This document shows positions 1 to 52,709 of a DNA stretch of 52,709 bases, piece by piece. Source of the DNA: a virus; IMG/VR virus record IMGVR_UViG_3300044529_000018, positions 1-52,709 of that record. One strand, written 5' to 3'. A program made the position numbers and the translations under genes. The notes below the pieces were generated by a model that was given only the letters and a program-made list of their open reading frames with translations, had not been told where the DNA came from and ran no database searches. The stretch's first letter is position 1. The number at the start of each line of letters is the position of its first letter.

Positions 1-1488
1 GATTTTGCGGCCCGTGCGCCCAAGGAACCAATCCGGCTGGACCCGACCGCTATCAGATTGAAGACGGATTTGGACCGGGCAAAGATGGAATATGCCAGGG
101 GGCTTGCCGCCGACCGGCTGGCCAACCGCCCTTGGTGGGAAAAGGCGCAGGATACTTTTGTGAAGTGGCGCCGCGGCTTCCTGCTTTCCGGTCCTGTTAC
201 TCTGGCAAAATTGACCAGTGCCGCAGTTCAGAGGATGGCCTTCACCCCGATGGAGGAGGTTATCGGGGCTGAATGGTCAAAGGTATTTCCTGAACTCGCT
301 CGCAAAGCGCACCGTGAGGGAGGAATCAATTCCCGCGCCGAAGCCAGGGCGATCACCCAGGCTGTAACCAAGGGCATGACGGATGCTTGGGATGTTCTGA
401 CCACGGGCCAGAGCGAGTTGGATGTTCTCTACGGTGGACCGAAGGAGGGCTACATTCGTGAAAGCGACGTGCTCCCGCGCTCGGCGATTGATTTCTTTGG
501 CAAGGTCCACGGCGCATTGAAAGCCCCGACCAAACGGGCGGAATTTGCCCGTTCCTTCGAGAAGCGCGCCACCGCCGCCATCCGCGACGGCATTGATGTC
601 ACCGACCCGATGGTGCAGACCCGGATTGCGGCCGAGGCGTACAAGGATGCCAACCGCGCCATCTTCCTTCAGGACAACATGGTTGTCGCCGCCTACAAGC
701 GGGCGCTGACCGCCTTCGAGCAAAAGAGCAAGGTGACCGGAAACGTAAAGCCGGGCGGAAAGGTTGCGGCGACCGTGTCACAATCACTGTTCCCAATCGT
801 GCGCGTTCCGACCAACATTGTCGCCGAGACGTTCCAATACGCGCTTGGACTTCCGTCCGGTCTTTCACGACTGGCCATCGCCAAGGCTTTCGGAAAAGGC
901 GTTGAGGGATTGAAGCCGGAGGAAGCGGACATGATTATGCGCCACCTGAAGAAAGGTTCGCTGGGCGCGGCAGTCCTGTTATTGGGCTATTTCAATCCCA
1001 ACACCATCGGCGGATATTATCAGTCGGGGGGAAAACGAAAGGCCAGCGACGTGAAGGCGGGGAACATCCAGATTTACGGCCACAACATCCCGTCCTACCT
1101 GTTGCACAATCCGTTGCTGGAAACACTTCAATTTGGCGCGACGATCAGGCGGGTATCCGACTCCAAGCTGAGAAAAAAGGACAAAGATACCCAAGGCATA
1201 CCGGCCGGACTCGCCGCTGGCGCGCTTGGACTGGTCGAGGCGGTGCCGTTTGTGCGGGAGCAGATTGAGGCGACCAAGGCGTTCAATCCCAATGAACGCA
1301 CAGATTTCTTTGGCGAACTATCCAAGTCGTTTGTCGTTCCTCAACTGCTGCAATGGGCTGCAACCCAGACCGATAAGGACGCCAAAGGCAATCCCATCCA
1401 GCGCAAGCCCGGCAGCATCCTCGAATACATTGAATCGGGCCTGCCCGGTGCGCGGCAAAATCTCCCTGTCAAAAAACCAAAAAAGTGA
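1..1488 (+). CDS. Large internal virion (polyvalent-type) protein, C-terminal part
   Basis: The frame is open from base 1, so the true start lies left of the window and 495 residues are visible. The protein is rich in charged helices and has a short hydrophobic stretch near visible residues 320-331 (LGAAVLLLGYF). This composition is usual for the C-terminal part of very large phage virion proteins thought to be ejected with the DNA. The stop is followed within 12 bp by the gene at 1501. The 1363-residue protein at the right end of the window holds the same position in front of a second copy of the 1501 gene, but its C-terminus is a different sequence. The last codons (NLPVKKPKK) survive as a relic after the stop of that right-hand gene. 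The function is inferred from size, composition and position; no catalytic motif is seen. Confidence 0.7.
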   Translation, partial: DFAARAPKEPIRLDPTAIRLKTDLDRAKMEYARGLAADRLANRPWWEKAQDTFVKWRRGFLLSGPVTLAKLTSAAVQRMAFTPMEEVIGAEWSKVFPELARKAHREGGINSRAEARAITQAVTKGMTDAWDVLTTGQSELDVLYGGPKEGYIRESDVLPRSAIDFFGKVHGALKAPTKRAEFARSFEKRATAAIRDGIDVTDPMVQTRIAAEAYKDANRAIFLQDNMVVAAYKRALTAFEQKSKVTGNVKPGGKVAATVSQSLFPIVRVPTNIVAETFQYALGLPSGLSRLAIAKAFGKGVEGLKPEEADMIMRHLKKGSLGAAVLLLGYFNPNTIGGYYQSGGKRKASDVKAGNIQIYGHNIPSYLLHNPLLETLQFGATIRRVSDSKLRKKDKDTQGIPAGLAAGALGLVEAVPFVREQIEATKAFNPNERTDFFGELSKSFVVPQLLQWAATQTDKDAKGNPIQRKPGSILEYIESGLPGARQNLPVKKPKK

Positions 1489-1759
1489 TAATATAAAATT
1501 ATGCAAGTCTCAACTGTGACTCGTTCGGGAAAAAGCTGGCAGATTACCTACACCTACGATCTCGGGTCGGGCAAGCGCAAGACCCGTAATTTTGTCGTTA
1601 ATCAAACCTACAAACCTACCCGCTCCGCCGCCATGCGCTACGCGAAAGACGACTTGTGCAGCAATGCCATGCTCGGCCATTCCCGCGGCCAGTACGGCTA
1701 CAAAAACGTCCGCATCACTGCCATCGACCTGTTCGCCCACACCATCCTGAACACCACCA
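1460..1759. repeat. Left copy of a 300-bp near-identical repeat
   Basis: These 300 bp recur at 52410-52709, a shift of 50,950 bp, with four base differences seen by eye: two near 1484 and one each near 1616 and 1632. The copy begins inside the last codons of the left virion protein and covers the first 259 bases of the gene at 1501. The sequence to the left of the repeat is unrelated at the two sites. The repeat therefore marks either the closure of a circular or terminally redundant genome, or a join between two related strains. Confidence 0.9.
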
Positions 1760-1833
1760 AGCAGGCGCATGGGGTGAAGCCTACCATTATGCAGGTTCCG
1801 ACCACGGCTGGCGAAGGCGCGGATTTTACCTAG
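1501..1833 (+). CDS. Conserved hypothetical protein, 110 aa
   Basis: This small protein has an N-terminal part rich in Thr, Tyr and Lys (SWQITYTYDLGSGKRKTRNF) that looks like a beta-sheet domain. I recognise no family. The start follows an AT-rich spacer (tgataatataaaatt) with no strong ribosome-binding site. It is the first gene after the ejection protein and lies 3 bp before the glycosyltransferase at 1837, so it is probably co-transcribed with both. A second, truncated copy is at the right edge. The two copies differ only by silent changes in the shared part, which supports it being a real gene under selection. Confidence 0.7.
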   Translation: MQVSTVTRSGKSWQITYTYDLGSGKRKTRNFVVNQTYKPTRSAAMRYAKDDLCSNAMLGHSRGQYGYKNVRITAIDLFAHTILNTTKQAHGVKPTIMQVPTTAGEGADFT

Positions 1834-1836
1834 CCC

Positions 1837-2577
1837 ATGAACGCCCCGCGTCTGGCCGGCGTGCTCTGCTGGCATTACGATGGGGCCAAGACGTTCAAAC
1901 ACGCAGACGCCCTGGCCGAATTGTGCGCTGTCTGCGATGCCGTATTCGTGCTGGACGACGCCAGCGTTCCGCCGCTGCCAAAACAGGAATTCTTTGACCG
2001 CTACCCGAAACTCCAGTCCGTGGTTCGCCTCGACGAACGCAACCACACCTGGAACGACTGGACCGCCCACAATCATCTGCTGATGGCCGCCGCCAAGGAT
2101 CACTGCGATTACGTCTTTTGGCTCGATGATGATGAGTCCATCTGGCCGCGGGCAGACCGGGCGCTGATTGATCCGCTGCTGATGGAATTGACGGCCAACC
2201 CGGTTGCCGTGGCCATGAACCTGCATTGGGACCATGTTTGGGATGAGCCGGTCCGGATACGAACCGGGACGCCTTGGGCGCACTGGCGAAAATCATTCCT
2301 CCAGAAAAACCCGTTTTACATTTCCGGCTGCATCTGTTTCGCCAACAATCCGCTGACCGAGCTGCATTCGTGGCCGGTCCAGACCGGGGCAATCCTGACG
2401 AGCGACAAGGTGCGCGTGCTGCACTACGCGCTCATGACGGCGGATGACCGGCGTCGATGGCTGGAGAAGTACGACCGGCACGACCCGACCAACCGTTTCA
2501 ACAACCCGCTCTGGAAGGAATACAAGGCTGGGGTGGAACAAACCGACGTGCAAACGATTCGACTGGAGGATTTATGA
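1837..2577 (+). CDS. Glycosyltransferase family 2-like protein
   Basis: The 246-residue protein has the layout of a GT-A glycosyltransferase. A beta strand in the region VFVLDDASVP comes first, followed by an acidic nucleotide-sugar/metal site at about residues 92-97 (FWLDDDES), in the place of the usual DxD motif. The C-terminus is rich in Trp and Tyr. Its stop overlaps the start of a methyltransferase in an ATGA, so the two are translationally coupled. Pairs like this in phages usually decorate virion or host surface glycans, which would be a cytoplasmic role; the substrate cannot be read from the sequence. It could also act on phage DNA bases, but nothing specific supports that. Confidence 0.7.
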   Translation: MNAPRLAGVLCWHYDGAKTFKHADALAELCAVCDAVFVLDDASVPPLPKQEFFDRYPKLQSVVRLDERNHTWNDWTAHNHLLMAAAKDHCDYVFWLDDDESIWPRADRALIDPLLMELTANPVAVAMNLHWDHVWDEPVRIRTGTPWAHWRKSFLQKNPFYISGCICFANNPLTELHSWPVQTGAILTSDKVRVLHYALMTADDRRRWLEKYDRHDPTNRFNNPLWKEYKAGVEQTDVQTIRLEDL

Positions 2578-3122
2578 GCGAGACCGCAAAACGATTCCCG
2601 GCGCGACATCAGTCCGGCTGGTTTCTCAAATACACGCAAAATCTCGGCATCGACATCGGGTCCGGGATCGACCCAGTTACGCTGGAGGTGGAGAAGTGGG
2701 ATAAGGAACTGGGAAACACCGACGCGACGTTCATGGCCGGCGTGCCGGACAACCATTTCGATTACGTCTATTCCTACCACTGCCTGGAGCATTTGAACGA
2801 CCCGGTGACCGCCATCCGCAACTGGTATCGCATCCTCAAGCCCGGCGGCTGGTTGATCATCGGCGTGCCGCATCGAAATCTCTACGAGAAAAACACACTG
2901 CTGCCGTCCCGCTGGAACCTCGACCACAAAACATTCTGGCTTCCGTTGCATGACGAGCCGCCGTTCACGCTGGGCCTGCTGGACACGGTGATGAAGGCGT
3001 TGGGGCCAATCGAATTGCAATCTCTGGTTGTCTTTGACGATGGCTGTCTCAACACCGACAAACCGATGGAGCACGCCATGGGCGAGTACACCATCGAAAT
3101 CATCGTTCGTAAAACTGCTTGA
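2574..3122 (+). CDS. Class I SAM-dependent methyltransferase (Methyltransf_11 type)
   Basis: The 182-residue protein shows the Rossmann-type SAM pocket: GIDIGSGIDP near residue 23 is motif I, and the later motifs are FDYVYSYHCLEHL and ILKPGGWLIIGVPHR. The EH in CLEHL is typical of the Methyltransf_11 group. I chose the ATG that overlaps the stop of the upstream glycosyltransferase. A longer in-frame start at 2457 would lie entirely inside that gene. The last codons, KTA and stop, overlap a hairpin that also occurs near a minus-strand methyltransferase at 28586. The acceptor is unknown; sugar methylation is a reasonable inference from its partner. Confidence 0.8.
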   Translation: MSETAKRFPARHQSGWFLKYTQNLGIDIGSGIDPVTLEVEKWDKELGNTDATFMAGVPDNHFDYVYSYHCLEHLNDPVTAIRNWYRILKPGGWLIIGVPHRNLYEKNTLLPSRWNLDHKTFWLPLHDEPPFTLGLLDTVMKALGPIELQSLVVFDDGCLNTDKPMEHAMGEYTIEIIVRKTA

Positions 3123-3130
3123 CAGTTTTT
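3111..3130 (+). terminator. Rho-independent terminator overlapping the methyltransferase stop
   Basis: A 7-bp stem AAAACTG / CAGTTTT with loop CTTGA is followed by a T run. It lies over the stop codon of the 2574 gene. The same 15-base core recurs on the other strand at 28583 and 33848. Confidence 0.6.
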
Positions 3131-3154
3131 AGGTCTTCTGTTTGACTTCGTTTT

Positions 3155-3352
3155 GTGACGTTCGACTTCAAATCCGAAGCCCTCAAGTTCGCGCAAGCCA
3201 ACGGCTGTCCGCCCGCCTGCATCATTCAGAGGGCGATGGAGCGAGGGGCGGAACTTGCGGTTGAAAACATGATCGTCCTGATTTCGGGCGAGATGCAGAA
3301 TCGGAAACTGCTGAACGCGACCGGAATCAAGGACGGAGAAAAGGCTGAATGA
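3155..3352 (+). CDS. Hypothetical small protein, 65 aa
   Basis: The start is GTG, just after the terminator hairpin; no ATG is available in frame. The sequence is a plausible all-helical protein (EALKFAQANG, AMERGAELAVENMIVL). It is followed after 1 bp by the next small gene. I recognise no family. Its place at the head of the early gene run suggests an accessory early function. Confidence 0.5.
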   Translation: MTFDFKSEALKFAQANGCPPACIIQRAMERGAELAVENMIVLISGEMQNRKLLNATGIKDGEKAE

Positions 3353-3353
3353 T

Positions 3354-3548
3354 ATGACCCACGAAGAACGCGCCATCCAGCTTGGCATCGACATTGGCCA
3401 CAAAATCCTTTCGTCCGGCCGTGAAATCGCCGCCGAGGAAGTGAAGAAGGAAATTCTCAAGGCGTTCAACGCCATCCGCGTGGACGCCATCCTTGAATGC
3501 CAGCAGGTAGTTGACGCACGGCTGACTCACTTGCGGCACACGATTTGA
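3354..3548 (+). CDS. Hypothetical small protein, 64 aa
   Basis: It starts 1 bp after the previous stop (TGATATGA), so the two are likely translated together. It is helical (ERAIQLGIDIGHKILSSG, AAEEVKKEILKAF), with a Cys near the end. No known domain was recognised. Confidence 0.55.
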   Translation: MTHEERAIQLGIDIGHKILSSGREIAAEEVKKEILKAFNAIRVDAILECQQVVDARLTHLRHTI

Positions 3549-3549
3549 T

Positions 3550-3795
3550 ATGGAACCTCTGACACGAATGCCTTGCCGAGTCTGTGGAGTTGAAACCGCT
3601 TTCCCTGCCACTCACTGCGACAAGCCAAACTCGCTGAACGCATCAATCCCGTCGGAACTGGCGACGATCTTCGACCGCGCCAAGGCCGGCGAATTCAAGT
3701 GCATCGCATTGGAATACGGGCACGGACGACCGGGGAAACCTTTTTGCAAGGTTGGCGTCGTCTGGCCCAAGACTCAACAGGCAACCCTTTTATGA
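3550..3795 (+). CDS. Hypothetical Cys-containing small protein, 81 aa
   Basis: It starts 1 bp after the previous stop. The N-terminus has a CRVCGVET pair and a later HCDK, which could bind one metal ion but does not form a complete zinc-finger pattern. The C-terminal half (KCIALEYGHGRPGKPFCKVG) holds two more cysteines. Its stop overlaps the next start as ATGA. Function unknown. Confidence 0.5.
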   Translation: MEPLTRMPCRVCGVETAFPATHCDKPNSLNASIPSELATIFDRAKAGEFKCIALEYGHGRPGKPFCKVGVVWPKTQQATLL

Positions 3796-3989
3796 ATACC
3801 GAACAATACCAGCATCACGCCGATCAGATGGATGCCGCGCGCCGGGAATTCAACCGCATCTGGGAAACGGAGATCGTCCCCCATTTGAAGGACACCTGGC
3901 ATTTGCGCCAGAAGGATTTCATGGCCGTCCAGCATTTGTGCTGGGATTTTTTCAGACGGTCCAAGGGGCTGAATACAGTTCCAGATTGA
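3792..3989 (+). CDS. Hypothetical helical protein, 65 aa
   Basis: I chose the ATG overlapping the previous stop (ATGA) rather than an in-frame ATG at 3699 inside the upstream gene. The product is hydrophilic and helical, with many aromatic residues (HADQMDAARREFNRIWETEI, HLCWDFFRRSK). No family recognised. Confidence 0.55.
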   Translation: MNTEQYQHHADQMDAARREFNRIWETEIVPHLKDTWHLRQKDFMAVQHLCWDFFRRSKGLNTVPD

Positions 3990-4058
3990 CTTCTGTTTGT
4001 TGTGGTTTCAGATTAGAGACTGTTGCGCATGGAGCGCGGCATTTGACCTGTTACGATT

Positions 4059-4391
4059 ATGACCTATTCTCAAAAATTACGCGACCCTCGTTGGCAAAAA
4101 AAACGGCTCGAAATCTTTACCCGTGACAACTGGACCTGCATTTTCTGCGGGGCCAAGGAAAGAAACCTTCAGTGTCACCATGTCGTCTATCGCAAGCTCG
4201 ACCCATGGGATTATCCTGATGACCTTTATCAGACGGCCTGCGAGTACTGCCATTCCGAGCGCACGGAACTGACGGACAAGATTGTTGATTCGCTTCGTAT
4301 TTCACTGAAGAACATTCCCGCCCAGAGACTTGAAACTGCCGCTGCTCGCCTTATGTCGGAGGCGATGGCTGAGATGGGAAGTGCGCTATGA
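4059..4391 (+). CDS. HNH endonuclease-type protein
   Basis: This 110-residue protein carries the usual layout of phage HNH proteins. The run WQKKRLEIFTRDNW is followed by CIFCG (about residues 27-31), CHHVVY (about 38-43, with the catalytic HH) and CEYCHSER (about 61-68). The two Cys pairs would bind the structural zinc, and the His pair with the later His would bind the catalytic metal. It overlaps the primase-helicase start by ATGA. Proteins of this kind may nick DNA during packaging or recombination, or act as mobile nucleases; the place next to replication genes does not decide between these. Confidence 0.8.
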   Translation: MTYSQKLRDPRWQKKRLEIFTRDNWTCIFCGAKERNLQCHHVVYRKLDPWDYPDDLYQTACEYCHSERTELTDKIVDSLRISLKNIPAQRLETAAARLMSEAMAEMGSAL

Positions 4392-6322
4392 GCGATCCGG
4401 CGACGGTCCTTGAAATATCAATGGGGTCTGCCACCAGTGCAGCCATCACCGGAACAATTTCCCCGGAAGCCGCGGTGGAGGGAATTAAAAACCATTTTTG
4501 GGGGGATGAAGTAGCCGCTCTTCGAGGCGCAACCGACCCGGAGGTAAGGGACCGTTTGAAGCGTTCGTTGCCAGCGTTCATCTGGGCCGGAAAGTTCAAG
4601 GAAAGGCGCAGCGCGGCCATTGAGCGGTTTTCCGGCCTTCTGTGCGCCGACATCGACAAGGTGCCTGAACGGATAGCCGAACTGCATGACCTGGCCAGAA
4701 ATGATCCGCACGTCGTCGCCGCCTTCGTGTCGCCATCGGGGACGGGCATCAAGATTGTTTTTCGGGTGCCGGTGCCGGAGGATTTGAAGGGCCATTCTCG
4801 GAATTTCAACGCGGTCAAGGAAAGGCTGGAAACGAATTACAAGGCCCAGGTGGACAAGGCGGCAAGCGATGCGGCGCGGCTCTGTTTTGTGTCTGATGAT
4901 CCGGCCGCGTTCTACAACGCCCAGGCGGTGGCGCTGGCTGTGCCGGCGGATGATCCGTCACCCAAATCAAACGGGAACGGGTATCACCCTGTTATTCCGT
5001 CGTCACGGCGGGATATTGCAACCAAGATCCTTGGCGCCATCGAATGGCAGGACGACGTGACGGGATTCTGCAACTGTCCCGGCGCACACACCCACAGCAC
5101 GCCTACCAAGCCCAAGGACTGCATGTTGAAGCTGGAGGGATCACCGACCATCAAATGCTTCCACGACTCCTGCTCCGGAATCGTGACGGGGGTTAATCAC
5201 GAACTGCGTTCGCAGATTGGAAAGGCTGAATTCAAACCCAGTGCTCCAGCAACACCTGCCCGACGAACCATTGTAAACGAGTACATTCCATCGGAAGAAG
5301 AATCGCAGGAGCATGAACCCAACCTTGTCCTGGAGGTTGTCGATGCCGCCATGTTCATGGCCACGCCGCATCCGGCCCCGCCACAGTTGATCGAGGGCGT
5401 TTTGCATCAGGGTAGCAAGATGAGCATCAGCGGCAACAGCAAGGCGTACAAGACGTGGATTTACGCCGACCTTGCCGTTTCCGTTTCCCATGGACTGCCA
5501 TGGCTGGGATTCAAGACCAATCAGGGCAAGGTGCTTTACCTGAATTTTGAGGTTCAGGACTTCGGGTGGCATGACCGGATAGCCAAACTTTGCGAGGCCA
5601 AGGGTGTCAAAATTAAGCCCAACAAACTCCATTTCTGGAACCTGCGTGGAAAGGCCCGAAGCTTCAGGCAACTGATTCCGATTATTATTGAATTGGCAAA
5701 AAAGGAGGGATATGCCCTGATTGTCATCGACCCCATCTACAAGCTCATGGCCGGCGGTGAAGAAAATTCTGCTGGGGACATCGCTGAAATGCTCAATTCT
5801 TTCGAGCGACTTGCTGTCGAAACTGGAGCCGCCGTCGCCTACGCCCACCATTTCGCCAAGGGCAACGCCTCCGCCAAGGAAGCTATCGACCGCCAATCCG
5901 GTTCTGGCGTATTCGGGCGTGACCCGGATTCCCTCCTGATTTTCACGGCCCATGAGGAAGAAGGCGCTTTTACGGTGGATACCATCCTCAGAAACTTTGC
6001 CCCGATTTCCCAGTTCGTGGTCCGCTGGCACTACCCGATGATGGAGCCGGATGACAATCTTGACCCGTCAAAACTCAAACAGGTTGCCGGCCGGAAGAAG
6101 GAACACGATCCGGCGTTCATTTTGGGCAAAATTGCCAACAATACCGAGGCAAATCCCATCTCCTTGTCCGCCTGGGCCGAACTGACGGGAATGCCCAGAA
6201 CCACCCTCACTGGATATTTGGACGGATTAAGGTCCAAAGGCTGGGTAAAAACAGTCGGTGACGGTATCAGGGCAAAACAGGCAATAACCGCTTCAGGATT
6301 GGCTTTTCTTGATTCAATTTGA
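4388..6322 (+). CDS. VirE-N/BT4734-like primase fused to an AAA (RepA-type) helicase
   Basis: The 644-residue protein has three parts. Residues about 80-130 (GLLCADIDKV and SPSGTGIKIVFRV) match the VirE N-terminal / BT4734 domain seen in primase-like replication proteins. A middle AAA_25/RepA-type ATPase has its Walker A near residue 347 (GNSKAYKT), its Walker B near residue 442 (LIVIDPIYK) and a conserved AYAHHFAKG near 484. A small C-terminal winged-helix part (SAWAELTGMPRTTLTGYLDG) follows. It most likely primes and unwinds phage DNA. No DNA polymerase gene is recognisable in the window, so the phage probably uses the host replicase. Directly downstream is a segment of inverted repeats that may be the origin. 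Confidence 0.8.
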   Translation: MSDPATVLEISMGSATSAAITGTISPEAAVEGIKNHFWGDEVAALRGATDPEVRDRLKRSLPAFIWAGKFKERRSAAIERFSGLLCADIDKVPERIAELHDLARNDPHVVAAFVSPSGTGIKIVFRVPVPEDLKGHSRNFNAVKERLETNYKAQVDKAASDAARLCFVSDDPAAFYNAQAVALAVPADDPSPKSNGNGYHPVIPSSRRDIATKILGAIEWQDDVTGFCNCPGAHTHSTPTKPKDCMLKLEGSPTIKCFHDSCSGIVTGVNHELRSQIGKAEFKPSAPATPARRTIVNEYIPSEEESQEHEPNLVLEVVDAAMFMATPHPAPPQLIEGVLHQGSKMSISGNSKAYKTWIYADLAVSVSHGLPWLGFKTNQGKVLYLNFEVQDFGWHDRIAKLCEAKGVKIKPNKLHFWNLRGKARSFRQLIPIIIELAKKEGYALIVIDPIYKLMAGGEENSAGDIAEMLNSFERLAVETGAAVAYAHHFAKGNASAKEAIDRQSGSGVFGRDPDSLLIFTAHEEEGAFTVDTILRNFAPISQFVVRWHYPMMEPDDNLDPSKLKQVAGRKKEHDPAFILGKIANNTEANPISLSAWAELTGMPRTTLTGYLDGLRSKGWVKTVGDGIRAKQAITASGLAFLDSI

Positions 6323-6480
6323 CTGACGGAAATCAATTCTCGTCAGTCGTCAGTGGATTTCCGTCATACCCCTATTGACGAGTGACGGTAATCCTATAAG
6401 GTTACCGTCACCGTCAGTGGGTCTGTCGGAAACGTCCAAAACCATTCCCGTCAGTGGCCAAAAATAGACAAAATTTTGAG
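6322..6480. repeat. Inverted and direct repeats, possible replication origin
   Basis: Two 10-bp perfect inverted repeats are present: GACGGAAATC 6325-6334 with GATTTCCGTC 6356-6365, and GTGACGGTAA 6382-6391 with TTACCGTCAC 6402-6411. The heptamer CGTCAGT occurs at 6341, 6348, 6412 and 6449, and reversed at 6322. The block follows the primase-helicase stop at once and is not coding in any convincing frame. Iteron-like repeats next to a replication gene fit an origin; a set of operator sites is the main alternative. The remaining bases to 6663 hold no gene. Confidence 0.5.
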
Positions 6481-6663
6481 GGCTACAATACGATTAAACG
6501 CCACCCCGAAAAAGGGCTGGCCGGTCGCCCTCCTGGAATTCGCCGAAAAAAGGAATCTCTTTTTCTGGCCGGTCTGGGGATCAAGCCAATGACCGCAATG
6601 TAATTCGCAGTAGGAGCAAGCTAATTATAGTTGCACAACGTCACTTATATCTACATTCAACCA

Positions 6664-6679
6664 CAAGGCAAATGCCTTG
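6664..6679 (-). terminator. Hairpin after the minus-strand HTH gene
   Basis: A 7-bp stem CAAGGCA / TGCCTTG with a 2-base loop lies 5 bp beyond the stop of the minus-strand gene at 6684. There is no clear T run on the minus strand, so it is only terminator-like. Confidence 0.35.
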
Positions 6680-6683
6680 TTTA

Positions 6684-7256
6684 TCAACGGTTTAGGTCTG
6701 ATTCAGCCGGTTTATCCTCGGTTATATCCATAACGGCGCCAGTCTCAACACCACAAGACACAACAGGTTGTGGTGTACTGACATCAATCTGATTTAGAGT
6801 GCCGATCTGGACCACGCTCCGAGGGCCGGAGTCTTTGGACCAGCCGAACACCTTATCGCAGGCCGTCGCCAGGGTGTTTACCGTTGCAGTTCGACCAAGA
6901 GCCAAGCAAGATAGCGTTTTTGGCTTGTTTGTGGCGAATAAACGCGCCTGGGCGAGCAACTCGCTCGAAAGCAGGCCCAAAACCTCTTGGCTTTGCGCCT
7001 CTACCTCGCGTGTAATTGTCGAAGCCACGGCATTTTTGACAACACCCCGAGCATTGTCTAATCCCTGTGACCATTGTCCCCGCTCAGCCATTTTGCGGAT
7101 AGCGAACTGGGAAGCGCCCGTTTCCTGTGCAATTCTGGGGGTTTTGATACCGGCGGCGAACATGGCTTGGATTGTCGCTTTGACTTCTTTGGAAATCCGA
7201 GGCCCAGGACCGCGCCGGGTTTGAGCCGCTGGGACATTTTCGGCGGTTTCAACCAT
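6684..7256 (-). CDS. HTH protein, possible small terminase subunit or regulator
   Basis: The start is an ATG two codons inside an apparent TTG start. An N-terminal helix-turn-helix (GIKTPRIAQETGASQFAIRK) is followed by a long helical region (SSELLAQARLFATNKPKTLS) and a flexible tail. This layout, DNA-binding HTH then oligomerising helices, fits small terminase subunits. The large terminase, however, lies 32 kb away, and the sequence match is not strong. It is the only minus-strand gene in the early region and is divergent from the zinc-finger gene at 7413, so a repressor role is an equal possibility. Confidence 0.5.
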   Translation of the reverse strand: MVETAENVPAAQTRRGPGPRISKEVKATIQAMFAAGIKTPRIAQETGASQFAIRKMAERGQWSQGLDNARGVVKNAVASTITREVEAQSQEVLGLLSSELLAQARLFATNKPKTLSCLALGRTATVNTLATACDKVFGWSKDSGPRSVVQIGTLNQIDVSTPQPVVSCGVETGAVMDITEDKPAESDLNR

Positions 7257-7412
7257 GCGCAACAGATAACCCGAGGCGGGCGCAGTGTCAAGTTCATGCC
7301 AGCAGGCACAACCCGCAAGGCGCGCGCGGCGTCGTCATCATAAGGGAAGCCGAACGTATCAAAGTGGCGGAATGCCTTTGCAATTGATTGCAAGGCAGTG
7401 TAGGCTAATCCA

Positions 7413-7568
7413 ATGAAAGAACCGAAATACCCGAAAGTGAAGTGTCACGAATGCGATCAGGAGTTCAGCCAGCGCCGGCCGTGGAAACGGTATTGCAGCC
7501 AGGCGTGCAACTGGCGAGCGTGGAATAAGCGCAACCCGAGGCAAAAGGCGAATGCAACAGGCAATTGA
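7413..7568 (+). CDS. Small zinc-finger protein, 51 aa
   Basis: The short frame encodes CHECDQEF, then RRPWKRYCSQACNWRAWNKR. Together these give a CxxC...CxxxC zinc site on a very basic background. This pattern is common in small phage proteins that bind nucleic acid. Its end overlaps the start of the next gene at 7552, which supports coupled translation. Confidence 0.6.
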   Translation: MKEPKYPKVKCHECDQEFSQRRPWKRYCSQACNWRAWNKRNPRQKANATGN

Positions 7569-8076
7569 ATCAACCCGTTTGCCGGTGTTTGAATTTGGCG
7601 ACCGCAGGCGATGCACCTATTGCGGAGATCCGGCTACCGCGCGCGATCATGTAATCGCCGTTAGTTACCAACAACAAACGCGGACAAAAGCCTTTTCAGA
7701 GTGCGGCCCGTGGACTTGGTCCTGCACGGAGTGCAACACCACCTTGAGCAACCGCTGGTTTGATTCGTTTGACGAGCGTTGCCGATGGGTGAGCTGGCGA
7801 CTTCAAAAGCGCGTCAAACCCATATTGTGGACCGAGGCACAACTTGCCAGACTGGACTTCAAACTGCAAAATCACATCCGGCAACAGACGGCCAAGGCGA
7901 AGTGGAGCCGCTACCGGGCGGACTTCTACGAGAGCCGCGACTATTACTTGAATCTGGAAAGCCTGACTTGGGAGCTTGCAAGACGCGACACCGTCACCGA
8001 CGCGCGCAAATTCCTTGCCGGCTATTTTCGACAGACGTTGATTGAGCTTGCCGGACTTTACAAACCCGCCCGTTGA
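7552..8076 (+). CDS. HNH-like endonuclease protein, 174 aa
   Basis: A zinc knuckle CTYCGDPATARDHVIAV (about residues 21-37) has the DH expected of an HNH active site. It is followed by CTECNTTLSNRWF (about 61-73), with the second Cys pair and the Asn. The C-terminal half is helical and basic (WRLQKRV, QQTAKAKW). It overlaps the upstream zinc-finger gene by 17 bp. Such proteins cut or nick DNA. It is clearly different from the HNH gene at 4059. Confidence 0.65.
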   Translation: MQQAIESTRLPVFEFGDRRRCTYCGDPATARDHVIAVSYQQQTRTKAFSECGPWTWSCTECNTTLSNRWFDSFDERCRWVSWRLQKRVKPILWTEAQLARLDFKLQNHIRQQTAKAKWSRYRADFYESRDYYLNLESLTWELARRDTVTDARKFLAGYFRQTLIELAGLYKPAR

Positions 8077-8345
8077 ATGTCCTGATTCTGTTCATGCCCA
8101 TTCTCAAGTTGAGACAATGCCAGCTCGAGGTGGGCCGGACAGATCCCGTGCGATATGTCCACGCCGGCCAGGTCTGGGAAACGCCCTATAAACGATTCTA
8201 GCGCGTCCGGCCACAAAACCCAATAAAATCAAGGCTCTGGCGAGCCTGAAAATAAATGAAATAAATGATTGACGTAGCCGCTACGTCGTGCGATGATGAT
8301 GTCAGTTCGAGGGGCGAAGAGCCTGACGAACAGAACAAAAACAAA
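8077..8345. promoter_or_regulatory. Non-coding stretch with two inverted repeats
   Basis: The 269-bp stretch has no convincing gene. It holds a short hairpin (AGGCTC 8232-8237 / GAGCCT 8242-8247) and a palindrome (GACGTAGC 8271-8278 / GCTACGTC 8280-8287) preceded by TTGACG. These may be a terminator and an operator or promoter for the gene at 8346, but the -10 element is not clear. Confidence 0.3.
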
Positions 8346-8606
8346 ATGAAAAATACCGTCATCATCTACGAAATCAAAAACTGGGGCGACACCTTCCAAG
8401 CCGATGGCTACGACCAGGACGGCTGGGCAAAGAATGACCGCGTCGCGAAGCTCGCGAACATGATAATGATTCTGGACAAAGTTGACCTCGCGACGGCGAG
8501 CCGTCGGGCGAATCAATCAATCAAGGATATGGACGGCGATGTCCAAACTGCCTGCGATGTCATCCGTGCCGAACTCATCGGCCAACAAGGGAAGGCGGCC
8601 AAATGA
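8346..8606 (+). CDS. Hypothetical protein, 86 aa
   Basis: I chose the ATG at 8346 (MKNTVIIYEIKNWG) because the longer frame from 8265 gives a low-complexity extension over the palindrome. The product is acidic with a helical C-terminus (SIKDMDGDVQTACDVIRAEL). Its stop overlaps the next start as ATGA. No family recognised. It lies just before the cassette array; no matching unit boundary was found upstream, so it is not clearly a cassette gene. Confidence 0.55.
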   Translation: MKNTVIIYEIKNWGDTFQADGYDQDGWAKNDRVAKLANMIMILDKVDLATASRRANQSIKDMDGDVQTACDVIRAELIGQQGKAAK

Positions 8607-8785
8607 ATCCCGAAGTCACAAAATATATGCGCGAGATGCAGGCTCGCTCCGCCAAGAGCCGGTGGAGCGGGCTGACCGCTGCCAAAAAAAGTGCGGCCAT
8701 GAAAAAACTCCGCGCCAAAGGCAAACAAAAAACCAAGCGCGCACTCCGGCGCTCCAACAACGCAGAGCTGACCGATCACCGCTGA
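8603..8785 (+). CDS. Small basic protein, 60 aa
   Basis: It is Lys/Ala-rich and helical (KSRWSGLTAAKKSAAMKKLR), possibly binding nucleic acid. The 3' end of the gene is read through the R'' and L'' arms of attC1, so the last dozen residues are encoded by the site itself. Confidence 0.5.
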   Translation: MNPEVTKYMREMQARSAKSRWSGLTAAKKSAAMKKLRAKGKQKTKRALRRSNNAELTDHR

Positions 8786-8879
8786 CCATGACATCCGCCG
8801 ACACGACAATCTCAATGCCGCCCGCGACTCCCGAAACGGAGAGGCGCGGCGGTGATTCGTGTCCAGCGCTTGGTTCGGC
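8752..8879 (+). repeat. attC-like site 1
   Basis: R'' is CTCCAAC (8752-8758) and R' is GTTCGGC (8873-8879). The inner arms CGATCACCGC and GCGGTGATTCG pair with one unpaired T in the right arm, as expected for attC sites. The next unit starts with GTTCGGCGGCAC, and the exact 12-base reverse complement appears at the R'' of site 2. No partner for this site's own R'' was found upstream. Confidence 0.75.
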
Positions 8880-8928
8880 GGCACGGTCGGATTCACGGAA
8901 ATCGTCAATGAAATCAGGGCTAAAATAA
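8788..8928 (+). CDS. attC-crossing small ORF, 46 aa
   Basis: It starts 2 bp after the previous stop, inside the loop of attC1, and is read in frame through L' and R' (SCPALGSA) into the next unit. It may be a coupling or leader peptide rather than a functional protein. Low confidence, but the same layout recurs at other sites of the array. Confidence 0.3.
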   Translation: MTSADTTISMPPATPETERRGGDSCPALGSAARSDSRKSSMKSGLK

Positions 8929-8942
8929 ATCCCGAAAAGGTG

Positions 8943-8994
8943 TTGACAAATCAAAGATAAAATACGATGCTCTAATCGTTCTGAAAAACAGAAC
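8943..8994 (+). promoter_or_regulatory. Possible promoter and operator for cassette A
   Basis: TTGACA (8943-8948) is a perfect -35 box. The -10 at 17-bp spacing (GATGCT) is poor. A perfect inverted repeat GTTCTG / CAGAAC (8978-8994, 5-base loop) follows and could bind a repressor. It lies inside the first cassette, 36 bp before its main gene. Confidence 0.35.
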
Positions 8995-9030
8995 AGCCAC
9001 CGGGGGCGACCCGGAAAACAGAAACAACTG

Positions 9031-9480
9031 ATGAAAAATACAGCAAACAAAACGCCGAGCCTCGCGGCACTCCTTGAGGCAACAAACATCCCAACATCAC
9101 TCGTCCGCGCCGTCGTGCGTCAAATGGGTGGCTGGAAATCGTTCAGTGAATCCGCTCCTGACATTACACGCCACGGAATAGACGGCGGCTTCAACGGTTT
9201 CATCTACAACCGCGACACCGAAGCGTTTGCACGTCGCAATCGTGAGTCAATCGCTCAGATGGCCAGCGAGCAGGCTGCCGACTTCGGGAGCGGCGTAATC
9301 GAAATGATTCGCGGCTTTGGCTGCTTTCGGAACGGCACGAAGCCGACCGATGAGGAAATCGGATCGGCGCTGTATGCCGGACGCGATGCGAAAGACGGCC
9401 TACCGGTATTGAACGCGCTTGCGTGGTATGCCGGCGAAGAAGTCGCCCGCGCCTACTGTGACGCATTCGATCCTCAATGA
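9031..9480 (+). CDS. Hypothetical protein of cassette A, 149 aa
   Basis: This soluble protein has helical N- and C-terminal parts (SLVRAVVRQMGGWKSF, VLNALAWYAGEEVARAYC) around a Gly-rich middle (GGFNGFIYN). No catalytic motif or family was recognised. It is the main gene of the first unit bounded by two attC-like sites with matching ends. It has its own possible promoter at 8943, unlike the cassettes of the second block. The stop is 1 bp before the start of the next ORF. Confidence 0.65.
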   Translation: MKNTANKTPSLAALLEATNIPTSLVRAVVRQMGGWKSFSESAPDITRHGIDGGFNGFIYNRDTEAFARRNRESIAQMASEQAADFGSGVIEMIRGFGCFRNGTKPTDEEIGSALYAGRDAKDGLPVLNALAWYAGEEVARAYCDAFDPQ

Positions 9481-9481
9481 T

Positions 9482-9778
9482 ATGCCTGCGCCTGAGAAAA
9501 ATCAAAACGCGGTGAAGGACGAGGCCGATGTCGCCTCGTCCTTCCTGCACCTCCGCGTCGTGCCACGCGATAAAGCCGCCTGGGTCAAAGCCGCGAAGCG
9601 GCGGAAGAAGAAGCTGGCTGAGTGGACGACGGAGACGTTGAACCACGCTGCGCTAGTGCCGCCGAACGACCGGCTGGCCGCAACTCGAAAACCGTATGAA
9701 AAAGAAAAACCTCAAGACAGACAAACGCGCTCCAGAACTGAAACGCGGGAAGCCGGTTCGTGTCCAGCGCGTTGTTAG
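9482..9778 (+). CDS. Small basic protein of cassette A, possible ribbon-helix-helix type
   Basis: The segment SSFLHLRVVPRDKAAWVKAA followed by RRKKKLAEWTTETLNHAA has the strand-helix-helix pattern of ribbon-helix-helix DNA-binding proteins; I did not see a definite family signature. The 3' part is read through the whole of attC2, and the stop TAG is formed by the R' core (gTTAGgg). The tail after about residue 60 is therefore attC-encoded. It overlaps the ORF at 9696 in another frame. Confidence 0.5.
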   Translation: MPAPEKNQNAVKDEADVASSFLHLRVVPRDKAAWVKAAKRRKKKLAEWTTETLNHAALVPPNDRLAATRKPYEKEKPQDRQTRSRTETREAGSCPARC

Positions 9779-9780
9779 GG
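9661..9780 (+). repeat. attC-like site 2
   Basis: R'' is GCCGAAC (9661-9667) and R' is GTTAGGG (9774-9780). The arms GCTGGCCGCAACTCG and CCGGTTCGTGTCCAGC pair with bulged bases. The extended R'' GTGCCGCCGAAC is the exact reverse complement of the first 12 bases of cassette A at 8873. The bases after R' have no matched R'' downstream. Confidence 0.85.
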
Positions 9781-9977
9781 ATGCGACGACACGACTGCTG
9801 CTCGCTGTCTGTCTAAGAGTTCTGGCCGAAGCGCAAAGGGCCGTTGCTGATGGGAAATGGTGCGAGCGTGGAATGGATATCAAAATCAATCGCATCTTGT
9901 GCCCGCAATACTTTCCAATCCGCCGTTGGCGTCGTTTCAAAACAAACCCGCAAACAAGCACGCCAGAAAAATGTTGA
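9696..9977 (+). CDS. Hypothetical protein with attC-encoded N-terminus, 93 aa
   Basis: It starts in the loop of attC2 and is read through R' as VQRVVRDA. The same peptide (QxVVR) is encoded by attC sites 5, 6 and 13 in front of unrelated proteins. The rest is helical and basic (LLLAVCLRVLAEAQRAVADG). No family recognised. It overlaps the end of the 9482 ORF by 83 bp, so one of the two may not be expressed. Confidence 0.4.
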   Translation: MKKKNLKTDKRAPELKRGKPVRVQRVVRDATTRLLLAVCLRVLAEAQRAVADGKWCERGMDIKINRILCPQYFPIRRWRRFKTNPQTSTPEKC

Positions 9978-10001
9978 CACAATCCGCTAAAGCCGCATAA
10001 T
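9974..10001 (+). promoter_or_regulatory. Sigma-70-type promoter before the XRE regulator
   Basis: TTGACA (9974-9979), a 16-bp spacer and CATAAT (9996-10001) lie 8 bp before the start at 10010. This is the best promoter match in the early region. The short leader suggests near-leaderless translation of the regulator. Confidence 0.6.
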
Positions 10002-10009
10002 ACGCAAAT

Positions 10010-10240
10010 ATGAATCTTCCCACCATACCCACCCGCAAGATTGACAGCACCCGAGCCGGCGCCATGATCCGCGCCGCCCGCACCAAGGCGGAAATCTCCC
10101 TTCGCCGGCTGGCCGTGGCGATGGGAAAATCCGCGCCGTATCTGTGCGACCTGGAACTGGGTCGGCGCAACTGGACGCCCGAGCTGTTTTCATGCGCGGA
10201 GTCCAAACTTCAGGAACTAATTGCAGACAAGCACGCATGA
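10010..10240 (+). CDS. XRE-family HTH regulator, 76 aa
   Basis: The protein is nearly all one Cro/C1-type helix-turn-helix. ISLRRLAVAMGKSAPYLCDL (about residues 26-45) contains both HTH helices, followed by ELGRRNWTPELF, which is usual for XRE proteins. It likely controls the recombination operon that follows and perhaps its own promoter at 9974. It is too short to have a C-terminal sensor domain. The stop overlaps the next start. Confidence 0.8.
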   Translation: MNLPTIPTRKIDSTRAGAMIRAARTKAEISLRRLAVAMGKSAPYLCDLELGRRNWTPELFSCAESKLQELIADKHA

Positions 10241-10461
10241 AACCGATCAAGCCACTTTCAAACCTGATGACCCAGGAGCAGCTGGACGCCGCGCTTAATG
10301 GTCCGCTCTACGATGACCGGAACAGCATGCCTGACATTTTTGTGTCATACAGCGGCGACGAGCAGGAAAAGCGCCCTTGGACTTATCAAATATATTTCCA
10401 CGCCCAACTTTTATGGACGTGCGACCAGTACATCGAGAACCACCAATGGGGGACCAACTGA
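10237..10461 (+). CDS. Hypothetical protein, 74 aa
   Basis: I chose the ATG overlapping the HTH stop (ATGA). The product is acidic and aromatic-rich (WTYQIYFHAQLLWTCDQYIE), with no recognised family. It sits between the regulator and the ERF gene and is probably part of the same operon. Confidence 0.55.
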   Translation: MKPIKPLSNLMTQEQLDAALNGPLYDDRNSMPDIFVSYSGDEQEKRPWTYQIYFHAQLLWTCDQYIENHQWGTN

Positions 10462-10464
10462 TTT

Positions 10465-11232
10465 ATGAAAAACGCCAACACCGAACTTTTGCCGGCCGTT
10501 CAGACGCCTCAGGACGTTGCCCGACCCGCTCCAACCTCATTGGACATTCTTGATGCCGCCGTGCGTGGTGGGATCACGTCGGAAAATGTTGCCGTCGTCA
10601 AGGAAATCATCGCCATGCGCCGGGAGGAAGTCGCCTTGGAATCGAAAGGCAAATTCAACCGCTCATTCTTTGAACTGAAGCAAGAAATCAGCGGCATGGA
10701 TTTTTATGCGGACAAAGCCGCCAAGACCGATGGCGGGGCGATTGCTTACCGCTATTGCAGCGAGAAGGAACTAGCCGCCGGATTGGAGCCGGTTTTATTC
10801 CGTCACGGCTTCGCAATGCTGTTTGGGCAGCGCGATGAAGGCGAGCGAACCGTAGCCATCATTACCCTGATTCACAAGGACGGCCACGAGGAAACCCGTG
10901 AATACTCCGTGCGATCTGGCGCAACCAACCGCATGAAGGATGCGACCGCCGCCGACACCGGGGCGACCACCAGCGCGTGGCGGCATCTGGTCATAAAAAT
11001 GTTCGGCCTAAAATCGAGGATTCGAGAGGAGGACGACGCCCGAAATCTTGGCGACGGCGGAAAGATTACAGCCGCCCAAGCCGAGGAACTGGAACGCCGC
11101 GTGCATGAAACTAACAGTAATCTGCCGGCGTTTCTGAAGCTGGCCAAGGCAAACAATTTTGCGGAAATACCCGCCATTCAATACGACATTTTGGACGCAT
11201 TGCTGCGGACAAAGGAAGCGAGGGGACGTTGA
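10465..11232 (+). CDS. erf: ERF-family single-strand annealing recombinase
   Basis: The 255-residue protein matches the ERF family. Its core, about residues 50-180, has AYRYCSEKELAAGLEPVLFR, then GHEETREYSVRSG, then DTGATTSAWRHLVIKMFGL. The family anneals complementary single strands for phage recombination and genome circularisation. A helical tail follows. It is coupled to the YqaJ-type exonuclease, which would make the single strands. The pair lies between attC sites 2 and 3, but the ends of that segment do not match, so it is better seen as phage core than as a cassette. Confidence 0.85.
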   Translation: MKNANTELLPAVQTPQDVARPAPTSLDILDAAVRGGITSENVAVVKEIIAMRREEVALESKGKFNRSFFELKQEISGMDFYADKAAKTDGGAIAYRYCSEKELAAGLEPVLFRHGFAMLFGQRDEGERTVAIITLIHKDGHEETREYSVRSGATNRMKDATAADTGATTSAWRHLVIKMFGLKSRIREEDDARNLGDGGKITAAQAEELERRVHETNSNLPAFLKLAKANNFAEIPAIQYDILDALLRTKEARGR

Positions 11233-11936
11233 AAATCCACGACGTTGCTCAAGGCTCCCAGGAATGGCTCAATCTCCGCGCCGGAGTGCCTACCGCCAGC
11301 GAATTCGACGCGCTTGTTTCGCCTACGTTTGAAATACGAAAAGGCGACATGCCGCGCACCTATTTGCACAAAAAGCTGGCCGAATGGTGGCAGGGAGGCC
11401 CGTTGCTGGAATTCAATAGTTTCGACATGGATCAGGGCCAGATTTTGGAAGAATCCGCAAAGCCGAACTTCACGGTCGAAACGGACATTGAGATCCGCAA
11501 CGTCGGCTTTGTCACCACTGATGACGGCAAAATCGGATGTTCCCCGGACGGTCTGATCGGTGAAAACTCCGGCGTGGAAATCAAATGTCCAAAGATTGAA
11601 ACCCACGTCGGCTATTTGCTGACCGGCGTGCTGCCCAAGCAATACGGCGCCCAGGTTCATGGCTCCATGTTTGTCACAGGCGCCAACAGCTGGCGTTTTT
11701 ATTCGTATCGCCGCCGGATGCCCAGTCTCAACCTTTTGATCGAGCGCGACGACAAGGCGCAGGAGGCTCTCAAAGAGGCGCTTGAAATGTTCCTGGCAGC
11801 ATTCGAGATTGGCCAGAAGCGGCTCTGTGAGATAAACGGAGGTCCGCCAGTTCGACGTGTTGCCTTCAAACCGGGAGACTACACTTCCGAACAACTGGCG
11901 CAGGAGCAGGATAGACCTGATATTCCGACGCCGTAA
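11229..11936 (+). CDS. YqaJ-like (lambda exonuclease-type) recombination nuclease
   Basis: The 235-residue protein has the early GSQEWLNLRAGVPTASEF block and the PD-(D/E)xK catalytic core GCSPDGLIG (about residue 103) with GVEIKCPK (about 115). It would resect 5' ends for the ERF protein upstream. The start is TTG, overlapping the ERF stop. The stop TAA lies within the R'' core (CCGTAAC) of attC3, so the array resumes exactly at the end of this gene. Confidence 0.85.
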   Translation: MKIHDVAQGSQEWLNLRAGVPTASEFDALVSPTFEIRKGDMPRTYLHKKLAEWWQGGPLLEFNSFDMDQGQILEESAKPNFTVETDIEIRNVGFVTTDDGKIGCSPDGLIGENSGVEIKCPKIETHVGYLLTGVLPKQYGAQVHGSMFVTGANSWRFYSYRRRMPSLNLLIERDDKAQEALKEALEMFLAAFEIGQKRLCEINGGPPVRRVAFKPGDYTSEQLAQEQDRPDIPTP

Positions 11937-12053
11937 CGCAGAAGTGATCCACGGCGGGGACAACGAGCGATGAACGTAAAACAGACATTGGAATTGCCGA
12001 CAACGGTGGAGCGCAAGACGCACCCGCCGTTGTGCTCCACTGATTTGTTAGAT
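11931..12053 (+). repeat. attC-like site 3
   Basis: R'' is CCGTAAC (11931-11937), overlapping the YqaJ stop. R' is GTTAGAT (12047-12053). The arms GTGATCCACGGCGG and CCGCCGTTGTGCTCCAC pair imperfectly. The R'' core agrees with the R' of site 2 in six of seven bases but not beyond. Confidence 0.75.
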
Positions 12054-12092
12054 GTCCTGCGGCCCGCAATGTGCGAGCGCGAGGACATCTAA
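11970..12092 (+). CDS. attC-crossing 40-aa ORF of the mini-cassette
   Basis: It starts in the loop of attC3, is read through R' (TDLLDVL) and ends at the TAA inside the R'' of attC4. It is the only coding potential of the 146-bp unit C (12048-12193). Its N-terminus (TLELPTT...PPLCSTDLL) resembles the leader ORF of attC10 (TTLELPATPPVACSDLL), so the loop of one attC type encodes a conserved peptide. It is possibly a leader rather than a working protein. Confidence 0.35.
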   Translation: MNVKQTLELPTTVERKTHPPLCSTDLLDVLRPAMCEREDI

Positions 12093-12199
12093 CGCCAAGC
12101 TCACGAATCCCGCCGCCGAATGAACTCAACTCCTCCATCGCCAGAAGCCAACCGCCAACCCGCGAGCGCGGCCGGATTACGTGCAGCGTCGGGTTCGGA
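12087..12199 (+). repeat. attC-like site 4
   Basis: R'' is ATCTAAC (12087-12093) and R' is GTTCGGA (12193-12199). The right arm, reversed, reads GGACATCCGAAC and then ACGTAATCC, against AGGACATCTAAC and ACGAATCC in the left arm, with one bulged base. The unit start GTTAGATGTCCT (12047) is an exact 12-base reverse complement of this R''. Confidence 0.9.
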
Positions 12200-12644
12200 T
12201 GTCCGGCCCAAGACGCGAGCAAGTGACAAGAGCGTGCGTGACCGCGCTGTGACGGTGCGACTCACCAACGGGCAAATCGTGGTGGAGAATAAAACCTGCG
12301 GCATCCTGTTCAGCTTCCCCGCCGCGTGCTGGCCAGATGACAGCCTCTCCGCGCACCAGCGGATGTGGGTGAACCGCCTGACGCCTTGGTGGGACATGGA
12401 GCAACCGCAATGGTCGCCAACGTCTCAACGCCTCCGCGACTCGTGCCTCGCGGCGATCCGAAAACTTTTCCCGACAGAGCAACCGCTAAACGACCCATCG
12501 GCAACTGTGGGCCGGGACGCATCGGAAGGTGCGTCTGCTGCTCTGCCGGGAAACCAATCTAAAACCAACGGCGTGCTCCGGCATCCGAACGCCGCGCTCT
12601 GCGACCCGGCACACGGGGACGCAGGCAAACCAAAGACCTTATGA
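12120..12644 (+). CDS. Cassette D protein, weakly DUF2442-like, 174 aa
   Basis: The start is in the loop of attC4 and the frame runs through R' (SGSD). A central part, VTVRLTNGQIVVENKTCGI followed by LFSFPAACWPDD and WVNRLTPWW, resembles the small DUF2442 domain, which is common near toxin-antitoxin and mobile genes. The match is only suggestive. The first 30 or so residues and the last 25 are low complexity and attC-encoded, so the folded part is probably residues 40-110. The stop overlaps the next start as ATGA. Confidence 0.5.
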   Translation: MNSTPPSPEANRQPASAAGLRAASGSDVRPKTRASDKSVRDRAVTVRLTNGQIVVENKTCGILFSFPAACWPDDSLSAHQRMWVNRLTPWWDMEQPQWSPTSQRLRDSCLAAIRKLFPTEQPLNDPSATVGRDASEGASAALPGNQSKTNGVLRHPNAALCDPAHGDAGKPKTL

Positions 12645-12692
12645 GCAAATCCCAAGACGCAATGCCGAGTCCGCAGCAGCAAGTGGTTAGGA
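12584..12692 (+). repeat. attC-like site 5
   Basis: R'' is TCCGAAC (12584-12590) and R' is GTTAGGA (12686-12692). The arms GCTCTGCGACCCGGC and GCCGAGTCCGCAGCAGC pair. The first nine bases of cassette D (GTTCGGATG) match this R'' end. Confidence 0.85.
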
Positions 12693-12898
12693 GCAATGGG
12701 TGGGTAATCCTGCATCCAGACGGAAGGATGGAACTGGACTACTACCATGCGGAACTCAGCTACAACAAATACGGCGGACCTACGCTGTCAAAAGAGCAAT
12801 GGATGGAACGATACCGCCCAGACTGCACGCTTCATCGCGTCAACATCGAAATTGCTCCTAACGCCAAGCTCACAGACGGGGCTGGCACAAACGTATGA
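12641..12898 (+). CDS. Cassette E protein, 85 aa
   Basis: It starts in the attC5 loop, overlapping the previous stop as ATGA, and reads R' as QQVVRSNG. The folded part (GWVILHPDGRMELDYYHAEL...) is of a type seen in small phage proteins of unknown function. Its last residues are attC6-encoded. No catalytic residues were recognised. Confidence 0.55.
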   Translation: MSKSQDAMPSPQQQVVRSNGWVILHPDGRMELDYYHAELSYNKYGGPTLSKEQWMERYRPDCTLHRVNIEIAPNAKLTDGAGTNV

Positions 12899-12976
12899 AA
12901 GCAAAACGAACATCCAAATTAAAACGAGCGCGAACAGAACGGGCGAAGCCCCGTTCTGTGCAGCGCGTGGTTAGGG
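12856..12976 (+). repeat. attC-like site 6
   Basis: R'' is TCCTAAC (12856-12862) and R' is GTTAGGG (12970-12976). The arms AGCTCACAGACGGGGC and GCCCCGTTCTGTGCAGC pair closely with one bulged base. Cassette E starts with GTTAGGAGCAAT, the exact 12-base partner of this R'' end. Confidence 0.92.
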
Positions 12977-13257
12977 CGAAGACTCTCGAAGAACTCGTGC
13001 TCGACGCCCATGAGAAAGGCTTCGGCGTAGAAGTGAGCCTCGAACCTGTGCTGCGCGTTGAAGTCACCCGCAACATGGAGGCGGAACTGAGCTGGCTAGT
13101 ATCCAGCGGCCTGTTCGGTGGAAGCATCGCCGAAGCGGCGAGACGCATCCTAGAAGAATGGCTGTGGAACAATAAACAGCGTATCGCGGCACTTCGCCCT
13201 AACGCTCGAACTGAGCCACCGCCGACGGGTGACTCAGGAACTCCAAAGACTCTATGA
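12895..13257 (+). CDS. Cassette F protein with possible DNA-binding C-terminus, 120 aa
   Basis: It starts in the attC6 loop (ATGA overlap). The N-terminal 27 residues are very basic and attC-encoded (RSVQRVVRAK). The body has a strand-rich part (VEVSLEPVLRVEVTRN) and then a helix pair, LFGGSIAEAARRILEEWLW, reminiscent of ribbon-helix-helix proteins. This is only a fold-level impression. It is coupled to the next ORF. Confidence 0.55.
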   Translation: MKAKRTSKLKRARTERAKPRSVQRVVRAKTLEELVLDAHEKGFGVEVSLEPVLRVEVTRNMEAELSWLVSSGLFGGSIAEAARRILEEWLWNNKQRIAALRPNARTEPPPTGDSGTPKTL

Positions 13258-13304
13258 ATGAACTCAAAGCGCAATCGGCGGTTGGCTCAAGTGAGTTGTT
13301 GTGT
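13197..13304 (+). repeat. attC-like site 7
   Basis: R'' is CCCTAAC (13197-13203) and R' is GTTGTGT (13298-13304). The left arm GCTCGAACTGAGCC and right arm GGCTCAAGTGAGTTG closely resemble classical aadA-type attC arms in this orientation, with a bulged T in the right arm. Cassette F starts with GTTAGGGCGAAG, the exact 12-base partner. Confidence 0.92.
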
Positions 13305-13478
13305 GAGTTGGAACTGGCGCTGGACCACGCCAATAACGCCGCTGAATACTTCCGGAAGACCAACTCTCCGCGCTGGTATGGAATGCTACCGATTCTTGAG
13401 AGCCTCCGGGACATGACTAAAGAGTGCGAAATCCGTGCACACAACGCCAAGCCCACCAATCGGGCGTCTGAAACCTGA
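13254..13478 (+). CDS. Cassette G protein, 74 aa
   Basis: It starts in the attC7 loop, overlapping the previous stop, and reads through R' as VGSSELLCE. It is a helical protein (ELELALDHANNAAEYFRKTN) with SPRWYGMLPILESLRD. It resembles small helical phage proteins, with no known function. The C-terminus (HNAKPTNRASET) is encoded by attC8. Confidence 0.55.
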   Translation: MNELKAQSAVGSSELLCELELALDHANNAAEYFRKTNSPRWYGMLPILESLRDMTKECEIRAHNAKPTNRASET

Positions 13479-13569
13479 ACCGTCCAACGAAGCTAAAAAC
13501 TATGAGTGAATCAACAACGGAACAAAACTGTGAGCGTAAGCCCGATTGTGGTGCGGCGCATGGTTCGGC
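13439..13569 (+). repeat. attC-like site 8
   Basis: R'' is ACACAAC (13439-13445) and R' is GTTCGGC (13563-13569). The arms CCAATCGGGC and GCCCGATTGTGG pair. Cassette G starts with GTTGTGTG, an 8-base exact partner. The R'/R'' pair departs from the usual core, but both sides changed together. Confidence 0.88.
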
Positions 13570-13804
13570 GTCTTACGAGAAATGCCACTGTGGCGCTGAC
13601 TGCGTAAATCTTGGCGACAACCCAAACGAACCGTGCTGGGGCAGAGTGCAAGCAACCGACGTGATGGAAACGGATGATGACGACATCTGGATTCATCACT
13701 GCTCCGGCCACGAGCCAACGCAGGATATACCACCGAAACCATACAGGCCGGAGACGCCGAACGGTGAGATCAGCCACAGCCACCGTGCGAAAACTTTCGT
13801 ATGA
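13502..13804 (+). CDS. Cassette H Cys/His-rich protein, 100 aa
   Basis: The body holds CHCGADC, then PNEPCWGRVQATDV, then DDIWIHHCSGH. This is a Cys/His set that could bind zinc, and the CWG...WIHxCxGH pattern recurs in small phage proteins. It starts in the attC8 loop 23 bp after the previous stop and reads R' as AHGSA. The C-terminal third is rich in Pro and attC9-encoded. Confidence 0.6.
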   Translation: MSESTTEQNCERKPDCGAAHGSASYEKCHCGADCVNLGDNPNEPCWGRVQATDVMETDDDDIWIHHCSGHEPTQDIPPKPYRPETPNGEISHSHRAKTFV

Positions 13805-13883
13805 AACCTGCCCGAACAAACCTAAAAATGATGCAGCCAACTCCAAGGGGCAGTGGCTGTTGGTCTGCATCGAATTGTTAGAC
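13756..13883 (+). repeat. attC-like site 9
   Basis: R'' is GCCGAAC (13756-13762) and R' is GTTAGAC (13877-13883). The arms GATCAGCCACAGCCACCG and CAGTGGCTGTTGGTCTGCATC pair with bulges. Cassette H starts with GTTCGGCGTCT, an exact 11-base partner. Confidence 0.88.
13801..13881 (+). CDS. attC9 leader ORF, 26 aa
   Basis: It starts in the attC9 loop, overlapping the previous stop, and its stop TAG is formed by the R' core. The next gene starts 7 bp later. Ribosomes would be carried through the hairpin and delivered to the cassette I gene. It probably acts as a coupling leader. Confidence 0.35.
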   Translation: MKPARTNLKMMQPTPRGSGCWSASNC

Positions 13884-13888
13884 GACCT

Positions 13889-14164
13889 ATGACGAGAGAA
13901 ATCATAATACAACCAGTGCTCAACGGCTATGTGTGTGTCGTTGGATGTCAGCGCGTCGCATTCACTGACAAGCAAACGATGCTGGGGCAACTCAGCGAAT
14001 ACCTCGACAAGCCCGATGAAGTGGAACAACGCTACATCGAACGCGCCGTGAACAAAATGGGGCCAGCCGTGCCGCAACCGTGCAGGCCAACCGACTGCTG
14101 TGAGTCCAGCGCGACCCAGCCGTCCGTAGCGATGGGGCGTGTGGAACAATGCCGGCCACAATAA
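13889..14164 (+). CDS. Cassette I protein, 91 aa
   Basis: This gene starts cleanly after the R' core (MTREIIIQPVLNGYVCVVGC), as in classical cassettes. The N-terminal part (VGCQRVAFTDKQTMLGQLSE) with the following YLDKPDEVEQRY is of a type common in small phage proteins of unknown role. The C-terminus is low complexity and runs towards the site 10 hairpin. I would place the folded part at residues 1-60. Confidence 0.6.
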   Translation: MTREIIIQPVLNGYVCVVGCQRVAFTDKQTMLGQLSEYLDKPDEVEQRYIERAVNKMGPAVPQPCRPTDCCESSATQPSVAMGRVEQCRPQ

Positions 14165-14171
14165 CACAAAT

Positions 14172-14202
14172 GACGACCAGGCTCGCAAGGGGTCTGGTCG
14201 TC
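14172..14202 (+). terminator. Strong hairpin before the R'' of attC10
   Basis: A 9-bp perfect stem GACGACCAG / CTGGTCGTC with a 13-base loop ends in the R'' core. No T run follows, so it may be a pause or mRNA-protection structure. Part of it comes from the extended R'-R'' complementarity of the cassette. Confidence 0.45.
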
Positions 14203-14308
14203 TAACGACGAACTCAAGCACCGGCGCGAATAACCCATGATGCCCGCCACGCCAACGACGCTTGAACTGCCAGCGACCCCGCCGGTTGCTTGCAGTGATT
14301 TGTTAAGC
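14200..14308 (+). repeat. attC-like site 10
   Basis: R'' is GTCTAAC (14200-14206) and R' is GTTAAGC (14302-14308). The arms ACTCAAGCACCGGCG and CGCCGGTTGCTTGCAGT pair with one bulged T. Cassette I starts with GTTAGACGACC, an exact 11-base partner. Confidence 0.92.
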
Positions 14309-14320
14309 ATCAATTTATGA
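14237..14320 (+). CDS. attC10 leader ORF, 27 aa
   Basis: It starts in the attC10 loop and reads through L' and R' (VACSDLLSINL). It stops in an ATGA overlap with the start of the cassette J gene at 14317, a relay arrangement. It shares the TLELP and CSxDLL peptides with the attC3 ORF. Confidence 0.4.
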   Translation: MMPATPTTLELPATPPVACSDLLSINL

Positions 14321-14868
14321 AACAGAAACTCGATGAAGTCCGCACTCTGGCCATCAAACTGTTCGAGGCCGGCGAGACGGAAAAACGCAAACAGCCGAAG
14401 CGCAGAAAGAACAAAATGAAAATCACAGAAATCACAATCGGAAGACTCTACAACCTCGGCAGCTACGAGCACGTCCGCTACGAACTGACTGCCGAAGTGC
14501 CACAAGGCGAAAGCGCCGCAACCGCAATCATCGGCATGGAGAAAATCCTCGCCGCACTGTCCCCGAAAACCTCAACGCATAGCCGCGATGAACTCGCCCG
14601 CGAAAAGCGGCAGGTCGAAGAAATGCACCGCAAGCTGTCAGACGAAGGGCCGGACGAGTTCCGCCGATACTACGGGCACAGCTTCGTCGGCACGCCGGAA
14701 GAATACATCGGACGCTGCGAACAGTCGCACGCCGACAACGTGGCACGCCGCGAAGCGTGGGAAGCCAGGAGCGCGAAAGCCCGCAAGCTGCTCGAAGACC
14801 TCGGCGGCGCTGCAAACTTCAAAGATGCCAAACTCGATTGGGAGGATGGCGACGACTTTGATGCTTAA
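14317..14868 (+). CDS. Cassette J protein, 183 aa
   Basis: Two starts are possible. The one at 14317 is coupled to the leader ORF and gives a basic N-terminus (EKRKQPKRRKNK); an ATG at 14416 (MKITEITIGRLYNLGSYEHV) begins a domain with the NLGxYExxR pattern of small phage proteins. After residue 90 the protein is a charged coiled coil (REKRQVEEMHRKLSDEG, NVARREAWEARSAKARKLLE). The stop TAA lies within the R'' of attC11. Function unknown. Confidence 0.6.
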   Translation: MKQKLDEVRTLAIKLFEAGETEKRKQPKRRKNKMKITEITIGRLYNLGSYEHVRYELTAEVPQGESAATAIIGMEKILAALSPKTSTHSRDELAREKRQVEEMHRKLSDEGPDEFRRYYGHSFVGTPEEYIGRCEQSHADNVARREAWEARSAKARKLLEDLGGAANFKDAKLDWEDGDDFDA

Positions 14869-14984
14869 CATAAAAGCTGAGCCGCCGCCTGTGAGCGGTG
14901 GTGATGCGCAAGGAAAACTCTCAAATGAATAACGACATCCAAACGGACAGCGATAAGGCGGTTGGCTCCGGCGCTTTGTTAGGC
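14863..14984 (+). repeat. attC-like site 11
   Basis: R'' is GCTTAAC (14863-14869) and R' is GTTAGGC (14978-14984). The arms AGCTGAGCCGCCGCC and GGCGGTTGGCTCCGGCGC pair. Cassette J starts with GTTAAGCATCAA, an exact 12-base partner. Confidence 0.92.
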
Positions 14985-15008
14985 ATCAGCGACATAAAAT
15001 CTAACTAA
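14925..15008 (+). CDS. attC11 leader ORF, 27 aa
   Basis: It starts in the attC11 loop, is read through R' as VGSGALLGISD, and ends 1 bp before the next start (TAAaATG). It is probably a coupling leader for the cassette K gene. Confidence 0.35.
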   Translation: MNNDIQTDSDKAVGSGALLGISDIKSN

Positions 15009-15009
15009 A

Positions 15010-15282
15010 ATGAAAACCGAAACATCTAACACCGAAATGATCCGGCTGTCTGAACTCAACGCGAACCTCGCCAGCGAGCTAAATCAAAACGACTGGAACG
15101 TGCCAATCGAAGGCAGCCTCACGGCACTGCGGCGAACGCTCTCGCGACTGAATGAGCGCGTCCACTCAAGCTACGACTTCAATGCCGACCCCGACCGCAT
15201 GACGCTCGAAGTGGGTGACGCGCTAAGGTGTAACAAAATAGCTGAGCCAAGCCCGGCCAGCGATGCCCGGAAAACAGACTGA
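15010..15282 (+). CDS. Cassette K protein, 90 aa
   Basis: This small helical protein (LSELNANLASELNQNDWNVP, LTALRRTLSRLNERVHSSYD) is probably made of two helices. The last 15 residues are attC12-encoded. Function unknown. It is the one cassette of the second block whose unit ends do not match well. Confidence 0.55.
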   Translation: MKTETSNTEMIRLSELNANLASELNQNDWNVPIEGSLTALRRTLSRLNERVHSSYDFNADPDRMTLEVGDALRCNKIAEPSPASDARKTD

Positions 15283-15319
15283 CGTGCGTCCGGGCTTTGG
15301 CTCCGGCGTATGGTTAGGC
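15228..15319 (+). repeat. attC-like site 12
   Basis: R'' is GTGTAAC (15228-15234) and R' is GTTAGGC (15313-15319). The arms AGCTGAGCCAAGCCCGG and CCGGGCTTTGGCTCCGGC pair well. The start of cassette K (GTTAGGC) agrees with this R'' at only five of seven core bases, so the site is either decayed or replaced. Confidence 0.8.
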
Positions 15320-15343
15320 GACGGTAAAAACGAAAGGACAAAT

Positions 15344-15682
15344 ATGAGTAGATGGTATATGACCGATGAAGAAAAACGCGGCTATGCTGCGCAACAGCAG
15401 CATAGCTACCAAAGCGAACATGACGGCGGGCACGACTACCAGCAGGGCTGGCGCGAAGGCGAGCGCGAGGATAGGCGCGAGCGTGAACGCCAAGAGGAGC
15501 GCCGCCAAGAGCAAGAGGCTGAAGAACGCGCCGAAGAACGGCGTCGGCATGAATCGTATATGCGCTCACAAGAGGAAGAACAGGAACAATACGAGCAAAT
15601 GAAACAGCAACCTGAACCACAGGAACAGCCGGTGGTCGAGTCGCCTAACGACCAAGCTCTGCGACTGGAGAACAACCCATGA
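15344..15682 (+). CDS. Cassette L charged coiled-coil protein, 112 aa
   Basis: I chose the ATG at 15344, which has a GGAC ribosome-binding site 6 bp upstream; the same frame is also open back to an ATG in the attC12 loop (15263). The protein is an Arg/Glu/Gln-rich coiled coil (GWREGEREDRRERERQEERR) ending in a Pro/Glu-rich stretch. It may be a structural or RNA-binding protein; no family recognised. The stop overlaps the next ORF as ATGA. Confidence 0.55.
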   Translation: MSRWYMTDEEKRGYAAQQQHSYQSEHDGGHDYQQGWREGEREDRRERERQEERRQEQEAEERAEERRRHESYMRSQEEEQEQYEQMKQQPEPQEQPVVESPNDQALRLENNP

Positions 15683-15766
15683 ACATAGACCGCGCAACAG
15701 CCATTCAAGCATCCCAAGGCCGCGCTGCGGGGCGAACCGAAGGTTCGCAGCAGCGCGTGGTTCGGT
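15643..15766 (+). repeat. attC-like site 13
   Basis: R'' is GCCTAAC (15643-15649) and R' is GTTCGGT (15760-15766). The arms AGCTCTGCGA and TTCGCAGCAGC pair, and the loop carries a second small hairpin (GCGAACC/GGTTCGC). Cassette L starts with GTTAGGCGAC, an exact 10-base partner. Confidence 0.85.
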
Positions 15767-15957
15767 GCTGTGCGACATGCGCAGAATGGCTCCCAAACAA
15801 GATGGAATGCAAGCACGTCCCGAATGAAGCTGCACCGCCAGAAGCGTCCTGCGGAGGATGGGTGCGGAGGCGAGAACCCAATCGCCCGTGGGACATGTGG
15901 GCGAATGAGAAAGCACCGAACGTGCCGATGAGCGAACCGCCGACCAAAAATCTATGA
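15679..15957 (+). CDS. Cassette M zinc-ribbon-like protein, 92 aa
   Basis: The first 27 residues are attC13-encoded (SQQRVVR). The body then has CCATCAEWLPNKMECKHVP followed by EASCGGWV. The four or five cysteines in this spacing suggest a small zinc ribbon, and similar short proteins occur in phages. The stop overlaps the next start as ATGA. Confidence 0.6.
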   Translation: MNIDRATAIQASQGRAAGRTEGSQQRVVRCCATCAEWLPNKMECKHVPNEAAPPEASCGGWVRRREPNRPWDMWANEKAPNVPMSEPPTKNL

Positions 15958-16006
15958 AAAACACTGAAGACGCCAACGGCGGTTCGCTCCATCGGGCTGG
16001 TTCTGC
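15915..16006 (+). repeat. attC-like site 14
   Basis: R'' is ACCGAAC (15915-15921) and R' is GTTCTGC (16000-16006). The arms GATGAGCGAACCGCCG and CGGCGGTTCGCTCCATC pair with a bulged base. Cassette M starts with GTTCGGTGCT, an exact 10-base partner. Confidence 0.9.
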
Positions 16007-16286
16007 GCCGGACATGGAACTCGAAAGCTTCAAGCGTGAACGGAATGAAGCTCTGCTCTCGCGCGACGCCATCCGCATCCGCGCAATGGTGCGGAAGTGG
16101 AATAAAATCGAAATGCCAGCCGACCCGAAAACCTTCTGGGGCGCAGTCCACAAGGCGATAACCGGAAACCTCGGCCTGCCCCGCGACTTCCGGCTCAAAT
16201 CAAAAGCGTGGCTGACGGAACACAAGCTCACCAGCTTCGACGACGGCGACCTCGATGAGGCGCAGAACGAGAAAGTTCAGGTATGA
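15954..16286 (+). CDS. Cassette N protein, 110 aa
   Basis: It starts in the attC14 loop (ATGA overlap) and reads R' as RAGSAP. The body is helical (LESFKRERNEALLSRDAIRI) with a conserved-looking TFWGAVHKAITG and a short C-terminal helix. This type is seen in phages as a small protein of unknown function. It is coupled to the next ORF by ATGA. Confidence 0.6.
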   Translation: MKNTEDANGGSLHRAGSAPDMELESFKRERNEALLSRDAIRIRAMVRKWNKIEMPADPKTFWGAVHKAITGNLGLPRDFRLKSKAWLTEHKLTSFDDGDLDEAQNEKVQV

Positions 16287-16392
16287 GCGTCAAACCAAAA
16301 TGTGAGCACGGATACACTGACCCGGACGAGTTTTGCCCAGAATGCCCGTACCCAAGTGCGCCAAGCGAATTACCTGCAACGCATGGTTCGGC
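16262..16392 (+). repeat. attC-like site 15
   Basis: R'' is GCAGAAC (16262-16268) and R' is GTTCGGC (16386-16392). The arms AGTTCAGGTATG and ATTACCTGCAACGC pair. Cassette N starts with GTTCTGCGCC, an exact 10-base partner. The loop is long and coding. Confidence 0.85.
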
Positions 16393-16591
16393 GGCATTGG
16401 ATGCGCTTCTTAAAAAATATCCGGCGAATGCCCGACGGCTGCGAGAGAAGCGAGAATACCTTGCAAACCAAATGGCGGATTGGCGAGCACGCGGCCTCGT
16501 CCAATATGGCGGAAATTCTTGGGCTAATGTGCTCATGCCGCCGAACGCTCCGCATGAGCCGCCGGCGGCGAAAAACCAAGACCATGAATAA
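16283..16591 (+). CDS. Cassette O protein with attC-encoded Cys motif, 102 aa
   Basis: It starts just inside the left arm of attC15. The loop of the site encodes KCEHGYTDPDEFCPECP, a Cys/His set that could bind zinc, before R' is read as THGSAAL. The cassette-encoded part is a helix (LREKREYLANQMADWRARG) and a short tail. If the Cys motif is functional, it belongs to the preceding unit's attC, which is unusual. Confidence 0.55.
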   Translation: MSVKPKCEHGYTDPDEFCPECPYPSAPSELPATHGSAALDALLKKYPANARRLREKREYLANQMADWRARGLVQYGGNSWANVLMPPNAPHEPPAAKNQDHE

Positions 16592-16649
16592 CACTCTGAC
16601 ATCCGAACTGCCAAGCGTTCCGCCGGTTGGCTCCATGCAGTTGTTGGGC
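16540..16649 (+). repeat. attC-like site 16
   Basis: R'' is GCCGAAC (16540-16546) and R' is GTTGGGC (16643-16649). The arms GAGCCGCCGG and CCGGTTGGCTC pair with a bulged T. Cassette O starts with GTTCGGCGGCAT, an exact 12-base partner. Confidence 0.92.
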
Positions 16650-17279
16650 CGCGTTTTGGTGGCGTGCGAATTTTCGGGAATAGTCCGTGACGCCTTCGCT
16701 GCTCGCGGGTGGGATGCGTGGTCGTGTGACATACTGCCAACTGACAAACCCGGCCAACACTTCCAAGGTGACGTGCGCGACATCCTGCATGAAAGCTGGG
16801 ACTTGATGATAGCTCACCCGCCATGCACCTACCTATGCAACTCTGGCGTGCGGTGGCTGACCGAAGATGGTCCAGGTCACAACGGATATATCCGACGCAC
16901 GATGATGAGAGAAGGTGCTGAATTTTTCAAGTCGCTGCTCAATGCCGACATCCCGCATATCGCAATCGAAAACCCAATCCCACACAGATATGCGCTGCAA
17001 ATCATCGGCAGGAAATACGACCAAATCATCCAACCGTGGCAGCACGGTCATGGCGAGACAAAGGCAACCTGCCTCTGGCTGAAAAATCTCCCGAAACTGA
17101 AACCGTCAAACGTCGTGGAAGGACGCGAAGGCAAAGTCTGGAAAATGCCGCCAAGCCCTGACCGATGGAAAGAGCGCAGCAGAACCTACACCGGAATAGC
17201 TGAAGCTATGGCCGACCAGTGGACTCGCGCAACGCGGCCCAACACTGTATTATACGACTCCTCCGCAACTAAAAAATGA
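16584..17279 (+). CDS. Cassette P DNA-methylase-like protein, 231 aa
   Basis: The fold is that of a SAM-dependent DNA cytosine methylase-like protein. ACEFSGIVRDAFAARGW (about residues 26-42) is motif I, HPPCTYLC (about 77-84) gives the PPC catalytic site, and ENPIPH (about 128-133) gives an ENP element. It is common in phages and would modify phage or host DNA. I start it at the ATG in the attC16 loop; an ATG upstream at 16302 lies in another gene. It is the last and largest typical cassette, with a 13-base match between its ends. Confidence 0.7.
   Translation: MNNTLTSELPSVPPVGSMQLLGRVLVACEFSGIVRDAFAARGWDAWSCDILPTDKPGQHFQGDVRDILHESWDLMIAHPPCTYLCNSGVRWLTEDGPGHNGYIRRTMMREGAEFFKSLLNADIPHIAIENPIPHRYALQIIGRKYDQIIQPWQHGHGETKATCLWLKNLPKLKPSNVVEGREGKVWKMPPSPDRWKERSRTYTGIAEAMADQWTRATRPNTVLYDSSATKK
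17237..17243 (+). repeat. Half attC site: R'' of the last cassette
   Basis: The R'' core GCCCAAC belongs to the 13-base AACGCGGCCCAAC, the exact reverse complement of the start of cassette P. The right arm and R' core were not found in the next 1.4 kb, so the array ends in a broken site. Confidence 0.7.
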
Positions 17280-17590
17280 TAAACCATTACAATGCAACGA
17301 TAAGGAAAGAAGCCCGCAAGCGATGGTCATTGAACGCCGTTCGCGCAAAGGCTCGCATAAAAGCCGAACGAATGGCCGCGCCGATACTGGATGAACCTCC
17401 GGGGAAAGTATTCGTCCCAAAGCGAACCCGGCCCGACCTGAAAGTGATCCTGGAACGTAAGGACGGGATGAAAGTTCAATACTCGCTGCGCCTGTTTTAC
17501 GGCAAACTGATTGGCCAGCATCTCCAAATGTCACCCAAGCAGTTTGGCCGTAAGCTAGGAGCCATATTCCAACTGTGGGCAACACCATGA
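17276..17590 (+). CDS. Hypothetical basic protein, 104 aa
   Basis: It starts just after the broken attC end. The N-terminus is basic and helical (TIRKEARKRWSLNAVRAKAR), followed by a strand-rich part (FVPKRTRPDLKVILERKDG). It may be a nucleic-acid-binding phage protein. No family recognised. It overlaps the next gene by ATGA. Confidence 0.55.
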   Translation: MINHYNATIRKEARKRWSLNAVRAKARIKAERMAAPILDEPPGKVFVPKRTRPDLKVILERKDGMKVQYSLRLFYGKLIGQHLQMSPKQFGRKLGAIFQLWATP

Positions 17591-17769
17591 AAGTAACCCG
17601 CTCAGGAATAATGTTCCACCCCCAAAGGAAGCGGCCCGAATTTGACGACGAGGAATTGCATCGCCGTTCACTTGCAGAAGAAGCACGCAAAAACAACAAC
17701 AACCGTCCCGCACAAGCTGTCGCAGGACAGCCACAGCGTTCTTTGATCGAAAATCAACAAGATGACTAA
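17587..17769 (+). CDS. Hypothetical small protein, 60 aa
   Basis: The ATG overlapping the previous stop was chosen over an in-frame ATG 12 bp upstream. The protein is hydrophilic, low complexity after residue 25 (EELHRRSLAEEARKNNNNRP) and probably unstructured. The 3' end overlaps one arm of an inverted repeat. Confidence 0.45.
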   Translation: MKVTRSGIMFHPQRKRPEFDDEELHRRSLAEEARKNNNNRPAQAVAGQPQRSLIENQQDD

Positions 17770-17823
17770 CCGTCATCCAACAGACAGTTGCCGCCCACTG
17801 TTTCGGGCGGCAGCTTGTGCGGG
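17707..17823. repeat. Nested inverted repeats before the RusA-like gene
   Basis: The outer arms CCCGCACAAGCTG (17707-17719) and CAGCTTGTGCGGG (17811-17823) are perfect 13-base partners. Inside is a hairpin with the arms GTTGCCGCCC (17787-17796) and GGGCGGCAGC (17805-17814). The right outer and inner arms overlap, so two structures compete, as in an attenuator or other switch. No terminal T run is present. Confidence 0.5.
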
Positions 17824-17832
17824 ATAAATTCC

Positions 17833-18183
17833 ATGCAAACCTATGAATTCGACAATGCCAGCGCATCCTTCAAACGGCGAAACCCGCATCTATTTGGTGG
17901 CATGGCATCGGATACCGTCCTGCAACCGAATCCTGAGTATGAGCCAGTGGCAGAGGATGCGAGAGAAATTGTTGACCAAGCTCGCCGTCTTGTGCGCATT
18001 ACGAGCTTCCGCCTTCGGCTCTGTGACGAGCGAAACTTGTGGGATAAACATTTCGTCGATGCACTTGTCGAGGCTGGAATCATCTTTGATGACTCGCCGG
18101 AATTCTGTCAGATTGAAGTCAAACAGGAAGAAGTCAAAGACTGGAGGCTTGAGCGAACAGAAATAACCATTGAACCGATATGA
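17833..18183 (+). CDS. RusA-like Holliday junction resolvase
   Basis: The 116-residue protein carries the RusA-type core: CDERNLWDKHFVDALVEAGI (about residues 61-80) followed by IFDDSPEFC. This matches the family's D..N..K...D.L...G...DD pattern of acidic catalytic residues. RusA proteins cut four-way junctions during phage recombination, which suits the ERF/YqaJ pair upstream. It is shorter at the N-terminus than E. coli RusA. The start is just beyond the nested repeats. Confidence 0.6.
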   Translation: MQTYEFDNASASFKRRNPHLFGGMASDTVLQPNPEYEPVAEDAREIVDQARRLVRITSFRLRLCDERNLWDKHFVDALVEAGIIFDDSPEFCQIEVKQEEVKDWRLERTEITIEPI

Positions 18184-18491
18184 CCTACACCACAAAACAA
18201 CTTGAAGCAGCTCTGGCTAAGATGCTGCCGGAGAAAATCTACATCGCTCCAAATGGACTGCTGGCTTGGCGACAGCCCCCGAAGAAAGAGCATCATTATG
18301 ACGACGAGCAGTACAATGTCGATGAGACATCGTTGTTGCAGATTTGTTGGTGGATTGAGGAAAGGCTACTAGGCTTTAAGCCAGAGTGTTATCTAATTCA
18401 ATTAAAGGCGAGTGGAGTTGATGCTTGGCACGCCACATGGCAACAGCGTACAGTCGAACTGGCGAAGGTGAAAGGGGTCGAGATTGCATGA
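18180..18491 (+). CDS. Hypothetical protein, 103 aa
   Basis: It is coupled to the RusA-like gene by ATGA. It is soluble, with many Trp and Tyr residues and a helical C-terminal half (TSLLQICWWIEERLLGF, ATWQQRTVELAKVKG). No family recognised. Confidence 0.6.
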   Translation: MTYTTKQLEAALAKMLPEKIYIAPNGLLAWRQPPKKEHHYDDEQYNVDETSLLQICWWIEERLLGFKPECYLIQLKASGVDAWHATWQQRTVELAKVKGVEIA

Positions 18492-18694
18492 TGTCGTCGC
18501 ATCGCCAATCCATGACCCCTGAAGAAGGAGCCGCGTTTGTAGAATATCGCAAGGCAGACCAGGCGGCGCGAGCCATCCTGAACGACTTCATAAAATCCTC
18601 ACCAGACTACCAAGCCGCTTACAAACTTTCGCAGTTGAAATATTGGGCCTGGGAATCCATCCACAACAAAAACGAAAAGGCCGGCGAGCACTGA
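18488..18694 (+). CDS. Hypothetical helical protein, 68 aa
   Basis: The start overlaps the upstream stop (ATGATG). It is a helical protein (EEGAAFVEYRKADQAARAIL, YQAAYKLSQLKYWAWESI). It is the last gene of the plus-strand early operon; the terminator stem begins inside its final codons. Confidence 0.6.
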   Translation: MMSSHRQSMTPEEGAAFVEYRKADQAARAILNDFIKSSPDYQAAYKLSQLKYWAWESIHNKNEKAGEH

Positions 18695-18720
18695 AACGAA
18701 TGCTCCGCCGGCCCTTTCTT
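18679..18720. terminator. Bidirectional terminator between convergent operons
   Basis: A stem GGCCGGCGAGCA / TGCTCCGCCGGCC with one bulge is followed by CTTTCTT on the plus strand and preceded by AAAA, which gives T's on the minus strand. It separates the plus-strand early genes from the minus-strand late genes. Confidence 0.8.
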
Positions 18721-18727
18721 GGATCAA

Positions 18728-19354
18728 TCAGGAAACCGTTACGGTGAACACGCGAGCCGCTTTCGACGTGCCATCGGTGACGGTCACCGTGACAGCGGAA
18801 ACGCCGGTCTGCGAGGCCACCGGGGTAAACGAGATGGAACCGGACGGGTCGGGGTTGGTGTACACCACGTCAGGATTCGGAACCACATCGGTATTGCTGG
18901 AAACCGCGGTCACGCTCAAGGTTGCTCCCTTGGCCGTGGTGGAGATCCCGGCGATGCCAACGGTCTGAATCCCGGCGTCCTTGGCCACAGGTAGGTCGGC
19001 AATCGCGTCCAAGGTGACGGCGCCCTTCGGGGTAAGGTCGGCAGCAATCTTCGCGGAAACCGTTCCGGCGAGTGCGTTCAACTGGTCGATTTCGGGTTGC
19101 AGCTCAACCGCGCCATTGCTGGCGATAATTGCTGCAATCACGGGGGCGAGAGCGGCTTCGACCGCTGTTTCAACTGCGAGAGGGAGCGCGGCGATAGCAG
19201 CGTCCAGGTCTTGTTTTGTAGCCATAATGTTTAGCCTTTCTTCAATCCGGTGAATGATTTTTTGGTTATTGTGTGCGTTCCACTCAAGAATCTCACGCAG
19301 GACGCGAGTCAAGAGAGAAATTGATTCGGACAATTTGTGTTCCTCATCGTGCAT
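18728..19354 (-). CDS. Virion-associated protein with coiled coil and Ig-like domain
   Basis: The N-terminal 43 residues are a short coiled coil (LLTRVLREILEWNAHNNQKI). An internal ATG at 19225 (MATKQDLDAA) has a better ribosome-binding site (GAAAGG) and may be a second start. A helical, Ala-rich stretch follows. The C-terminal 90 residues form an Ig-like or invasin-like domain (SISFTPVASQTGVSAVTVTV), a type often seen on phage tail or head decoration proteins. It is last in the minus-strand operon. Confidence 0.6.
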   Translation of the reverse strand: MHDEEHKLSESISLLTRVLREILEWNAHNNQKIIHRIEERLNIMATKQDLDAAIAALPLAVETAVEAALAPVIAAIIASNGAVELQPEIDQLNALAGTVSAKIAADLTPKGAVTLDAIADLPVAKDAGIQTVGIAGISTTAKGATLSVTAVSSNTDVVPNPDVVYTNPDPSGSISFTPVASQTGVSAVTVTVTDGTSKAARVFTVTVS

Positions 19355-19409
19355 TCATTGACGTTACCACAAGGATTCCGTTTCACAATGGGGTGTTTAC
19401 CGTATCCGG

Positions 19410-19631
19410 CTATTTACCGGAGGCAATCTGGGCATCCGTTTTCCAGGCATCGGTGCTGGCCTTGGCTATCAGAGCGTCAATGAATGACTTTTCAAGGTCG
19501 GTAGTCCATTCCCCCGTCTGCTTGGCCGCTGAACGAATGGCGGCGATGAAAGCGATGAGACTGGATATTCCAGTCGTGATGGTTGGGATCAGTTGGATGA
19601 GTCCGGGAAGGAGGGCGAGGATTGCGGCCAT
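19410..19631 (-). CDS. Small membrane protein, holin candidate, 73 aa
   Basis: One long hydrophobic segment covers residues 2-33 (MAAILALLPGLIQLIPTITT then LIAFIAAIRSA), followed by a charged C-terminal helix. The size, topology and place next to a second membrane protein and a lipoprotein fit a class II/III holin or holin-like protein. No endolysin is recognised beside it. Confidence 0.5.
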   Translation of the reverse strand: MAAILALLPGLIQLIPTITTGISSLIAFIAAIRSAAKQTGEWTTDLEKSFIDALIAKASTDAWKTDAQIASGK

Positions 19632-19635
19632 GGCG

Positions 19636-20082
19636 TCAATGGGTTGGAGATTGGACTATCACGACCCAGCTCTGAGCCTGATTGAGAGCGGCCTGAAGGT
19701 CGGCCACGACCTGAATCAGGATGTTGCTATGGGAGGAATTCGATCTGTAAATCACCTTGGCGTCATCCACCATTTTTATCATGGCCAGCCCTCGAGGAAG
19801 CGTATTGGTGGATTCAATGGTGATGGGAGTCCGAATCCATTCGCAGAAGGAATGGAACGCCGGGGCATTCGTCATCCAAAAGTCGCGGTTTGAATTGTCT
19901 AGTTCAACGGCAGTATTGAAAGCTGAAACCGAAACCGTTTCCAACCGCTCCGCATTGACCACCATAGGATCAGACCCCGAGGCGACGGTGGAACAGCCGG
20001 TGGAAATCAGAATTGACGCAACAAAACCAATCATCAGCACGAATACGACAATGACCGGCCAAATGGGTTTGATGAATCTCAT
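19636..20082 (-). CDS. Lipoprotein, possible outer spanin-type protein
   Basis: I chose the start giving MRFIKPIWPVIVVFVLMIGF with a lipobox LISTGC at about residues 26-31, so the mature protein would be lipid-anchored at Cys 31. The body is soluble and helical at its end (VVADLQAALNQAQSWVVIVQ). A membrane-anchored lipoprotein among holin-like genes suggests a spanin role, but it is longer than most outer spanins. The longer frame upstream overlaps the holin-like gene. Confidence 0.5.
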   Translation of the reverse strand: MRFIKPIWPVIVVFVLMIGFVASILISTGCSTVASGSDPMVVNAERLETVSVSAFNTAVELDNSNRDFWMTNAPAFHSFCEWIRTPITIESTNTLPRGLAMIKMVDDAKVIYRSNSSHSNILIQVVADLQAALNQAQSWVVIVQSPTH

Positions 20083-20315
20083 GGGATGGGGGGCTTGGTT
20101 GGTGGATTGGATGGAGGAACCGCTGGTGCGCTCTGGCTGGAGTCTCCGGCGAACAAGAGGCCCAGACCGGCCAGAATTCCCAGCACCGCAGTGTTCCACA
20201 GCGCCTCAGGGTCGGCTGCCGATTTGTATGAGTAGATGAGGTGAACCACGGAGCCGACTATCATCACAATACCAGCCGATGTGGTCTTCCAGCTTGCCGC
20301 CAGATTTTTAATCAT
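20079..20315 (-). CDS. Holin-like membrane protein, 78 aa
   Basis: Two hydrophobic segments (TSAGIVMIVGSVVHLIYSY and VLGILAGLGLLFAGD) sit after a short amphipathic start (KNLAASWKTT). This is the common layout of a phage holin family that ends in LLFAxD. The C-terminus is a Pro/Ser tail. It overlaps the lipoprotein gene by 4 bp. The role is pore formation in the inner membrane at lysis, by inference. Confidence 0.6.
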   Translation of the reverse strand: MIKNLAASWKTTSAGIVMIVGSVVHLIYSYKSAADPEALWNTAVLGILAGLGLLFAGDSSQSAPAVPPSNPPTKPPIP

Positions 20316-20346
20316 ATGCGCATTCTATCCTGCAACCACGCCCGTG

Positions 20347-20733
20347 TCAACGGGGAACGAGGTTGGCGATGGTTATGGGGATGATTTCGGGAGCGCCATT
20401 GGTCAGCTCCTTAAGGGTCTTGAACACCGTCTTCTGGTTCTCAATGACCGTGTTCAGGCGGTTGGTGATGATGCTGTTGTCAGACACCAACCAATTGATG
20501 GAAGCCGCATTGGAAGTCACCGCCTCCAGAAGGGTGGTGTGGAATCTGGAATTCTCGGCGCGAAACTGCTCCCCCTCGATTCGGAGCAGCTTAATCTGGT
20601 CCGGGGTCTCGCTTATGTGGACGGCCTTGACCATGCCCACCCACCCTATGCCCATCAAGGTGGCAATGGAGCCGATGGTTACAATCGGCTTCTGCCACTC
20701 CCCAAGTCTTACCCATTTGTGCTTCATACTCAC
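20347..20733 (-). CDS. Membrane-anchored coiled-coil protein, 128 aa
   Basis: One membrane segment near residues 17-36 (IVTIGSIATLMGIGWVGMV) is followed by a soluble coiled coil (QIKLLRIEGEQFRAENSRFH, NTVIENQKTVFKTLKELTNG). This resembles the topology of an inner-membrane spanin, which would pair with the lipoprotein at 19636. That pairing is a guess from the neighbourhood. A MKHKW start two codons in is also possible. Confidence 0.5.
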   Translation of the reverse strand: MSMKHKWVRLGEWQKPIVTIGSIATLMGIGWVGMVKAVHISETPDQIKLLRIEGEQFRAENSRFHTTLLEAVTSNAASINWLVSDNSIITNRLNTVIENQKTVFKTLKELTNGAPEIIPITIANLVPR

Positions 20734-20765
20734 AGTGTCGTCTAGACTGATTTAATTGCGAGCGT

Positions 20766-21422
20766 TCATTCCTTGGCAAATCGGTAGAACATCTTTGGAT
20801 TCGTGGTGTCCACTTCCAGCATGGTAGTGTGTCCATCCACGATCATGTAATTGGACCAGTTCTTCAGGTTCGGACTGGACTGAATCCAATACACATCGCC
20901 GGGCCTGCCGGGGTGGTTCGTGTCATACTCCCAAGCCAGCGTCATCTTGAAAGCGGGCCTGCAGACAATCGCATTGGTCTGCCATGGCGTAGAGTTTGTG
21001 AAAATCGTCTGGGTGCAGCCATTGGAATTCGTGATGGTATAGCCGCTTGGCGGGCGATGATTGACGACCGCAGCCGGACCAATCGACCGCTCGGCCTTCG
21101 GCGGCATCGGCGGCAACGTCATTGTTTTTGGCACACTATTTGTCATTGCCTTCAGGTTGGCGTCCGTCTGGGCTTTCAACTGCGCATCAGTGTCGCTTCC
21201 CTCGCTCTCGGTGTTCAGCTTGAGCACCCAGTTGTCGTGCCTCACGTTTTTTACGTACCACCAGCCATCATCGGTTGGCCTGCTGACGTTCGGCTGTCCT
21301 CCTCGGTCAACACCCGGAGCCACTTCTGAGAAGTTCGGTATTCCGTGAAACCCAGTTGCAGTGCTGCATCCTGATTCAATCATCAGCACCAATCCCAAAA
21401 CGATGTAGCGCAGGAGGGTCAT
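20766..21422 (-). CDS. Lipoprotein with phosphatase-like N-terminal segment
   Basis: The chosen start gives MTLLRYIVLGLVLMIESGC, a lipoprotein signal with Cys at about residue 19. Next comes FSEVAPGVDRGGQPNVSRPT with GWWYVKNVRHDNWVLKLN, which resembles the first part of dual-specificity phosphatase-like proteins. The catalytic HCxxGxxR signature is not seen, so it is unlikely to be an active phosphatase. The C-terminal 60 residues (YWIQSSPNLKNWSNYMIVDG then MFYRFAKE) resemble a tail common in verrucomicrobial secreted proteins. The role is unknown. Confidence 0.5.
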   Translation of the reverse strand: MTLLRYIVLGLVLMIESGCSTATGFHGIPNFSEVAPGVDRGGQPNVSRPTDDGWWYVKNVRHDNWVLKLNTESEGSDTDAQLKAQTDANLKAMTNSVPKTMTLPPMPPKAERSIGPAAVVNHRPPSGYTITNSNGCTQTIFTNSTPWQTNAIVCRPAFKMTLAWEYDTNHPGRPGDVYWIQSSPNLKNWSNYMIVDGHTTMLEVDTTNPKMFYRFAKE

Positions 21423-23272
21423 GGAAAAACACCGCTGTACTGGATTTTGTTGGTTATCAGAACACCGCCCACCGAAAGGGTGATATATAAATTTGTACAC
21501 CCCGGCCCTCCGACGCTAAGTACTCCGTAACCAACAAAAGTTGGAGCGGCCAGAGTGTTTGTAGCTATGGCCAGGCTTCCATTCGCAACAAAATTCGATG
21601 CCACAACCGTTCCGGTAGTGGGGGCGGCATCGAAGTAGGTCTGCCCGGCTGGTACAATTGACATTTGAATCTCGTGGTTTTCCAAACCGACAAACTCAAA
21701 GCTTGGAGCCGTTACTGTGCTGGAACCGTACCATCTCCATATCTTATAATGAGGGTCTTGTCTTAGCCCATAACTGCCATACGACGGCTCCAATGTACCG
21801 CTCCCACCACCAATCGTGAATGAATTGGTAAACCCACTCACATGGCTTGGAAAATTAGCAGTTCCCAGCACCGTAAGTTTGTTGAAGAAATCCCCAAACA
21901 ACGGGTCGGTCCCATTACCAGCAGCCGCAAAGTCATGGAAAGAAAAACTTGCGTTCGGCGGAATACAGAAAGGCGGAACATATCCACCAGAGAACACTGG
22001 AACTTCACCACCATTGCAACTGAAGGAACCATTGTAAACCCTGGATTGATCGTCAAAGTCAATAATCGTAGCTCCATTAGCATGGCCCTCACAACACACA
22101 TTTAAATCAACCGATGCGTTCGCTATTCCTGGGGTTATTCCTATATTCGTGCTATTTCTGAACATGTGTCCAAAAACCTTATCGTCGCCACCACCGTAAC
22201 CTACATAAATACCAATGCTGTTGAAGCCACAAGTTACATCTTCTATTTTTAGATGCTCGTTCATCACCACTCCTTTGTTATATCCATATATTTCGGAGTT
22301 TTGCATTACGTTCCCACCGTTATTTTGGCGCACAGGGAACATCACCCCAACAGCATTATATGGACTCGGTGTAATCGTGTTGAAAAATCCAGGGCGGAAG
22401 TCCACTCCAAGTTCACAGTGGTCAATAAACGTCTGACCTCCATATTCTGACCAAATAGCATTAAGTCTAGGCCAGCATGGTTGCAGCAACGCAATGTTTA
22501 TTATGTACAGGTTGACAGATGAGAACTGGCTGACCGGTCCACTTTGACCAAAGATTGAATTATTAGTGGTGTTCAGGGGCGTAGTTGGAACGCAGAAAAT
22601 GACCGAACCAGACCTGACTGGACTCATATTGTTAAAGAACGTGCTATAAGACTGGCGCATTGGTCCTGCACCATAGAATGTTATAGACGAAATCGCATTT
22701 GTTGATGCTTGGTTTGCATTTGGCATCGAAATCATGCTCCACTGATTAGTGCCGGTGTGAATAAGAGGACCGACTAACATGTAGGGACGTGATGAGTTGC
22801 TTAAAACGACTATCGTATTAAAGTTAGTTGAGCAGTAATTGCTGATACTCTGGAAGTTTGTGAGGCTGCTTGTCCCAAAGTTTGCCATTGCCGACTGCGT
22901 TGCGTCAAAAGTAGCTGAATTTGAGATTCCGACATATTGAGAACTTATATAGTCGGTTATCATGCTTAGAACATAGTTTGTATTTGCGGTACTAGTGTAA
23001 ATAAGCATCCACTTTCCCACATCAGATGCCACAAATGGACCACTTGGAGAATAGATTTGGGCTTGTCCGTTTGTACACGAAATGTCGTACAACGTCACCA
23101 TGTCCGCTTTGGCTCCAAACTGCTCAGGTGTTATCGTTGAAACAAGGCTATTCGCCACCTTCGCCGTGTCGGCGTTGCCAGTGAGCGGCCCGTTAAAGTT
23201 TCCCCAGTACGAAATTGCTCCAAACACCGGCATGGAGCACGTTAGAAGTAATGCCATCAGTAGTTTTTTCAT
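21419..23272 (-). CDS. Tail-spike or pectate-lyase-like protein with signal peptide
   Basis: The start chosen gives a typical signal peptide (MKKLLMALLLTCSMPVFG). Early in the mature protein, TPEQFGAKADMVTLYDIS matches the head-binding and first beta-helix turn of tail spikes and pectate-lyase-fold proteins. The rest is rich in Asn, Ser, Thr and Gly as in a right-handed beta helix. The base composition is visibly more AT-rich than its neighbours, suggesting recent gain. A signal peptide is odd for a virion protein made in the cytoplasm; secretion or a host-derived origin are possible. Confidence 0.6.
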   Translation of the reverse strand: MKKLLMALLLTCSMPVFGAISYWGNFNGPLTGNADTAKVANSLVSTITPEQFGAKADMVTLYDISCTNGQAQIYSPSGPFVASDVGKWMLIYTSTANTNYVLSMITDYISSQYVGISNSATFDATQSAMANFGTSSLTNFQSISNYCSTNFNTIVVLSNSSRPYMLVGPLIHTGTNQWSMISMPNANQASTNAISSITFYGAGPMRQSYSTFFNNMSPVRSGSVIFCVPTTPLNTTNNSIFGQSGPVSQFSSVNLYIINIALLQPCWPRLNAIWSEYGGQTFIDHCELGVDFRPGFFNTITPSPYNAVGVMFPVRQNNGGNVMQNSEIYGYNKGVVMNEHLKIEDVTCGFNSIGIYVGYGGGDDKVFGHMFRNSTNIGITPGIANASVDLNVCCEGHANGATIIDFDDQSRVYNGSFSCNGGEVPVFSGGYVPPFCIPPNASFSFHDFAAAGNGTDPLFGDFFNKLTVLGTANFPSHVSGFTNSFTIGGGSGTLEPSYGSYGLRQDPHYKIWRWYGSSTVTAPSFEFVGLENHEIQMSIVPAGQTYFDAAPTTGTVVASNFVANGSLAIATNTLAAPTFVGYGVLSVGGPGCTNLYITLSVGGVLITNKIQYSGVFP

Positions 23273-23276
23273 AAAA

Positions 23277-23516
23277 TTATATCCATGATCCGGTCCACAG
23301 CCACAATCGGCTGTTGCTTGTGTCCACCGCAATTCCCAATGTTCCTGCCGGCGGGGTGAACGTTGGAGCGCCGCCGGAATAGTCCGCATACCCGCCCTGA
23401 ATGCCGCCGTTTGTACCACCTCCACCCCCATTGCCAAGGGCTATCAGGATTTTCACCAGTAATTGCCGCTCCGTGTCCGATGTTTGCGGAGTCAGCTTTG
23501 AATAGTTTTCAGCCAT
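23277..23516 (-). CDS. Small Gly-rich protein with C-terminal DTSNSR motif
   Basis: It has three parts: a short helix (DTERQLLVKILIALG), a Gly linker, and a beta motif LGIAVDTSNSRLWLWTGSWI. The last motif recurs almost exactly at the end of the protein at 34062, and the first part is similar to the ORF at 23518. It is likely a small virion or fibre-associated protein; no catalytic function is suggested. It ends 5 bp before the tail-spike-like gene. Confidence 0.6.
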   Translation of the reverse strand: MAENYSKLTPQTSDTERQLLVKILIALGNGGGGGTNGGIQGGYADYSGGAPTFTPPAGTLGIAVDTSNSRLWLWTGSWI

Positions 23517-23517
23517 A

Positions 23518-23673
23518 TCACAGAAGGGTTTTCAAAATTTTGACCAGCAAAATCCTGGTCGGATCAGTGTAAAGCGGGGCGTTGGCGGTGTTTCCCTTGC
23601 TCTGTCCGATCTTGGTGAGAATGCGCGCCCAGAGTTGCCGTTTCGTGTCCCCGATTTGTGGCAGCGTGCTCAC
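23518..23673 (-). CDS. Small protein, 51 aa
   Basis: It starts with GTG. The segment GDTKRQLWARILTKIGQSKG is similar to the N-terminal helix of the next gene, so the two may have come from duplication. It ends 1 bp before the next start (TGATATG). Nothing further can be said. Confidence 0.45.
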   Translation of the reverse strand: MSTLPQIGDTKRQLWARILTKIGQSKGNTANAPLYTDPTRILLVKILKTLL

Positions 23674-23676
23674 AGG

Positions 23677-23907
23677 TCAGGAATCCGCAGCTTCTCCGCC
23701 CATCATCGAGGCTTGCATATTCTTGGCTTCATCCTTGAAATCGGGCCGGTATTTGGGCTTTTCCGCGTCATCTGCCTTCACGTCGCCCATCTGCGTCAGG
23801 CAAACCTTGTCACCACACAACTTGAAGCTGCAAACGAGGTCGAATGTTTCCCCATCGGCAGTCCCTTCGGGCACCGCGTTCGGCAGAGGTTTGAATTTGA
23901 TGTCCAT
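23677..23907 (-). CDS. Hypothetical protein, 76 aa
   Basis: I chose MDIKFKPLPN as the start. A strand-rich N-terminal part with three Cys (DLVCSFKLCGDKVCLTQMGD) is followed by a charged, probably flexible C-terminus. It is likely a small structural or head-tail protein by position after the capsid gene. No family recognised. Confidence 0.55.
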   Translation of the reverse strand: MDIKFKPLPNAVPEGTADGETFDLVCSFKLCGDKVCLTQMGDVKADDAEKPKYRPDFKDEAKNMQASMMGGEAADS

Positions 23908-23909
23908 GA

Positions 23910-24542
23910 TTAACCAATGTTGTTTCTTACCCAATGGTAGCCCTTGCCAATTTTTTCTCCAATTTCACCCCTGGTCAGCATTTGACCATTGTAATCGAGC
24001 CTAACGGTATCGCGCCGGTTTCGGTTCTGAACCGTTTTAGTTGACCATTGGATATTCATAGGCCATTCATGCTTCAAGCATTCTGGACATTGACCGCATG
24101 TATAACCGAGTTCATGATCCTTCCTGTCCAGTGAAAGTAAAACACTGGTTCGAGGCCCAATGATCTGAACGATGTTTTTCGGGCTTTCGGCAATGAATTG
24201 ACATGGCTTTATTCCCCGTCCACCGTAATGCTGATAGCCACTTCGATTTGGGTTTAGACACCGATGCCGCATTGTTACCCAAGACTGAAAAGCGAGATCG
24301 TGCGTCATTCCATGCGTCCGGCAGGCGCTCCATGCCGCCGCCTGAACCTTCTTGAATTTTTCCTTTTGAAAGCAACCGCATGACGTTGTGCTTCCAAGCC
24401 GTAACGAGCTTCCGCGCGTAACTGAGACTTTTCCGCAATCGCATCGGCATTTCCATAAAAGGTTTCTCTTTGCGTCTTTTCCGGCAAACTTAATTACAAC
24501 CAGTCTGCCGAACCGTTTTCCTGTAAGTTCTTTGTTTGACAT
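23910..24542 (-). CDS. HNH-type homing endonuclease-like protein
   Basis: The 210-residue protein has LTGKRFGRLVVIKFAG, then WKCRCDCGKVSVTRGSSLRL, then TSCGC (zinc knuckle), HGMT, YGGRGI and SLDRKDHELGY. It ends in a DNA-binding part (GQMLTRGEIGEKIGKGYHWV). This order is that of free-standing phage HNH homing nucleases related to the AP2/HNH group. It sits between the capsid gene and small virion genes, a typical place for homing endonucleases, and is likely a mobile passenger. Confidence 0.75.
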   Translation of the reverse strand: MSNKELTGKRFGRLVVIKFAGKDAKRNLLWKCRCDCGKVSVTRGSSLRLGSTTSCGCFQKEKFKKVQAAAWSACRTHGMTHDLAFQSWVTMRHRCLNPNRSGYQHYGGRGIKPCQFIAESPKNIVQIIGPRTSVLLSLDRKDHELGYTCGQCPECLKHEWPMNIQWSTKTVQNRNRRDTVRLDYNGQMLTRGEIGEKIGKGYHWVRNNIG

Positions 24543-24545
24543 ACT

Positions 24546-24571
24546 GTGAGGGACTTTAACATCCCCCACAA
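24546..24571 (-). terminator. Hairpin between capsid and homing nuclease genes
   Basis: TGTGAGGGA / TCCCCCACA forms a 9-bp stem with one mismatch, placed after the capsid stop on the minus strand. There is no T run. It may lower read-through into the homing nuclease. Confidence 0.35.
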
Positions 24572-24589
24572 GTTATGTCAAGCTGTAGA

Positions 24590-25954
24590 TTACGAGCATG
24601 TTTGGCACGTCACATTTTGTGGACAGCGCAGGAACAGGAACATCCTTGCATAGTCTGGAAACACGGGCTTAAAGGCGTGCTTATACTGTGCAAAATGCCG
24701 TCCGTATTCGTGGAACGGGTCGGCCACGCCCGCGCAGCCGTCCATGCCAAGGAACGCATCATTGCCGGTGACGAACTTCCATTCGCCGTAATAATCCTGT
24801 GCATTCCACTTCATGCCGGGGGCGGTATTGACCGGGCGAAGGACTTCCTCCTCCATGTTCCACTTGGTCAGGATCGTGGCGGCTTCGACCGCGGCGATGT
24901 TCGGGTTGAGATAATCCGGGTTGGGGATGGCGACCTGGCCTTTGCCAAAGCCGGTGTCCACATTGCCGTTCTGCATGATCCACGGGGAAACGCGAACGAG
25001 CGTCCCGGTGCCATCGGTGATTTTCCAGCGCGGAGGCGTCGCGGTGATGACATGCCGGTAGTTTTTCAGCACCCGGCTGGCACCCAGGCGGAGGATGACT
25101 TCGGCGGTGTCACCGAAACCCTCGTAGGAAAAGCGCAAATCCTCGCGCAATTCGGGGTTATTCAGGGCCAGTTGATTGCTGGCGTCGATGCCGATGAGTA
25201 GCGAGAACACAGGACCGGAGCCAAGCGAGCTGATCCAGCCGCCGGAATCTTCCGCCGTGGCGCCGGCGAGGACCAGAGGATGCACCTGCGAATCCAGCAA
25301 GGACTGGTCGAGTCCGCATTGCGGGGTCGTAACGCCGGTCAAATCAATGGACTGACCGGGAGGCTGGGTATTCGTGTTGCCGGCCGTGATGTTAACGGTG
25401 CCATTCGTATTGCCCGTAACCTTCGTGGCGTAGGAGCCGTACACGTTCTGGATGCGGTTGACGATGGAGCGGGTATTGCGCTGTTCGAGGCGCATGAAAT
25501 ACAGGTTCCAGAAGTCCACCGAGTTCCAGTGCAGGGTGAGGTCGGACTGACAGACCAGCGGCCCGCGCAGCCAGAAGGCTTCCGGGTTGTACTGGCGCTC
25601 CTGATAGCCGACGTTGGTATCCGTGAAATTCTTTATGCACGAACCGATGAATGTTGAGCCAGAATTAACAGTGATAGCCGACCAGCTTTCTTCCTCGGTA
25701 GTAGGCTCGGAACGGCCCACTTCAAAGGATGAACGCACCAGACCGGCGCCGATTGGCCATTCCGTGCGGGGGACGAGGTTAAGCCACGGGTCAAGCCATG
25801 TGGCGCGCTTGTAAAGCCGGGGACCGAGATCCTCGACGCGCATACGGAGCACGTCAAACGGGTTGGGACAAGCCGCGACACGCTTGAGCATCCGACGAGG
25901 AGCAAGACAAAGAATCACCAAATAGGCCAGAAAAGCTAAAAATAAAATGTGCAT
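24590..25954 (-). CDS. Major capsid protein candidate, 454 aa
   Basis: Its size, its position downstream of the scaffold-like gene on this strand, and a soluble alpha/beta sequence fit a major capsid protein. Segments such as QSDLTLHWNSVDFWNLYFMR and LREDLRFSYEGFGDTAEVIL fit a HK97-type fold, though no motif proves it. The frame opens with MHILFLAFLAYLVILCLAPR, a hydrophobic stretch. A start at the next Met (25891, MLKRVAACPNPFDVLRM) would remove it and is more usual for a capsid protein. Neither start has a good ribosome-binding site. Confidence 0.6.
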   Translation of the reverse strand: MHILFLAFLAYLVILCLAPRRMLKRVAACPNPFDVLRMRVEDLGPRLYKRATWLDPWLNLVPRTEWPIGAGLVRSSFEVGRSEPTTEEESWSAITVNSGSTFIGSCIKNFTDTNVGYQERQYNPEAFWLRGPLVCQSDLTLHWNSVDFWNLYFMRLEQRNTRSIVNRIQNVYGSYATKVTGNTNGTVNITAGNTNTQPPGQSIDLTGVTTPQCGLDQSLLDSQVHPLVLAGATAEDSGGWISSLGSGPVFSLLIGIDASNQLALNNPELREDLRFSYEGFGDTAEVILRLGASRVLKNYRHVITATPPRWKITDGTGTLVRVSPWIMQNGNVDTGFGKGQVAIPNPDYLNPNIAAVEAATILTKWNMEEEVLRPVNTAPGMKWNAQDYYGEWKFVTGNDAFLGMDGCAGVADPFHEYGRHFAQYKHAFKPVFPDYARMFLFLRCPQNVTCQTCS

Positions 25955-26188
25955 ATCAAAAATTGGTTGTTGTTGCGCGGATGAGTGCCACCACTTTGGG
26001 ACACAAATCTGGCGCTATTTACCGAACACACTGAAGAAATGTGCGGCGTGTGAATCCGCGTCGTTTCCGACATTCAGGCCAACTACCGTCTTGGGTGGCG
26101 CTTGTAGTGCGCGACCTGAATACTACGAGGATAAGAAAGCACGGACGGAAGGGTTTGTCAAATCAGGCAGTTAAAACCCAACCGCTGT

Positions 26189-26329
26189 TTACTGATGCAC
26201 CGGAGGACCAAACAGCTTCCATCCCAACAGGACGAGCAGGATAAAAAGGAGCAGCGTATTTCCCAATGGGCGGAGTCCGCCGGAAGCCGGCCAGTTTGAC
26301 CACAGCCCGAATACGAGCCACAGCAGCAT
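26189..26329 (-). pseudogene. Small two-helix membrane protein, apparently frameshifted at its start
   Basis: The frame from 26329 encodes MLLWLVFGLWSNWPASGGLR, then TLLLFILLVLLGWKLFGP, which are two membrane helices. Ten codons upstream an ATG (26360) begins MSFALI in a frame that stops at once. Deleting one A in the run ttaac near 26339 would join it to the rest as a longer first helix. It may be a real frameshift, a sequencing slip, or a short gene starting at 26329. A longer frame on the same strand (26163-26375) is probably not coding. Confidence 0.35.
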
Positions 26330-26409
26330 CAAAATCCAGTAAATTAAAGCGAATGACATGATTCAACTCTACCATGCCAACAGCAGAAATAAATGGGGTG
26401 TTTTACTGA

Positions 26410-27618
26410 CTATTCCTGTGTCATCGTCGAGGCAATGTCCTTGATCCATCCCGCAGCCTGGCCGCGACCATCAAGGAAGTTGCTCTTTTTGGCCGGAGGC
26501 TGGCCGGCAGGCTTTTCGGCTCCCTCAGGGCCACCACCACCGCTGCTGGAACGGGGTTGCGCGGCTGTCAATCCGGCGACCTGATCTTCCAATGCCTTGA
26601 TTTTGTCCTGTGCCTCATGGTAGCGGGAAACCATTGCCGGAAGCGCGGCGGCATGAAGCGCGGCCCGCATCAACTGCTCGGGCGGTTGCTGGCCGAACAG
26701 AAGGTCTTTGGCGGATTTCAGGCGATCATCGACGCCCTTGTTCCATTCCTCGTCGCCGTCCCGCTTCTGGAAGATGAAAAGGCTGTCCTTGTCCTTGGGA
26801 TTTTGAAGCGTAGAAACGACGGTTGAAAAAGCGGATTCAGCCTTCTGGATGTTTGTCGCACGGGCGGATTCAGCATCCTTCCGCGCCTTTTCCTGACTGG
26901 CGGTGAAGTCGGTTTTGGCCAGTTGGATTTGGTTTTCCTTGTCCATCTCGATTTCCTGCAACTGATTGAGCACTCCGCCGATGCGGGATTGAGCGATGGG
27001 GGACAGTGTGGTGACAATTTCCTCCAACCGGGCCTGACGATACTCGTTGTCGGGCAGCTTGAGCAGGGATGCGATGGCTTCGGCATTGTCGGCACCGACG
27101 ATTTTCTTGGCCATCTCGACCTGGGCGCCGATTTTCTGGTCGTAGTACGTCTTGAAGCGGGGATGATTGGTGATGTCCACCAGCCGCAGGCGTTCGCTCA
27201 GTTCATCCGCCTGCTGTTGCAATTCGACGACGCGGGGATCATCGCCCGTGGCGTTGGGCTTGGGAGCCTTTTCCAGTTCCGCAATGCGTGCGTTGACCTT
27301 GGCCAGTTCCGACTCCTTTTCCTCGATGCGCTTTTTGTTGGCGGCACGAAAGGCATCCCAGTCCTTTGCCGTGCGCGGCATCTTTTCCTCGGGGGCCGGG
27401 GTTGGCGGAGTTGATTGCACTGCCGTCGCTGGCGGCGTGGCTGTTTCCGGCGGCACAACGGCAGGCTTTTCAACCGGAGGCGCGGGGTCGGGCGGGGGCG
27501 GAGTGGCATCGACATTGAGCGCCGGGAGCGCCTTGGTGAATTCTGCCGCGGCGGAGCGCGGGGAATAGTGCTGTCTGGCCGGCGGCGTGGGAGCGGTGGG
27601 CATGGCTATTTCGGGCAT
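26410..27618 (-). CDS. Scaffold-like protein, 402 aa
   Basis: The N-terminal 80 residues are Pro/Ala/Thr-rich and disordered. Residues about 85-330 form long charged coiled coils (KKRIEEKESELAKVNARIAE, LSERLRLVDITNHP). The C-terminus is Gly/Ser/Pro and Lys-rich (AKKSNFLDGRGQAAGWIKDI). This composition, immediately upstream of the capsid gene on the same strand, is typical of a capsid scaffold. The protein would act inside the procapsid. Confidence 0.65.
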   Translation of the reverse strand: MPEIAMPTAPTPPARQHYSPRSAAAEFTKALPALNVDATPPPPDPAPPVEKPAVVPPETATPPATAVQSTPPTPAPEEKMPRTAKDWDAFRAANKKRIEEKESELAKVNARIAELEKAPKPNATGDDPRVVELQQQADELSERLRLVDITNHPRFKTYYDQKIGAQVEMAKKIVGADNAEAIASLLKLPDNEYRQARLEEIVTTLSPIAQSRIGGVLNQLQEIEMDKENQIQLAKTDFTASQEKARKDAESARATNIQKAESAFSTVVSTLQNPKDKDSLFIFQKRDGDEEWNKGVDDRLKSAKDLLFGQQPPEQLMRAALHAAALPAMVSRYHEAQDKIKALEDQVAGLTAAQPRSSSGGGGPEGAEKPAGQPPAKKSNFLDGRGQAAGWIKDIASTMTQE

Positions 27619-27620
27619 AA

Positions 27621-27836
27621 TTATCCTTCAGGGTCGGTTGACGGTTTGATTTGGCCTGGAAATTGGGATGTCGGCGGTCGTATGGCGGGCTGTCCGAGTG
27701 CAGGCGATGCGGCACGCTTCCACAGGAAAGGGAACGAGCGCGGATTGCCGAACACCTCGTTATCGTCCGGCGGCGGGGCTTCACCAAGCTGTGCGCCGGT
27801 TATCGGGGTGTTCTTCGGTTTGATTGGCTCAGTCAT
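27621..27836 (-). CDS. Hypothetical Pro-rich protein, 71 aa
   Basis: It is low complexity and rich in Pro (EAPPPDDNEVFGNPRSFPFL), with no domain. It lies 2 bp before the scaffold start and 4 bp into the next gene, so it is part of the morphogenesis operon. It may be a small virion protein. Confidence 0.5.
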   Translation of the reverse strand: MTEPIKPKNTPITGAQLGEAPPPDDNEVFGNPRSFPFLWKRAASPALGQPAIRPPTSQFPGQIKPSTDPEG

Positions 27837-28054
27837 TTCAATATACGACTGGTGGTCGGATAATCATTGTTCGGCACCATTTGGCGCGCCGCACGTTTGA
27901 GTTGCATTTCGTTCCAGCCGCCCTCGCTGTTTGCGAAGCGTTTAGCCCAGCGGATTAGCCGCTCGGCTGATTGCACCTCGCGGACGCGCTTCGTCAGCGC
28001 ATCGTTGCGTTTTCGCAGGCAGGTTATTTGTCGTTTTAGGACGGCTTGGCTCAT
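27833..28054 (-). CDS. Hypothetical basic coiled-coil protein, 73 aa
   Basis: A short coiled coil (QITCLRKRNDALTKRVREVQ) is followed by a basic helical part (LIRWAKRFANSEGGWNEMQL). It might bind DNA or act in assembly. It overlaps its neighbours by 4 bp on each side. Confidence 0.55.
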   Translation of the reverse strand: MSQAVLKRQITCLRKRNDALTKRVREVQSAERLIRWAKRFANSEGGWNEMQLKRAARQMVPNNDYPTTSRILK

Positions 28055-28128
28055 ACGTTCGGCAATTTGATTTCGGGAGAATGCGCCTCGGGCGTCTGGG
28101 TCAATTCGGATGTTGGTTGGTGGCGCAT
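28051..28128 (-). CDS. Possible 25-aa peptide
   Basis: It encodes a short hydrophilic peptide (LTQTPEAHSPEIKLPNV) whose stop overlaps the next start as ATGA. The overlap is the only support. Confidence 0.25.
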   Translation of the reverse strand: MRHQPTSELTQTPEAHSPEIKLPNV

Positions 28129-28143
28129 CTGTGAGCTAATCGT

Positions 28144-28566
28144 TCACGCTCTTTTCCTTCCCTTCGATGAAAACTCCTCGACCAGCTTCGGGTCAACTTC
28201 CTCATTCAGGAATTCCGACTCCAATGCCTCCGGCGTCGGGTTGTGTCCGCCCATCGACTCGAAATCCGCAAGGGCCATGGTATAGCCTTCGCACCGCGCC
28301 TGCTGCAATGCGCGGGCATTCGTATCGCCGGAGGTCATCACCTGAAACGCCGGATGCGAATTATGTAACACCTGCAACATACGCCGCAAAAGTGGTGAAG
28401 TTAAAGCCCCGTGCGCCTGCTCGGTCAACCCCTTGTCCCCGCGCCATTGATCCAAGGTCAATGAACCGAGTTCGGTTTCCACAATCACAACCCTTCGTTG
28501 CGGCGGCGGTGTGGGACTGGCGGCGGACTTTGGCTTTGGCCACAAATTGAACATTGATGTACTCAA
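28144..28566 (-). CDS. Hypothetical protein, 140 aa
   Basis: It has a basic, Pro-rich start (NLWPKPKSAASPTPPPQRR) followed by a helical body (SPLLRRMLQVLHNSHPAFQV, ALQQARCEGYTMALADFESM) and an acidic C-terminus. The body resembles small proteins found next to portal or capsid genes in podoviruses, but I cannot name a family. It lies downstream of the methyltransferase on the same strand. Confidence 0.6.
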   Translation of the reverse strand: MSTSMFNLWPKPKSAASPTPPPQRRVVIVETELGSLTLDQWRGDKGLTEQAHGALTSPLLRRMLQVLHNSHPAFQVMTSGDTNARALQQARCEGYTMALADFESMGGHNPTPEALESEFLNEEVDPKLVEEFSSKGRKRA

Positions 28567-28585
28567 ACCCTATTTTCATAATCTG

Positions 28586-29119
28586 TCAAGCAGTTTTTAC
28601 GCCCTCAATCACGCTGGTCTGAATATACATGGCTTCGACCTGATTGATTATTGCGCCGTGCCTTTCCACTCCCACCAGCTCAGGGTAATTGGATTCGCCA
28701 AGGCAAACCTCATTGGCGGAGAATCCCCGTGCCGTCAGGCACACCAGCATCGCGTCCACCGTCCAGATGGCCACATGGCCCCAGTCCTCGATGATGGACG
28801 CCAGCGACCCTTCAATGGTTGGCGGGCGGTTGGTCCACGGATTGAATTCTTCCAGATACCGCTTGTTGTAGTGCCGGCAGATTCGCACCGGATCGGGAAA
28901 GGCCATCCGCAGGACGCCGCCAACTTTCAGCACCCGCCGGGCCTCAGCAAAGAATTTCCAGCCCTGTTGCGGGGTGACGTGCTCGATGACGTGCTCGGAA
29001 AACATAAAGTCCACCGAATCATCGGCAAATGGGAGTGGCAAGGTGATGTCCGTTTCCATGTCACGGTTATCCCAGCCCTCAAGTTTGTTTGGCCCGCAAC
29101 CCAGTTGAACTTTTTTCAT
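28586..29119 (-). CDS. Class I SAM-dependent methyltransferase (Methyltransf_11 type)
   Basis: The 177-residue protein starts directly with motif I (VQLGCGPNKLEGWDN). It continues with PFADDSVDFMFSEHVIEHV, RRVLKVGGVLRMAFPDP and a C-terminal beta part. It is of the same type as the plus-strand methyltransferase at 2574, and both end in KTA followed by the same 15-base hairpin core. It overlaps the glycosyltransferase-like gene upstream. The likely role is methylation of a sugar made by the neighbouring enzymes. Confidence 0.8.
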   Translation of the reverse strand: MKKVQLGCGPNKLEGWDNRDMETDITLPLPFADDSVDFMFSEHVIEHVTPQQGWKFFAEARRVLKVGGVLRMAFPDPVRICRHYNKRYLEEFNPWTNRPPTIEGSLASIIEDWGHVAIWTVDAMLVCLTARGFSANEVCLGESNYPELVGVERHGAIINQVEAMYIQTSVIEGVKTA

Positions 29120-30360
29120 AACCAGCCTTTCGGAATCTTCACCCTTTCGCCCCGGTTGTAAAGCGCATTATCACGCTGGATGATGCAGTTGGCGTCCAGA
29201 TCGCAGACTTCCTGAATCAGGTTTTTGCCCAATCCGCAGGCAATGGCCATCGGACAGCTCTGGTTTCCGATGAACAGCCGCCCGCCGGCAATGACGCGAG
29301 CCACGTCCAGCAACGTCGGGGTTTCGATGCGTGGAACGAAACCAAACTCGCACACGAATTGTTCATGCTCCTTCGCGGTGCCCACAAAAATCATTTCCTC
29401 ACCGTGACGCTGTACCAGTTCACCCCATTGAAAGCGGTCAGTCCGGTATCGTTCCGACCGGGAAATGACAATCGGCCGGCCCGGAACCTGAACCGGGAAG
29501 TCCACCGTCAGCCACGGCTTGTTCGTCGGACAATCAGTCTTGCACGCCCGCAGTTGCATGTTGAACAGGCTTTCGTCCTTGGCCTTGTTACCATTGACGA
29601 AATACTCACGGAAGCTGTTCATGTCGTAATCCGCATGGCTCAAACCATGATCGGTAAACGAGGCATTCCAGATATAGTCCTGCTTTTGGATGAATCCCAG
29701 GATGTTGCGCGTGCTTTCGATGGTCGGCTTGATTCGGGTTTCCCATTGGCTCGGGGCGATGTAGAACACCCCGCCGCCCAGCGCCTTGACCGCCGCCAGC
29801 CCGTAGATGATGTCCCCGGCGTCCCCTGAATGCTTGAACACCAGCGGACGGTCGGACTTGGCCGGCAGCTTGGTCAGGAACGAATGGAATCCAAACTGGC
29901 CCGTGTATCGCCCGTTTTCTATGGAAAATGCGGATGCGACTTCCGGCGGAGCGAACTTCATGCCGTACTCGGTTTCCAGTGTCAGCCGCCAGTCACGGCA
30001 AATCTTCTCGTCCTCCGGGTAAAACGGTCCTTCAAATCTTTCATCCTGCAATGCTTCCAGCAGCCGACGTGAGCGCAGGGAAAACCCGCCATTGCCAACA
30101 ATCCCATCCGTCCAGATGGCGCCAATGTAATCGTAATCCAGCCATTCGTTTTGCCATGCCTCATCGTTCAGGACATACCCATCCCATTGCGCAATCAGGA
30201 CATGCGTGGTTTGGACGTGCGTGGTTTGGACGTGCGCCAGCAGTTCCTTGATGATGAAGCGGGAGTAGTTTTCCAGCGATACAATCCGTTCCTTGGTTAT
30301 CAGGCAGACAGCGGGGAATCTTGCGTTGGCCGTCGATATTTTGACCGCACGCTTCGCCAA
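29116..30360 (-). CDS. DUF5672 / heptosyltransferase-like glycan protein, 5' end lost to a frame change
   Basis: Residues about 30-170 match DUF5672, a glycosyltransferase-like domain (LIAQWDGYVLNDEAWQNEWL, VGNGGFSLRSRRLLEAL). Residues about 175-410 resemble ADP-heptose glycosyltransferases (KHSGDAGDIIYGLAAVKALG, ISRSERYR, LFIGNQSCPMAIACGLGK). The only start in frame is a TTG at 30360, which removes the first strand of DUF5672. That strand (NVTLAVIDDRKPALAKRAVK) is encoded upstream in the same frame with no start codon before it. The frame joins the GH130-like gene by a -1 shift at a T9 run, so one fused protein is likely. Confidence 0.7.
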   Translation of the reverse strand: MAKRAVKISTANARFPAVCLITKERIVSLENYSRFIIKELLAHVQTTHVQTTHVLIAQWDGYVLNDEAWQNEWLDYDYIGAIWTDGIVGNGGFSLRSRRLLEALQDERFEGPFYPEDEKICRDWRLTLETEYGMKFAPPEVASAFSIENGRYTGQFGFHSFLTKLPAKSDRPLVFKHSGDAGDIIYGLAAVKALGGGVFYIAPSQWETRIKPTIESTRNILGFIQKQDYIWNASFTDHGLSHADYDMNSFREYFVNGNKAKDESLFNMQLRACKTDCPTNKPWLTVDFPVQVPGRPIVISRSERYRTDRFQWGELVQRHGEEMIFVGTAKEHEQFVCEFGFVPRIETPTLLDVARVIAGGRLFIGNQSCPMAIACGLGKNLIQEVCDLDANCIIQRDNALYNRGERVKIPKGWL

Positions 30361-31433
30361 TGCGGGTTTTCGGTCATCAATGACGGCAAGGGTGACATTT
30401 GCGATCCGCCGTTTCCATCGAAAAAAAAACTCTTTTTGTTCGGAGGGGTGTAAACATCCACCATCCGCTTTTGCAGGTCATCATGCGGAATCTCAATCCA
30501 CGCCGACGCCAGATCATTTATCCCCATCGTCACCAGCCACTTTTCATCCTTCAGCCGGCTACCGCACGGGAACACCACCAGCGGCTTGCTTTTGAACCAG
30601 ATGTCCTGTGGAGAACCAGCCAACAGCGGGTCAGGCGTGTAGCGCGTGATTCGGAATGGCGGCTGGGATTCAAACGCATACGCCCCCATGTAATACCGCC
30701 GATGGTAGGTGGCATCCGGTAGCGAGGAATGGAAGAAGGAAACATATTCGTCACCATCCTTGGTCAGGACCGGCGGGGTGCCGCCCCGGATGGTGCCATA
30801 CTTCCAGTCCAGCGGCTTGTCAGTCGGCGTCTTGTATTCGTGTTCAAACACCCCGGCGGGCGAGAACCGGCAGACAATGTGCGGGTCAGTGGAGTAAACC
30901 ATGTGCAACTGGTCTTGATGAAAGAACCAGAGCCAGTTTTTCTCCGCCCCGATGTCCTTGCCGATGGTGTTTCCGTTGTTGCCGTAGACCGGGTCGATGC
31001 GCTCGTTGGAAATCCAGGTGTTGCGACTCTCCATCCGGCCAATGACGTTCAAAACCTGATGCGCGCCGGTCCAGCCGCGACCACTGTTGATGACGACGAA
31101 ATTGCAGGCGGAAATGTAGGTGACGCCCTTGTGGAAAATCGCACGCGGATCTTCAGAGTGTTCCCGGTCGAAGAAATGGTGAAACTTGGTCTGCACCGCA
31201 TGGACGGGATTCAGGTTCGCATCCAGCAGGAAGCACATGATGTCGTTGAACCCGATTTTGACGCCCTTTTCATTCCGGCTACGTCGGGTGACCAGCCAAA
31301 GACCGTCCGGCCGCTCGGCCAGACCGCAGTTGAAATAGCACACGGTCGGGGATTGCAGCTTGCCGAAGTTGAAGAAACGGCAGGGCCATGCGGTTTGCTG
31401 TGTGATGGATGGATAAACGCGGGTATCGCTCAT
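30300..31433 (-). CDS. GH130-like glycosidase/phosphorylase-fold protein
   Basis: The 377-residue frame has beta-propeller repeats typical of GH130 and related families. Examples are EDPRAIFHKGVTYISACNF, GTIRGGTPPVLTKDGDEYVS, HRRYYMGAYAFESQPPFRIT and CGSRLKDEKWLVTMGINDLA. The last 45 residues after the T9 run look like out-of-frame translation of the DUF5672 gene. The natural product probably changes frame there. It could make or trim mannosides or act as a non-catalytic sugar-binding propeller. It lies in the glycan block of the structural operon. Confidence 0.7.
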   Translation of the reverse strand: MSDTRVYPSITQQTAWPCRFFNFGKLQSPTVCYFNCGLAERPDGLWLVTRRSRNEKGVKIGFNDIMCFLLDANLNPVHAVQTKFHHFFDREHSEDPRAIFHKGVTYISACNFVVINSGRGWTGAHQVLNVIGRMESRNTWISNERIDPVYGNNGNTIGKDIGAEKNWLWFFHQDQLHMVYSTDPHIVCRFSPAGVFEHEYKTPTDKPLDWKYGTIRGGTPPVLTKDGDEYVSFFHSSLPDATYHRRYYMGAYAFESQPPFRITRYTPDPLLAGSPQDIWFKSKPLVVFPCGSRLKDEKWLVTMGINDLASAWIEIPHDDLQKRMVDVYTPPNKKSFFFDGNGGSQMSPLPSLMTENPHWRSVRSKYRRPTQDSPLSA

Positions 31434-31505
31434 TTCAGAATCTCATGTGTTTTGCATAATGCGTTGTTAGACAGCCGGGCGCATCCAGGTTGCAATCGTG
31501 AGCCT

Positions 31506-31793
31506 TCATGCGCCGCCTGCATCAGCTTTTTCGTTGGGCAGTAGTTCACTGATACCGTTTATGATTGCAAACCGCGTCAGAACTGCCACGGATGGGTTCC
31601 CTATCTTGAGGCGTGCATTCATGCTGTGGTGTTCCACGGTTTTCGCTGACAGCTTCAGCTCGATGGCGATTTCTTTGACGGTCGCTCCCTCAGAGAGTCG
31701 CTTGACTACTTGCCTTTCGCGCTCCGTCAGGAATGCCGAACCAAGCGGTCGAGCAGATGGGAGGTTCGGGTTTTCGTGAGTTGTCTTTGGCAT
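31506..31793 (-). CDS. LuxR/GerE-type HTH regulator, 95 aa
   Basis: The centre (LTERERQVVKRLSEGATVKE, IAIELKLSAKTVEHH) is the full LuxR C-terminal HTH, with the conserved TxRExxV and KTVExH elements. There is no sensor domain, so it would act as a constitutive DNA-binding protein. A regulator of this type inside a virion gene cluster is unusual. It may control the glycan block or a host promoter. It is preceded by about 70 bp without a gene. Confidence 0.75.
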   Translation of the reverse strand: MPKTTHENPNLPSARPLGSAFLTERERQVVKRLSEGATVKEIAIELKLSAKTVEHHSMNARLKIGNPSVAVLTRFAIINGISELLPNEKADAGGA

Positions 31794-31831
31794 AGGGTTG
31801 CTTGGGTTAATCGCCGCTGCTCACCTTGGCG

Positions 31832-32134
31832 TTACGGCGGCAATATCAGCGGGTTCCCATCAATACCATGCAAAGGCTTCCCACCATTGCCGGAACGGAC
31901 GCCGGCACGTTTCCCGCGCTCGATTTCCTCACGCACACGCTGGGCGCGGGTGAACAGGCAGTTTATCTGACGTTCGGTGCTTGAGCCTCGCTCGATGACC
32001 CCGGCGCAAAAGAATCCCGCCGACAGGAACAGGTCGATCATCCACAAGGCTTCCTCTTGAGGGTTGGTCGATGTTTTGATGCGCTCCTGAACCTCGGCGC
32101 TCAGACGGCCTTCAAAGTTTTGTCGTGATTTCAT
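31832..32134 (-). CDS. Hypothetical protein, 100 aa
   Basis: A helical N-terminal half (LSAEVQERIKTSTNPQEEAL) is followed by a hydrophobic helix (WMIDLFLSAGFFCAGVI) and a basic, Gly-rich C-terminus. I recognise no family. The coding end of the upstream methyltransferase overlaps its start by 23 bp. Confidence 0.5.
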   Translation of the reverse strand: MKSRQNFEGRLSAEVQERIKTSTNPQEEALWMIDLFLSAGFFCAGVIERGSSTERQINCLFTRAQRVREEIERGKRAGVRSGNGGKPLHGIDGNPLILPP

Positions 32135-32744
32135 AATTCAATCTCTGGCACAACACTCCACCGTCGATGATGAACAGCTTTTGAAAACCCATCCCCGGCA
32201 GCATGGACGAGGCTTTCTTCGCCCATTCGATGTCGTCAAAGTACAGGAAGCCACCTACCCGCACGTTTGTCGCGTAGTGCGTCACGTCGTACACTGATGC
32301 AGGTTCCCCATGGTTTCCGTCAATGTGCAGCAGGTCGATCATGCCGTGCTTTTCAACGACTTCGACGTGATTGAATTCATCGCTTCGGCAGCGGTGGATT
32401 TCCGCGAATGGCCCGACGCCGCGCGCGGCAATCCAGTTGTTCAAATCCCCAAACACCCGTTCATGGTCAACCTTGGCCCACCATTCAAACGAATCCCCGG
32501 TCTGCCCCTCCGCTGAAGCATCCTGGCGCCACGGGTCGATGCCGATGATTTTACCGTGCCCAACCGCCTTCAAAGCCATGGCCATCGGCATGAGCGAGCG
32601 GCCTGCCCAGACTCCGATTTCAATGACCAGCGCCGGACGCATACCGATAATCAGACCGGCCAGCGTGTTCGCCTTTTCAAGCGTACACCAGCCATCCTTG
32701 TGAATGGCCAAATCCGCCTCGATGTCAGCAAATAGTTGTTTCAT
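32112..32744 (-). CDS. Class I methyltransferase, Methyltransf_24/CmcI-like
   Basis: The chosen ATG overlaps the stop of the upstream glycosyltransferase. The 210-residue protein has VIEIGVWAGRSLMPMAMALK (SAM motif I), GKIIGIDPW, MIDLLHIDGNHGEPASVYDV (the HIDGxH site of metal-dependent O-methyltransferases) and GGFLYFDDIEWA. The pattern fits sugar or catechol-type O-methyltransferases of the CmcI/TylF group. It probably methylates a glycan from the neighbouring pathway. Confidence 0.75.
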   Translation of the reverse strand: MKQLFADIEADLAIHKDGWCTLEKANTLAGLIIGMRPALVIEIGVWAGRSLMPMAMALKAVGHGKIIGIDPWRQDASAEGQTGDSFEWWAKVDHERVFGDLNNWIAARGVGPFAEIHRCRSDEFNHVEVVEKHGMIDLLHIDGNHGEPASVYDVTHYATNVRVGGFLYFDDIEWAKKASSMLPGMGFQKLFIIDGGVLCQRLNYEITTKL

Positions 32745-33658
32745 CACATTTCCGAAATCGGTTGAGAGTCGAACCAATCATGCTGGGGATTGTTAAGAAC
32801 CGGAAAAGGCTCGCCGGCCAGCACCTTCGCCCGCAGCGCCCGCATCCCGCCATCATAATAGTTGTCGAAGTAGCTTTGCCCGCTCAAAACGATGTTCAAG
32901 GCGCGGTGCGATTTGTCGTCCGGGGATTTGCCCTTGTCCGTCTTTTTCATCGGCGCATCGACGAAGTGCAGTTCCTCAGATTCGTAGGTCATCATCTTTT
33001 TGTCGTAGAAGAACTTGTACCCGGCATTTTGCATGGTCAATCCCGTCAGGTAGTCCTCGCTGCCCAGACCGTCCGCAAACTCCGTCCAGCCGCCGATGGT
33101 CAGCAATGCTTCAACCGGCATCGCGCAAGAACAGCCGAACAGCCAGCCGCCTTCGCAGGGATGCAGGTCGGATGAGGCAAACCGCCAGCGCGAATCCATG
33201 CCTCCGGGATATTCGGTGAACGACTTCACTTCGCCGTTCTCCACCACCAAATCCTTCACCTTCCGGTAGGTGCCACAGGCGATGTAATTGCCGGCCATGG
33301 CAGCACGCACGCGATCAAGCCAGCCTGGAAGCAGGACGCTGAGATCGTCAACGTAGGCGATGTAGCCGTCAGGTGCAAGGCACAGCGCGGTGTTGCGAGA
33401 GTTGGCGGCGGCGAACCAGTTTTCATTCGTGAGACGATGCTTTCCCTGCCAGACACAAGGCTTTGGTGGAACGGTTTTCACGCCAAGAATTGACTCTCCC
33501 ATCGCGTAGGGAAACGTGTATTCATCGAAATTGATGTCCACCACTACCACAGTGATTCGATCACCGTTCTGAATCTGGCTTTTCAGGGAGTCGAAAAACC
33601 AGCCAATCTTCGAGTCTTTGCGCGACGTGCAATAAGCAATCGTGAGGTGCTGGTTCAT
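32744..33658 (-). CDS. Glycosyltransferase family 2 protein, 304 aa
   Basis: The GT-A fold is visible in order: LTIAYCTSRKDSKIGWFFDS, ITVVVVDINFDEY, NSRNTALCLAPDGYIAYVDD (metal site DD), LPGWLDRVRAAM, then the acceptor region GGWTEFADGLGSEDYLTGLT with the ED motif. This is a complete GT2 domain. It is likely to add a sugar to a virion protein or other acceptor. It overlaps neighbours on both sides, so it is tightly linked in the operon. Confidence 0.8.
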   Translation of the reverse strand: MNQHLTIAYCTSRKDSKIGWFFDSLKSQIQNGDRITVVVVDINFDEYTFPYAMGESILGVKTVPPKPCVWQGKHRLTNENWFAAANSRNTALCLAPDGYIAYVDDLSVLLPGWLDRVRAAMAGNYIACGTYRKVKDLVVENGEVKSFTEYPGGMDSRWRFASSDLHPCEGGWLFGCSCAMPVEALLTIGGWTEFADGLGSEDYLTGLTMQNAGYKFFYDKKMMTYESEELHFVDAPMKKTDKGKSPDDKSHRALNIVLSGQSYFDNYYDGGMRALRAKVLAGEPFPVLNNPQHDWFDSQPISEM

Positions 33659-33816
33659 GCCGGATACTCCTTCTGGATGGCCTCGACAAAAACCTTGCTC
33701 TTGCTCACCTTGCGCTTCTTCGCGGCGGCATTGGCCTTGGCGTCGGTAGGCTTGGGAACGTAGATGGTGCTTGCGACTCCGATGGAGCCATCACGAAGTT
33801 TTCGGGTTTGTGCCAT
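33655..33816 (-). CDS. Small basic protein, 53 aa
   Basis: I chose the ATG giving MAQTRKLRDGSIGVASTIYV, followed by a Lys/Ala-rich segment (AAAKKRKVSKSKVFVEAIQK). It is basic and may bind nucleic acid. It overlaps the glycosyltransferase start by 4 bp. Confidence 0.5.
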   Translation of the reverse strand: MAQTRKLRDGSIGVASTIYVPKPTDAKANAAAKKRKVSKSKVFVEAIQKEYPA

Positions 33817-33844
33817 TTGCGCGAACCTTCGCACACTGCCAAGC

Positions 33845-33864
33845 AAACTGTCAAGCAGTTTTTA
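33845..33864. terminator. Hairpin repeat, likely terminator
   Basis: The stem AAACTG / CAGTTT has loop TCAAG and T's or A's on either side. The 17 bases CTGTCAAGCAGTTTTTA are identical to 28583-28599, and the reverse core is at 3111. It lies after the stop of the minus-strand gene at 33862. Confidence 0.5.
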
Positions 33865-34056
33865 GTAAGATTTTCGCAGCCGCATGGAATGCGACTTCCC
33901 GCCCTTGCTTTTTCCGCCCTTCCCTTTGGTCAGTTGGGGCTTGCCAGACAGCGGTTTGCGCGGCCACGGCACTCCCGCATTAGCCAGCGTGCTGGCTAGA
34001 AATGCCTCCTGCGGGCCGGCGTAGGTTGGTTGTCCGAATCCGTTTTGTTCACTCAT
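33862..34056 (-). CDS. Hypothetical basic protein, 64 aa
   Basis: It starts as MSEQNGFGQPTYAGPQEAFL. The last 25 residues are Lys/Gly/Ser-rich (KGKGGKSKGGKSHSMRLRKS) and would bind nucleic acid or be disordered. It lies between the DTSNSR-motif gene and the terminator hairpin. Confidence 0.5.
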   Translation of the reverse strand: MSEQNGFGQPTYAGPQEAFLASTLANAGVPWPRKPLSGKPQLTKGKGGKSKGGKSHSMRLRKSY

Positions 34057-34061
34057 AAATT

Positions 34062-34349
34062 CTACTGCCAGACGCCGTTGAAATACCACCAGATGCGGCT
34101 ATTGCTGGTGTCAATGGCTATTCCGATGATGCCATTGTTCGGTATCCATGTGGGCGTTCCTGCTGCGTAATCTCCAAAGCGGGCGTCAATCGGACTGTTG
34201 GGCGATGGCGCAGGCGTGGGTGTCGGTGTTGGCGTCGGAGTTGGTGACGGCGCGGGAGTCGGCATGAAGTCGGGGTCGATGTCCACCCGGATGTTATTCG
34301 GGTCAACGGGCACGATGCGCGTGCGTCCTGGTGTTCCATGAATAATCAT
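34062..34349 (-). CDS. Small virion-type protein with Pro-Thr linker, 95 aa
   Basis: An N-terminal strand region (RTRIVPVDPNNIRVDIDPDF) is followed by a Pro/Thr linker (residues about 30-50) and a C-terminal beta motif IGIAIDTSNSRIWWYFNGVW. The last motif is shared with the protein at 23277. It is probably a small virion appendage; the linker suggests a flexible, exposed tip. It overlaps the ATP-grasp gene by 4 bp. Confidence 0.6.
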   Translation of the reverse strand: MIIHGTPGRTRIVPVDPNNIRVDIDPDFMPTPAPSPTPTPTPTPTPAPSPNSPIDARFGDYAAGTPTWIPNNGIIGIAIDTSNSRIWWYFNGVWQ

Positions 34350-35674
34350 TCCATCACCGTTTCCGGCTCGGGCACATCCTCGGCAAACGGGATGCCCTGC
34401 TTTTCGCCTTCCTTGATGCGCCGCAGCCCTTCCATCAGGGATTCAATCTGCGCCGTTGTATCAAAACCGTTCAACTGCTCGCAATGCTCTTTTACGGCTT
34501 CAATGGCTTCCTCGATGGAGTCCCCAAGGCCGACCACAGCACCTACCTGCTCATTGCCGATTGAATCCGGCTGGCTGACAGCTTCCGGTATCACCTGATA
34601 CGCGCCGTCGCATTGGCAGTAGTTGTAGAGCTTCACCCACCGCTTGATTTCGTCCGGCACGTCCACGGTAAGCCAGTTGGTCTTGGCCCAAGCGGAATAA
34701 AGCATCACCTGAACTCCAAACGGCTTCTCGATTTCCAGCGGGATCAGGTTTCCCTCCGCGCCGTGGTACATGAATGCGCCAAGGTTGGAAACCATCTCCA
34801 TGATGATTTCGCCGGGAGGTGACGGCTGGCGACAGGTGGCGTCGAGGAAGTAATTGTCGCCATCGTCGCCTATTTTGATTTCAGTTCCCCATGCGCTCCG
34901 AAAGAATCGCTCCGCAAGTTTTGGGGCGAACTTCTCGTTTACCACCTTGGCTTCTTGAGGGAATTCGTCATAGGGAACAGCGGTGAGGATGTGGGACATG
35001 GATTTGTCCTCGTATCCCAGAAACCCGTAATCGGAAAACTGCGGCCGGCCATCCGGCGAAGTGACCATGAATCCGTCATACGCAAGCTCCTGCGAGGTGG
35101 CGATGGATTCGCAGACGGTGAAGCGGATCAGTTCCTTGATCGGGCCGTATTTGTACTCCATGCCCTCGATTTTGCGGCGGGACGTGAGCCATTCCTGATG
35201 GTGCCAGGTTTCCCCGTCTCCGCGCATTTCGACCTTGATCCAAAGGTCGTCATGCTCGATGAGGTATCGCTTGAGCGCGGTGAGTCCAACGACGACCTTG
35301 TAAGGGGCAACGGGGAGTCCAACCTGCTTGAGGGTCTTGGCGAACAACTCCCTCTTGTACTCGAAATCCTCGGCGGAACGGGCGCCCCAGACTCGCTTGC
35401 CTCGGCTAACCAGGTCCAGTTGAAGATCGCCGTCGTAGATGTCGGGAAAAATAAACAGGTCAGAATGATGCAGCACCTCGGGATCGAAGAAATCCAGAAC
35501 CCGCTCGACGTTTTCGATTCCATCTCCGACTGCCACGCGAATGGACTCAGGCATTGATGTTTCCCACGGCGCATAGTAGAGGACTCGGCCGAACTCGCGG
35601 GAAAGCCGCTCGGCCAGAGCGATTGAGTTTCCGTAGTCATAAACGCAGCAGGTCAGTTTTGAAATATCGTCCAT
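34346..35674 (-). CDS. ATP-grasp-type ligase-like protein, 442 aa
   Basis: The order of elements fits an ATP-grasp fold: a Rossmann-like N-terminus (TCCVYDYGNSIALAERLS), a central ATP-binding part (YKRELFAKTLKQVGLPVAPY, DDLWIKVEMRGDGETWHHQE), and a metal site near the end of the domain (NYFLDATCRQPSPPGEIIM). Such enzymes join a carboxylate to an amine or thiol. The substrate is unknown; a peptide or sugar modification of the virion is possible given the glycan genes next to it. Confidence 0.6.
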   Translation of the reverse strand: MDDISKLTCCVYDYGNSIALAERLSREFGRVLYYAPWETSMPESIRVAVGDGIENVERVLDFFDPEVLHHSDLFIFPDIYDGDLQLDLVSRGKRVWGARSAEDFEYKRELFAKTLKQVGLPVAPYKVVVGLTALKRYLIEHDDLWIKVEMRGDGETWHHQEWLTSRRKIEGMEYKYGPIKELIRFTVCESIATSQELAYDGFMVTSPDGRPQFSDYGFLGYEDKSMSHILTAVPYDEFPQEAKVVNEKFAPKLAERFFRSAWGTEIKIGDDGDNYFLDATCRQPSPPGEIIMEMVSNLGAFMYHGAEGNLIPLEIEKPFGVQVMLYSAWAKTNWLTVDVPDEIKRWVKLYNYCQCDGAYQVIPEAVSQPDSIGNEQVGAVVGLGDSIEEAIEAVKEHCEQLNGFDTTAQIESLMEGLRRIKEGEKQGIPFAEDVPEPETVME

Positions 35675-35675
35675 T

Positions 35676-35846
35676 TTAGGTCCAGCCCAATGCTTTTTGG
35701 TTTTCAGAAACCGTCCATGAGTCGCAATTCATTCGCTGTCCAATTTCGTCCGCCCCTTCCATGTTGGTTATTTGTCTGAAAACCACAATTTTGGACTTTT
35801 CAAAAATCCACTCTCTCTGTTTTTGATGCCATGGGAGTTTATCCAT
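35676..35846 (-). CDS. Hypothetical small protein, 56 aa
   Basis: It starts as MDKLPWHQKQREWIFEKSKI, is helical and aromatic, and overlaps the upstream gene by 8 bp. It ends 1 bp before the ATP-grasp start. No family recognised. Confidence 0.55.
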   Translation of the reverse strand: MDKLPWHQKQREWIFEKSKIVVFRQITNMEGADEIGQRMNCDSWTVSENQKALGWT

Positions 35847-36057
35847 GTTTCAAATCTCCCTTTTCAAGAACCTTCATCTCGGGCGGGTCAACCCGATACC
35901 ATCCGTCGCCGTCAAAATCGTAAATATGGCCCTCCGGCATTTTGAGCCATCGCACATCATGGCGCGACGGCATCCGGTTGAGCTTCAGACAGAATCCGAA
36001 TCCGGTTGGCACCATGTTGGCCGGATTGAACTCGTCGGATTCGAGGAAGCGGCTCAT
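35839..36057 (-). CDS. Hypothetical protein, 72 aa
   Basis: The chosen ATG overlaps the upstream stop. It has a compact alpha/beta composition with several Trp (DVRWLKMPEGHIYDFDGDGW). No known family. By position between the portal-side genes and the ATP-grasp gene it is part of the structural operon. Confidence 0.55.
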   Translation of the reverse strand: MSRFLESDEFNPANMVPTGFGFCLKLNRMPSRHDVRWLKMPEGHIYDFDGDGWYRVDPPEMKVLEKGDLKHG

Positions 36058-36446
36058 AGGGCATCGACCTTGGCTCCGTAATCGTCCCAATCTACTTCCA
36101 GATCGTGTGCCACCAGTTCCTCAACGATTGAAGCCAGCCGGTGCTCTTTTCGGTATGGCGAACGCGGGTCATCTCCCGGCTCGTCAGCGGCCTGATGTTT
36201 TCCTTCCGTGCGTTCTTTTTCATAATCCAAATCGAAGTCGGTAGAGGCTTGCAGCGGGATTCCGCGTTTCTCCATCGCCAGAACCTCAACCAGTTCATGC
36301 AATCCAATCAGGGCGTTGTAAAGTTCATTGCCGGTGTCTGAAACGAAAATGTGAAGGTCGCCGGATTCATCCCGACAATAATCGCCAGATGTACTGTACA
36401 ACTGACGATTGTGCGGAATGGTTTCAATGGTAATGAGTTTGCTCAT
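36054..36446 (-). CDS. Hypothetical protein, 130 aa
   Basis: The N-terminus is strand-rich (LITIETIPHNRQLYSTSGDY). A helix with LHELVEVLAMEKRGIP is followed by an acidic region and a C-terminal helix (RLASIVEELVAHDLEVDWDD). The HELxE element recalls zinc peptidases but lacks the second His, so no such function is assigned. It is similar in kind to small proteins found beside phage portal genes. Confidence 0.6.
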   Translation of the reverse strand: MSKLITIETIPHNRQLYSTSGDYCRDESGDLHIFVSDTGNELYNALIGLHELVEVLAMEKRGIPLQASTDFDLDYEKERTEGKHQAADEPGDDPRSPYRKEHRLASIVEELVAHDLEVDWDDYGAKVDAL

Positions 36447-38686
36447 TGGCTGAACGAACGCATGTTATCGCGGTGGATGCCAGCCGCGGCGGTGGCGTCG
36501 GCAATCTGCAAATCCTGGGCGGCTTGAACCATTTTGAGCCGGTGCTTTTCCTCCGACTGACGCATGGCCGCTTGGGTCTTGGTGTCCTTCAACTGCATAT
36601 CATGCTGAAGTTTGGCCTGCTTCAGTTGAGCGTCGGTCATCGTCGCCTGTTGTTTCTGCTGCTGGCCTTGCTGCTGTTTGGACTGTTTTACGAGCTGCTG
36701 CTTCAGGTTGTCCGAAGCCTGGGCAATCGTTTTCAGATGTTGCGACAGGGCGGTATAGATGCTTTCGCGGGTCGGGTCTTTGGCGAATCGTTGGAGATGC
36801 GCGGCGATGGCTGGACCGCATAGTTGCAGGAAGCGCAAGACTTCGTGCGGATCTCCACCCTGCTGAAGGCTTTGAAGCGACTGGGTTGCGGCCTGGACAA
36901 ATACGAGCGCGTAAATGACGGGATTCTGGCTGGACGATATTTTCGTCGGCATCCCGGTTTTCATCTGAACGACTTGAACCTGGGCTTCGACTTCCTGATC
37001 CGACGCCATGTCCTGCTGTTGCTTTTGCGGGTAGTACCGCAATACGGCGGCTTGACCGGCTTCGGCGGCTATCTTGTCGCGGATGAGGTTGGCCCGACCT
37101 TCCTCGGGCAGTGCGCCGGCCACGGGGAACACCGCGTCGATGGACTGTTTTCGCATGAAACCGTTGCCCTGTCCTACAACCCGTGTGGCTTGAACCTTTT
37201 CCAGCCGGCCAATGGCTTCCTTGGGTACTCCGCGCTTGAGACAGCGTTCCTGAAACGCCTTGGCTATGGGGCAGATGGAATTGAGCTTGGTCAGCCGGCG
37301 ACAGATTTCGACGTAAAGCTGGTCGAGCTGGGTGTAAAAGCGGTTGAACTGGGTCTTGCTCAAGCCAGACTGCATCGAGGCTTCCATCATCTTCTGGTAC
37401 TTCGTCGCCGGATTGCCGGAGGTATTCGACGCCGATGCGACCTGACGATAGTTCCCTAGAACATCAGAATTCAAATCCATGACCAGACCGTACATTTCGA
37501 GGGATTCAGTCATCACGCCGGCAACCGGAGTCTGAACGGCTTCGGTGCCTCGGGGAAGCACGCCGTATTCACCAAACCTTGCCAGTTGCAGCTTTTGGGT
37601 GGCATCCGCCGTGGTCGGTTTGAACAGCATCTTGGGGCTGAACGCCTTGTCTCCAAGGTTGCAAATCAGGCGGTTTTCGTACTCCATCGACCCGTACATC
37701 TTGACGCCAAGGCCGGTGACGGAATGATGATACCCGCCGTTGCCGTGGTCGAAATACATGGGATGGATGACGTTGCAGAACTTGGAATAGCGTCCGATGT
37801 TCAGGTATAGGAATTGCACTTCGACGCCTTCCGAATCATCCCGTTGGACAATGGCGTGCGTGATGCGCCCGTCAAATTCCTTCCAGAATACATGGGCCAG
37901 CCAGCAGATGCGCGTCTCGTCGTAGTACGACAGGGAATTATTCTTCAACTCCTGCTCGTAGAACTCCCATTCGCAGAGCGCGCCGGATTGCGTCCGAAGT
38001 CCGGTGGCGTGGGCAATCACCTTGCGCGTGAACTCCACATCCCAGCCAACCAGCTTGGCGTATTCTGGATCTTTGATGAATTCGTACAGTTCGACGGGAT
38101 AATACGTCGCCTGCACCATCGCGGATTCCCAGTAATAAGTGTCGGACTTGGTGAACTCAGGCACCTTCAAATCCCCGCACAGAAACGCCTTGGGCAGGCA
38201 GCGGTAGGCGTCCTCAAACATCAGCGGCCCGACGCCGTGAAGCACTAGGGAGTCGAGGGAAATGGACATTTCGTAATCCCAGACCGGGGCTTCCTTCAGG
38301 GCGCGGTCGGCTTCCTCGGAAATGATGTTCGACCATGTTTCCTTTTGCTCGTCAGTTCCGTAGGCGGTAAGAATGGTCAGGTATCCAGGAGCTTCGGAAA
38401 ATAAGTCGTAGAAAGAACCGACACCGGATTCCATGTAGGATCGGGCGCGACCCCAGTTGACGTTGCACGCATCTGCCCGCCCGTTCTCTCGAAGTTTGCT
38501 GGACTTGTAAGGCGGCTGACCGTCCACCAATCCATTCAACCTAGCCCGCTTGTATGACCGCTTGGCGTCGTTGTCGATGAGGCGACGGGAGTAGGATTGA
38601 ACCGCCACGGCATCCTTCATCCTTGAAACGGGCGGCTTGAGGGTTTCGGTGTCCAGTGTCGCTAGGGAACCTTGGGCAAAAAGCAT
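36443..38686 (-). CDS. Portal protein, 747 aa
   Basis: The length, and the position next to the terminase block and the capsid operon, fit a large podovirus-type portal. The wing and stem regions are mixed alpha/beta (SYSRRLIDNDAKRSYKRARL, VGPLMFEDAYRCLPKAFLCG, VTGLGVKMYGSMEYENRLIC). Residues about 650-735 are a Gln-rich coiled coil (KQSKQQQGQQQKQQATMTDA), a common C-terminal barrel-like extension. It would form the DNA entry vertex and dock the terminase. Confidence 0.75.
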   Translation of the reverse strand: MLFAQGSLATLDTETLKPPVSRMKDAVAVQSYSRRLIDNDAKRSYKRARLNGLVDGQPPYKSSKLRENGRADACNVNWGRARSYMESGVGSFYDLFSEAPGYLTILTAYGTDEQKETWSNIISEEADRALKEAPVWDYEMSISLDSLVLHGVGPLMFEDAYRCLPKAFLCGDLKVPEFTKSDTYYWESAMVQATYYPVELYEFIKDPEYAKLVGWDVEFTRKVIAHATGLRTQSGALCEWEFYEQELKNNSLSYYDETRICWLAHVFWKEFDGRITHAIVQRDDSEGVEVQFLYLNIGRYSKFCNVIHPMYFDHGNGGYHHSVTGLGVKMYGSMEYENRLICNLGDKAFSPKMLFKPTTADATQKLQLARFGEYGVLPRGTEAVQTPVAGVMTESLEMYGLVMDLNSDVLGNYRQVASASNTSGNPATKYQKMMEASMQSGLSKTQFNRFYTQLDQLYVEICRRLTKLNSICPIAKAFQERCLKRGVPKEAIGRLEKVQATRVVGQGNGFMRKQSIDAVFPVAGALPEEGRANLIRDKIAAEAGQAAVLRYYPQKQQQDMASDQEVEAQVQVVQMKTGMPTKISSSQNPVIYALVFVQAATQSLQSLQQGGDPHEVLRFLQLCGPAIAAHLQRFAKDPTRESIYTALSQHLKTIAQASDNLKQQLVKQSKQQQGQQQKQQATMTDAQLKQAKLQHDMQLKDTKTQAAMRQSEEKHRLKMVQAAQDLQIADATAAAGIHRDNMRSFSQ

Positions 38687-38696
38687 AATCTTTCCT

Positions 38697-39338
38697 TCAT
38701 GGTATCACATTCTTGGTTTGTTTCCAGCATGAGACGGTCTGGCCATCAGGCATCGTGACTTTTACCCCCTTGAATTGCGCCCGCATATCGTCGGTCAATC
38801 CAACGTCAAGGGATTCCAGCGGAACCCAAATCTGGGCGGAATTCTGACAGGCGCAGATGGAGCAGGCGTGCAGGAAGGCGTCCACCGGCAACCCCTGATG
38901 GCCGATGATTTCGTGAACTAGCGTCACCATTTCATTACACCATCCCGTGCAGGGCTTGGAATATCTCTGGTTGAAAGCACAGTTCTTGCAAATCTCTCCG
39001 CGCCGCTCCGATTCCGCCTTGTCCACCAGTTTCCCGCCCTTCATCTTCAAATCAAGGATGACCCGCGTGCCGTGAAGCACGTCGCTGAGCATCAGGTTGC
39101 GCTTGCGAGGTACCGTCATGTCAACTCCGGTGCAGTCCTCGGGGTGCTCCTCGCAGACCCAGTTTTCAATCTCAGTGCGCAGGTCGAGGCCGGACACGGC
39201 GCCGATGGCGACTCGCACGCGGCCGACATTCTGAACCAGTTGATCGAACGTGCTGGCCGATACCCTTACCTTTGTCAGCCGGTCAACAATCATGTAGGTG
39301 CCCGACTGGGGGTTTTGGTTCGGGATGGCGCGCTTCAC
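38697..39338 (-). CDS. Cysteine-rich protein, 213 aa
   Basis: The first half is alpha/beta (DRLTKVRVSASTFDQLVQNV). The second half has many Cys: GEICKNCAFNQRYSKPCTGW, and ACSICACQNSAQIWV. These are likely zinc or metal sites. This protein type is commonly found between the terminase and portal genes of podovirus-like phages, but its function is not known to me. Confidence 0.6.
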   Translation of the reverse strand: MKRAIPNQNPQSGTYMIVDRLTKVRVSASTFDQLVQNVGRVRVAIGAVSGLDLRTEIENWVCEEHPEDCTGVDMTVPRKRNLMLSDVLHGTRVILDLKMKGGKLVDKAESERRGEICKNCAFNQRYSKPCTGWCNEMVTLVHEIIGHQGLPVDAFLHACSICACQNSAQIWVPLESLDVGLTDDMRAQFKGVKVTMPDGQTVSCWKQTKNVIP

Positions 39339-39535
39339 TTTTTGTCAAACGGGCGGATGATGCGGTGAAAGGCTTCTCCGGCGGATGGGGCGGCGAGGAT
39401 TTGAAGATACGCGGACTTGTTCACGTTGGGATAGGTATAGACCTTCCCGTTTTGGAATTCAACCTCCAAGCTGTTGGTGGCGGCATCGTGCGCCATGCTT
39501 TTGATGTGACTGGATTTGATTGGTGTTCGTTCCAT
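39335..39535 (-). CDS. KTSC domain protein, 66 aa
   Basis: The whole protein is one KTSC domain: IKSSHIKSMAHDAATNSLEV, FQNGKVYTYPNV and SAGEAFHRIIR. The domain's role is not firmly established. It is common in phages and bacteria and is sometimes linked to nucleases or RNA-binding proteins. It overlaps the Cys-rich gene by 4 bp. Confidence 0.8.
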   Translation of the reverse strand: MERTPIKSSHIKSMAHDAATNSLEVEFQNGKVYTYPNVNKSAYLQILAAPSAGEAFHRIIRPFDKK

Positions 39536-39538
39536 AAG

Positions 39539-41374
39539 TTACATGAACGTCTCCACGCTTTCTTCCATTTCCTCGGGCTGGTAAAGGTTTTCTTCGTGAT
39601 AAATTTCCTGAGACTTTTTGACCTCGGTGTTCCAATCTTCGGCTACAACGGCGGTTTGACCAACGGCGGTCAGTTGAAAGCCTTTCCGCCTTGCCACTTC
39701 CAGCAGCATCACCAGTGAGTCCGCACGGTCGGGCGACTTCCCGCCGTGGTTGGAGCGATAATCCTCCTTGCTCTGGATGACGACTCGGGGCTTGGAGTCG
39801 TCCACTTCCAGCGAGCACATTTCCTTCGCCGTCTCCGCGTCAATGCCCTTCAGCTGGCCGCATTGCAGGGCGGCGCGGGCGTACAGGAACATTTCCGTTC
39901 GTTTGTTGCGGCAGAATTCATTGGCTGGACGGGGATCTTCCAGACTGACCATATCCTTTGATGCCCCGCCGTTGAACTGGATGCGCTGGATATGATGCGA
40001 CCATTCCCGGTAAAGGATGTCGCCCAACCCGCCGTCGCCGGTATCGTCCACGCCAACTGCTTCGGGCGGGCAGGATGTCTGATGGCCGTCGATTTCGACC
40101 CGCTCACACAAGGCGCGTAACTGGCTGGCCAACTGGTAGCGGGCTGGATTCGTTTTATCGTTGGCCTTGATGGTCAGCATTATTGGCGGCAGAGCCTCGA
40201 TGCCGTAGATGCCGGGGCCAATCAGACCCATCTTGCCGCGACGAAGGCACGGATTGTCCCCGCCGCCGTAGGCTTGGTCGAGGGCAGTGATGATGGAATA
40301 CGCTCCATTCTGGAAAGTGTGCTTGTCCGAACCTCCGTGCTTGAGCAGCATGGATTCTGTGAAAACCGTCTTGACCAGACCTTCAGGAGGCCAGAATCCG
40401 CGCTTGTTCGACCACCAGAGCGATGTCTGGCCATTTCCGCTGGCCTTGTAACCCGCCTCGACCTCCTCCTTTTTGGGAAGGTGCCTGGAAACGAGCTTCC
40501 CTTCGGTGATGTTGGGGGACTTCTCAGCATCGAAGGTGATGACGTGCGGTTGGATGCCTCCGCATGGCTCAAATGGCTTCGCATCCCATTCCCCGGTATC
40601 TACTGTGACGGAATTCCATCCCTTTTCCGGTTCGCAGAACAAACCATGCTGGTCAAGGCGTGAATATGGATTCCCGAGCACCATCATGATGAACTCGTCG
40701 GGATAGGTGTACATGTTATTGCACGCCGCATAAATCGCTTCGGGAATGCTCGTCGCCTCATCAATGACGAACATTTGGCGCTGGGTGTGAACTCCCTTGA
40801 TGTCATCGGCCACCTTTTGAGTTGATCCTTCCTCGACCGCCTTGCCGATGATGGCGTGTTTGTCGTCGCCGCGCTGTGCCTGCCAGACCATCCGGCTGTC
40901 CACGAAGTTTCCGAATCTCTCGCCGGCCATGCCGGAGTAAACCTTTTGCACCTCGGACCAACCGCGACGGCGCAGGGCTTTCATGGTGGTCGAAACAAAG
41001 GTGACGGAACTGATTTCAGGAGCGGCCAGCCACCACGCGCACGCGAAGGACGCGGCGTTATAGCTTTTGGCGCTGTTAGAACAGCCTGCATATCCGACCA
41101 GAATGGATTGCTTCGGATCATCCGTCATGACCGGCCTCAGAAAACGCTCCGTCCAGTCATGCCACTCGAAATGTCCCGGCAGCAGGATGTCGGTGTATTT
41201 TTTGAACAGGCGCATCCGTGGTGGTGCTCCGCTGGTTATCGGCTTGCGCCGGGCAAAAGCCGCCATATCGTAACGCACCTGGCTGATGCCGTGGACAAGT
41301 TTGAAACCGTAGGTGTTGATGGGTGCGGAAAATTCCGGCGCAGGTCGGGATGGGGATGATTTTCGACTGGCCAT
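39539..41374 (-). CDS. terL: Terminase large subunit, 611 aa
   Basis: The ATPase domain has a divergent Walker A (GCSNSAKSY, about residue 90) and a Walker B (MFVIDEA, about residue 200). The nuclease part has three acidic clusters: TALDQAYGGGD (about 363), VGVDDTGDGGLGD (about 440) and DRADSLVMLLE (about 550). The enzyme packages DNA into the procapsid through the portal. It is the first gene of the minus-strand late operon. Confidence 0.88.
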   Translation of the reverse strand: MASRKSSPSRPAPEFSAPINTYGFKLVHGISQVRYDMAAFARRKPITSGAPPRMRLFKKYTDILLPGHFEWHDWTERFLRPVMTDDPKQSILVGYAGCSNSAKSYNAASFACAWWLAAPEISSVTFVSTTMKALRRRGWSEVQKVYSGMAGERFGNFVDSRMVWQAQRGDDKHAIIGKAVEEGSTQKVADDIKGVHTQRQMFVIDEATSIPEAIYAACNNMYTYPDEFIMMVLGNPYSRLDQHGLFCEPEKGWNSVTVDTGEWDAKPFEPCGGIQPHVITFDAEKSPNITEGKLVSRHLPKKEEVEAGYKASGNGQTSLWWSNKRGFWPPEGLVKTVFTESMLLKHGGSDKHTFQNGAYSIITALDQAYGGGDNPCLRRGKMGLIGPGIYGIEALPPIMLTIKANDKTNPARYQLASQLRALCERVEIDGHQTSCPPEAVGVDDTGDGGLGDILYREWSHHIQRIQFNGGASKDMVSLEDPRPANEFCRNKRTEMFLYARAALQCGQLKGIDAETAKEMCSLEVDDSKPRVVIQSKEDYRSNHGGKSPDRADSLVMLLEVARRKGFQLTAVGQTAVVAEDWNTEVKKSQEIYHEENLYQPEEMEESVETFM

Positions 41375-41425
41375 TGCTTTTTACCGTTTCGCGTATAAGA
41401 TTAACTGGAATTACGTTTTTATCAA
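41375..41425. promoter_or_regulatory. Divergent late promoter region
   Basis: The short gap lies between the two divergent late operons. On the minus strand, TTGATA and TAATCT at 16-bp spacing could be a promoter. On the plus strand only a TATAAG box is visible. The elements are weak. Confidence 0.35.
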
Positions 41426-44400
41426 GTGCCCACAAATCAAGACCCCAAAAGAGTGTTTGACGGATTTCGAGCCTTGAATGGTGGCGTCGATGCCAACAGT
41501 GATCCAACGCTTCTCGCCACCAATCAGGTTGCTTTCCTTGGTAACATGAGTCTGCGTTCGGACTTTGCCAGCACCCGCCCGCCTTACATCAAGCAGCTGC
41601 TCACCTTCCCCGACACCATCACCAAGGCCAATTACAGCGGAATGTTCCAGGGGGCGTGCTTCTACCAGTCTTTGGAGGACCCGACGTTGAACAGCATAAT
41701 CGTGTCCATCGGTGGTCACCTTTTCCGCATCTTCATCTACCAGAATTTTCTGGTGCAGGAAATCACCCCGGCTCTCCCCGACTTGGTGACGATTCAATTC
41801 ACAGTTCCGGCCGGCGGCGAATCACTAGTGATTGATGTCACTGACAGCACCAGTTTTTCCATCAGCCAAGTGCTGGTGATTGACGGCGGCACCTACACGA
41901 TTACCGCGATTGGGGCGGATGAGTTGACCGTGACTTATAGCGGCGGGGCGCTGAATACAGATTATTCGATTCCGACTGCTTCACGGGTTTATAGCACCCA
42001 AGTGGCATCTGAAACGGTGAACACTGGGGGATTTACAGTCCCCGCACTTGGGGCGACCGTGACCATTCCAATCACAGGACCATCAAGTGATTTCACTGTC
42101 AATGATTACATCGCCATAGCGGGGGGTGAATACAAGGTGACAGCCCTTGGGATCGGCTCCATTGATTGCACTTATGAAGGGAATGCCGGACCGCAGACGG
42201 TTGCGGCCGGTGAAGTGATTTACGCCCAGCTTTTCGTGACGCTCAATGAAAAGGTGACGGTGACGGTGAACATTCCGGTTATCGGAGCTTCCATGAGCCT
42301 GACTGTGACCAATGGAAGTTCGTTTACCGTAGCCCAGGATTTGCTGATAAATGACGGCAGCTACACCATCACTGGAATTGCCTTGAATGTCCTGACTGCC
42401 ACCTACAACGGAGGAGCTTCCAGCGGTTCAATAAATGCGGGCACGGTTATCTTGGGCGCGCAGATTGCAACAGAAACGGTGGTCGACGCGCCCAATCCAA
42501 CCTTGCCCGCATTTGTGGTCCCGGTGATTGGAGCAACGGTGACGATTTATCCAAGCGGTCCCACCACAGACTTCAACCCGGCCGATGTTATTCTTATTTC
42601 CAAGGGAACGTACACGATTACTACCGTAAACGCTGTTTCTCTGGATTGCGTGTATAATGGAGGTTCTTCGGTTGCGGTGGGTGGAACCGTTCCAATCACG
42701 ACTGTCATTTACGGCGCGCAATCGACCGTAACCACGCCGGAGTTGACGACAAATCCATTCACCGTCCCGGCCGTTTCATCCGTTGTCACCATTCCCATCA
42801 CCAGCGATACCGGATTCACCGTCGCCCAGACATTCATCACCGGAGGGGATAATTTCACCGTTACATCGGTTTTGACAGGACTGAATCAGGTCGTGGCAAC
42901 TTATACTGGGGGTGTGGCGCATGTTGTCCTCGGTTCTCAGATTTTGGACACGCTTGGAAACCAGATTGTGTCCTATGCCACCAATCCGCCGACCGCCGAC
43001 TTCGTTTATATGTGGCAGGCTGAAAGGTATGTGATCATCGTCTGCAAGAATCAGAACACGCTTTATTTCGACGGGTCGAATACGCGCCCGATGAGCCAGG
43101 CCAACGACCAGCTTCAAAGCTCCTACGTCGGATGCTATGCGTGGGGGAGGAACTGGCTGGCGCAGGTCAACGGCCATCGCTTCATCGCCAGCGATTTGGT
43201 TGGAGATCCATCCGGCACCTCGGCCAACATCTACATCGACGCCATCCTTTACATGACGGAGAATGATATGCTCAATGGCGGAGGCGCGTTCACCACGCCG
43301 GCCAACCTGGGGCCGATCACCGCCATGTCGGTGTTGTCCCAACTAGACACGTCGCTTGGCATCGGCCCGGTTTTGGTCGGAACGGTGGACAGTATTTTCA
43401 GCGTGCAGGCTCCGGTTGACCGCACGACGTGGCAGAATCTCACCTTTCCAATCCAATCGGTTGCCGTGCAGGGGGCGGGACCGACTGGACCTCGATCAAT
43501 GACTCCCATCAACAGTGATTGCTGGTTTCGTGCGCTCGACGGGCTTCGCTCATTGGTGGCATCCCGGCGGGATTTTCAGACGAACCGATCCAATACGCCC
43601 AACAGCATTGAAATGTCCCCGGTTTTCGACAATGATACCCAAAGCCTGCTTTTCTACGCAACGGTTGAGAGTTTTGACAATCGGATATTTTGCACTTGCA
43701 GTCCTTACCGGACGAAGTACGGCGTGGCGCATCGGGGTCTGGCTGTCATTAATCAGGACTCGATTTCCAGCATCAACAAGGATTCTGCTCCGATTTGGGA
43801 GGGGCTTTGGACCGGGTTGAACATCTTCCAGATTGTCACCGGGATGCTCAACGGCACGAAACACTGTTATGCGTTCGTGCTTAATGACACCAATGGCATT
43901 GACCTTTGGGAATTGCAGCCGGAGGTGGATGATTCATTTTATGATGAAACCAAATCGCTGGTGTCCACTACCAACCTGATTCCAGCAGGAACCCATTACT
44001 TTGGAGCAACTTTTAACATAGAAAGTTTACTTTCCCCTTCCACCACTTATTCGATTTCGTGGGGAGTAAATGATAAATCGCTTACGAATGTAGGCGGAAA
44101 CCCTGCGTACATTGCCAATCCCGGGATAGGGATGATAACCAAGTTCACGACTCCGGCGGTCTTTGTAGGCACCCTCCTTACTGGGAATTTTAACTCTCTT
44201 ATCACCTCGTCGATTTACAATTCTTCCAGCCTTACTCTAAATCGCATTCCGATTGAAAGCTGGCTCGACAGCCGCGCAATGTCGTTTGGCGACCCGGAGC
44301 AGTTGAAGAAGCTAATCATGGGAGAGTTGTATCTGGACGACATCGTGGACGCCGTAGTCATCAAGATTTATTTCCGTCCCGACCAGTACCCGCTCTGGAC

Positions 44401-44749
44401 AGCTTGGACAACTTTGACCATCTGTGCTAATGTCTCGCAGTGTACGTTTACGAGTGATGACGCCGGCACCTGCGTCATGTGGGCGGAAGAACGCAAACAG
44501 TACGGCGCCCGAATCACCCTTCCGCGACCCCCCGAGACGTGCAACAACATAACCGGCAAACCAATGAACCGCGGCTTTGAATTCCAGTTTCGCATGGAAA
44601 TAACCGGGTATTGCCGAATCCGAAAGTTCAAACTCCACGCCCTTGAGGAACAGCAGCAGATGGAGGGAAGCTGCCCGCCATCGACCGCCTGCAAAACCCT
44701 GACTGGATGTTTGCCGGCTTATTTCGGATATTCAAGCTACGGACCCTGA
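41426..44749 (+). CDS. Large tail protein with five hub-type repeats, 1107 aa
   Basis: The start is GTG, and no closer ATG is available. Residues about 120-520 contain five copies of an 80-90 residue beta unit of the form F.VP..G..V.I...F...Q...I..G.YTIT.I....L...Y.GG (examples: GGFTVPALGATVTIPI and AFVVPVIGATVTIYP). Similar modules occur in phage tail and fibre proteins. The region after residue 540 resembles P22 gp10-like or T7 gp12-like stabilisation proteins (DNDTQSLLFYATVESFDNRI). It probably forms the tail tube or nozzle. Confidence 0.7.
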   Translation: MPTNQDPKRVFDGFRALNGGVDANSDPTLLATNQVAFLGNMSLRSDFASTRPPYIKQLLTFPDTITKANYSGMFQGACFYQSLEDPTLNSIIVSIGGHLFRIFIYQNFLVQEITPALPDLVTIQFTVPAGGESLVIDVTDSTSFSISQVLVIDGGTYTITAIGADELTVTYSGGALNTDYSIPTASRVYSTQVASETVNTGGFTVPALGATVTIPITGPSSDFTVNDYIAIAGGEYKVTALGIGSIDCTYEGNAGPQTVAAGEVIYAQLFVTLNEKVTVTVNIPVIGASMSLTVTNGSSFTVAQDLLINDGSYTITGIALNVLTATYNGGASSGSINAGTVILGAQIATETVVDAPNPTLPAFVVPVIGATVTIYPSGPTTDFNPADVILISKGTYTITTVNAVSLDCVYNGGSSVAVGGTVPITTVIYGAQSTVTTPELTTNPFTVPAVSSVVTIPITSDTGFTVAQTFITGGDNFTVTSVLTGLNQVVATYTGGVAHVVLGSQILDTLGNQIVSYATNPPTADFVYMWQAERYVIIVCKNQNTLYFDGSNTRPMSQANDQLQSSYVGCYAWGRNWLAQVNGHRFIASDLVGDPSGTSANIYIDAILYMTENDMLNGGGAFTTPANLGPITAMSVLSQLDTSLGIGPVLVGTVDSIFSVQAPVDRTTWQNLTFPIQSVAVQGAGPTGPRSMTPINSDCWFRALDGLRSLVASRRDFQTNRSNTPNSIEMSPVFDNDTQSLLFYATVESFDNRIFCTCSPYRTKYGVAHRGLAVINQDSISSINKDSAPIWEGLWTGLNIFQIVTGMLNGTKHCYAFVLNDTNGIDLWELQPEVDDSFYDETKSLVSTTNLIPAGTHYFGATFNIESLLSPSTTYSISWGVNDKSLTNVGGNPAYIANPGIGMITKFTTPAVFVGTLLTGNFNSLITSSIYNSSSLTLNRIPIESWLDSRAMSFGDPEQLKKLIMGELYLDDIVDAVVIKIYFRPDQYPLWTAWTTLTICANVSQCTFTSDDAGTCVMWAEERKQYGARITLPRPPETCNNITGKPMNRGFEFQFRMEITGYCRIRKFKLHALEEQQQMEGSCPPSTACKTLTGCLPAYFGYSSYGP

Positions 44750-44752
44750 TTT

Positions 44753-45526
44753 ATGAGCGACATACCAGTGAACTCAGGCACGCTTCCCGGCGGATTCTGC
44801 CCCACCACCTACCAGGAGATGGTTGATGGATTCAGCGCCGTCCAGACCGTAACGCTCCCATCCAGCACGGGCGGCATCACCATCAGCGCGACCAAGCCTT
44901 CCACCACGACGGAAATCTGGTTTCAGATTGACAGCCTTGGGCGGTTTCTACGCACCTACCTTTACGGTCAGGGCGCATGGCTTTCGGCGCATCCATTGGT
45001 GCCAGGGGAAACGGTCTGGTGGTTTGGGCCACTGCCCAATTTCCAGTCTTTCGACGGCGGTGATGCGAATTCCGCCGGCTCTCAATCTGGTCCAATGTGG
45101 CAGCAGGCCAAGGATTCAAATGGCAACGTCATCGCTGCCCAGTTTGCCGTCACTGCCGGAACGCTTCCTAGCGGCGCGGTGCTTCAACTTGGAAACACCG
45201 GAGGCGAGGAGTCCCACCTGCTCACGCCGGCCGAGGCGGGCATTGATCCGCGCCATCAGCACGCGGTTGCGCGGGCGAATTCCAATTATCACCAGATTGC
45301 GCTGCCGACCGGAGGAACGCCAACCTCGATCCCAGGTTACGCCATTGGCGGTTCTGGTGACTCCACGCCATCAGCCCAGGCGGACTATTCCGTGTTCGGC
45401 GCATCGACGCTGCAAACTGATTTGCCCAACAATCCGCAGACGGTAGTGCCCCACAACACCATGCCGCCATACGTTGTTGGTTATCTCATCCAGCGCACCA
45501 GCAGACTTTTTTACGCCGTGACTTGA
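44753..45526 (+). CDS. Tail collar-like receptor-binding protein candidate, 257 aa
   Basis: The second half has the tail-collar style pattern. GGEESHLLTPAEAGIDPRHQ with H-x-H is followed by a Gly-rich part and then NNPQTVVPHNTMPPYVVGYL near the C-terminus. This is common to phage short-tail fibre proteins, which bind metal through the His motif. A role in host recognition is inferred. It is 3 bp after the large tail protein. Confidence 0.65.
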   Translation: MSDIPVNSGTLPGGFCPTTYQEMVDGFSAVQTVTLPSSTGGITISATKPSTTTEIWFQIDSLGRFLRTYLYGQGAWLSAHPLVPGETVWWFGPLPNFQSFDGGDANSAGSQSGPMWQQAKDSNGNVIAAQFAVTAGTLPSGAVLQLGNTGGEESHLLTPAEAGIDPRHQHAVARANSNYHQIALPTGGTPTSIPGYAIGGSGDSTPSAQADYSVFGASTLQTDLPNNPQTVVPHNTMPPYVVGYLIQRTSRLFYAVT

Positions 45527-45530
45527 TAAT

Positions 45531-46664
45531 ATGCCTCGCATCACCCTTCAGGACGTTCTGAACAGCCGGATTCCGGCGGCAATCGGCTCCTGCTCAACCG
45601 ACACTGATAGCCGGGTTGCGGCAATCATCAATGAGGCGCAACAACGGCTTTTGAGCAAAGGTCTTTGGTGGGATTCTTATGCGAAGTATCGCATTGCGGC
45701 CTACGACTCCACGATTGCCCTTCCGCCACAGCTGGCCACCATTGAATCCGTCGCCATCAATCATGTCCCCGTGCCTTCGCATGATATGTGGTTTGAATTC
45801 CTCGACAACGGATTTGGGACACGCGCCCCAAGCACTGTTGGAACTGCCGGTGGAACCAGCCTTGGCGGTGCGACGGGAGCCTATGGCATCCCCGAGGCGG
45901 ATTTCAGGGGGAACTTTCCGACGTTTCGAGAATTGACCCCCAACAGCAATGCAAAGAAGGTTGTCGTCATCTGCGACCTTCTGGCCGACGTTACGGCGGC
46001 AATCAAGGTGACGGTTTTGGGGTACGATGCCAATGGAAACTGGATTCGAACCCTTGTTGGCGGCAGCTACATTGACGGCGAAGTCATTGCCTTGGCGCAG
46101 ACGCCGGGATCGACTTCGGTGAACACTTTCAGCCGGATAACCGATGTCCGATTTTCCGTTCAGCGCAGCGGTCAGGTGTGGCTTTACGAACTGGACACCG
46201 TTACCAGCGTTCAGACTTTGACGGGTTGGTATCAATGGTTTGAAATGAATCCCTCGTATGGGCGATGGCTGTTTCCTTCCATCGGATGCCCGCAAAGCGG
46301 TTGCACCCCTCCCGCCAACGCAGCGCAGGCGTGGACGACGGGTGAAATTCCCGGTCCGGGGACAACCTGCAATCCTTCGCTTGTCGAGGTGATTGGAAAG
46401 AAGGCGTTCATTCCCGTTTCGCTGCCCACGGATTATCTCATCATTGGAAACATCCCGGCATTGAAGTTCATGGCGCAGGCGGTGCAGAAGGAGGAAGATG
46501 CCGTCAGTCAGGCGGATCTCGGTGAAGCGATTGGATTTGAAACCAAGGCGCTCAAGGAAATGGACGATGAGTTGGATATGTATTTGGGCAGTGGCCGGCG
46601 AATTGGAATGAACATTCAAGGCTCGCTTTGTCCCGGCGGCGACCCTATACCAACATTCATGTGA
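45531..46664 (+). CDS. Head-tail or tail connector protein, 377 aa
   Basis: It begins as MPRITLQDVLNSRIP with RVAAIINEAQQRLLSKGLWW, like many podovirus tail or connector proteins of the T7 gp11/adaptor kind. The middle is beta-rich and the end is helical (KFMAQAVQKEEDAVSQADLG). It probably links portal and tail. The assignment rests on position and composition. Confidence 0.5.
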   Translation: MPRITLQDVLNSRIPAAIGSCSTDTDSRVAAIINEAQQRLLSKGLWWDSYAKYRIAAYDSTIALPPQLATIESVAINHVPVPSHDMWFEFLDNGFGTRAPSTVGTAGGTSLGGATGAYGIPEADFRGNFPTFRELTPNSNAKKVVVICDLLADVTAAIKVTVLGYDANGNWIRTLVGGSYIDGEVIALAQTPGSTSVNTFSRITDVRFSVQRSGQVWLYELDTVTSVQTLTGWYQWFEMNPSYGRWLFPSIGCPQSGCTPPANAAQAWTTGEIPGPGTTCNPSLVEVIGKKAFIPVSLPTDYLIIGNIPALKFMAQAVQKEEDAVSQADLGEAIGFETKALKEMDDELDMYLGSGRRIGMNIQGSLCPGGDPIPTFM

Positions 46665-46668
46665 TTTT

Positions 46669-47448
46669 ATGGGATTCTTAAACGCTATTTTTGGTGGAAC
46701 ACCGCAAGTCCCGAAGTGGGACAACATCAGCCTCGACCAGCAACAGCAGCAGGCAACACAGGCAAATCAGGCCGCGCTTCCTGGCATTGAAAAGCTGGCC
46801 ACGGGATTCAATTCTTACAGTCAGGACCAGATTTCCAAGATGCTGGAAAACATCATTCCTGGATGGGCATCCCTGTCGAAGGACATCATCGGAAACATAT
46901 CCTCGGAAGTGAAAGGCCAGATTCCCACCGACGTTTCCAACGCCATTCAGTCCAGCGATGCGGCCCGTGCCTTGACTGGCGGCTTTGGCGGTTCGGGGCT
47001 GGCTGGAAACATGACCGCCCGCGACCTTGGTTTGACCTCGCTCGATCTTACGAGGTCCGGCACGTCATCCTTTGAAAAGTGGACGAGTACGATTGACCAG
47101 CTTTTCGCCCCCGGAATGTTCAACATTTCGTCCATGTTTATCACTCCGGCGCAGGAGTTTGCGGCCACGATGCAGAATCAGGAACAGGCGGTGGCGCAGA
47201 AGTGGATGCAGAATCAGGTCAACGCCATGCCCGACCCCGTGCTGGGAGGCATCAACAGCGAGGTGATGTCGCTGATGTCAGCCTACCTTGGCGGCGGTGG
47301 AAACTTCAGCACCAAGGGCGGCACCGGAAGCCCCGGCGCGGTCCCAAGTTCCAATTTTTCGATGTCTGGTGAAAGCAGCGGGACGAGTGCCCAAAACTCT
47401 TGGAATTCCGGTGAGGCCAAGAGTATGCTTGGAACGGCTTTCTTTTGA
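46669..47448 (+). CDS. Virion protein, 259 aa
   Basis: It is helical in the first 80 residues (QQATQANQAALPGIEKLATG), then Ser/Thr/Gly-rich with a conserved-looking hydrophobic part (TARDLGLTSLDLTRSG). The last 60 residues are low complexity. It belongs to the ejection protein block by position. It could act as an internal or tail-tip protein. Confidence 0.6.
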   Translation: MGFLNAIFGGTPQVPKWDNISLDQQQQQATQANQAALPGIEKLATGFNSYSQDQISKMLENIIPGWASLSKDIIGNISSEVKGQIPTDVSNAIQSSDAARALTGGFGGSGLAGNMTARDLGLTSLDLTRSGTSSFEKWTSTIDQLFAPGMFNISSMFITPAQEFAATMQNQEQAVAQKWMQNQVNAMPDPVLGGINSEVMSLMSAYLGGGGNFSTKGGTGSPGAVPSSNFSMSGESSGTSAQNSWNSGEAKSMLGTAFF

Positions 47449-48314
47449 TTATGGCTGATACTTCAATATGGTCAGAGCAACCCCCGGCTTGGTTGCAGAA
47501 ACGCGCCATCGACCAGAGCGAGCACGGGCAATGGGGGCAGCTTATCGGCTCAGTGGCGGCAGCAGCAACCCAGTCGCTTCACGGAGGAACCAACTTTTTC
47601 GACGCCTTCCACGATGTCCTTGGCCGGCAGCAGGATTCAATGTTTGACGTGAAGCAAAAGTCCGCTTTGCTTTCCGTCGAATCCCAAAAGGCCCAACTGG
47701 ACATGCAGAACATGCAGATTGAGGATCAGCGTCAGGGCGCCAAGGAATTCCCCGAGTGGATGCGGGCGACCGGAGGCGACCCGAATAAGATGATTTCGAC
47801 TCCGTTTACAGGAAGTAGCCAAGCTGCCGCGCAGATGGTTGAAAAGGCGCAGCAGACGGCTTGGATGCGCGTAACCCAGAAAGCGGCGGTTGATGCCAAA
47901 TTGACTGATGCTGATAATAAGGTGAAGATTGCTAATATCAAGGCCCAGACCGATGCCAAGCGCATTCAGGCCATGGGGGATATTGCCGCAATGCACGAAC
48001 GGGCGGCAAAGGCCGGAAAACAGTATGAATTTGAACAGCTTCAGAGCGATTGGAATTCAGCCCAGCAGGAGTTGTCCGTTGAAACCGACCCGACTCGGGC
48101 ATCTGCCTTGACGGTTCGGATGCAGCAGAACGAGGCGCGGATGAGGAAGCTGTCCATGTTTGCGGCACAGGTTCCTTCCACCGCCACCACTGAGTCCACC
48201 ACGACCACCGACCCGGTTGACCCGTATAAAAAGAAAACCGTGACGGTCAAGAAAACCGGGCCGGATGCTTCGGGTACAGTTGACCCAGCTGACCCGCTTG
48301 GGATTTTGAAATGA
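47445..48314 (+). CDS. Internal virion coiled-coil protein, 289 aa
   Basis: It overlaps the previous gene by ATTATGG. Residues 60-220 are a long helical coiled coil rich in Ala, Gln and Lys (SALLSVESQKAQLDMQNMQI, MHERAAKAGKQYEFEQLQSD), and the C-terminus is Thr/Lys-rich. This type often sits just before the largest ejection protein in podoviruses. It may form part of the DNA delivery channel. Confidence 0.6.
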   Translation: MIMADTSIWSEQPPAWLQKRAIDQSEHGQWGQLIGSVAAAATQSLHGGTNFFDAFHDVLGRQQDSMFDVKQKSALLSVESQKAQLDMQNMQIEDQRQGAKEFPEWMRATGGDPNKMISTPFTGSSQAAAQMVEKAQQTAWMRVTQKAAVDAKLTDADNKVKIANIKAQTDAKRIQAMGDIAAMHERAAKAGKQYEFEQLQSDWNSAQQELSVETDPTRASALTVRMQQNEARMRKLSMFAAQVPSTATTESTTTTDPVDPYKKKTVTVKKTGPDASGTVDPADPLGILK

Positions 48315-51300
48315 ATGAGCGACACCCTCACAGCGGTCAAGGCGAAGTACCCCGCCTATGCTAACGTCCCCGACGATCAATTAGCCGAGGCGTTGGGAGA
48401 CAAGTACCCCGTCTATCGCCAGAAAGACGACGAATTCAACAAGGAGTATCTTTTCGCCAAGGGCGCGAAGATGAACATTCCGCCCGACAAAACCGATTCC
48501 ACGCCGAAGTTTGCCGCTGTTCCGGGAGTTGGCTTCATTCCGCCAGAAGTCGAATCGCAGACACTAAAACCCCCTGGCGAAACAATCGGCCCGATGAGCG
48601 CATGGGAAGGATTCAAGTTTGCGGCCCAGACGCGGCTTGAAAAGGTGTTCCCCGGCATGAGGGAAAAAAGCAGCCCTTCCCCGGTTGTTGTTGTCAACTC
48701 GGCGGCGATGCTTTTGCCGTTGGGATTACCCGAAACGATGGGCAAACTTTTGATGGTGTATTTCGCCACTCGCACGCTTGCCGAACAACCTGCAATCGTT
48801 CGCCAGATTCACGATGAATTGAAGCGAGGAGATTATTCCGCCGCACAAAAAACCGCCATCGGCGACGTACTTCAAACCGGGATGGTCATTGCCGGAAGTG
48901 CCGGGATGATGCCGGAGAAGCCGCAGATGCAAGGCCCGCTGGCGACCGGCGAAGTGCTCGACATGCCCAAGGGTGCTCATCCAGAAACACGGGCTGAACG
49001 GTATCAAATAGAGCGGGCTTTGCGTGGTGCTGCAAAGGATGTCGCTCAAGCCATTGTCCTGTCCCCATTGACAGCCGTCGCGCCACAGACCGCCGAGGCG
49101 TTGAAGGCGGCTCTCGTTCCAAATGTCGGGGCGAATGCCGATATTGCTGCCGTAATGGGAGAAAGGAATAAATTGGTCATAGCGGGTGCTTCTCAAAACG
49201 ACCCGCGAGTTTTGGCTTTGGATAAACAAGCCGAAAGATTACTTCAGCAGAACAAAGATGCGGCGGTAAAAGAAATTGAGGACAAGGCGAAGGCTGAAAG
49301 AGAAGCGGCGAATGCACCAGCTCCGGCAGAGCCTCCCAAGCCGGAACCCGTTTCTCCGCAGGACATCAAACCAGCCCTGCTCGTCGATGGCAAGCCGGTC
49401 ACCGGAGGCGTATCGCATGAGGAAATCATGCAGAACCATCTTGGCGACGAGAATGGTGACGCCGTGGTTCAAGCCTTTGCCGACGATTCAAAGCATGTGT
49501 TCACCGACAAGGCGGGCAACGTCCTCGACCGATTGCAGGCAGGTCAGGCACTTGGATTGCCGGAGGGAACCGCGTTGCACAGTGAAAAGCTGAATGAGTT
49601 GAAGGCAAACGTGTCAGAAAAAGTACCCAGTATTTCTGACAAGAACGAACCACCTTCCGAGCCTGTAAAAGAACCGTGGCAGATGACCAAGGCGGATTAT
49701 TCAGCGATGGTCAAAAGGGAATACGGGATGCAGGGATTCCCTGATTTAAAATCAAAACAATCTACGGATGCAACTCATGCCAAAGAAGTTTCCGATGCGG
49801 TCAAGGCTGGCAAACCCGTACCGCCTGAAGTGCTGGCCGATTATCCTGAACTGAAACCAGCCTCCGCCCCCGAAATGGTTGGCATGGGTGCTGCCAAAGA
49901 GGGAGAGGTTAAAACCGGATCCGGGGCCGACATTTACGGCGTAGCTCAGCGCGTGCGCGAGGAACGCGCCAAGGCTGGGCAGGCCGACTTGCCGCCCACA
50001 GGCGAAGGAACCACCGCCCCGGAATCGGTTGAGCATGGCCGCGAACTGCTGAACAAGGGCGCGGACGCCGAACAGGTCATGCAGGACTTCGAGCGCAGCA
50101 AAAAGATTTCATCCGATGACATGGCCATTGCCCGCGCCAAGGGAGAGCAACTGGCGCAATCAGCCCGGCGCATCGAAGAAAAGTTTGGCACCGAATCGCC
50201 GGAGTATCTACTGGCTCGGGATGCCCTTTCCAGTTGGGACAAGCGGAGCAAGGCCATGCAAACCGAATGGAGCAAGACCGGACAGGCGCAGCAGGGTGAA
50301 ACGGACATCGACACCGGCAGCTTCACTGGACTCTCCCGTGCCTACCGTCAGGACACAGGCGAGGAACTTCCTAAAAATAAAGTGCCGCAGGCCAAGCGAG
50401 TTGCCGCCGGAGTTTCCGAGGCGGAAAAGAAGGCGGAGACAGCAAAAGAAAAACTGGGCAACGAAATCGCAAAGACTGCCGAGGTCGATCCCATTGTTCA
50501 AAGAGTCGTTGACCGGATGCGCGCCACGGCGAAAACGATGCGCCAAGGTGCCATGGAACGGATTCGGGCACGGCAAGCCATGGGTAAACTGTTCTCCGGG
50601 CCTTTGGACCCGGAGCAACTGGACGACCTTGCCATGGTCGGATTTTCGCACGTCATGGAAGGCGCGGCGGCGGGCGTTGAATGGGGCAACCGAATGGTTT
50701 CCGAGTTTGGGGAGAAAATCCGCCCCTACCTCGATGAGATTTGGAAGCGGACGGACAAACTGGTTTCCGAACAGACCGACAAGGAACTGGGAGTGAAGGG
50801 TCCGGCCAAGGTCAAGTCAACCGTTCAGAAAACGCCCACCGATTTGCCCAGCCAGAAGAAATCATTTGACAATTTTAAATCCGGTAAGCCGATGAATCCG
50901 GCGCAGGTCAAAACGCTCTGGACCCGCGCCCGCGATGAGTACATCAACAAAGGCAATGATGACATGGCCGACATCGTTCACAAGTTAGGAACCGATTTCG
51001 GACTGCTCGACAAGGATGTTTTGAAAGGATTGGCCCAGAACCGGCCCGTCAAGCGGATTGCGGACGACCTTTGGCAAAAGCAAAAAGAGGTTCGTCGCCT
51101 GAAGCAGAACGCCAAGCAATGGCTCAATGATGCCAACCGGGTTTGGGCTTCAAAACTTGTTCCGCAGGCCGCACGAGTGATGTTCGGGATGAAAACCGCC
51201 CTGCATGGCACTGTGGCCATGGGCACACACGCGCCACTGACCGTTTTCACCAACCCAATCGTTTTCGCCCGCAACTTCGGTGAAATGTATCGTCTCGTCG

Positions 51301-52406
51301 CCAGCCCGGAGTATTACGAGATGAAGATGCACGAACTGCAACGCGATCCGAATTACATCGTTGCACAGCGTGGTGGACTCGTGAATGACCCGCACAAGTT
51401 TGAGGACTTCAACAATCCCAAGATGGCGCAGCAGTATCCCTATCTCGCCAAGTATTTTCGCCGGCTGGCGGGAATGGGAAACCGTGGATATTTTGTCCTG
51501 AAACTGCTTCGACAGGACTTGTTTAACCTGCAATGGAACAGGCTTGCGGAATCTGAAAAGACCCCGGAGATGTCCAAGGCAATGTCGGATGCCATCAATC
51601 ATATTACCGGGGTTGTGAAAGCTGGAACGCATCCGTCTGCAAGTCTGGCTTTGTTCGCACCGAAACTTGAACTGTCCCGCGTGTCTGTGCTGGCGGCAGA
51701 CCCAATCAGGGCAGGATTGAGCCTCTTGAAAGGCAGCAATATGACGCCCGCGGAGAGATGGTTTGCAATGAATCAGATAAAGGAAAAGGCCAAGATTGCC
51801 GCCATCTGGACGAGCCTCCTTTTTGCCAACGACCAACTGAACAAACTCACTGGCAGCGGTCAGCAGGTGAATACCACCGACCCGATGAAAAGTGATTGGA
51901 TGAAGTTCAAGGCTTTTGGAATGAACTTTTCATGGGGAGGACCGTTTCTGACAATGATGCGGCTTCCAATGAGGATTGTCCAGATACGCGAAAGCAATGG
52001 TGGAAAACTCAAGAATCTGATTTATCCTGATGAGAATATGTACAACACCGTTGGGCAATACCTGCGCACGCAGATGAGTCCGCTGGCGGGCACTGTGGCT
52101 GATGTTGTGACCAAGGGGGACTATCAGAATCGCCCGCTGCCTGAAATGCCGTTCTCCGGCCCGCCGCTGAAGGTTCCGAAACGGTTGGCCGCTCAAGGCG
52201 TCAAGCCTTACACCTGGCCGGAGTTTATTTCTGAAACCGTGCTACCCATTCCATTTTCGGAAGGCGCAAAAGAGGTTTTCCATTACGGGCTGGGGGCCAC
52301 GCCAGAGCAGCAAAAGGCATTGCAAAAAGCCTTCATCACCATTCTCCTCATGGGAGCAACCGGCGGCCGTGTGGCCGACGATTGGAAGGAGAAAAAACAG
52401 CCCTGA
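48315..52406 (+). CDS. Large internal virion (polyvalent-type) protein, 1363 aa
   Basis: The N-terminus ([20 protein letters not shown] then [20 protein letters not shown]) is a short conserved repeat typical of very large phage polyvalent proteins. Hydrophobic segments occur near residues 130-150 and 1150-1180. The middle is Lys/Glu/Ala-rich with several coiled coils. The last 400 residues are a helical domain ([34 protein letters not shown]). No protease or transglycosylase motif is certain. It is probably ejected to form a DNA channel. Its stop is followed by a relic of the left variant's end. Confidence 0.7.
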
Positions 52407-52409
52407 CGA

Positions 52410-52709
52410 ATCTCCCTGTCAAAAAACCAAAACCGTGATAATATAAAATTATGCAAGTCTCAACTGTGACTCGTTCGGGAAAAAGCTGGCAGATTACCTA
52501 CACCTACGATCTCGGGTCGGGCAAGCGCAAGACCCGTAATTTTGTCGTTAATCAAACCTACAAACCCACCCGCTCCGCCGCGATGCGCTACGCGAAAGAC
52601 GACTTGTGCAGCAATGCCATGCTCGGCCATTCCCGCGGCCAGTACGGCTACAAAAACGTCCGCATCACTGCCATCGACCTGTTCGCCCACACCATCCTGA
52701 ACACCACCA
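52410..52709. repeat. Right copy of the 300-bp near-identical repeat
   Basis: It matches 1460-1759 with four differences. It includes 27 bases which, in the left copy, encode the last residues of the virion protein (NLPVKKPK) but are non-coding here because the right-hand gene stops at 52406. Confidence 0.9.
52451..52709 (+). CDS. Second copy of the 110-aa conserved protein, cut by the window end
   Basis: It encodes the first 86 residues of the same protein as 1501-1833, with no amino-acid change seen. The window ends inside the gene. It shows that the same downstream context follows both versions of the ejection protein. Confidence 0.8.
   Translation, partial: MQVSTVTRSGKSWQITYTYDLGSGKRKTRNFVVNQTYKPTRSAAMRYAKDDLCSNAMLGHSRGQYGYKNVRITAIDLFAHTILNTT

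Follow-up and report, generated by a model that had tools for sequence, protein, structure and literature searches.

Integrons are usually treated as bacterial gene-capture devices, although a few pieces of them have been reported in phages. The locus described here raises the question of whether a phage can carry a genuine integron cassette array and, if so, how such an array would operate. The window analyzed (i.e., the whole 52,709-nucleotide stretch, IMG/VR record IMGVR_UViG_3300044529_000018) supports a positive answer to the first part: it contains a genuine integron cassette array of 16 attC sites, which lacks an integrase gene and lies within the early region of a podovirus-type tailed phage.

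attC sites, cassette ends, and the end of the array

For attC detection, we employed a covariance model, R1, trained on 36 sites from other genomes with the window sequence excluded. R1 recovered all 16 sites on the plus strand (E values of 2e-12 to 2e-4, with site 2 at E=0.036); the same-orientation, attC-like sites reported by the first-pass annotation are thus all present essentially where it placed them and are scored as attC by a model trained without them. Site 1 (8755 to 8879; 37 bits, E=2.8e-6) shares 96.6% identity across 117 bp with an attC from phage contig G319, site 3 (11931 to 12053; E=8.1e-7) shares 78% identity across 112 bp with an attC from G011, and site 2 (9661 to 9780; 18.9 bits) is the weakest. 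The others are site 4 (12087 to 12199; E=2.7e-6), site 5 (12584 to 12692; E=3.8e-7), site 6 (12856 to 12976; E=2e-12), site 7 (13197 to 13304; E=1.7e-9), site 8 (13439 to 13569; E=1.1e-5), site 9 (13756 to 13883; E=1.2e-6), site 10 (14200 to 14308; E=1.2e-9), site 11 (14863 to 14984; E=1.4e-7), site 12 (15228 to 15319; E=2e-11), site 13 (15643 to 15766; E=2.1e-7), site 14 (15915 to 16006; E=5.3e-8), site 15 (16262 to 16392; E=1.8e-4), and site 16 (16540 to 16649; E=1.3e-8). Together they span 7.9 kb of a single strand, and clustering of at least two attC sites in the same orientation is the arrangement found in CALINs (attC clusters without an integrase). Site length from R'' to R' is 92 to 131 bp. 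The gaps between sites, first put at about 150 to 900 bp, range from 33 bp (sites 3 and 4) to 2.15 kb (sites 2 and 3, with the ERF and YqaJ genes between them).

Below E=0.05, R1 gave one extra match in the window, an isolated, real-looking minus-strand attC located between late genes (31735 to 31837; E=4.7e-6). No match was obtained in 984 kb of control sequence from 76 other YqaJ-phage loci, nor did three related loci that lack arrays yield any. R1 matched known attC sites of class 1 integrons at 41 to 52 bits; validated attC sites of phage TJE1 were missed, and R1 is therefore no universal attC model. Rfam at gathering thresholds gave no match.

Alignment and arm analysis revealed the full attC anatomy in the window: AAC/GTT cores, paired inner arms, and extrahelical bases, two per site and ∼6 nt apart. 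In most window sites, these bases lie on the arm opposite to that of class 1 sites, and the likeness of site 7 to aadA-type arms proposed earlier does not hold in any informative sense. The inner stems covary across 36 relatives (150 double-change cells versus 60 in shuffled data, for sites preselected for pairing). Folding of single linear sites, as had been proposed, gave mixed z-scores from −5.4 to −0.2 (−5.35 for site 14 as DNA) that are not decisive for long-loop sites; the energy test is therefore insufficient by itself to settle attC identity.

The intervals between sites carry a further signal. Their ends are complementary over 8 to 12 nt in 14 of 16 cases (12 nt for sites 1 and 2), as is expected of cassettes formerly closed as circles, and in these cases the two ends would jointly complete one attC in the circular form, as in CALIN cassettes. 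The mean exact run of end matching is 9.6 nt versus 4.2 nt after permutation, a value reached by none of 20,000 permutations. The permutation figures scored the last interval as a failure, whereas the count of 14 uses its correct AAC at 17241 to 17243; with this core, the interval matches over 11 nt (GTTGGGCCGCG at 16643 and CGCGGCCCAAC ending at 17243). Matching ends are missing between sites 2 and 3, where ERF and YqaJ reside, and between sites 11 and 12. Among 16 other viral contigs, 36 of 47 intervals have end matches of at least 7 nt.

At the far end of the array, the half site noted earlier is present at 17236 to 17243 and more plausibly marks where the array ends, perhaps at an attI-like junction: an R''-like box is followed by an attI-like core, ATTATACGAC (17236 to 17260, minus strand). 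A strict regular expression failed to find several attI sites; a profile took its place. Using a core profile built from the IntI-adjacent attI sites of relatives, position 17241 ranks first among 3,546 AAC-anchored positions; with the full-length profile, the site is weak (E=15). These scores suggest a putative attI at 17236. Another attI-like site on the minus strand (27837 to 27874), with no adjoining integrase gene, scores better than the array-end candidate (E=3.5e-4, held-out profile), and the interval from it to the isolated attC at 31735 to 31837 has ends that match over 8 nt.

Cassette genes, reading frame, and gene direction

All genes described in this section lie on the plus strand. 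One cassette gene (9031 to 9480) encodes a DUF7222 domain (Pfam PF23864, E=5e-6) and has relatives in 34 other viral contigs. Within the noncassette interval between sites 2 and 3 are genes for an ERF-like single-stranded DNA (ssDNA) annealing protein (10465 to 11232; phrog_155, E=1e-5) and a YqaJ-like exonuclease (11229 to 11936; PF09588, E=2e-19); the latter is directly upstream of site 3, with its stop codon inside the R'' box. The last cassette carries a DNA methyltransferase gene that starts within site 16 (16584 to 17279), for which the phrog_757 match (E=1e-60) was obtained using a longer open reading frame (ORF), 16302 to 17279. For most cassette proteins Pfam gave no match, and PADLOC detected no known defense gene among ten of them. 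The first 83 bp of one cassette ORF (14317 to 14868) recur in the arrays of the complete phages G321 and G323, and both attC and cassette pieces are common to different phages.

Cassette genes stop within the next attC, often overlapping the following start codon. For instance, the ORF at 12120 to 12644 starts within site 4 and stops within site 5, and it is followed by ORFs at 12641 to 12898 (sites 5 and 6) and 12895 to 13257 (sites 6 and 7), each sharing ATGA overlaps with its neighbors inside the sites, and then by an ORF at 13254 to 13478 (start within site 7, stop within site 8). A second run comprises ORFs at 15263 to 15682 (start within site 12, stop within site 13), 15679 to 15957 (ATGA overlaps within sites 13 and 14), and 15954 to 16286 (ATGA overlaps within sites 14 and 15). 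A count of such stop-start (NTGA) junctions was rejected as evidence, because a loose definition is satisfied by 44% of random placements; we therefore used the reading frame at R'' instead. In the window, 12 of 13 genes enter R'' in one frame (P=1.7e-5), as do 42 of 49 in other phages (P=5e-14). Gene starts, unlike this locked entry, cross R' in all frames.

Gene direction relative to the attC model strand also sets the phages apart. Cassette genes of phages are mostly on the same strand (47 of 73), whereas those of the bacterial cousins, scored by the same method, are mostly on the opposite strand (22 of 29; Fisher P=3.5e-4). Judged from these sequence comparisons, the inverted gene direction and the fixed-frame stop inside attC look to be phage-specific features.

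The phage, its relatives, and the integrase

The window encodes a terminase large subunit (39539 to 41374, minus strand) that is homologous to the TerL of G321 (E=9e-22), which in turn matches phrog_2 (E=1.7e-7). It also encodes a podovirus-type portal protein (36443 to 38686, minus strand) common to G004, G011, G319, G321, G323, and G325. Although the AlphaFold model of the portal is of modest confidence (pLDDT of 58), its 23 PDB matches at E of ≤0.001 are phage portals or portal-bearing tail, neck, or vertex complexes. On these two genes, the window is a tailed phage (Caudoviricetes). The contig is classed as linear, with its first gene cut and its last gene running off the end, and may be incomplete. 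The host is most likely a member of Verrucomicrobiota, as judged solely by how IntI and attC are related to integrons of that phylum.

Among relatives that share TerL, portal, or other structural genes, five (G011, G319, G321, G323, and G325) bear attC arrays, of 2 to 11 sites. G321 and G323 are complete, with direct terminal repeats of 127 and 102 nt, respectively. The joining of array and phage genes, which the first-pass annotation had left to be verified, is thus borne out by related phages.

No integron integrase (IntI) was found in the window using TIGR02249, alignment A1, or tblastn (best E=0.008), so that the intI gene of a complete integron is lacking there. Relative G011 encodes IntI, while the complete relatives G321 and G323 have arrays without it. 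The phage IntIs match TIGR02249 (E=2.5e-73) and retain the catalytic residues, and the closest solved structure is VchIntIA (PDB entry 2a3v; E=6e-61). Many IntI-bearing contigs contain phage hallmark genes. In IntI-bearing relatives, intI lies after the array, directly beside its end, and starts just past attI; in G021, it overlaps the adjoining terminase gene (coordinate 32740). Twelve viral IntIs form a clade (support of 100/99) that adjoins rare chromosomal IntIs of Verrucomicrobiota. A test of whether all viral IntIs share one origin did not reject this hypothesis with 34 sequences (P=0.47), whereas it did so when 45 were used (P=0.0099). Some or all of this shift in outcome traces to L243, a contig of 3 kb that was placed in a bacterial bin but could be viral, and we therefore limit our claim to the 12-member clade.

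Explanations, significance, and known counterparts

As a whole, a phage-borne array acted on by IntI in trans, with cassettes coupled to the early operon, is in our judgment very probably the right explanation. The tyrosine recombinase would be supplied by a chromosomal integron of the host or by a coinfecting, IntI-encoding phage, and it would recombine folded attC single strands, leading to insertion, deletion, and shuffling of small cassettes. Downstream of ERF and YqaJ, the cassettes would prolong the phage early operon and be expressed with it. Entry into the following attC in a fixed frame, with a stop inside and often a start overlap, would couple the translation of successive genes, so that they stay coupled in any cassette order. 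In this manner, the phage could swap small accessory genes, such as that for the DNA methyltransferase. Counting against this explanation, the contig contains no IntI, and recombination in the window array today is accordingly hypothetical. We give an even chance to a further proposal: that a group of Verrucomicrobiota phages has domesticated integrons, with its own IntI lineage, a phage cassette pool, inverted genes, and attC sites acting as fixed-frame stop-start junctions that keep any shuffled order a coupled operon, and that members like the window rely on an integrase that the host or a different phage provides.

The absence of an integrase from the contig and the two intervals without matching ends would also fit a captured relic, i.e., a block of a host chromosomal integron acquired once and now decaying or persisting with no integrase acting on it. 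Decay is documented in such phages: G025 has a broken IntI, and G022 has orphan hairpins. We nevertheless consider a relic doubtful: related phages have arrays differing in size and content, matching ends are retained in 14 of 16 cassettes, and gene direction and frame lock are unlike those of the bacterial cousins, which would not be expected of a recently acquired chunk of host integron. An integrase encoded in a missing part of the genome is improbable. The truncated genes at both ends of the linear contig and the IntI of G011 speak for it, yet IntI in relatives adjoins the array end, which in the window is internal and has none, and the 52.7-kb window is near the size of the complete relatives (56.7 and 58.7 kb), both with arrays but no IntI.

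The remaining readings call the array itself into question, and we regard each as highly improbable. The window is known from an assembled contig alone, which would leave room for a chimera of bacterial integron and phage from assembly or binning. However, other samples yielded several independent viral contigs that belong to this phage group and have arrays, and terminal repeats show two of these contigs to be complete, which argues that the window array is no chimera, and the overlap of intI and terminase in G021 likewise opposes this reading. Were the repeats other palindromes (terminators, REP-like repeats, or packaging repeats), the mixed z-scores of linear single-stranded sites would be unsurprising; against this stand the held-out R1 result, the ability of R1 to recognize class 1 attC, the two extrahelical bases ∼6 nt apart, and end matching cassette by cassette.

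If the phage-borne array is read as we propose, integrons may serve phages as well as bacteria as a working gene-exchange device. Arrays recur across the phage group, and several phage IntIs cluster together, separate from the IntIs that are common in their presumed hosts. An active system would allow site-specific swapping of small accessory genes by phages (e.g., a methyltransferase against host restriction) and open a two-way cassette route between phages and bacterial integrons. Frame lock and a stop-start junction within attC would offer a new explanation for the expression of promoterless cassettes.

Compared to class 1 attC sites of the aadA type, the window sites have the same R'' and R' cores, paired inner arms, and spacing of extrahelical bases, but, with respect to the gene, these bases occupy the other arm, and the central loops are longer. 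In the reverse integrons of Treponema denticola, intI and cassette genes share one direction of transcription (PMC6557892, PMC3607928), as they do in the phage relatives. In the Treponema type, however, intI is upstream and reads toward attI, with cassettes after it, while in the IntI-bearing phage relatives it follows the array, genes read toward it, and the attC sites have the usual polarity with respect to intI. Virus Rctr41k (KX853513), an annotated phage that has terminase and capsid genes as well as an IntI-like gene adjoined by five attC-like sites, differs in that its IntI is only 35% identical, its intI is upstream of the array in Treponema-like order, and its extrahelical bases, unlike those of the window, occupy the usual arm when gene direction is taken as the reference. 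Verrucomicrobiota chromosomal integrons with a viral-type IntI (loci L080 to L084 and L094) have the same attC type by the same model, and IntIs of full-length loci are 52 to 56% identical to the query phage IntI. As in phages, intI is on the same side of the array and cassette ends match, but cassette genes are mostly opposite to the attC model strand.

The nearest published counterparts are the CALINs described by Qi et al. (2023) in phages TJE1, P12002L, PH101, and others, including virulent phages; 5 of 6 attC sites assayed functioned with IntI1, and the complete integrons in the same paper include Vibrio chromosomal integron fragments and class 1 integrons (PMC9892861). The TJE1 CALIN, the only one drawn with a count, has three attC sites and four ORFs (PMC9892861). 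Integrase-less phage arrays as such have thus been described before, which qualifies the impression that an array of this size was undescribed in phages; the window has far more sites than the three drawn for TJE1. Like the window, the published CALINs are integrase-less attC clusters inside phage genomes; the window differs in its 16 attC sites, its membership in a phage group with recurring arrays, the own-clade IntIs of its relatives, and its inverted gene direction and frame lock.

attC sites and the cassettes between them

A motif scan located a cluster of attC-type motifs at 8.75 to 16.65 kb and left the rest of the window almost empty. An attC covariance model (R1) was trained on 36 sites from other contigs (25 phage and 11 Verrucomicrobiota), with no window sequence included in order to avoid circularity. 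The first-pass annotation had proposed 16 attC sites here, and the model bears this out: all 16 scored as attC and were recovered with identical ends on a single strand, with E values of 2e-12 to 2e-4 and a weaker 0.036 for site 2, these values being rough owing to a shortened calibration. R1 also recognized class 1 integron attC sites (41-52 bits) and the sites of Virus Rctr41k, and it returned zero matches in 76 other YqaJ-phage loci totaling 984 kb. The training sites had been preselected for pairing arms, so that covariation in the training set is partly built in; the real test of attC identity is the hold-out together with the negative controls.

When an integron cassette is in circular form, its two ends jointly form one attC. 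Each interval is therefore expected to begin and end with complementary sequence, to a greater extent than the pair of boxes within a single linear site. In the window, exact complementary end runs of 8-12 nt occur in 14 of 16 intervals, and the mean exact run is 9.6 nt versus 4.2 nt when permuted (0/20,000 permutations) and only 3.6 nt within sites. This statistic is conservative, because the last interval was computed with AAC at 17233 instead of at 17241-17243, where the end run is GTTGGGCCGCG (11 nt). The array intervals are cassettes. End matching is absent between sites 2 and 3 and between sites 11 and 12; the former interval contains an HTH protein, the ssDNA annealing protein ERF, and the exonuclease YqaJ, and belongs to the phage backbone, not to the cassettes. 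Across 16 other viral contigs with sites, 36 of 47 intervals have an end match of at least 7 nt (mean, 8.9 nt; permuted maximum, 4.7 nt). One 47-bp window interval (12047-12093) consists of its own inverted ends and little besides; together with its flanking site, it encodes a 40-residue open reading frame (ORF) that ends exactly in the next R'' box.

In the window, 12 of 13 upstream genes with 40 codons or more read into the R'' core box in a single frame, the one that makes AAC a codon (binomial p 1.7e-5), as do 42 of 49 in other phages (5e-14); homology among sites makes both p values look stronger than they are. The bacterial genes that could be scored (3/6 in that frame) are too few to tell whether bacteria share this lock. 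ORFs starting inside a site cross the R' box evenly over the three frames (4/5/4 in the window and 23/18/15 in other phages). At all 16 window sites, the R'' entry frame stops inside the site, often at an ATGA that doubles as the next start. From these frames we infer, as the simplest reading, that the mobile unit would be an attC plus the gene on its right, its stop codon supplied by the next attC; with such a stop-start arrangement, the genes that follow the ERF-YqaJ operon would remain coupled in translation even after shuffling.

The array closes on its right with a half site (17236-17243) that runs on into an attI-like core; with a full attI profile at E=15, an attI here is only suggested. 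Elsewhere, on the minus strand, lie a lone attC (31735-31837; R1 E=4.7e-6) and an attI-like site (27837-27874; attI profile E=3.5e-4). The interval between them carries several cargo-like genes and has ends that match over 8 nt; within the late genes, 27837-31837 is possibly a second point of cassette insertion. This segment of ∼3.9 kb includes a methyltransferase-like gene and DUF5672-like cargo. AttI-like sites distant from the integrase gene, with an attC upstream, were also seen in two other contigs (G005, 28294-29211, where the two ends of the interval share an 11-nt match, and G016, 18561-18862).

The phage genome and its relatives

The window, a linear IMG/VR record of 52,709 bp, is a phage genome. 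It encodes a primase/helicase, ERF, YqaJ, and a terminase large subunit (39539-41374) homologous to the TerL of the viral contig G321, which matches phrog_2. Predicted fold identifies the product of 36443-38686 as a portal: model confidence is modest, but each of the top 23 PDB matches is either a portal or a phage neck, tail, or vertex complex that contains one, and most come from podoviruses. The capsid-side genes are separated from the portal by a minus-strand cluster (28586-35674) of genes resembling those for glycosyltransferases, methyltransferases, and ATP-grasp proteins.

Such an array might be a chimera of integron and phage sequence, but it is not one: five contigs sharing structural genes with the window (portal, terminase, or others) all carry attC sites, namely G011 (∼11), G319 (8), G321 (2), G323 (4-5), and G325 (3-4). 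Direct terminal repeats, 127 nt long in G321 and 102 nt in G323, mark these two as complete genomes (56.7 and 58.7 kb, respectively). G319 has a site that shares 96.6% identity with window site 1 over 117 bp, G321 and G323 both contain the first 83 bp of one window cassette gene, and the ERF-YqaJ-attC order recurs in G326, approximately the same phage as G325 in that region. The G011 assembly breaks at an attC, since its contig end (52086-52212) is identical over 127 bp to an internal attC (2574-2700); this may reflect duplication of the site or a population in which the array varies.

Integron integrases in related phages

No intI was found in the window. IntI is present in the structural relative G011 and in another relative, G002 (74,992 bp, with a 119-nt terminal repeat), and close relatives of it occur in 22 viral contigs in total, some partial. 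At least 14 of these 22 carry terminase or portal genes, and in G021, a complete genome, there is an overlap between intI and a terminase-family gene. The phage protein matches TIGR02249 at E=2.5e-73, yet falls slightly under the family cutoff (247 versus 265 bits); its nearest solved structure is VchIntIA (6e-61), and catalytic residues are kept. By sequence, the phage-contig proteins are integron integrases. Two IntI remnants were also noted (L026:10001-10204 in G025 and L019:5769-6721 in G018), one a C-terminal part with an in-frame stop and the other with a frameshift near its end. In G002, a tandem repeat region coding for a repetitive protein lies upstream of ERF (L002:1-430).

The closest bacterial IntI relatives are from Verrucomicrobiota (52-56% identity over full-length matches). 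The GTDB order to which one of these Verrucomicrobiota genomes belongs comprises 293 genomes, of which 82 carry an IntI; only ∼9 have the viral-like type, the remainder scoring <285 bits. In the IntI tree, 12 phage IntIs form one clade (support 100/99), and phage-bacterium transfer of IntI likely happened more than once.

Polarity and comparison with known systems

In IntI-bearing relatives, the array ends on its right in an attI-like sequence, and intI starts just past it. Extra bases are mainly in the left arm in class 1 and Rctr41k attC sites, whereas 13 of the 16 window sites have more in the right arm, typically two ∼6 nt apart; relative to the gene, R1 detects class 1 sites on the opposite strand. 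Together, these features indicate the usual attC polarity relative to intI, but with cassette genes directed toward intI. By a crude measure, given that antisense ORFs are long in GC-rich DNA, the longest ORF is on the model strand in 47/73 phage intervals (60/73 with sites included) and on the other strand in 22/29 intervals of bacterial arrays of the same attC type, which are mostly from Verrucomicrobiota with one contig labeled Actinomycetota (Fisher p=3.5e-4 for 47/73 versus bacterial).

Phage clusters of attC sites lacking an integrase (CALINs), and their activity with IntI1, have already been published (Qi et al. 2023, PMC9892861). Our literature search, short on subscription papers and without bioRxiv preprints, returned no description of phages that have both an IntI lineage and arrays of their own. 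The annotated phage record KX853513 (Virus Rctr41k), with a terminase and a capsid gene, contains an IntI-like gene labeled xerD, integrase-like, followed by five attC-like sites at cassette-type spacing (L160:4680-9434); this locus is apparently an unrecognized phage integron.
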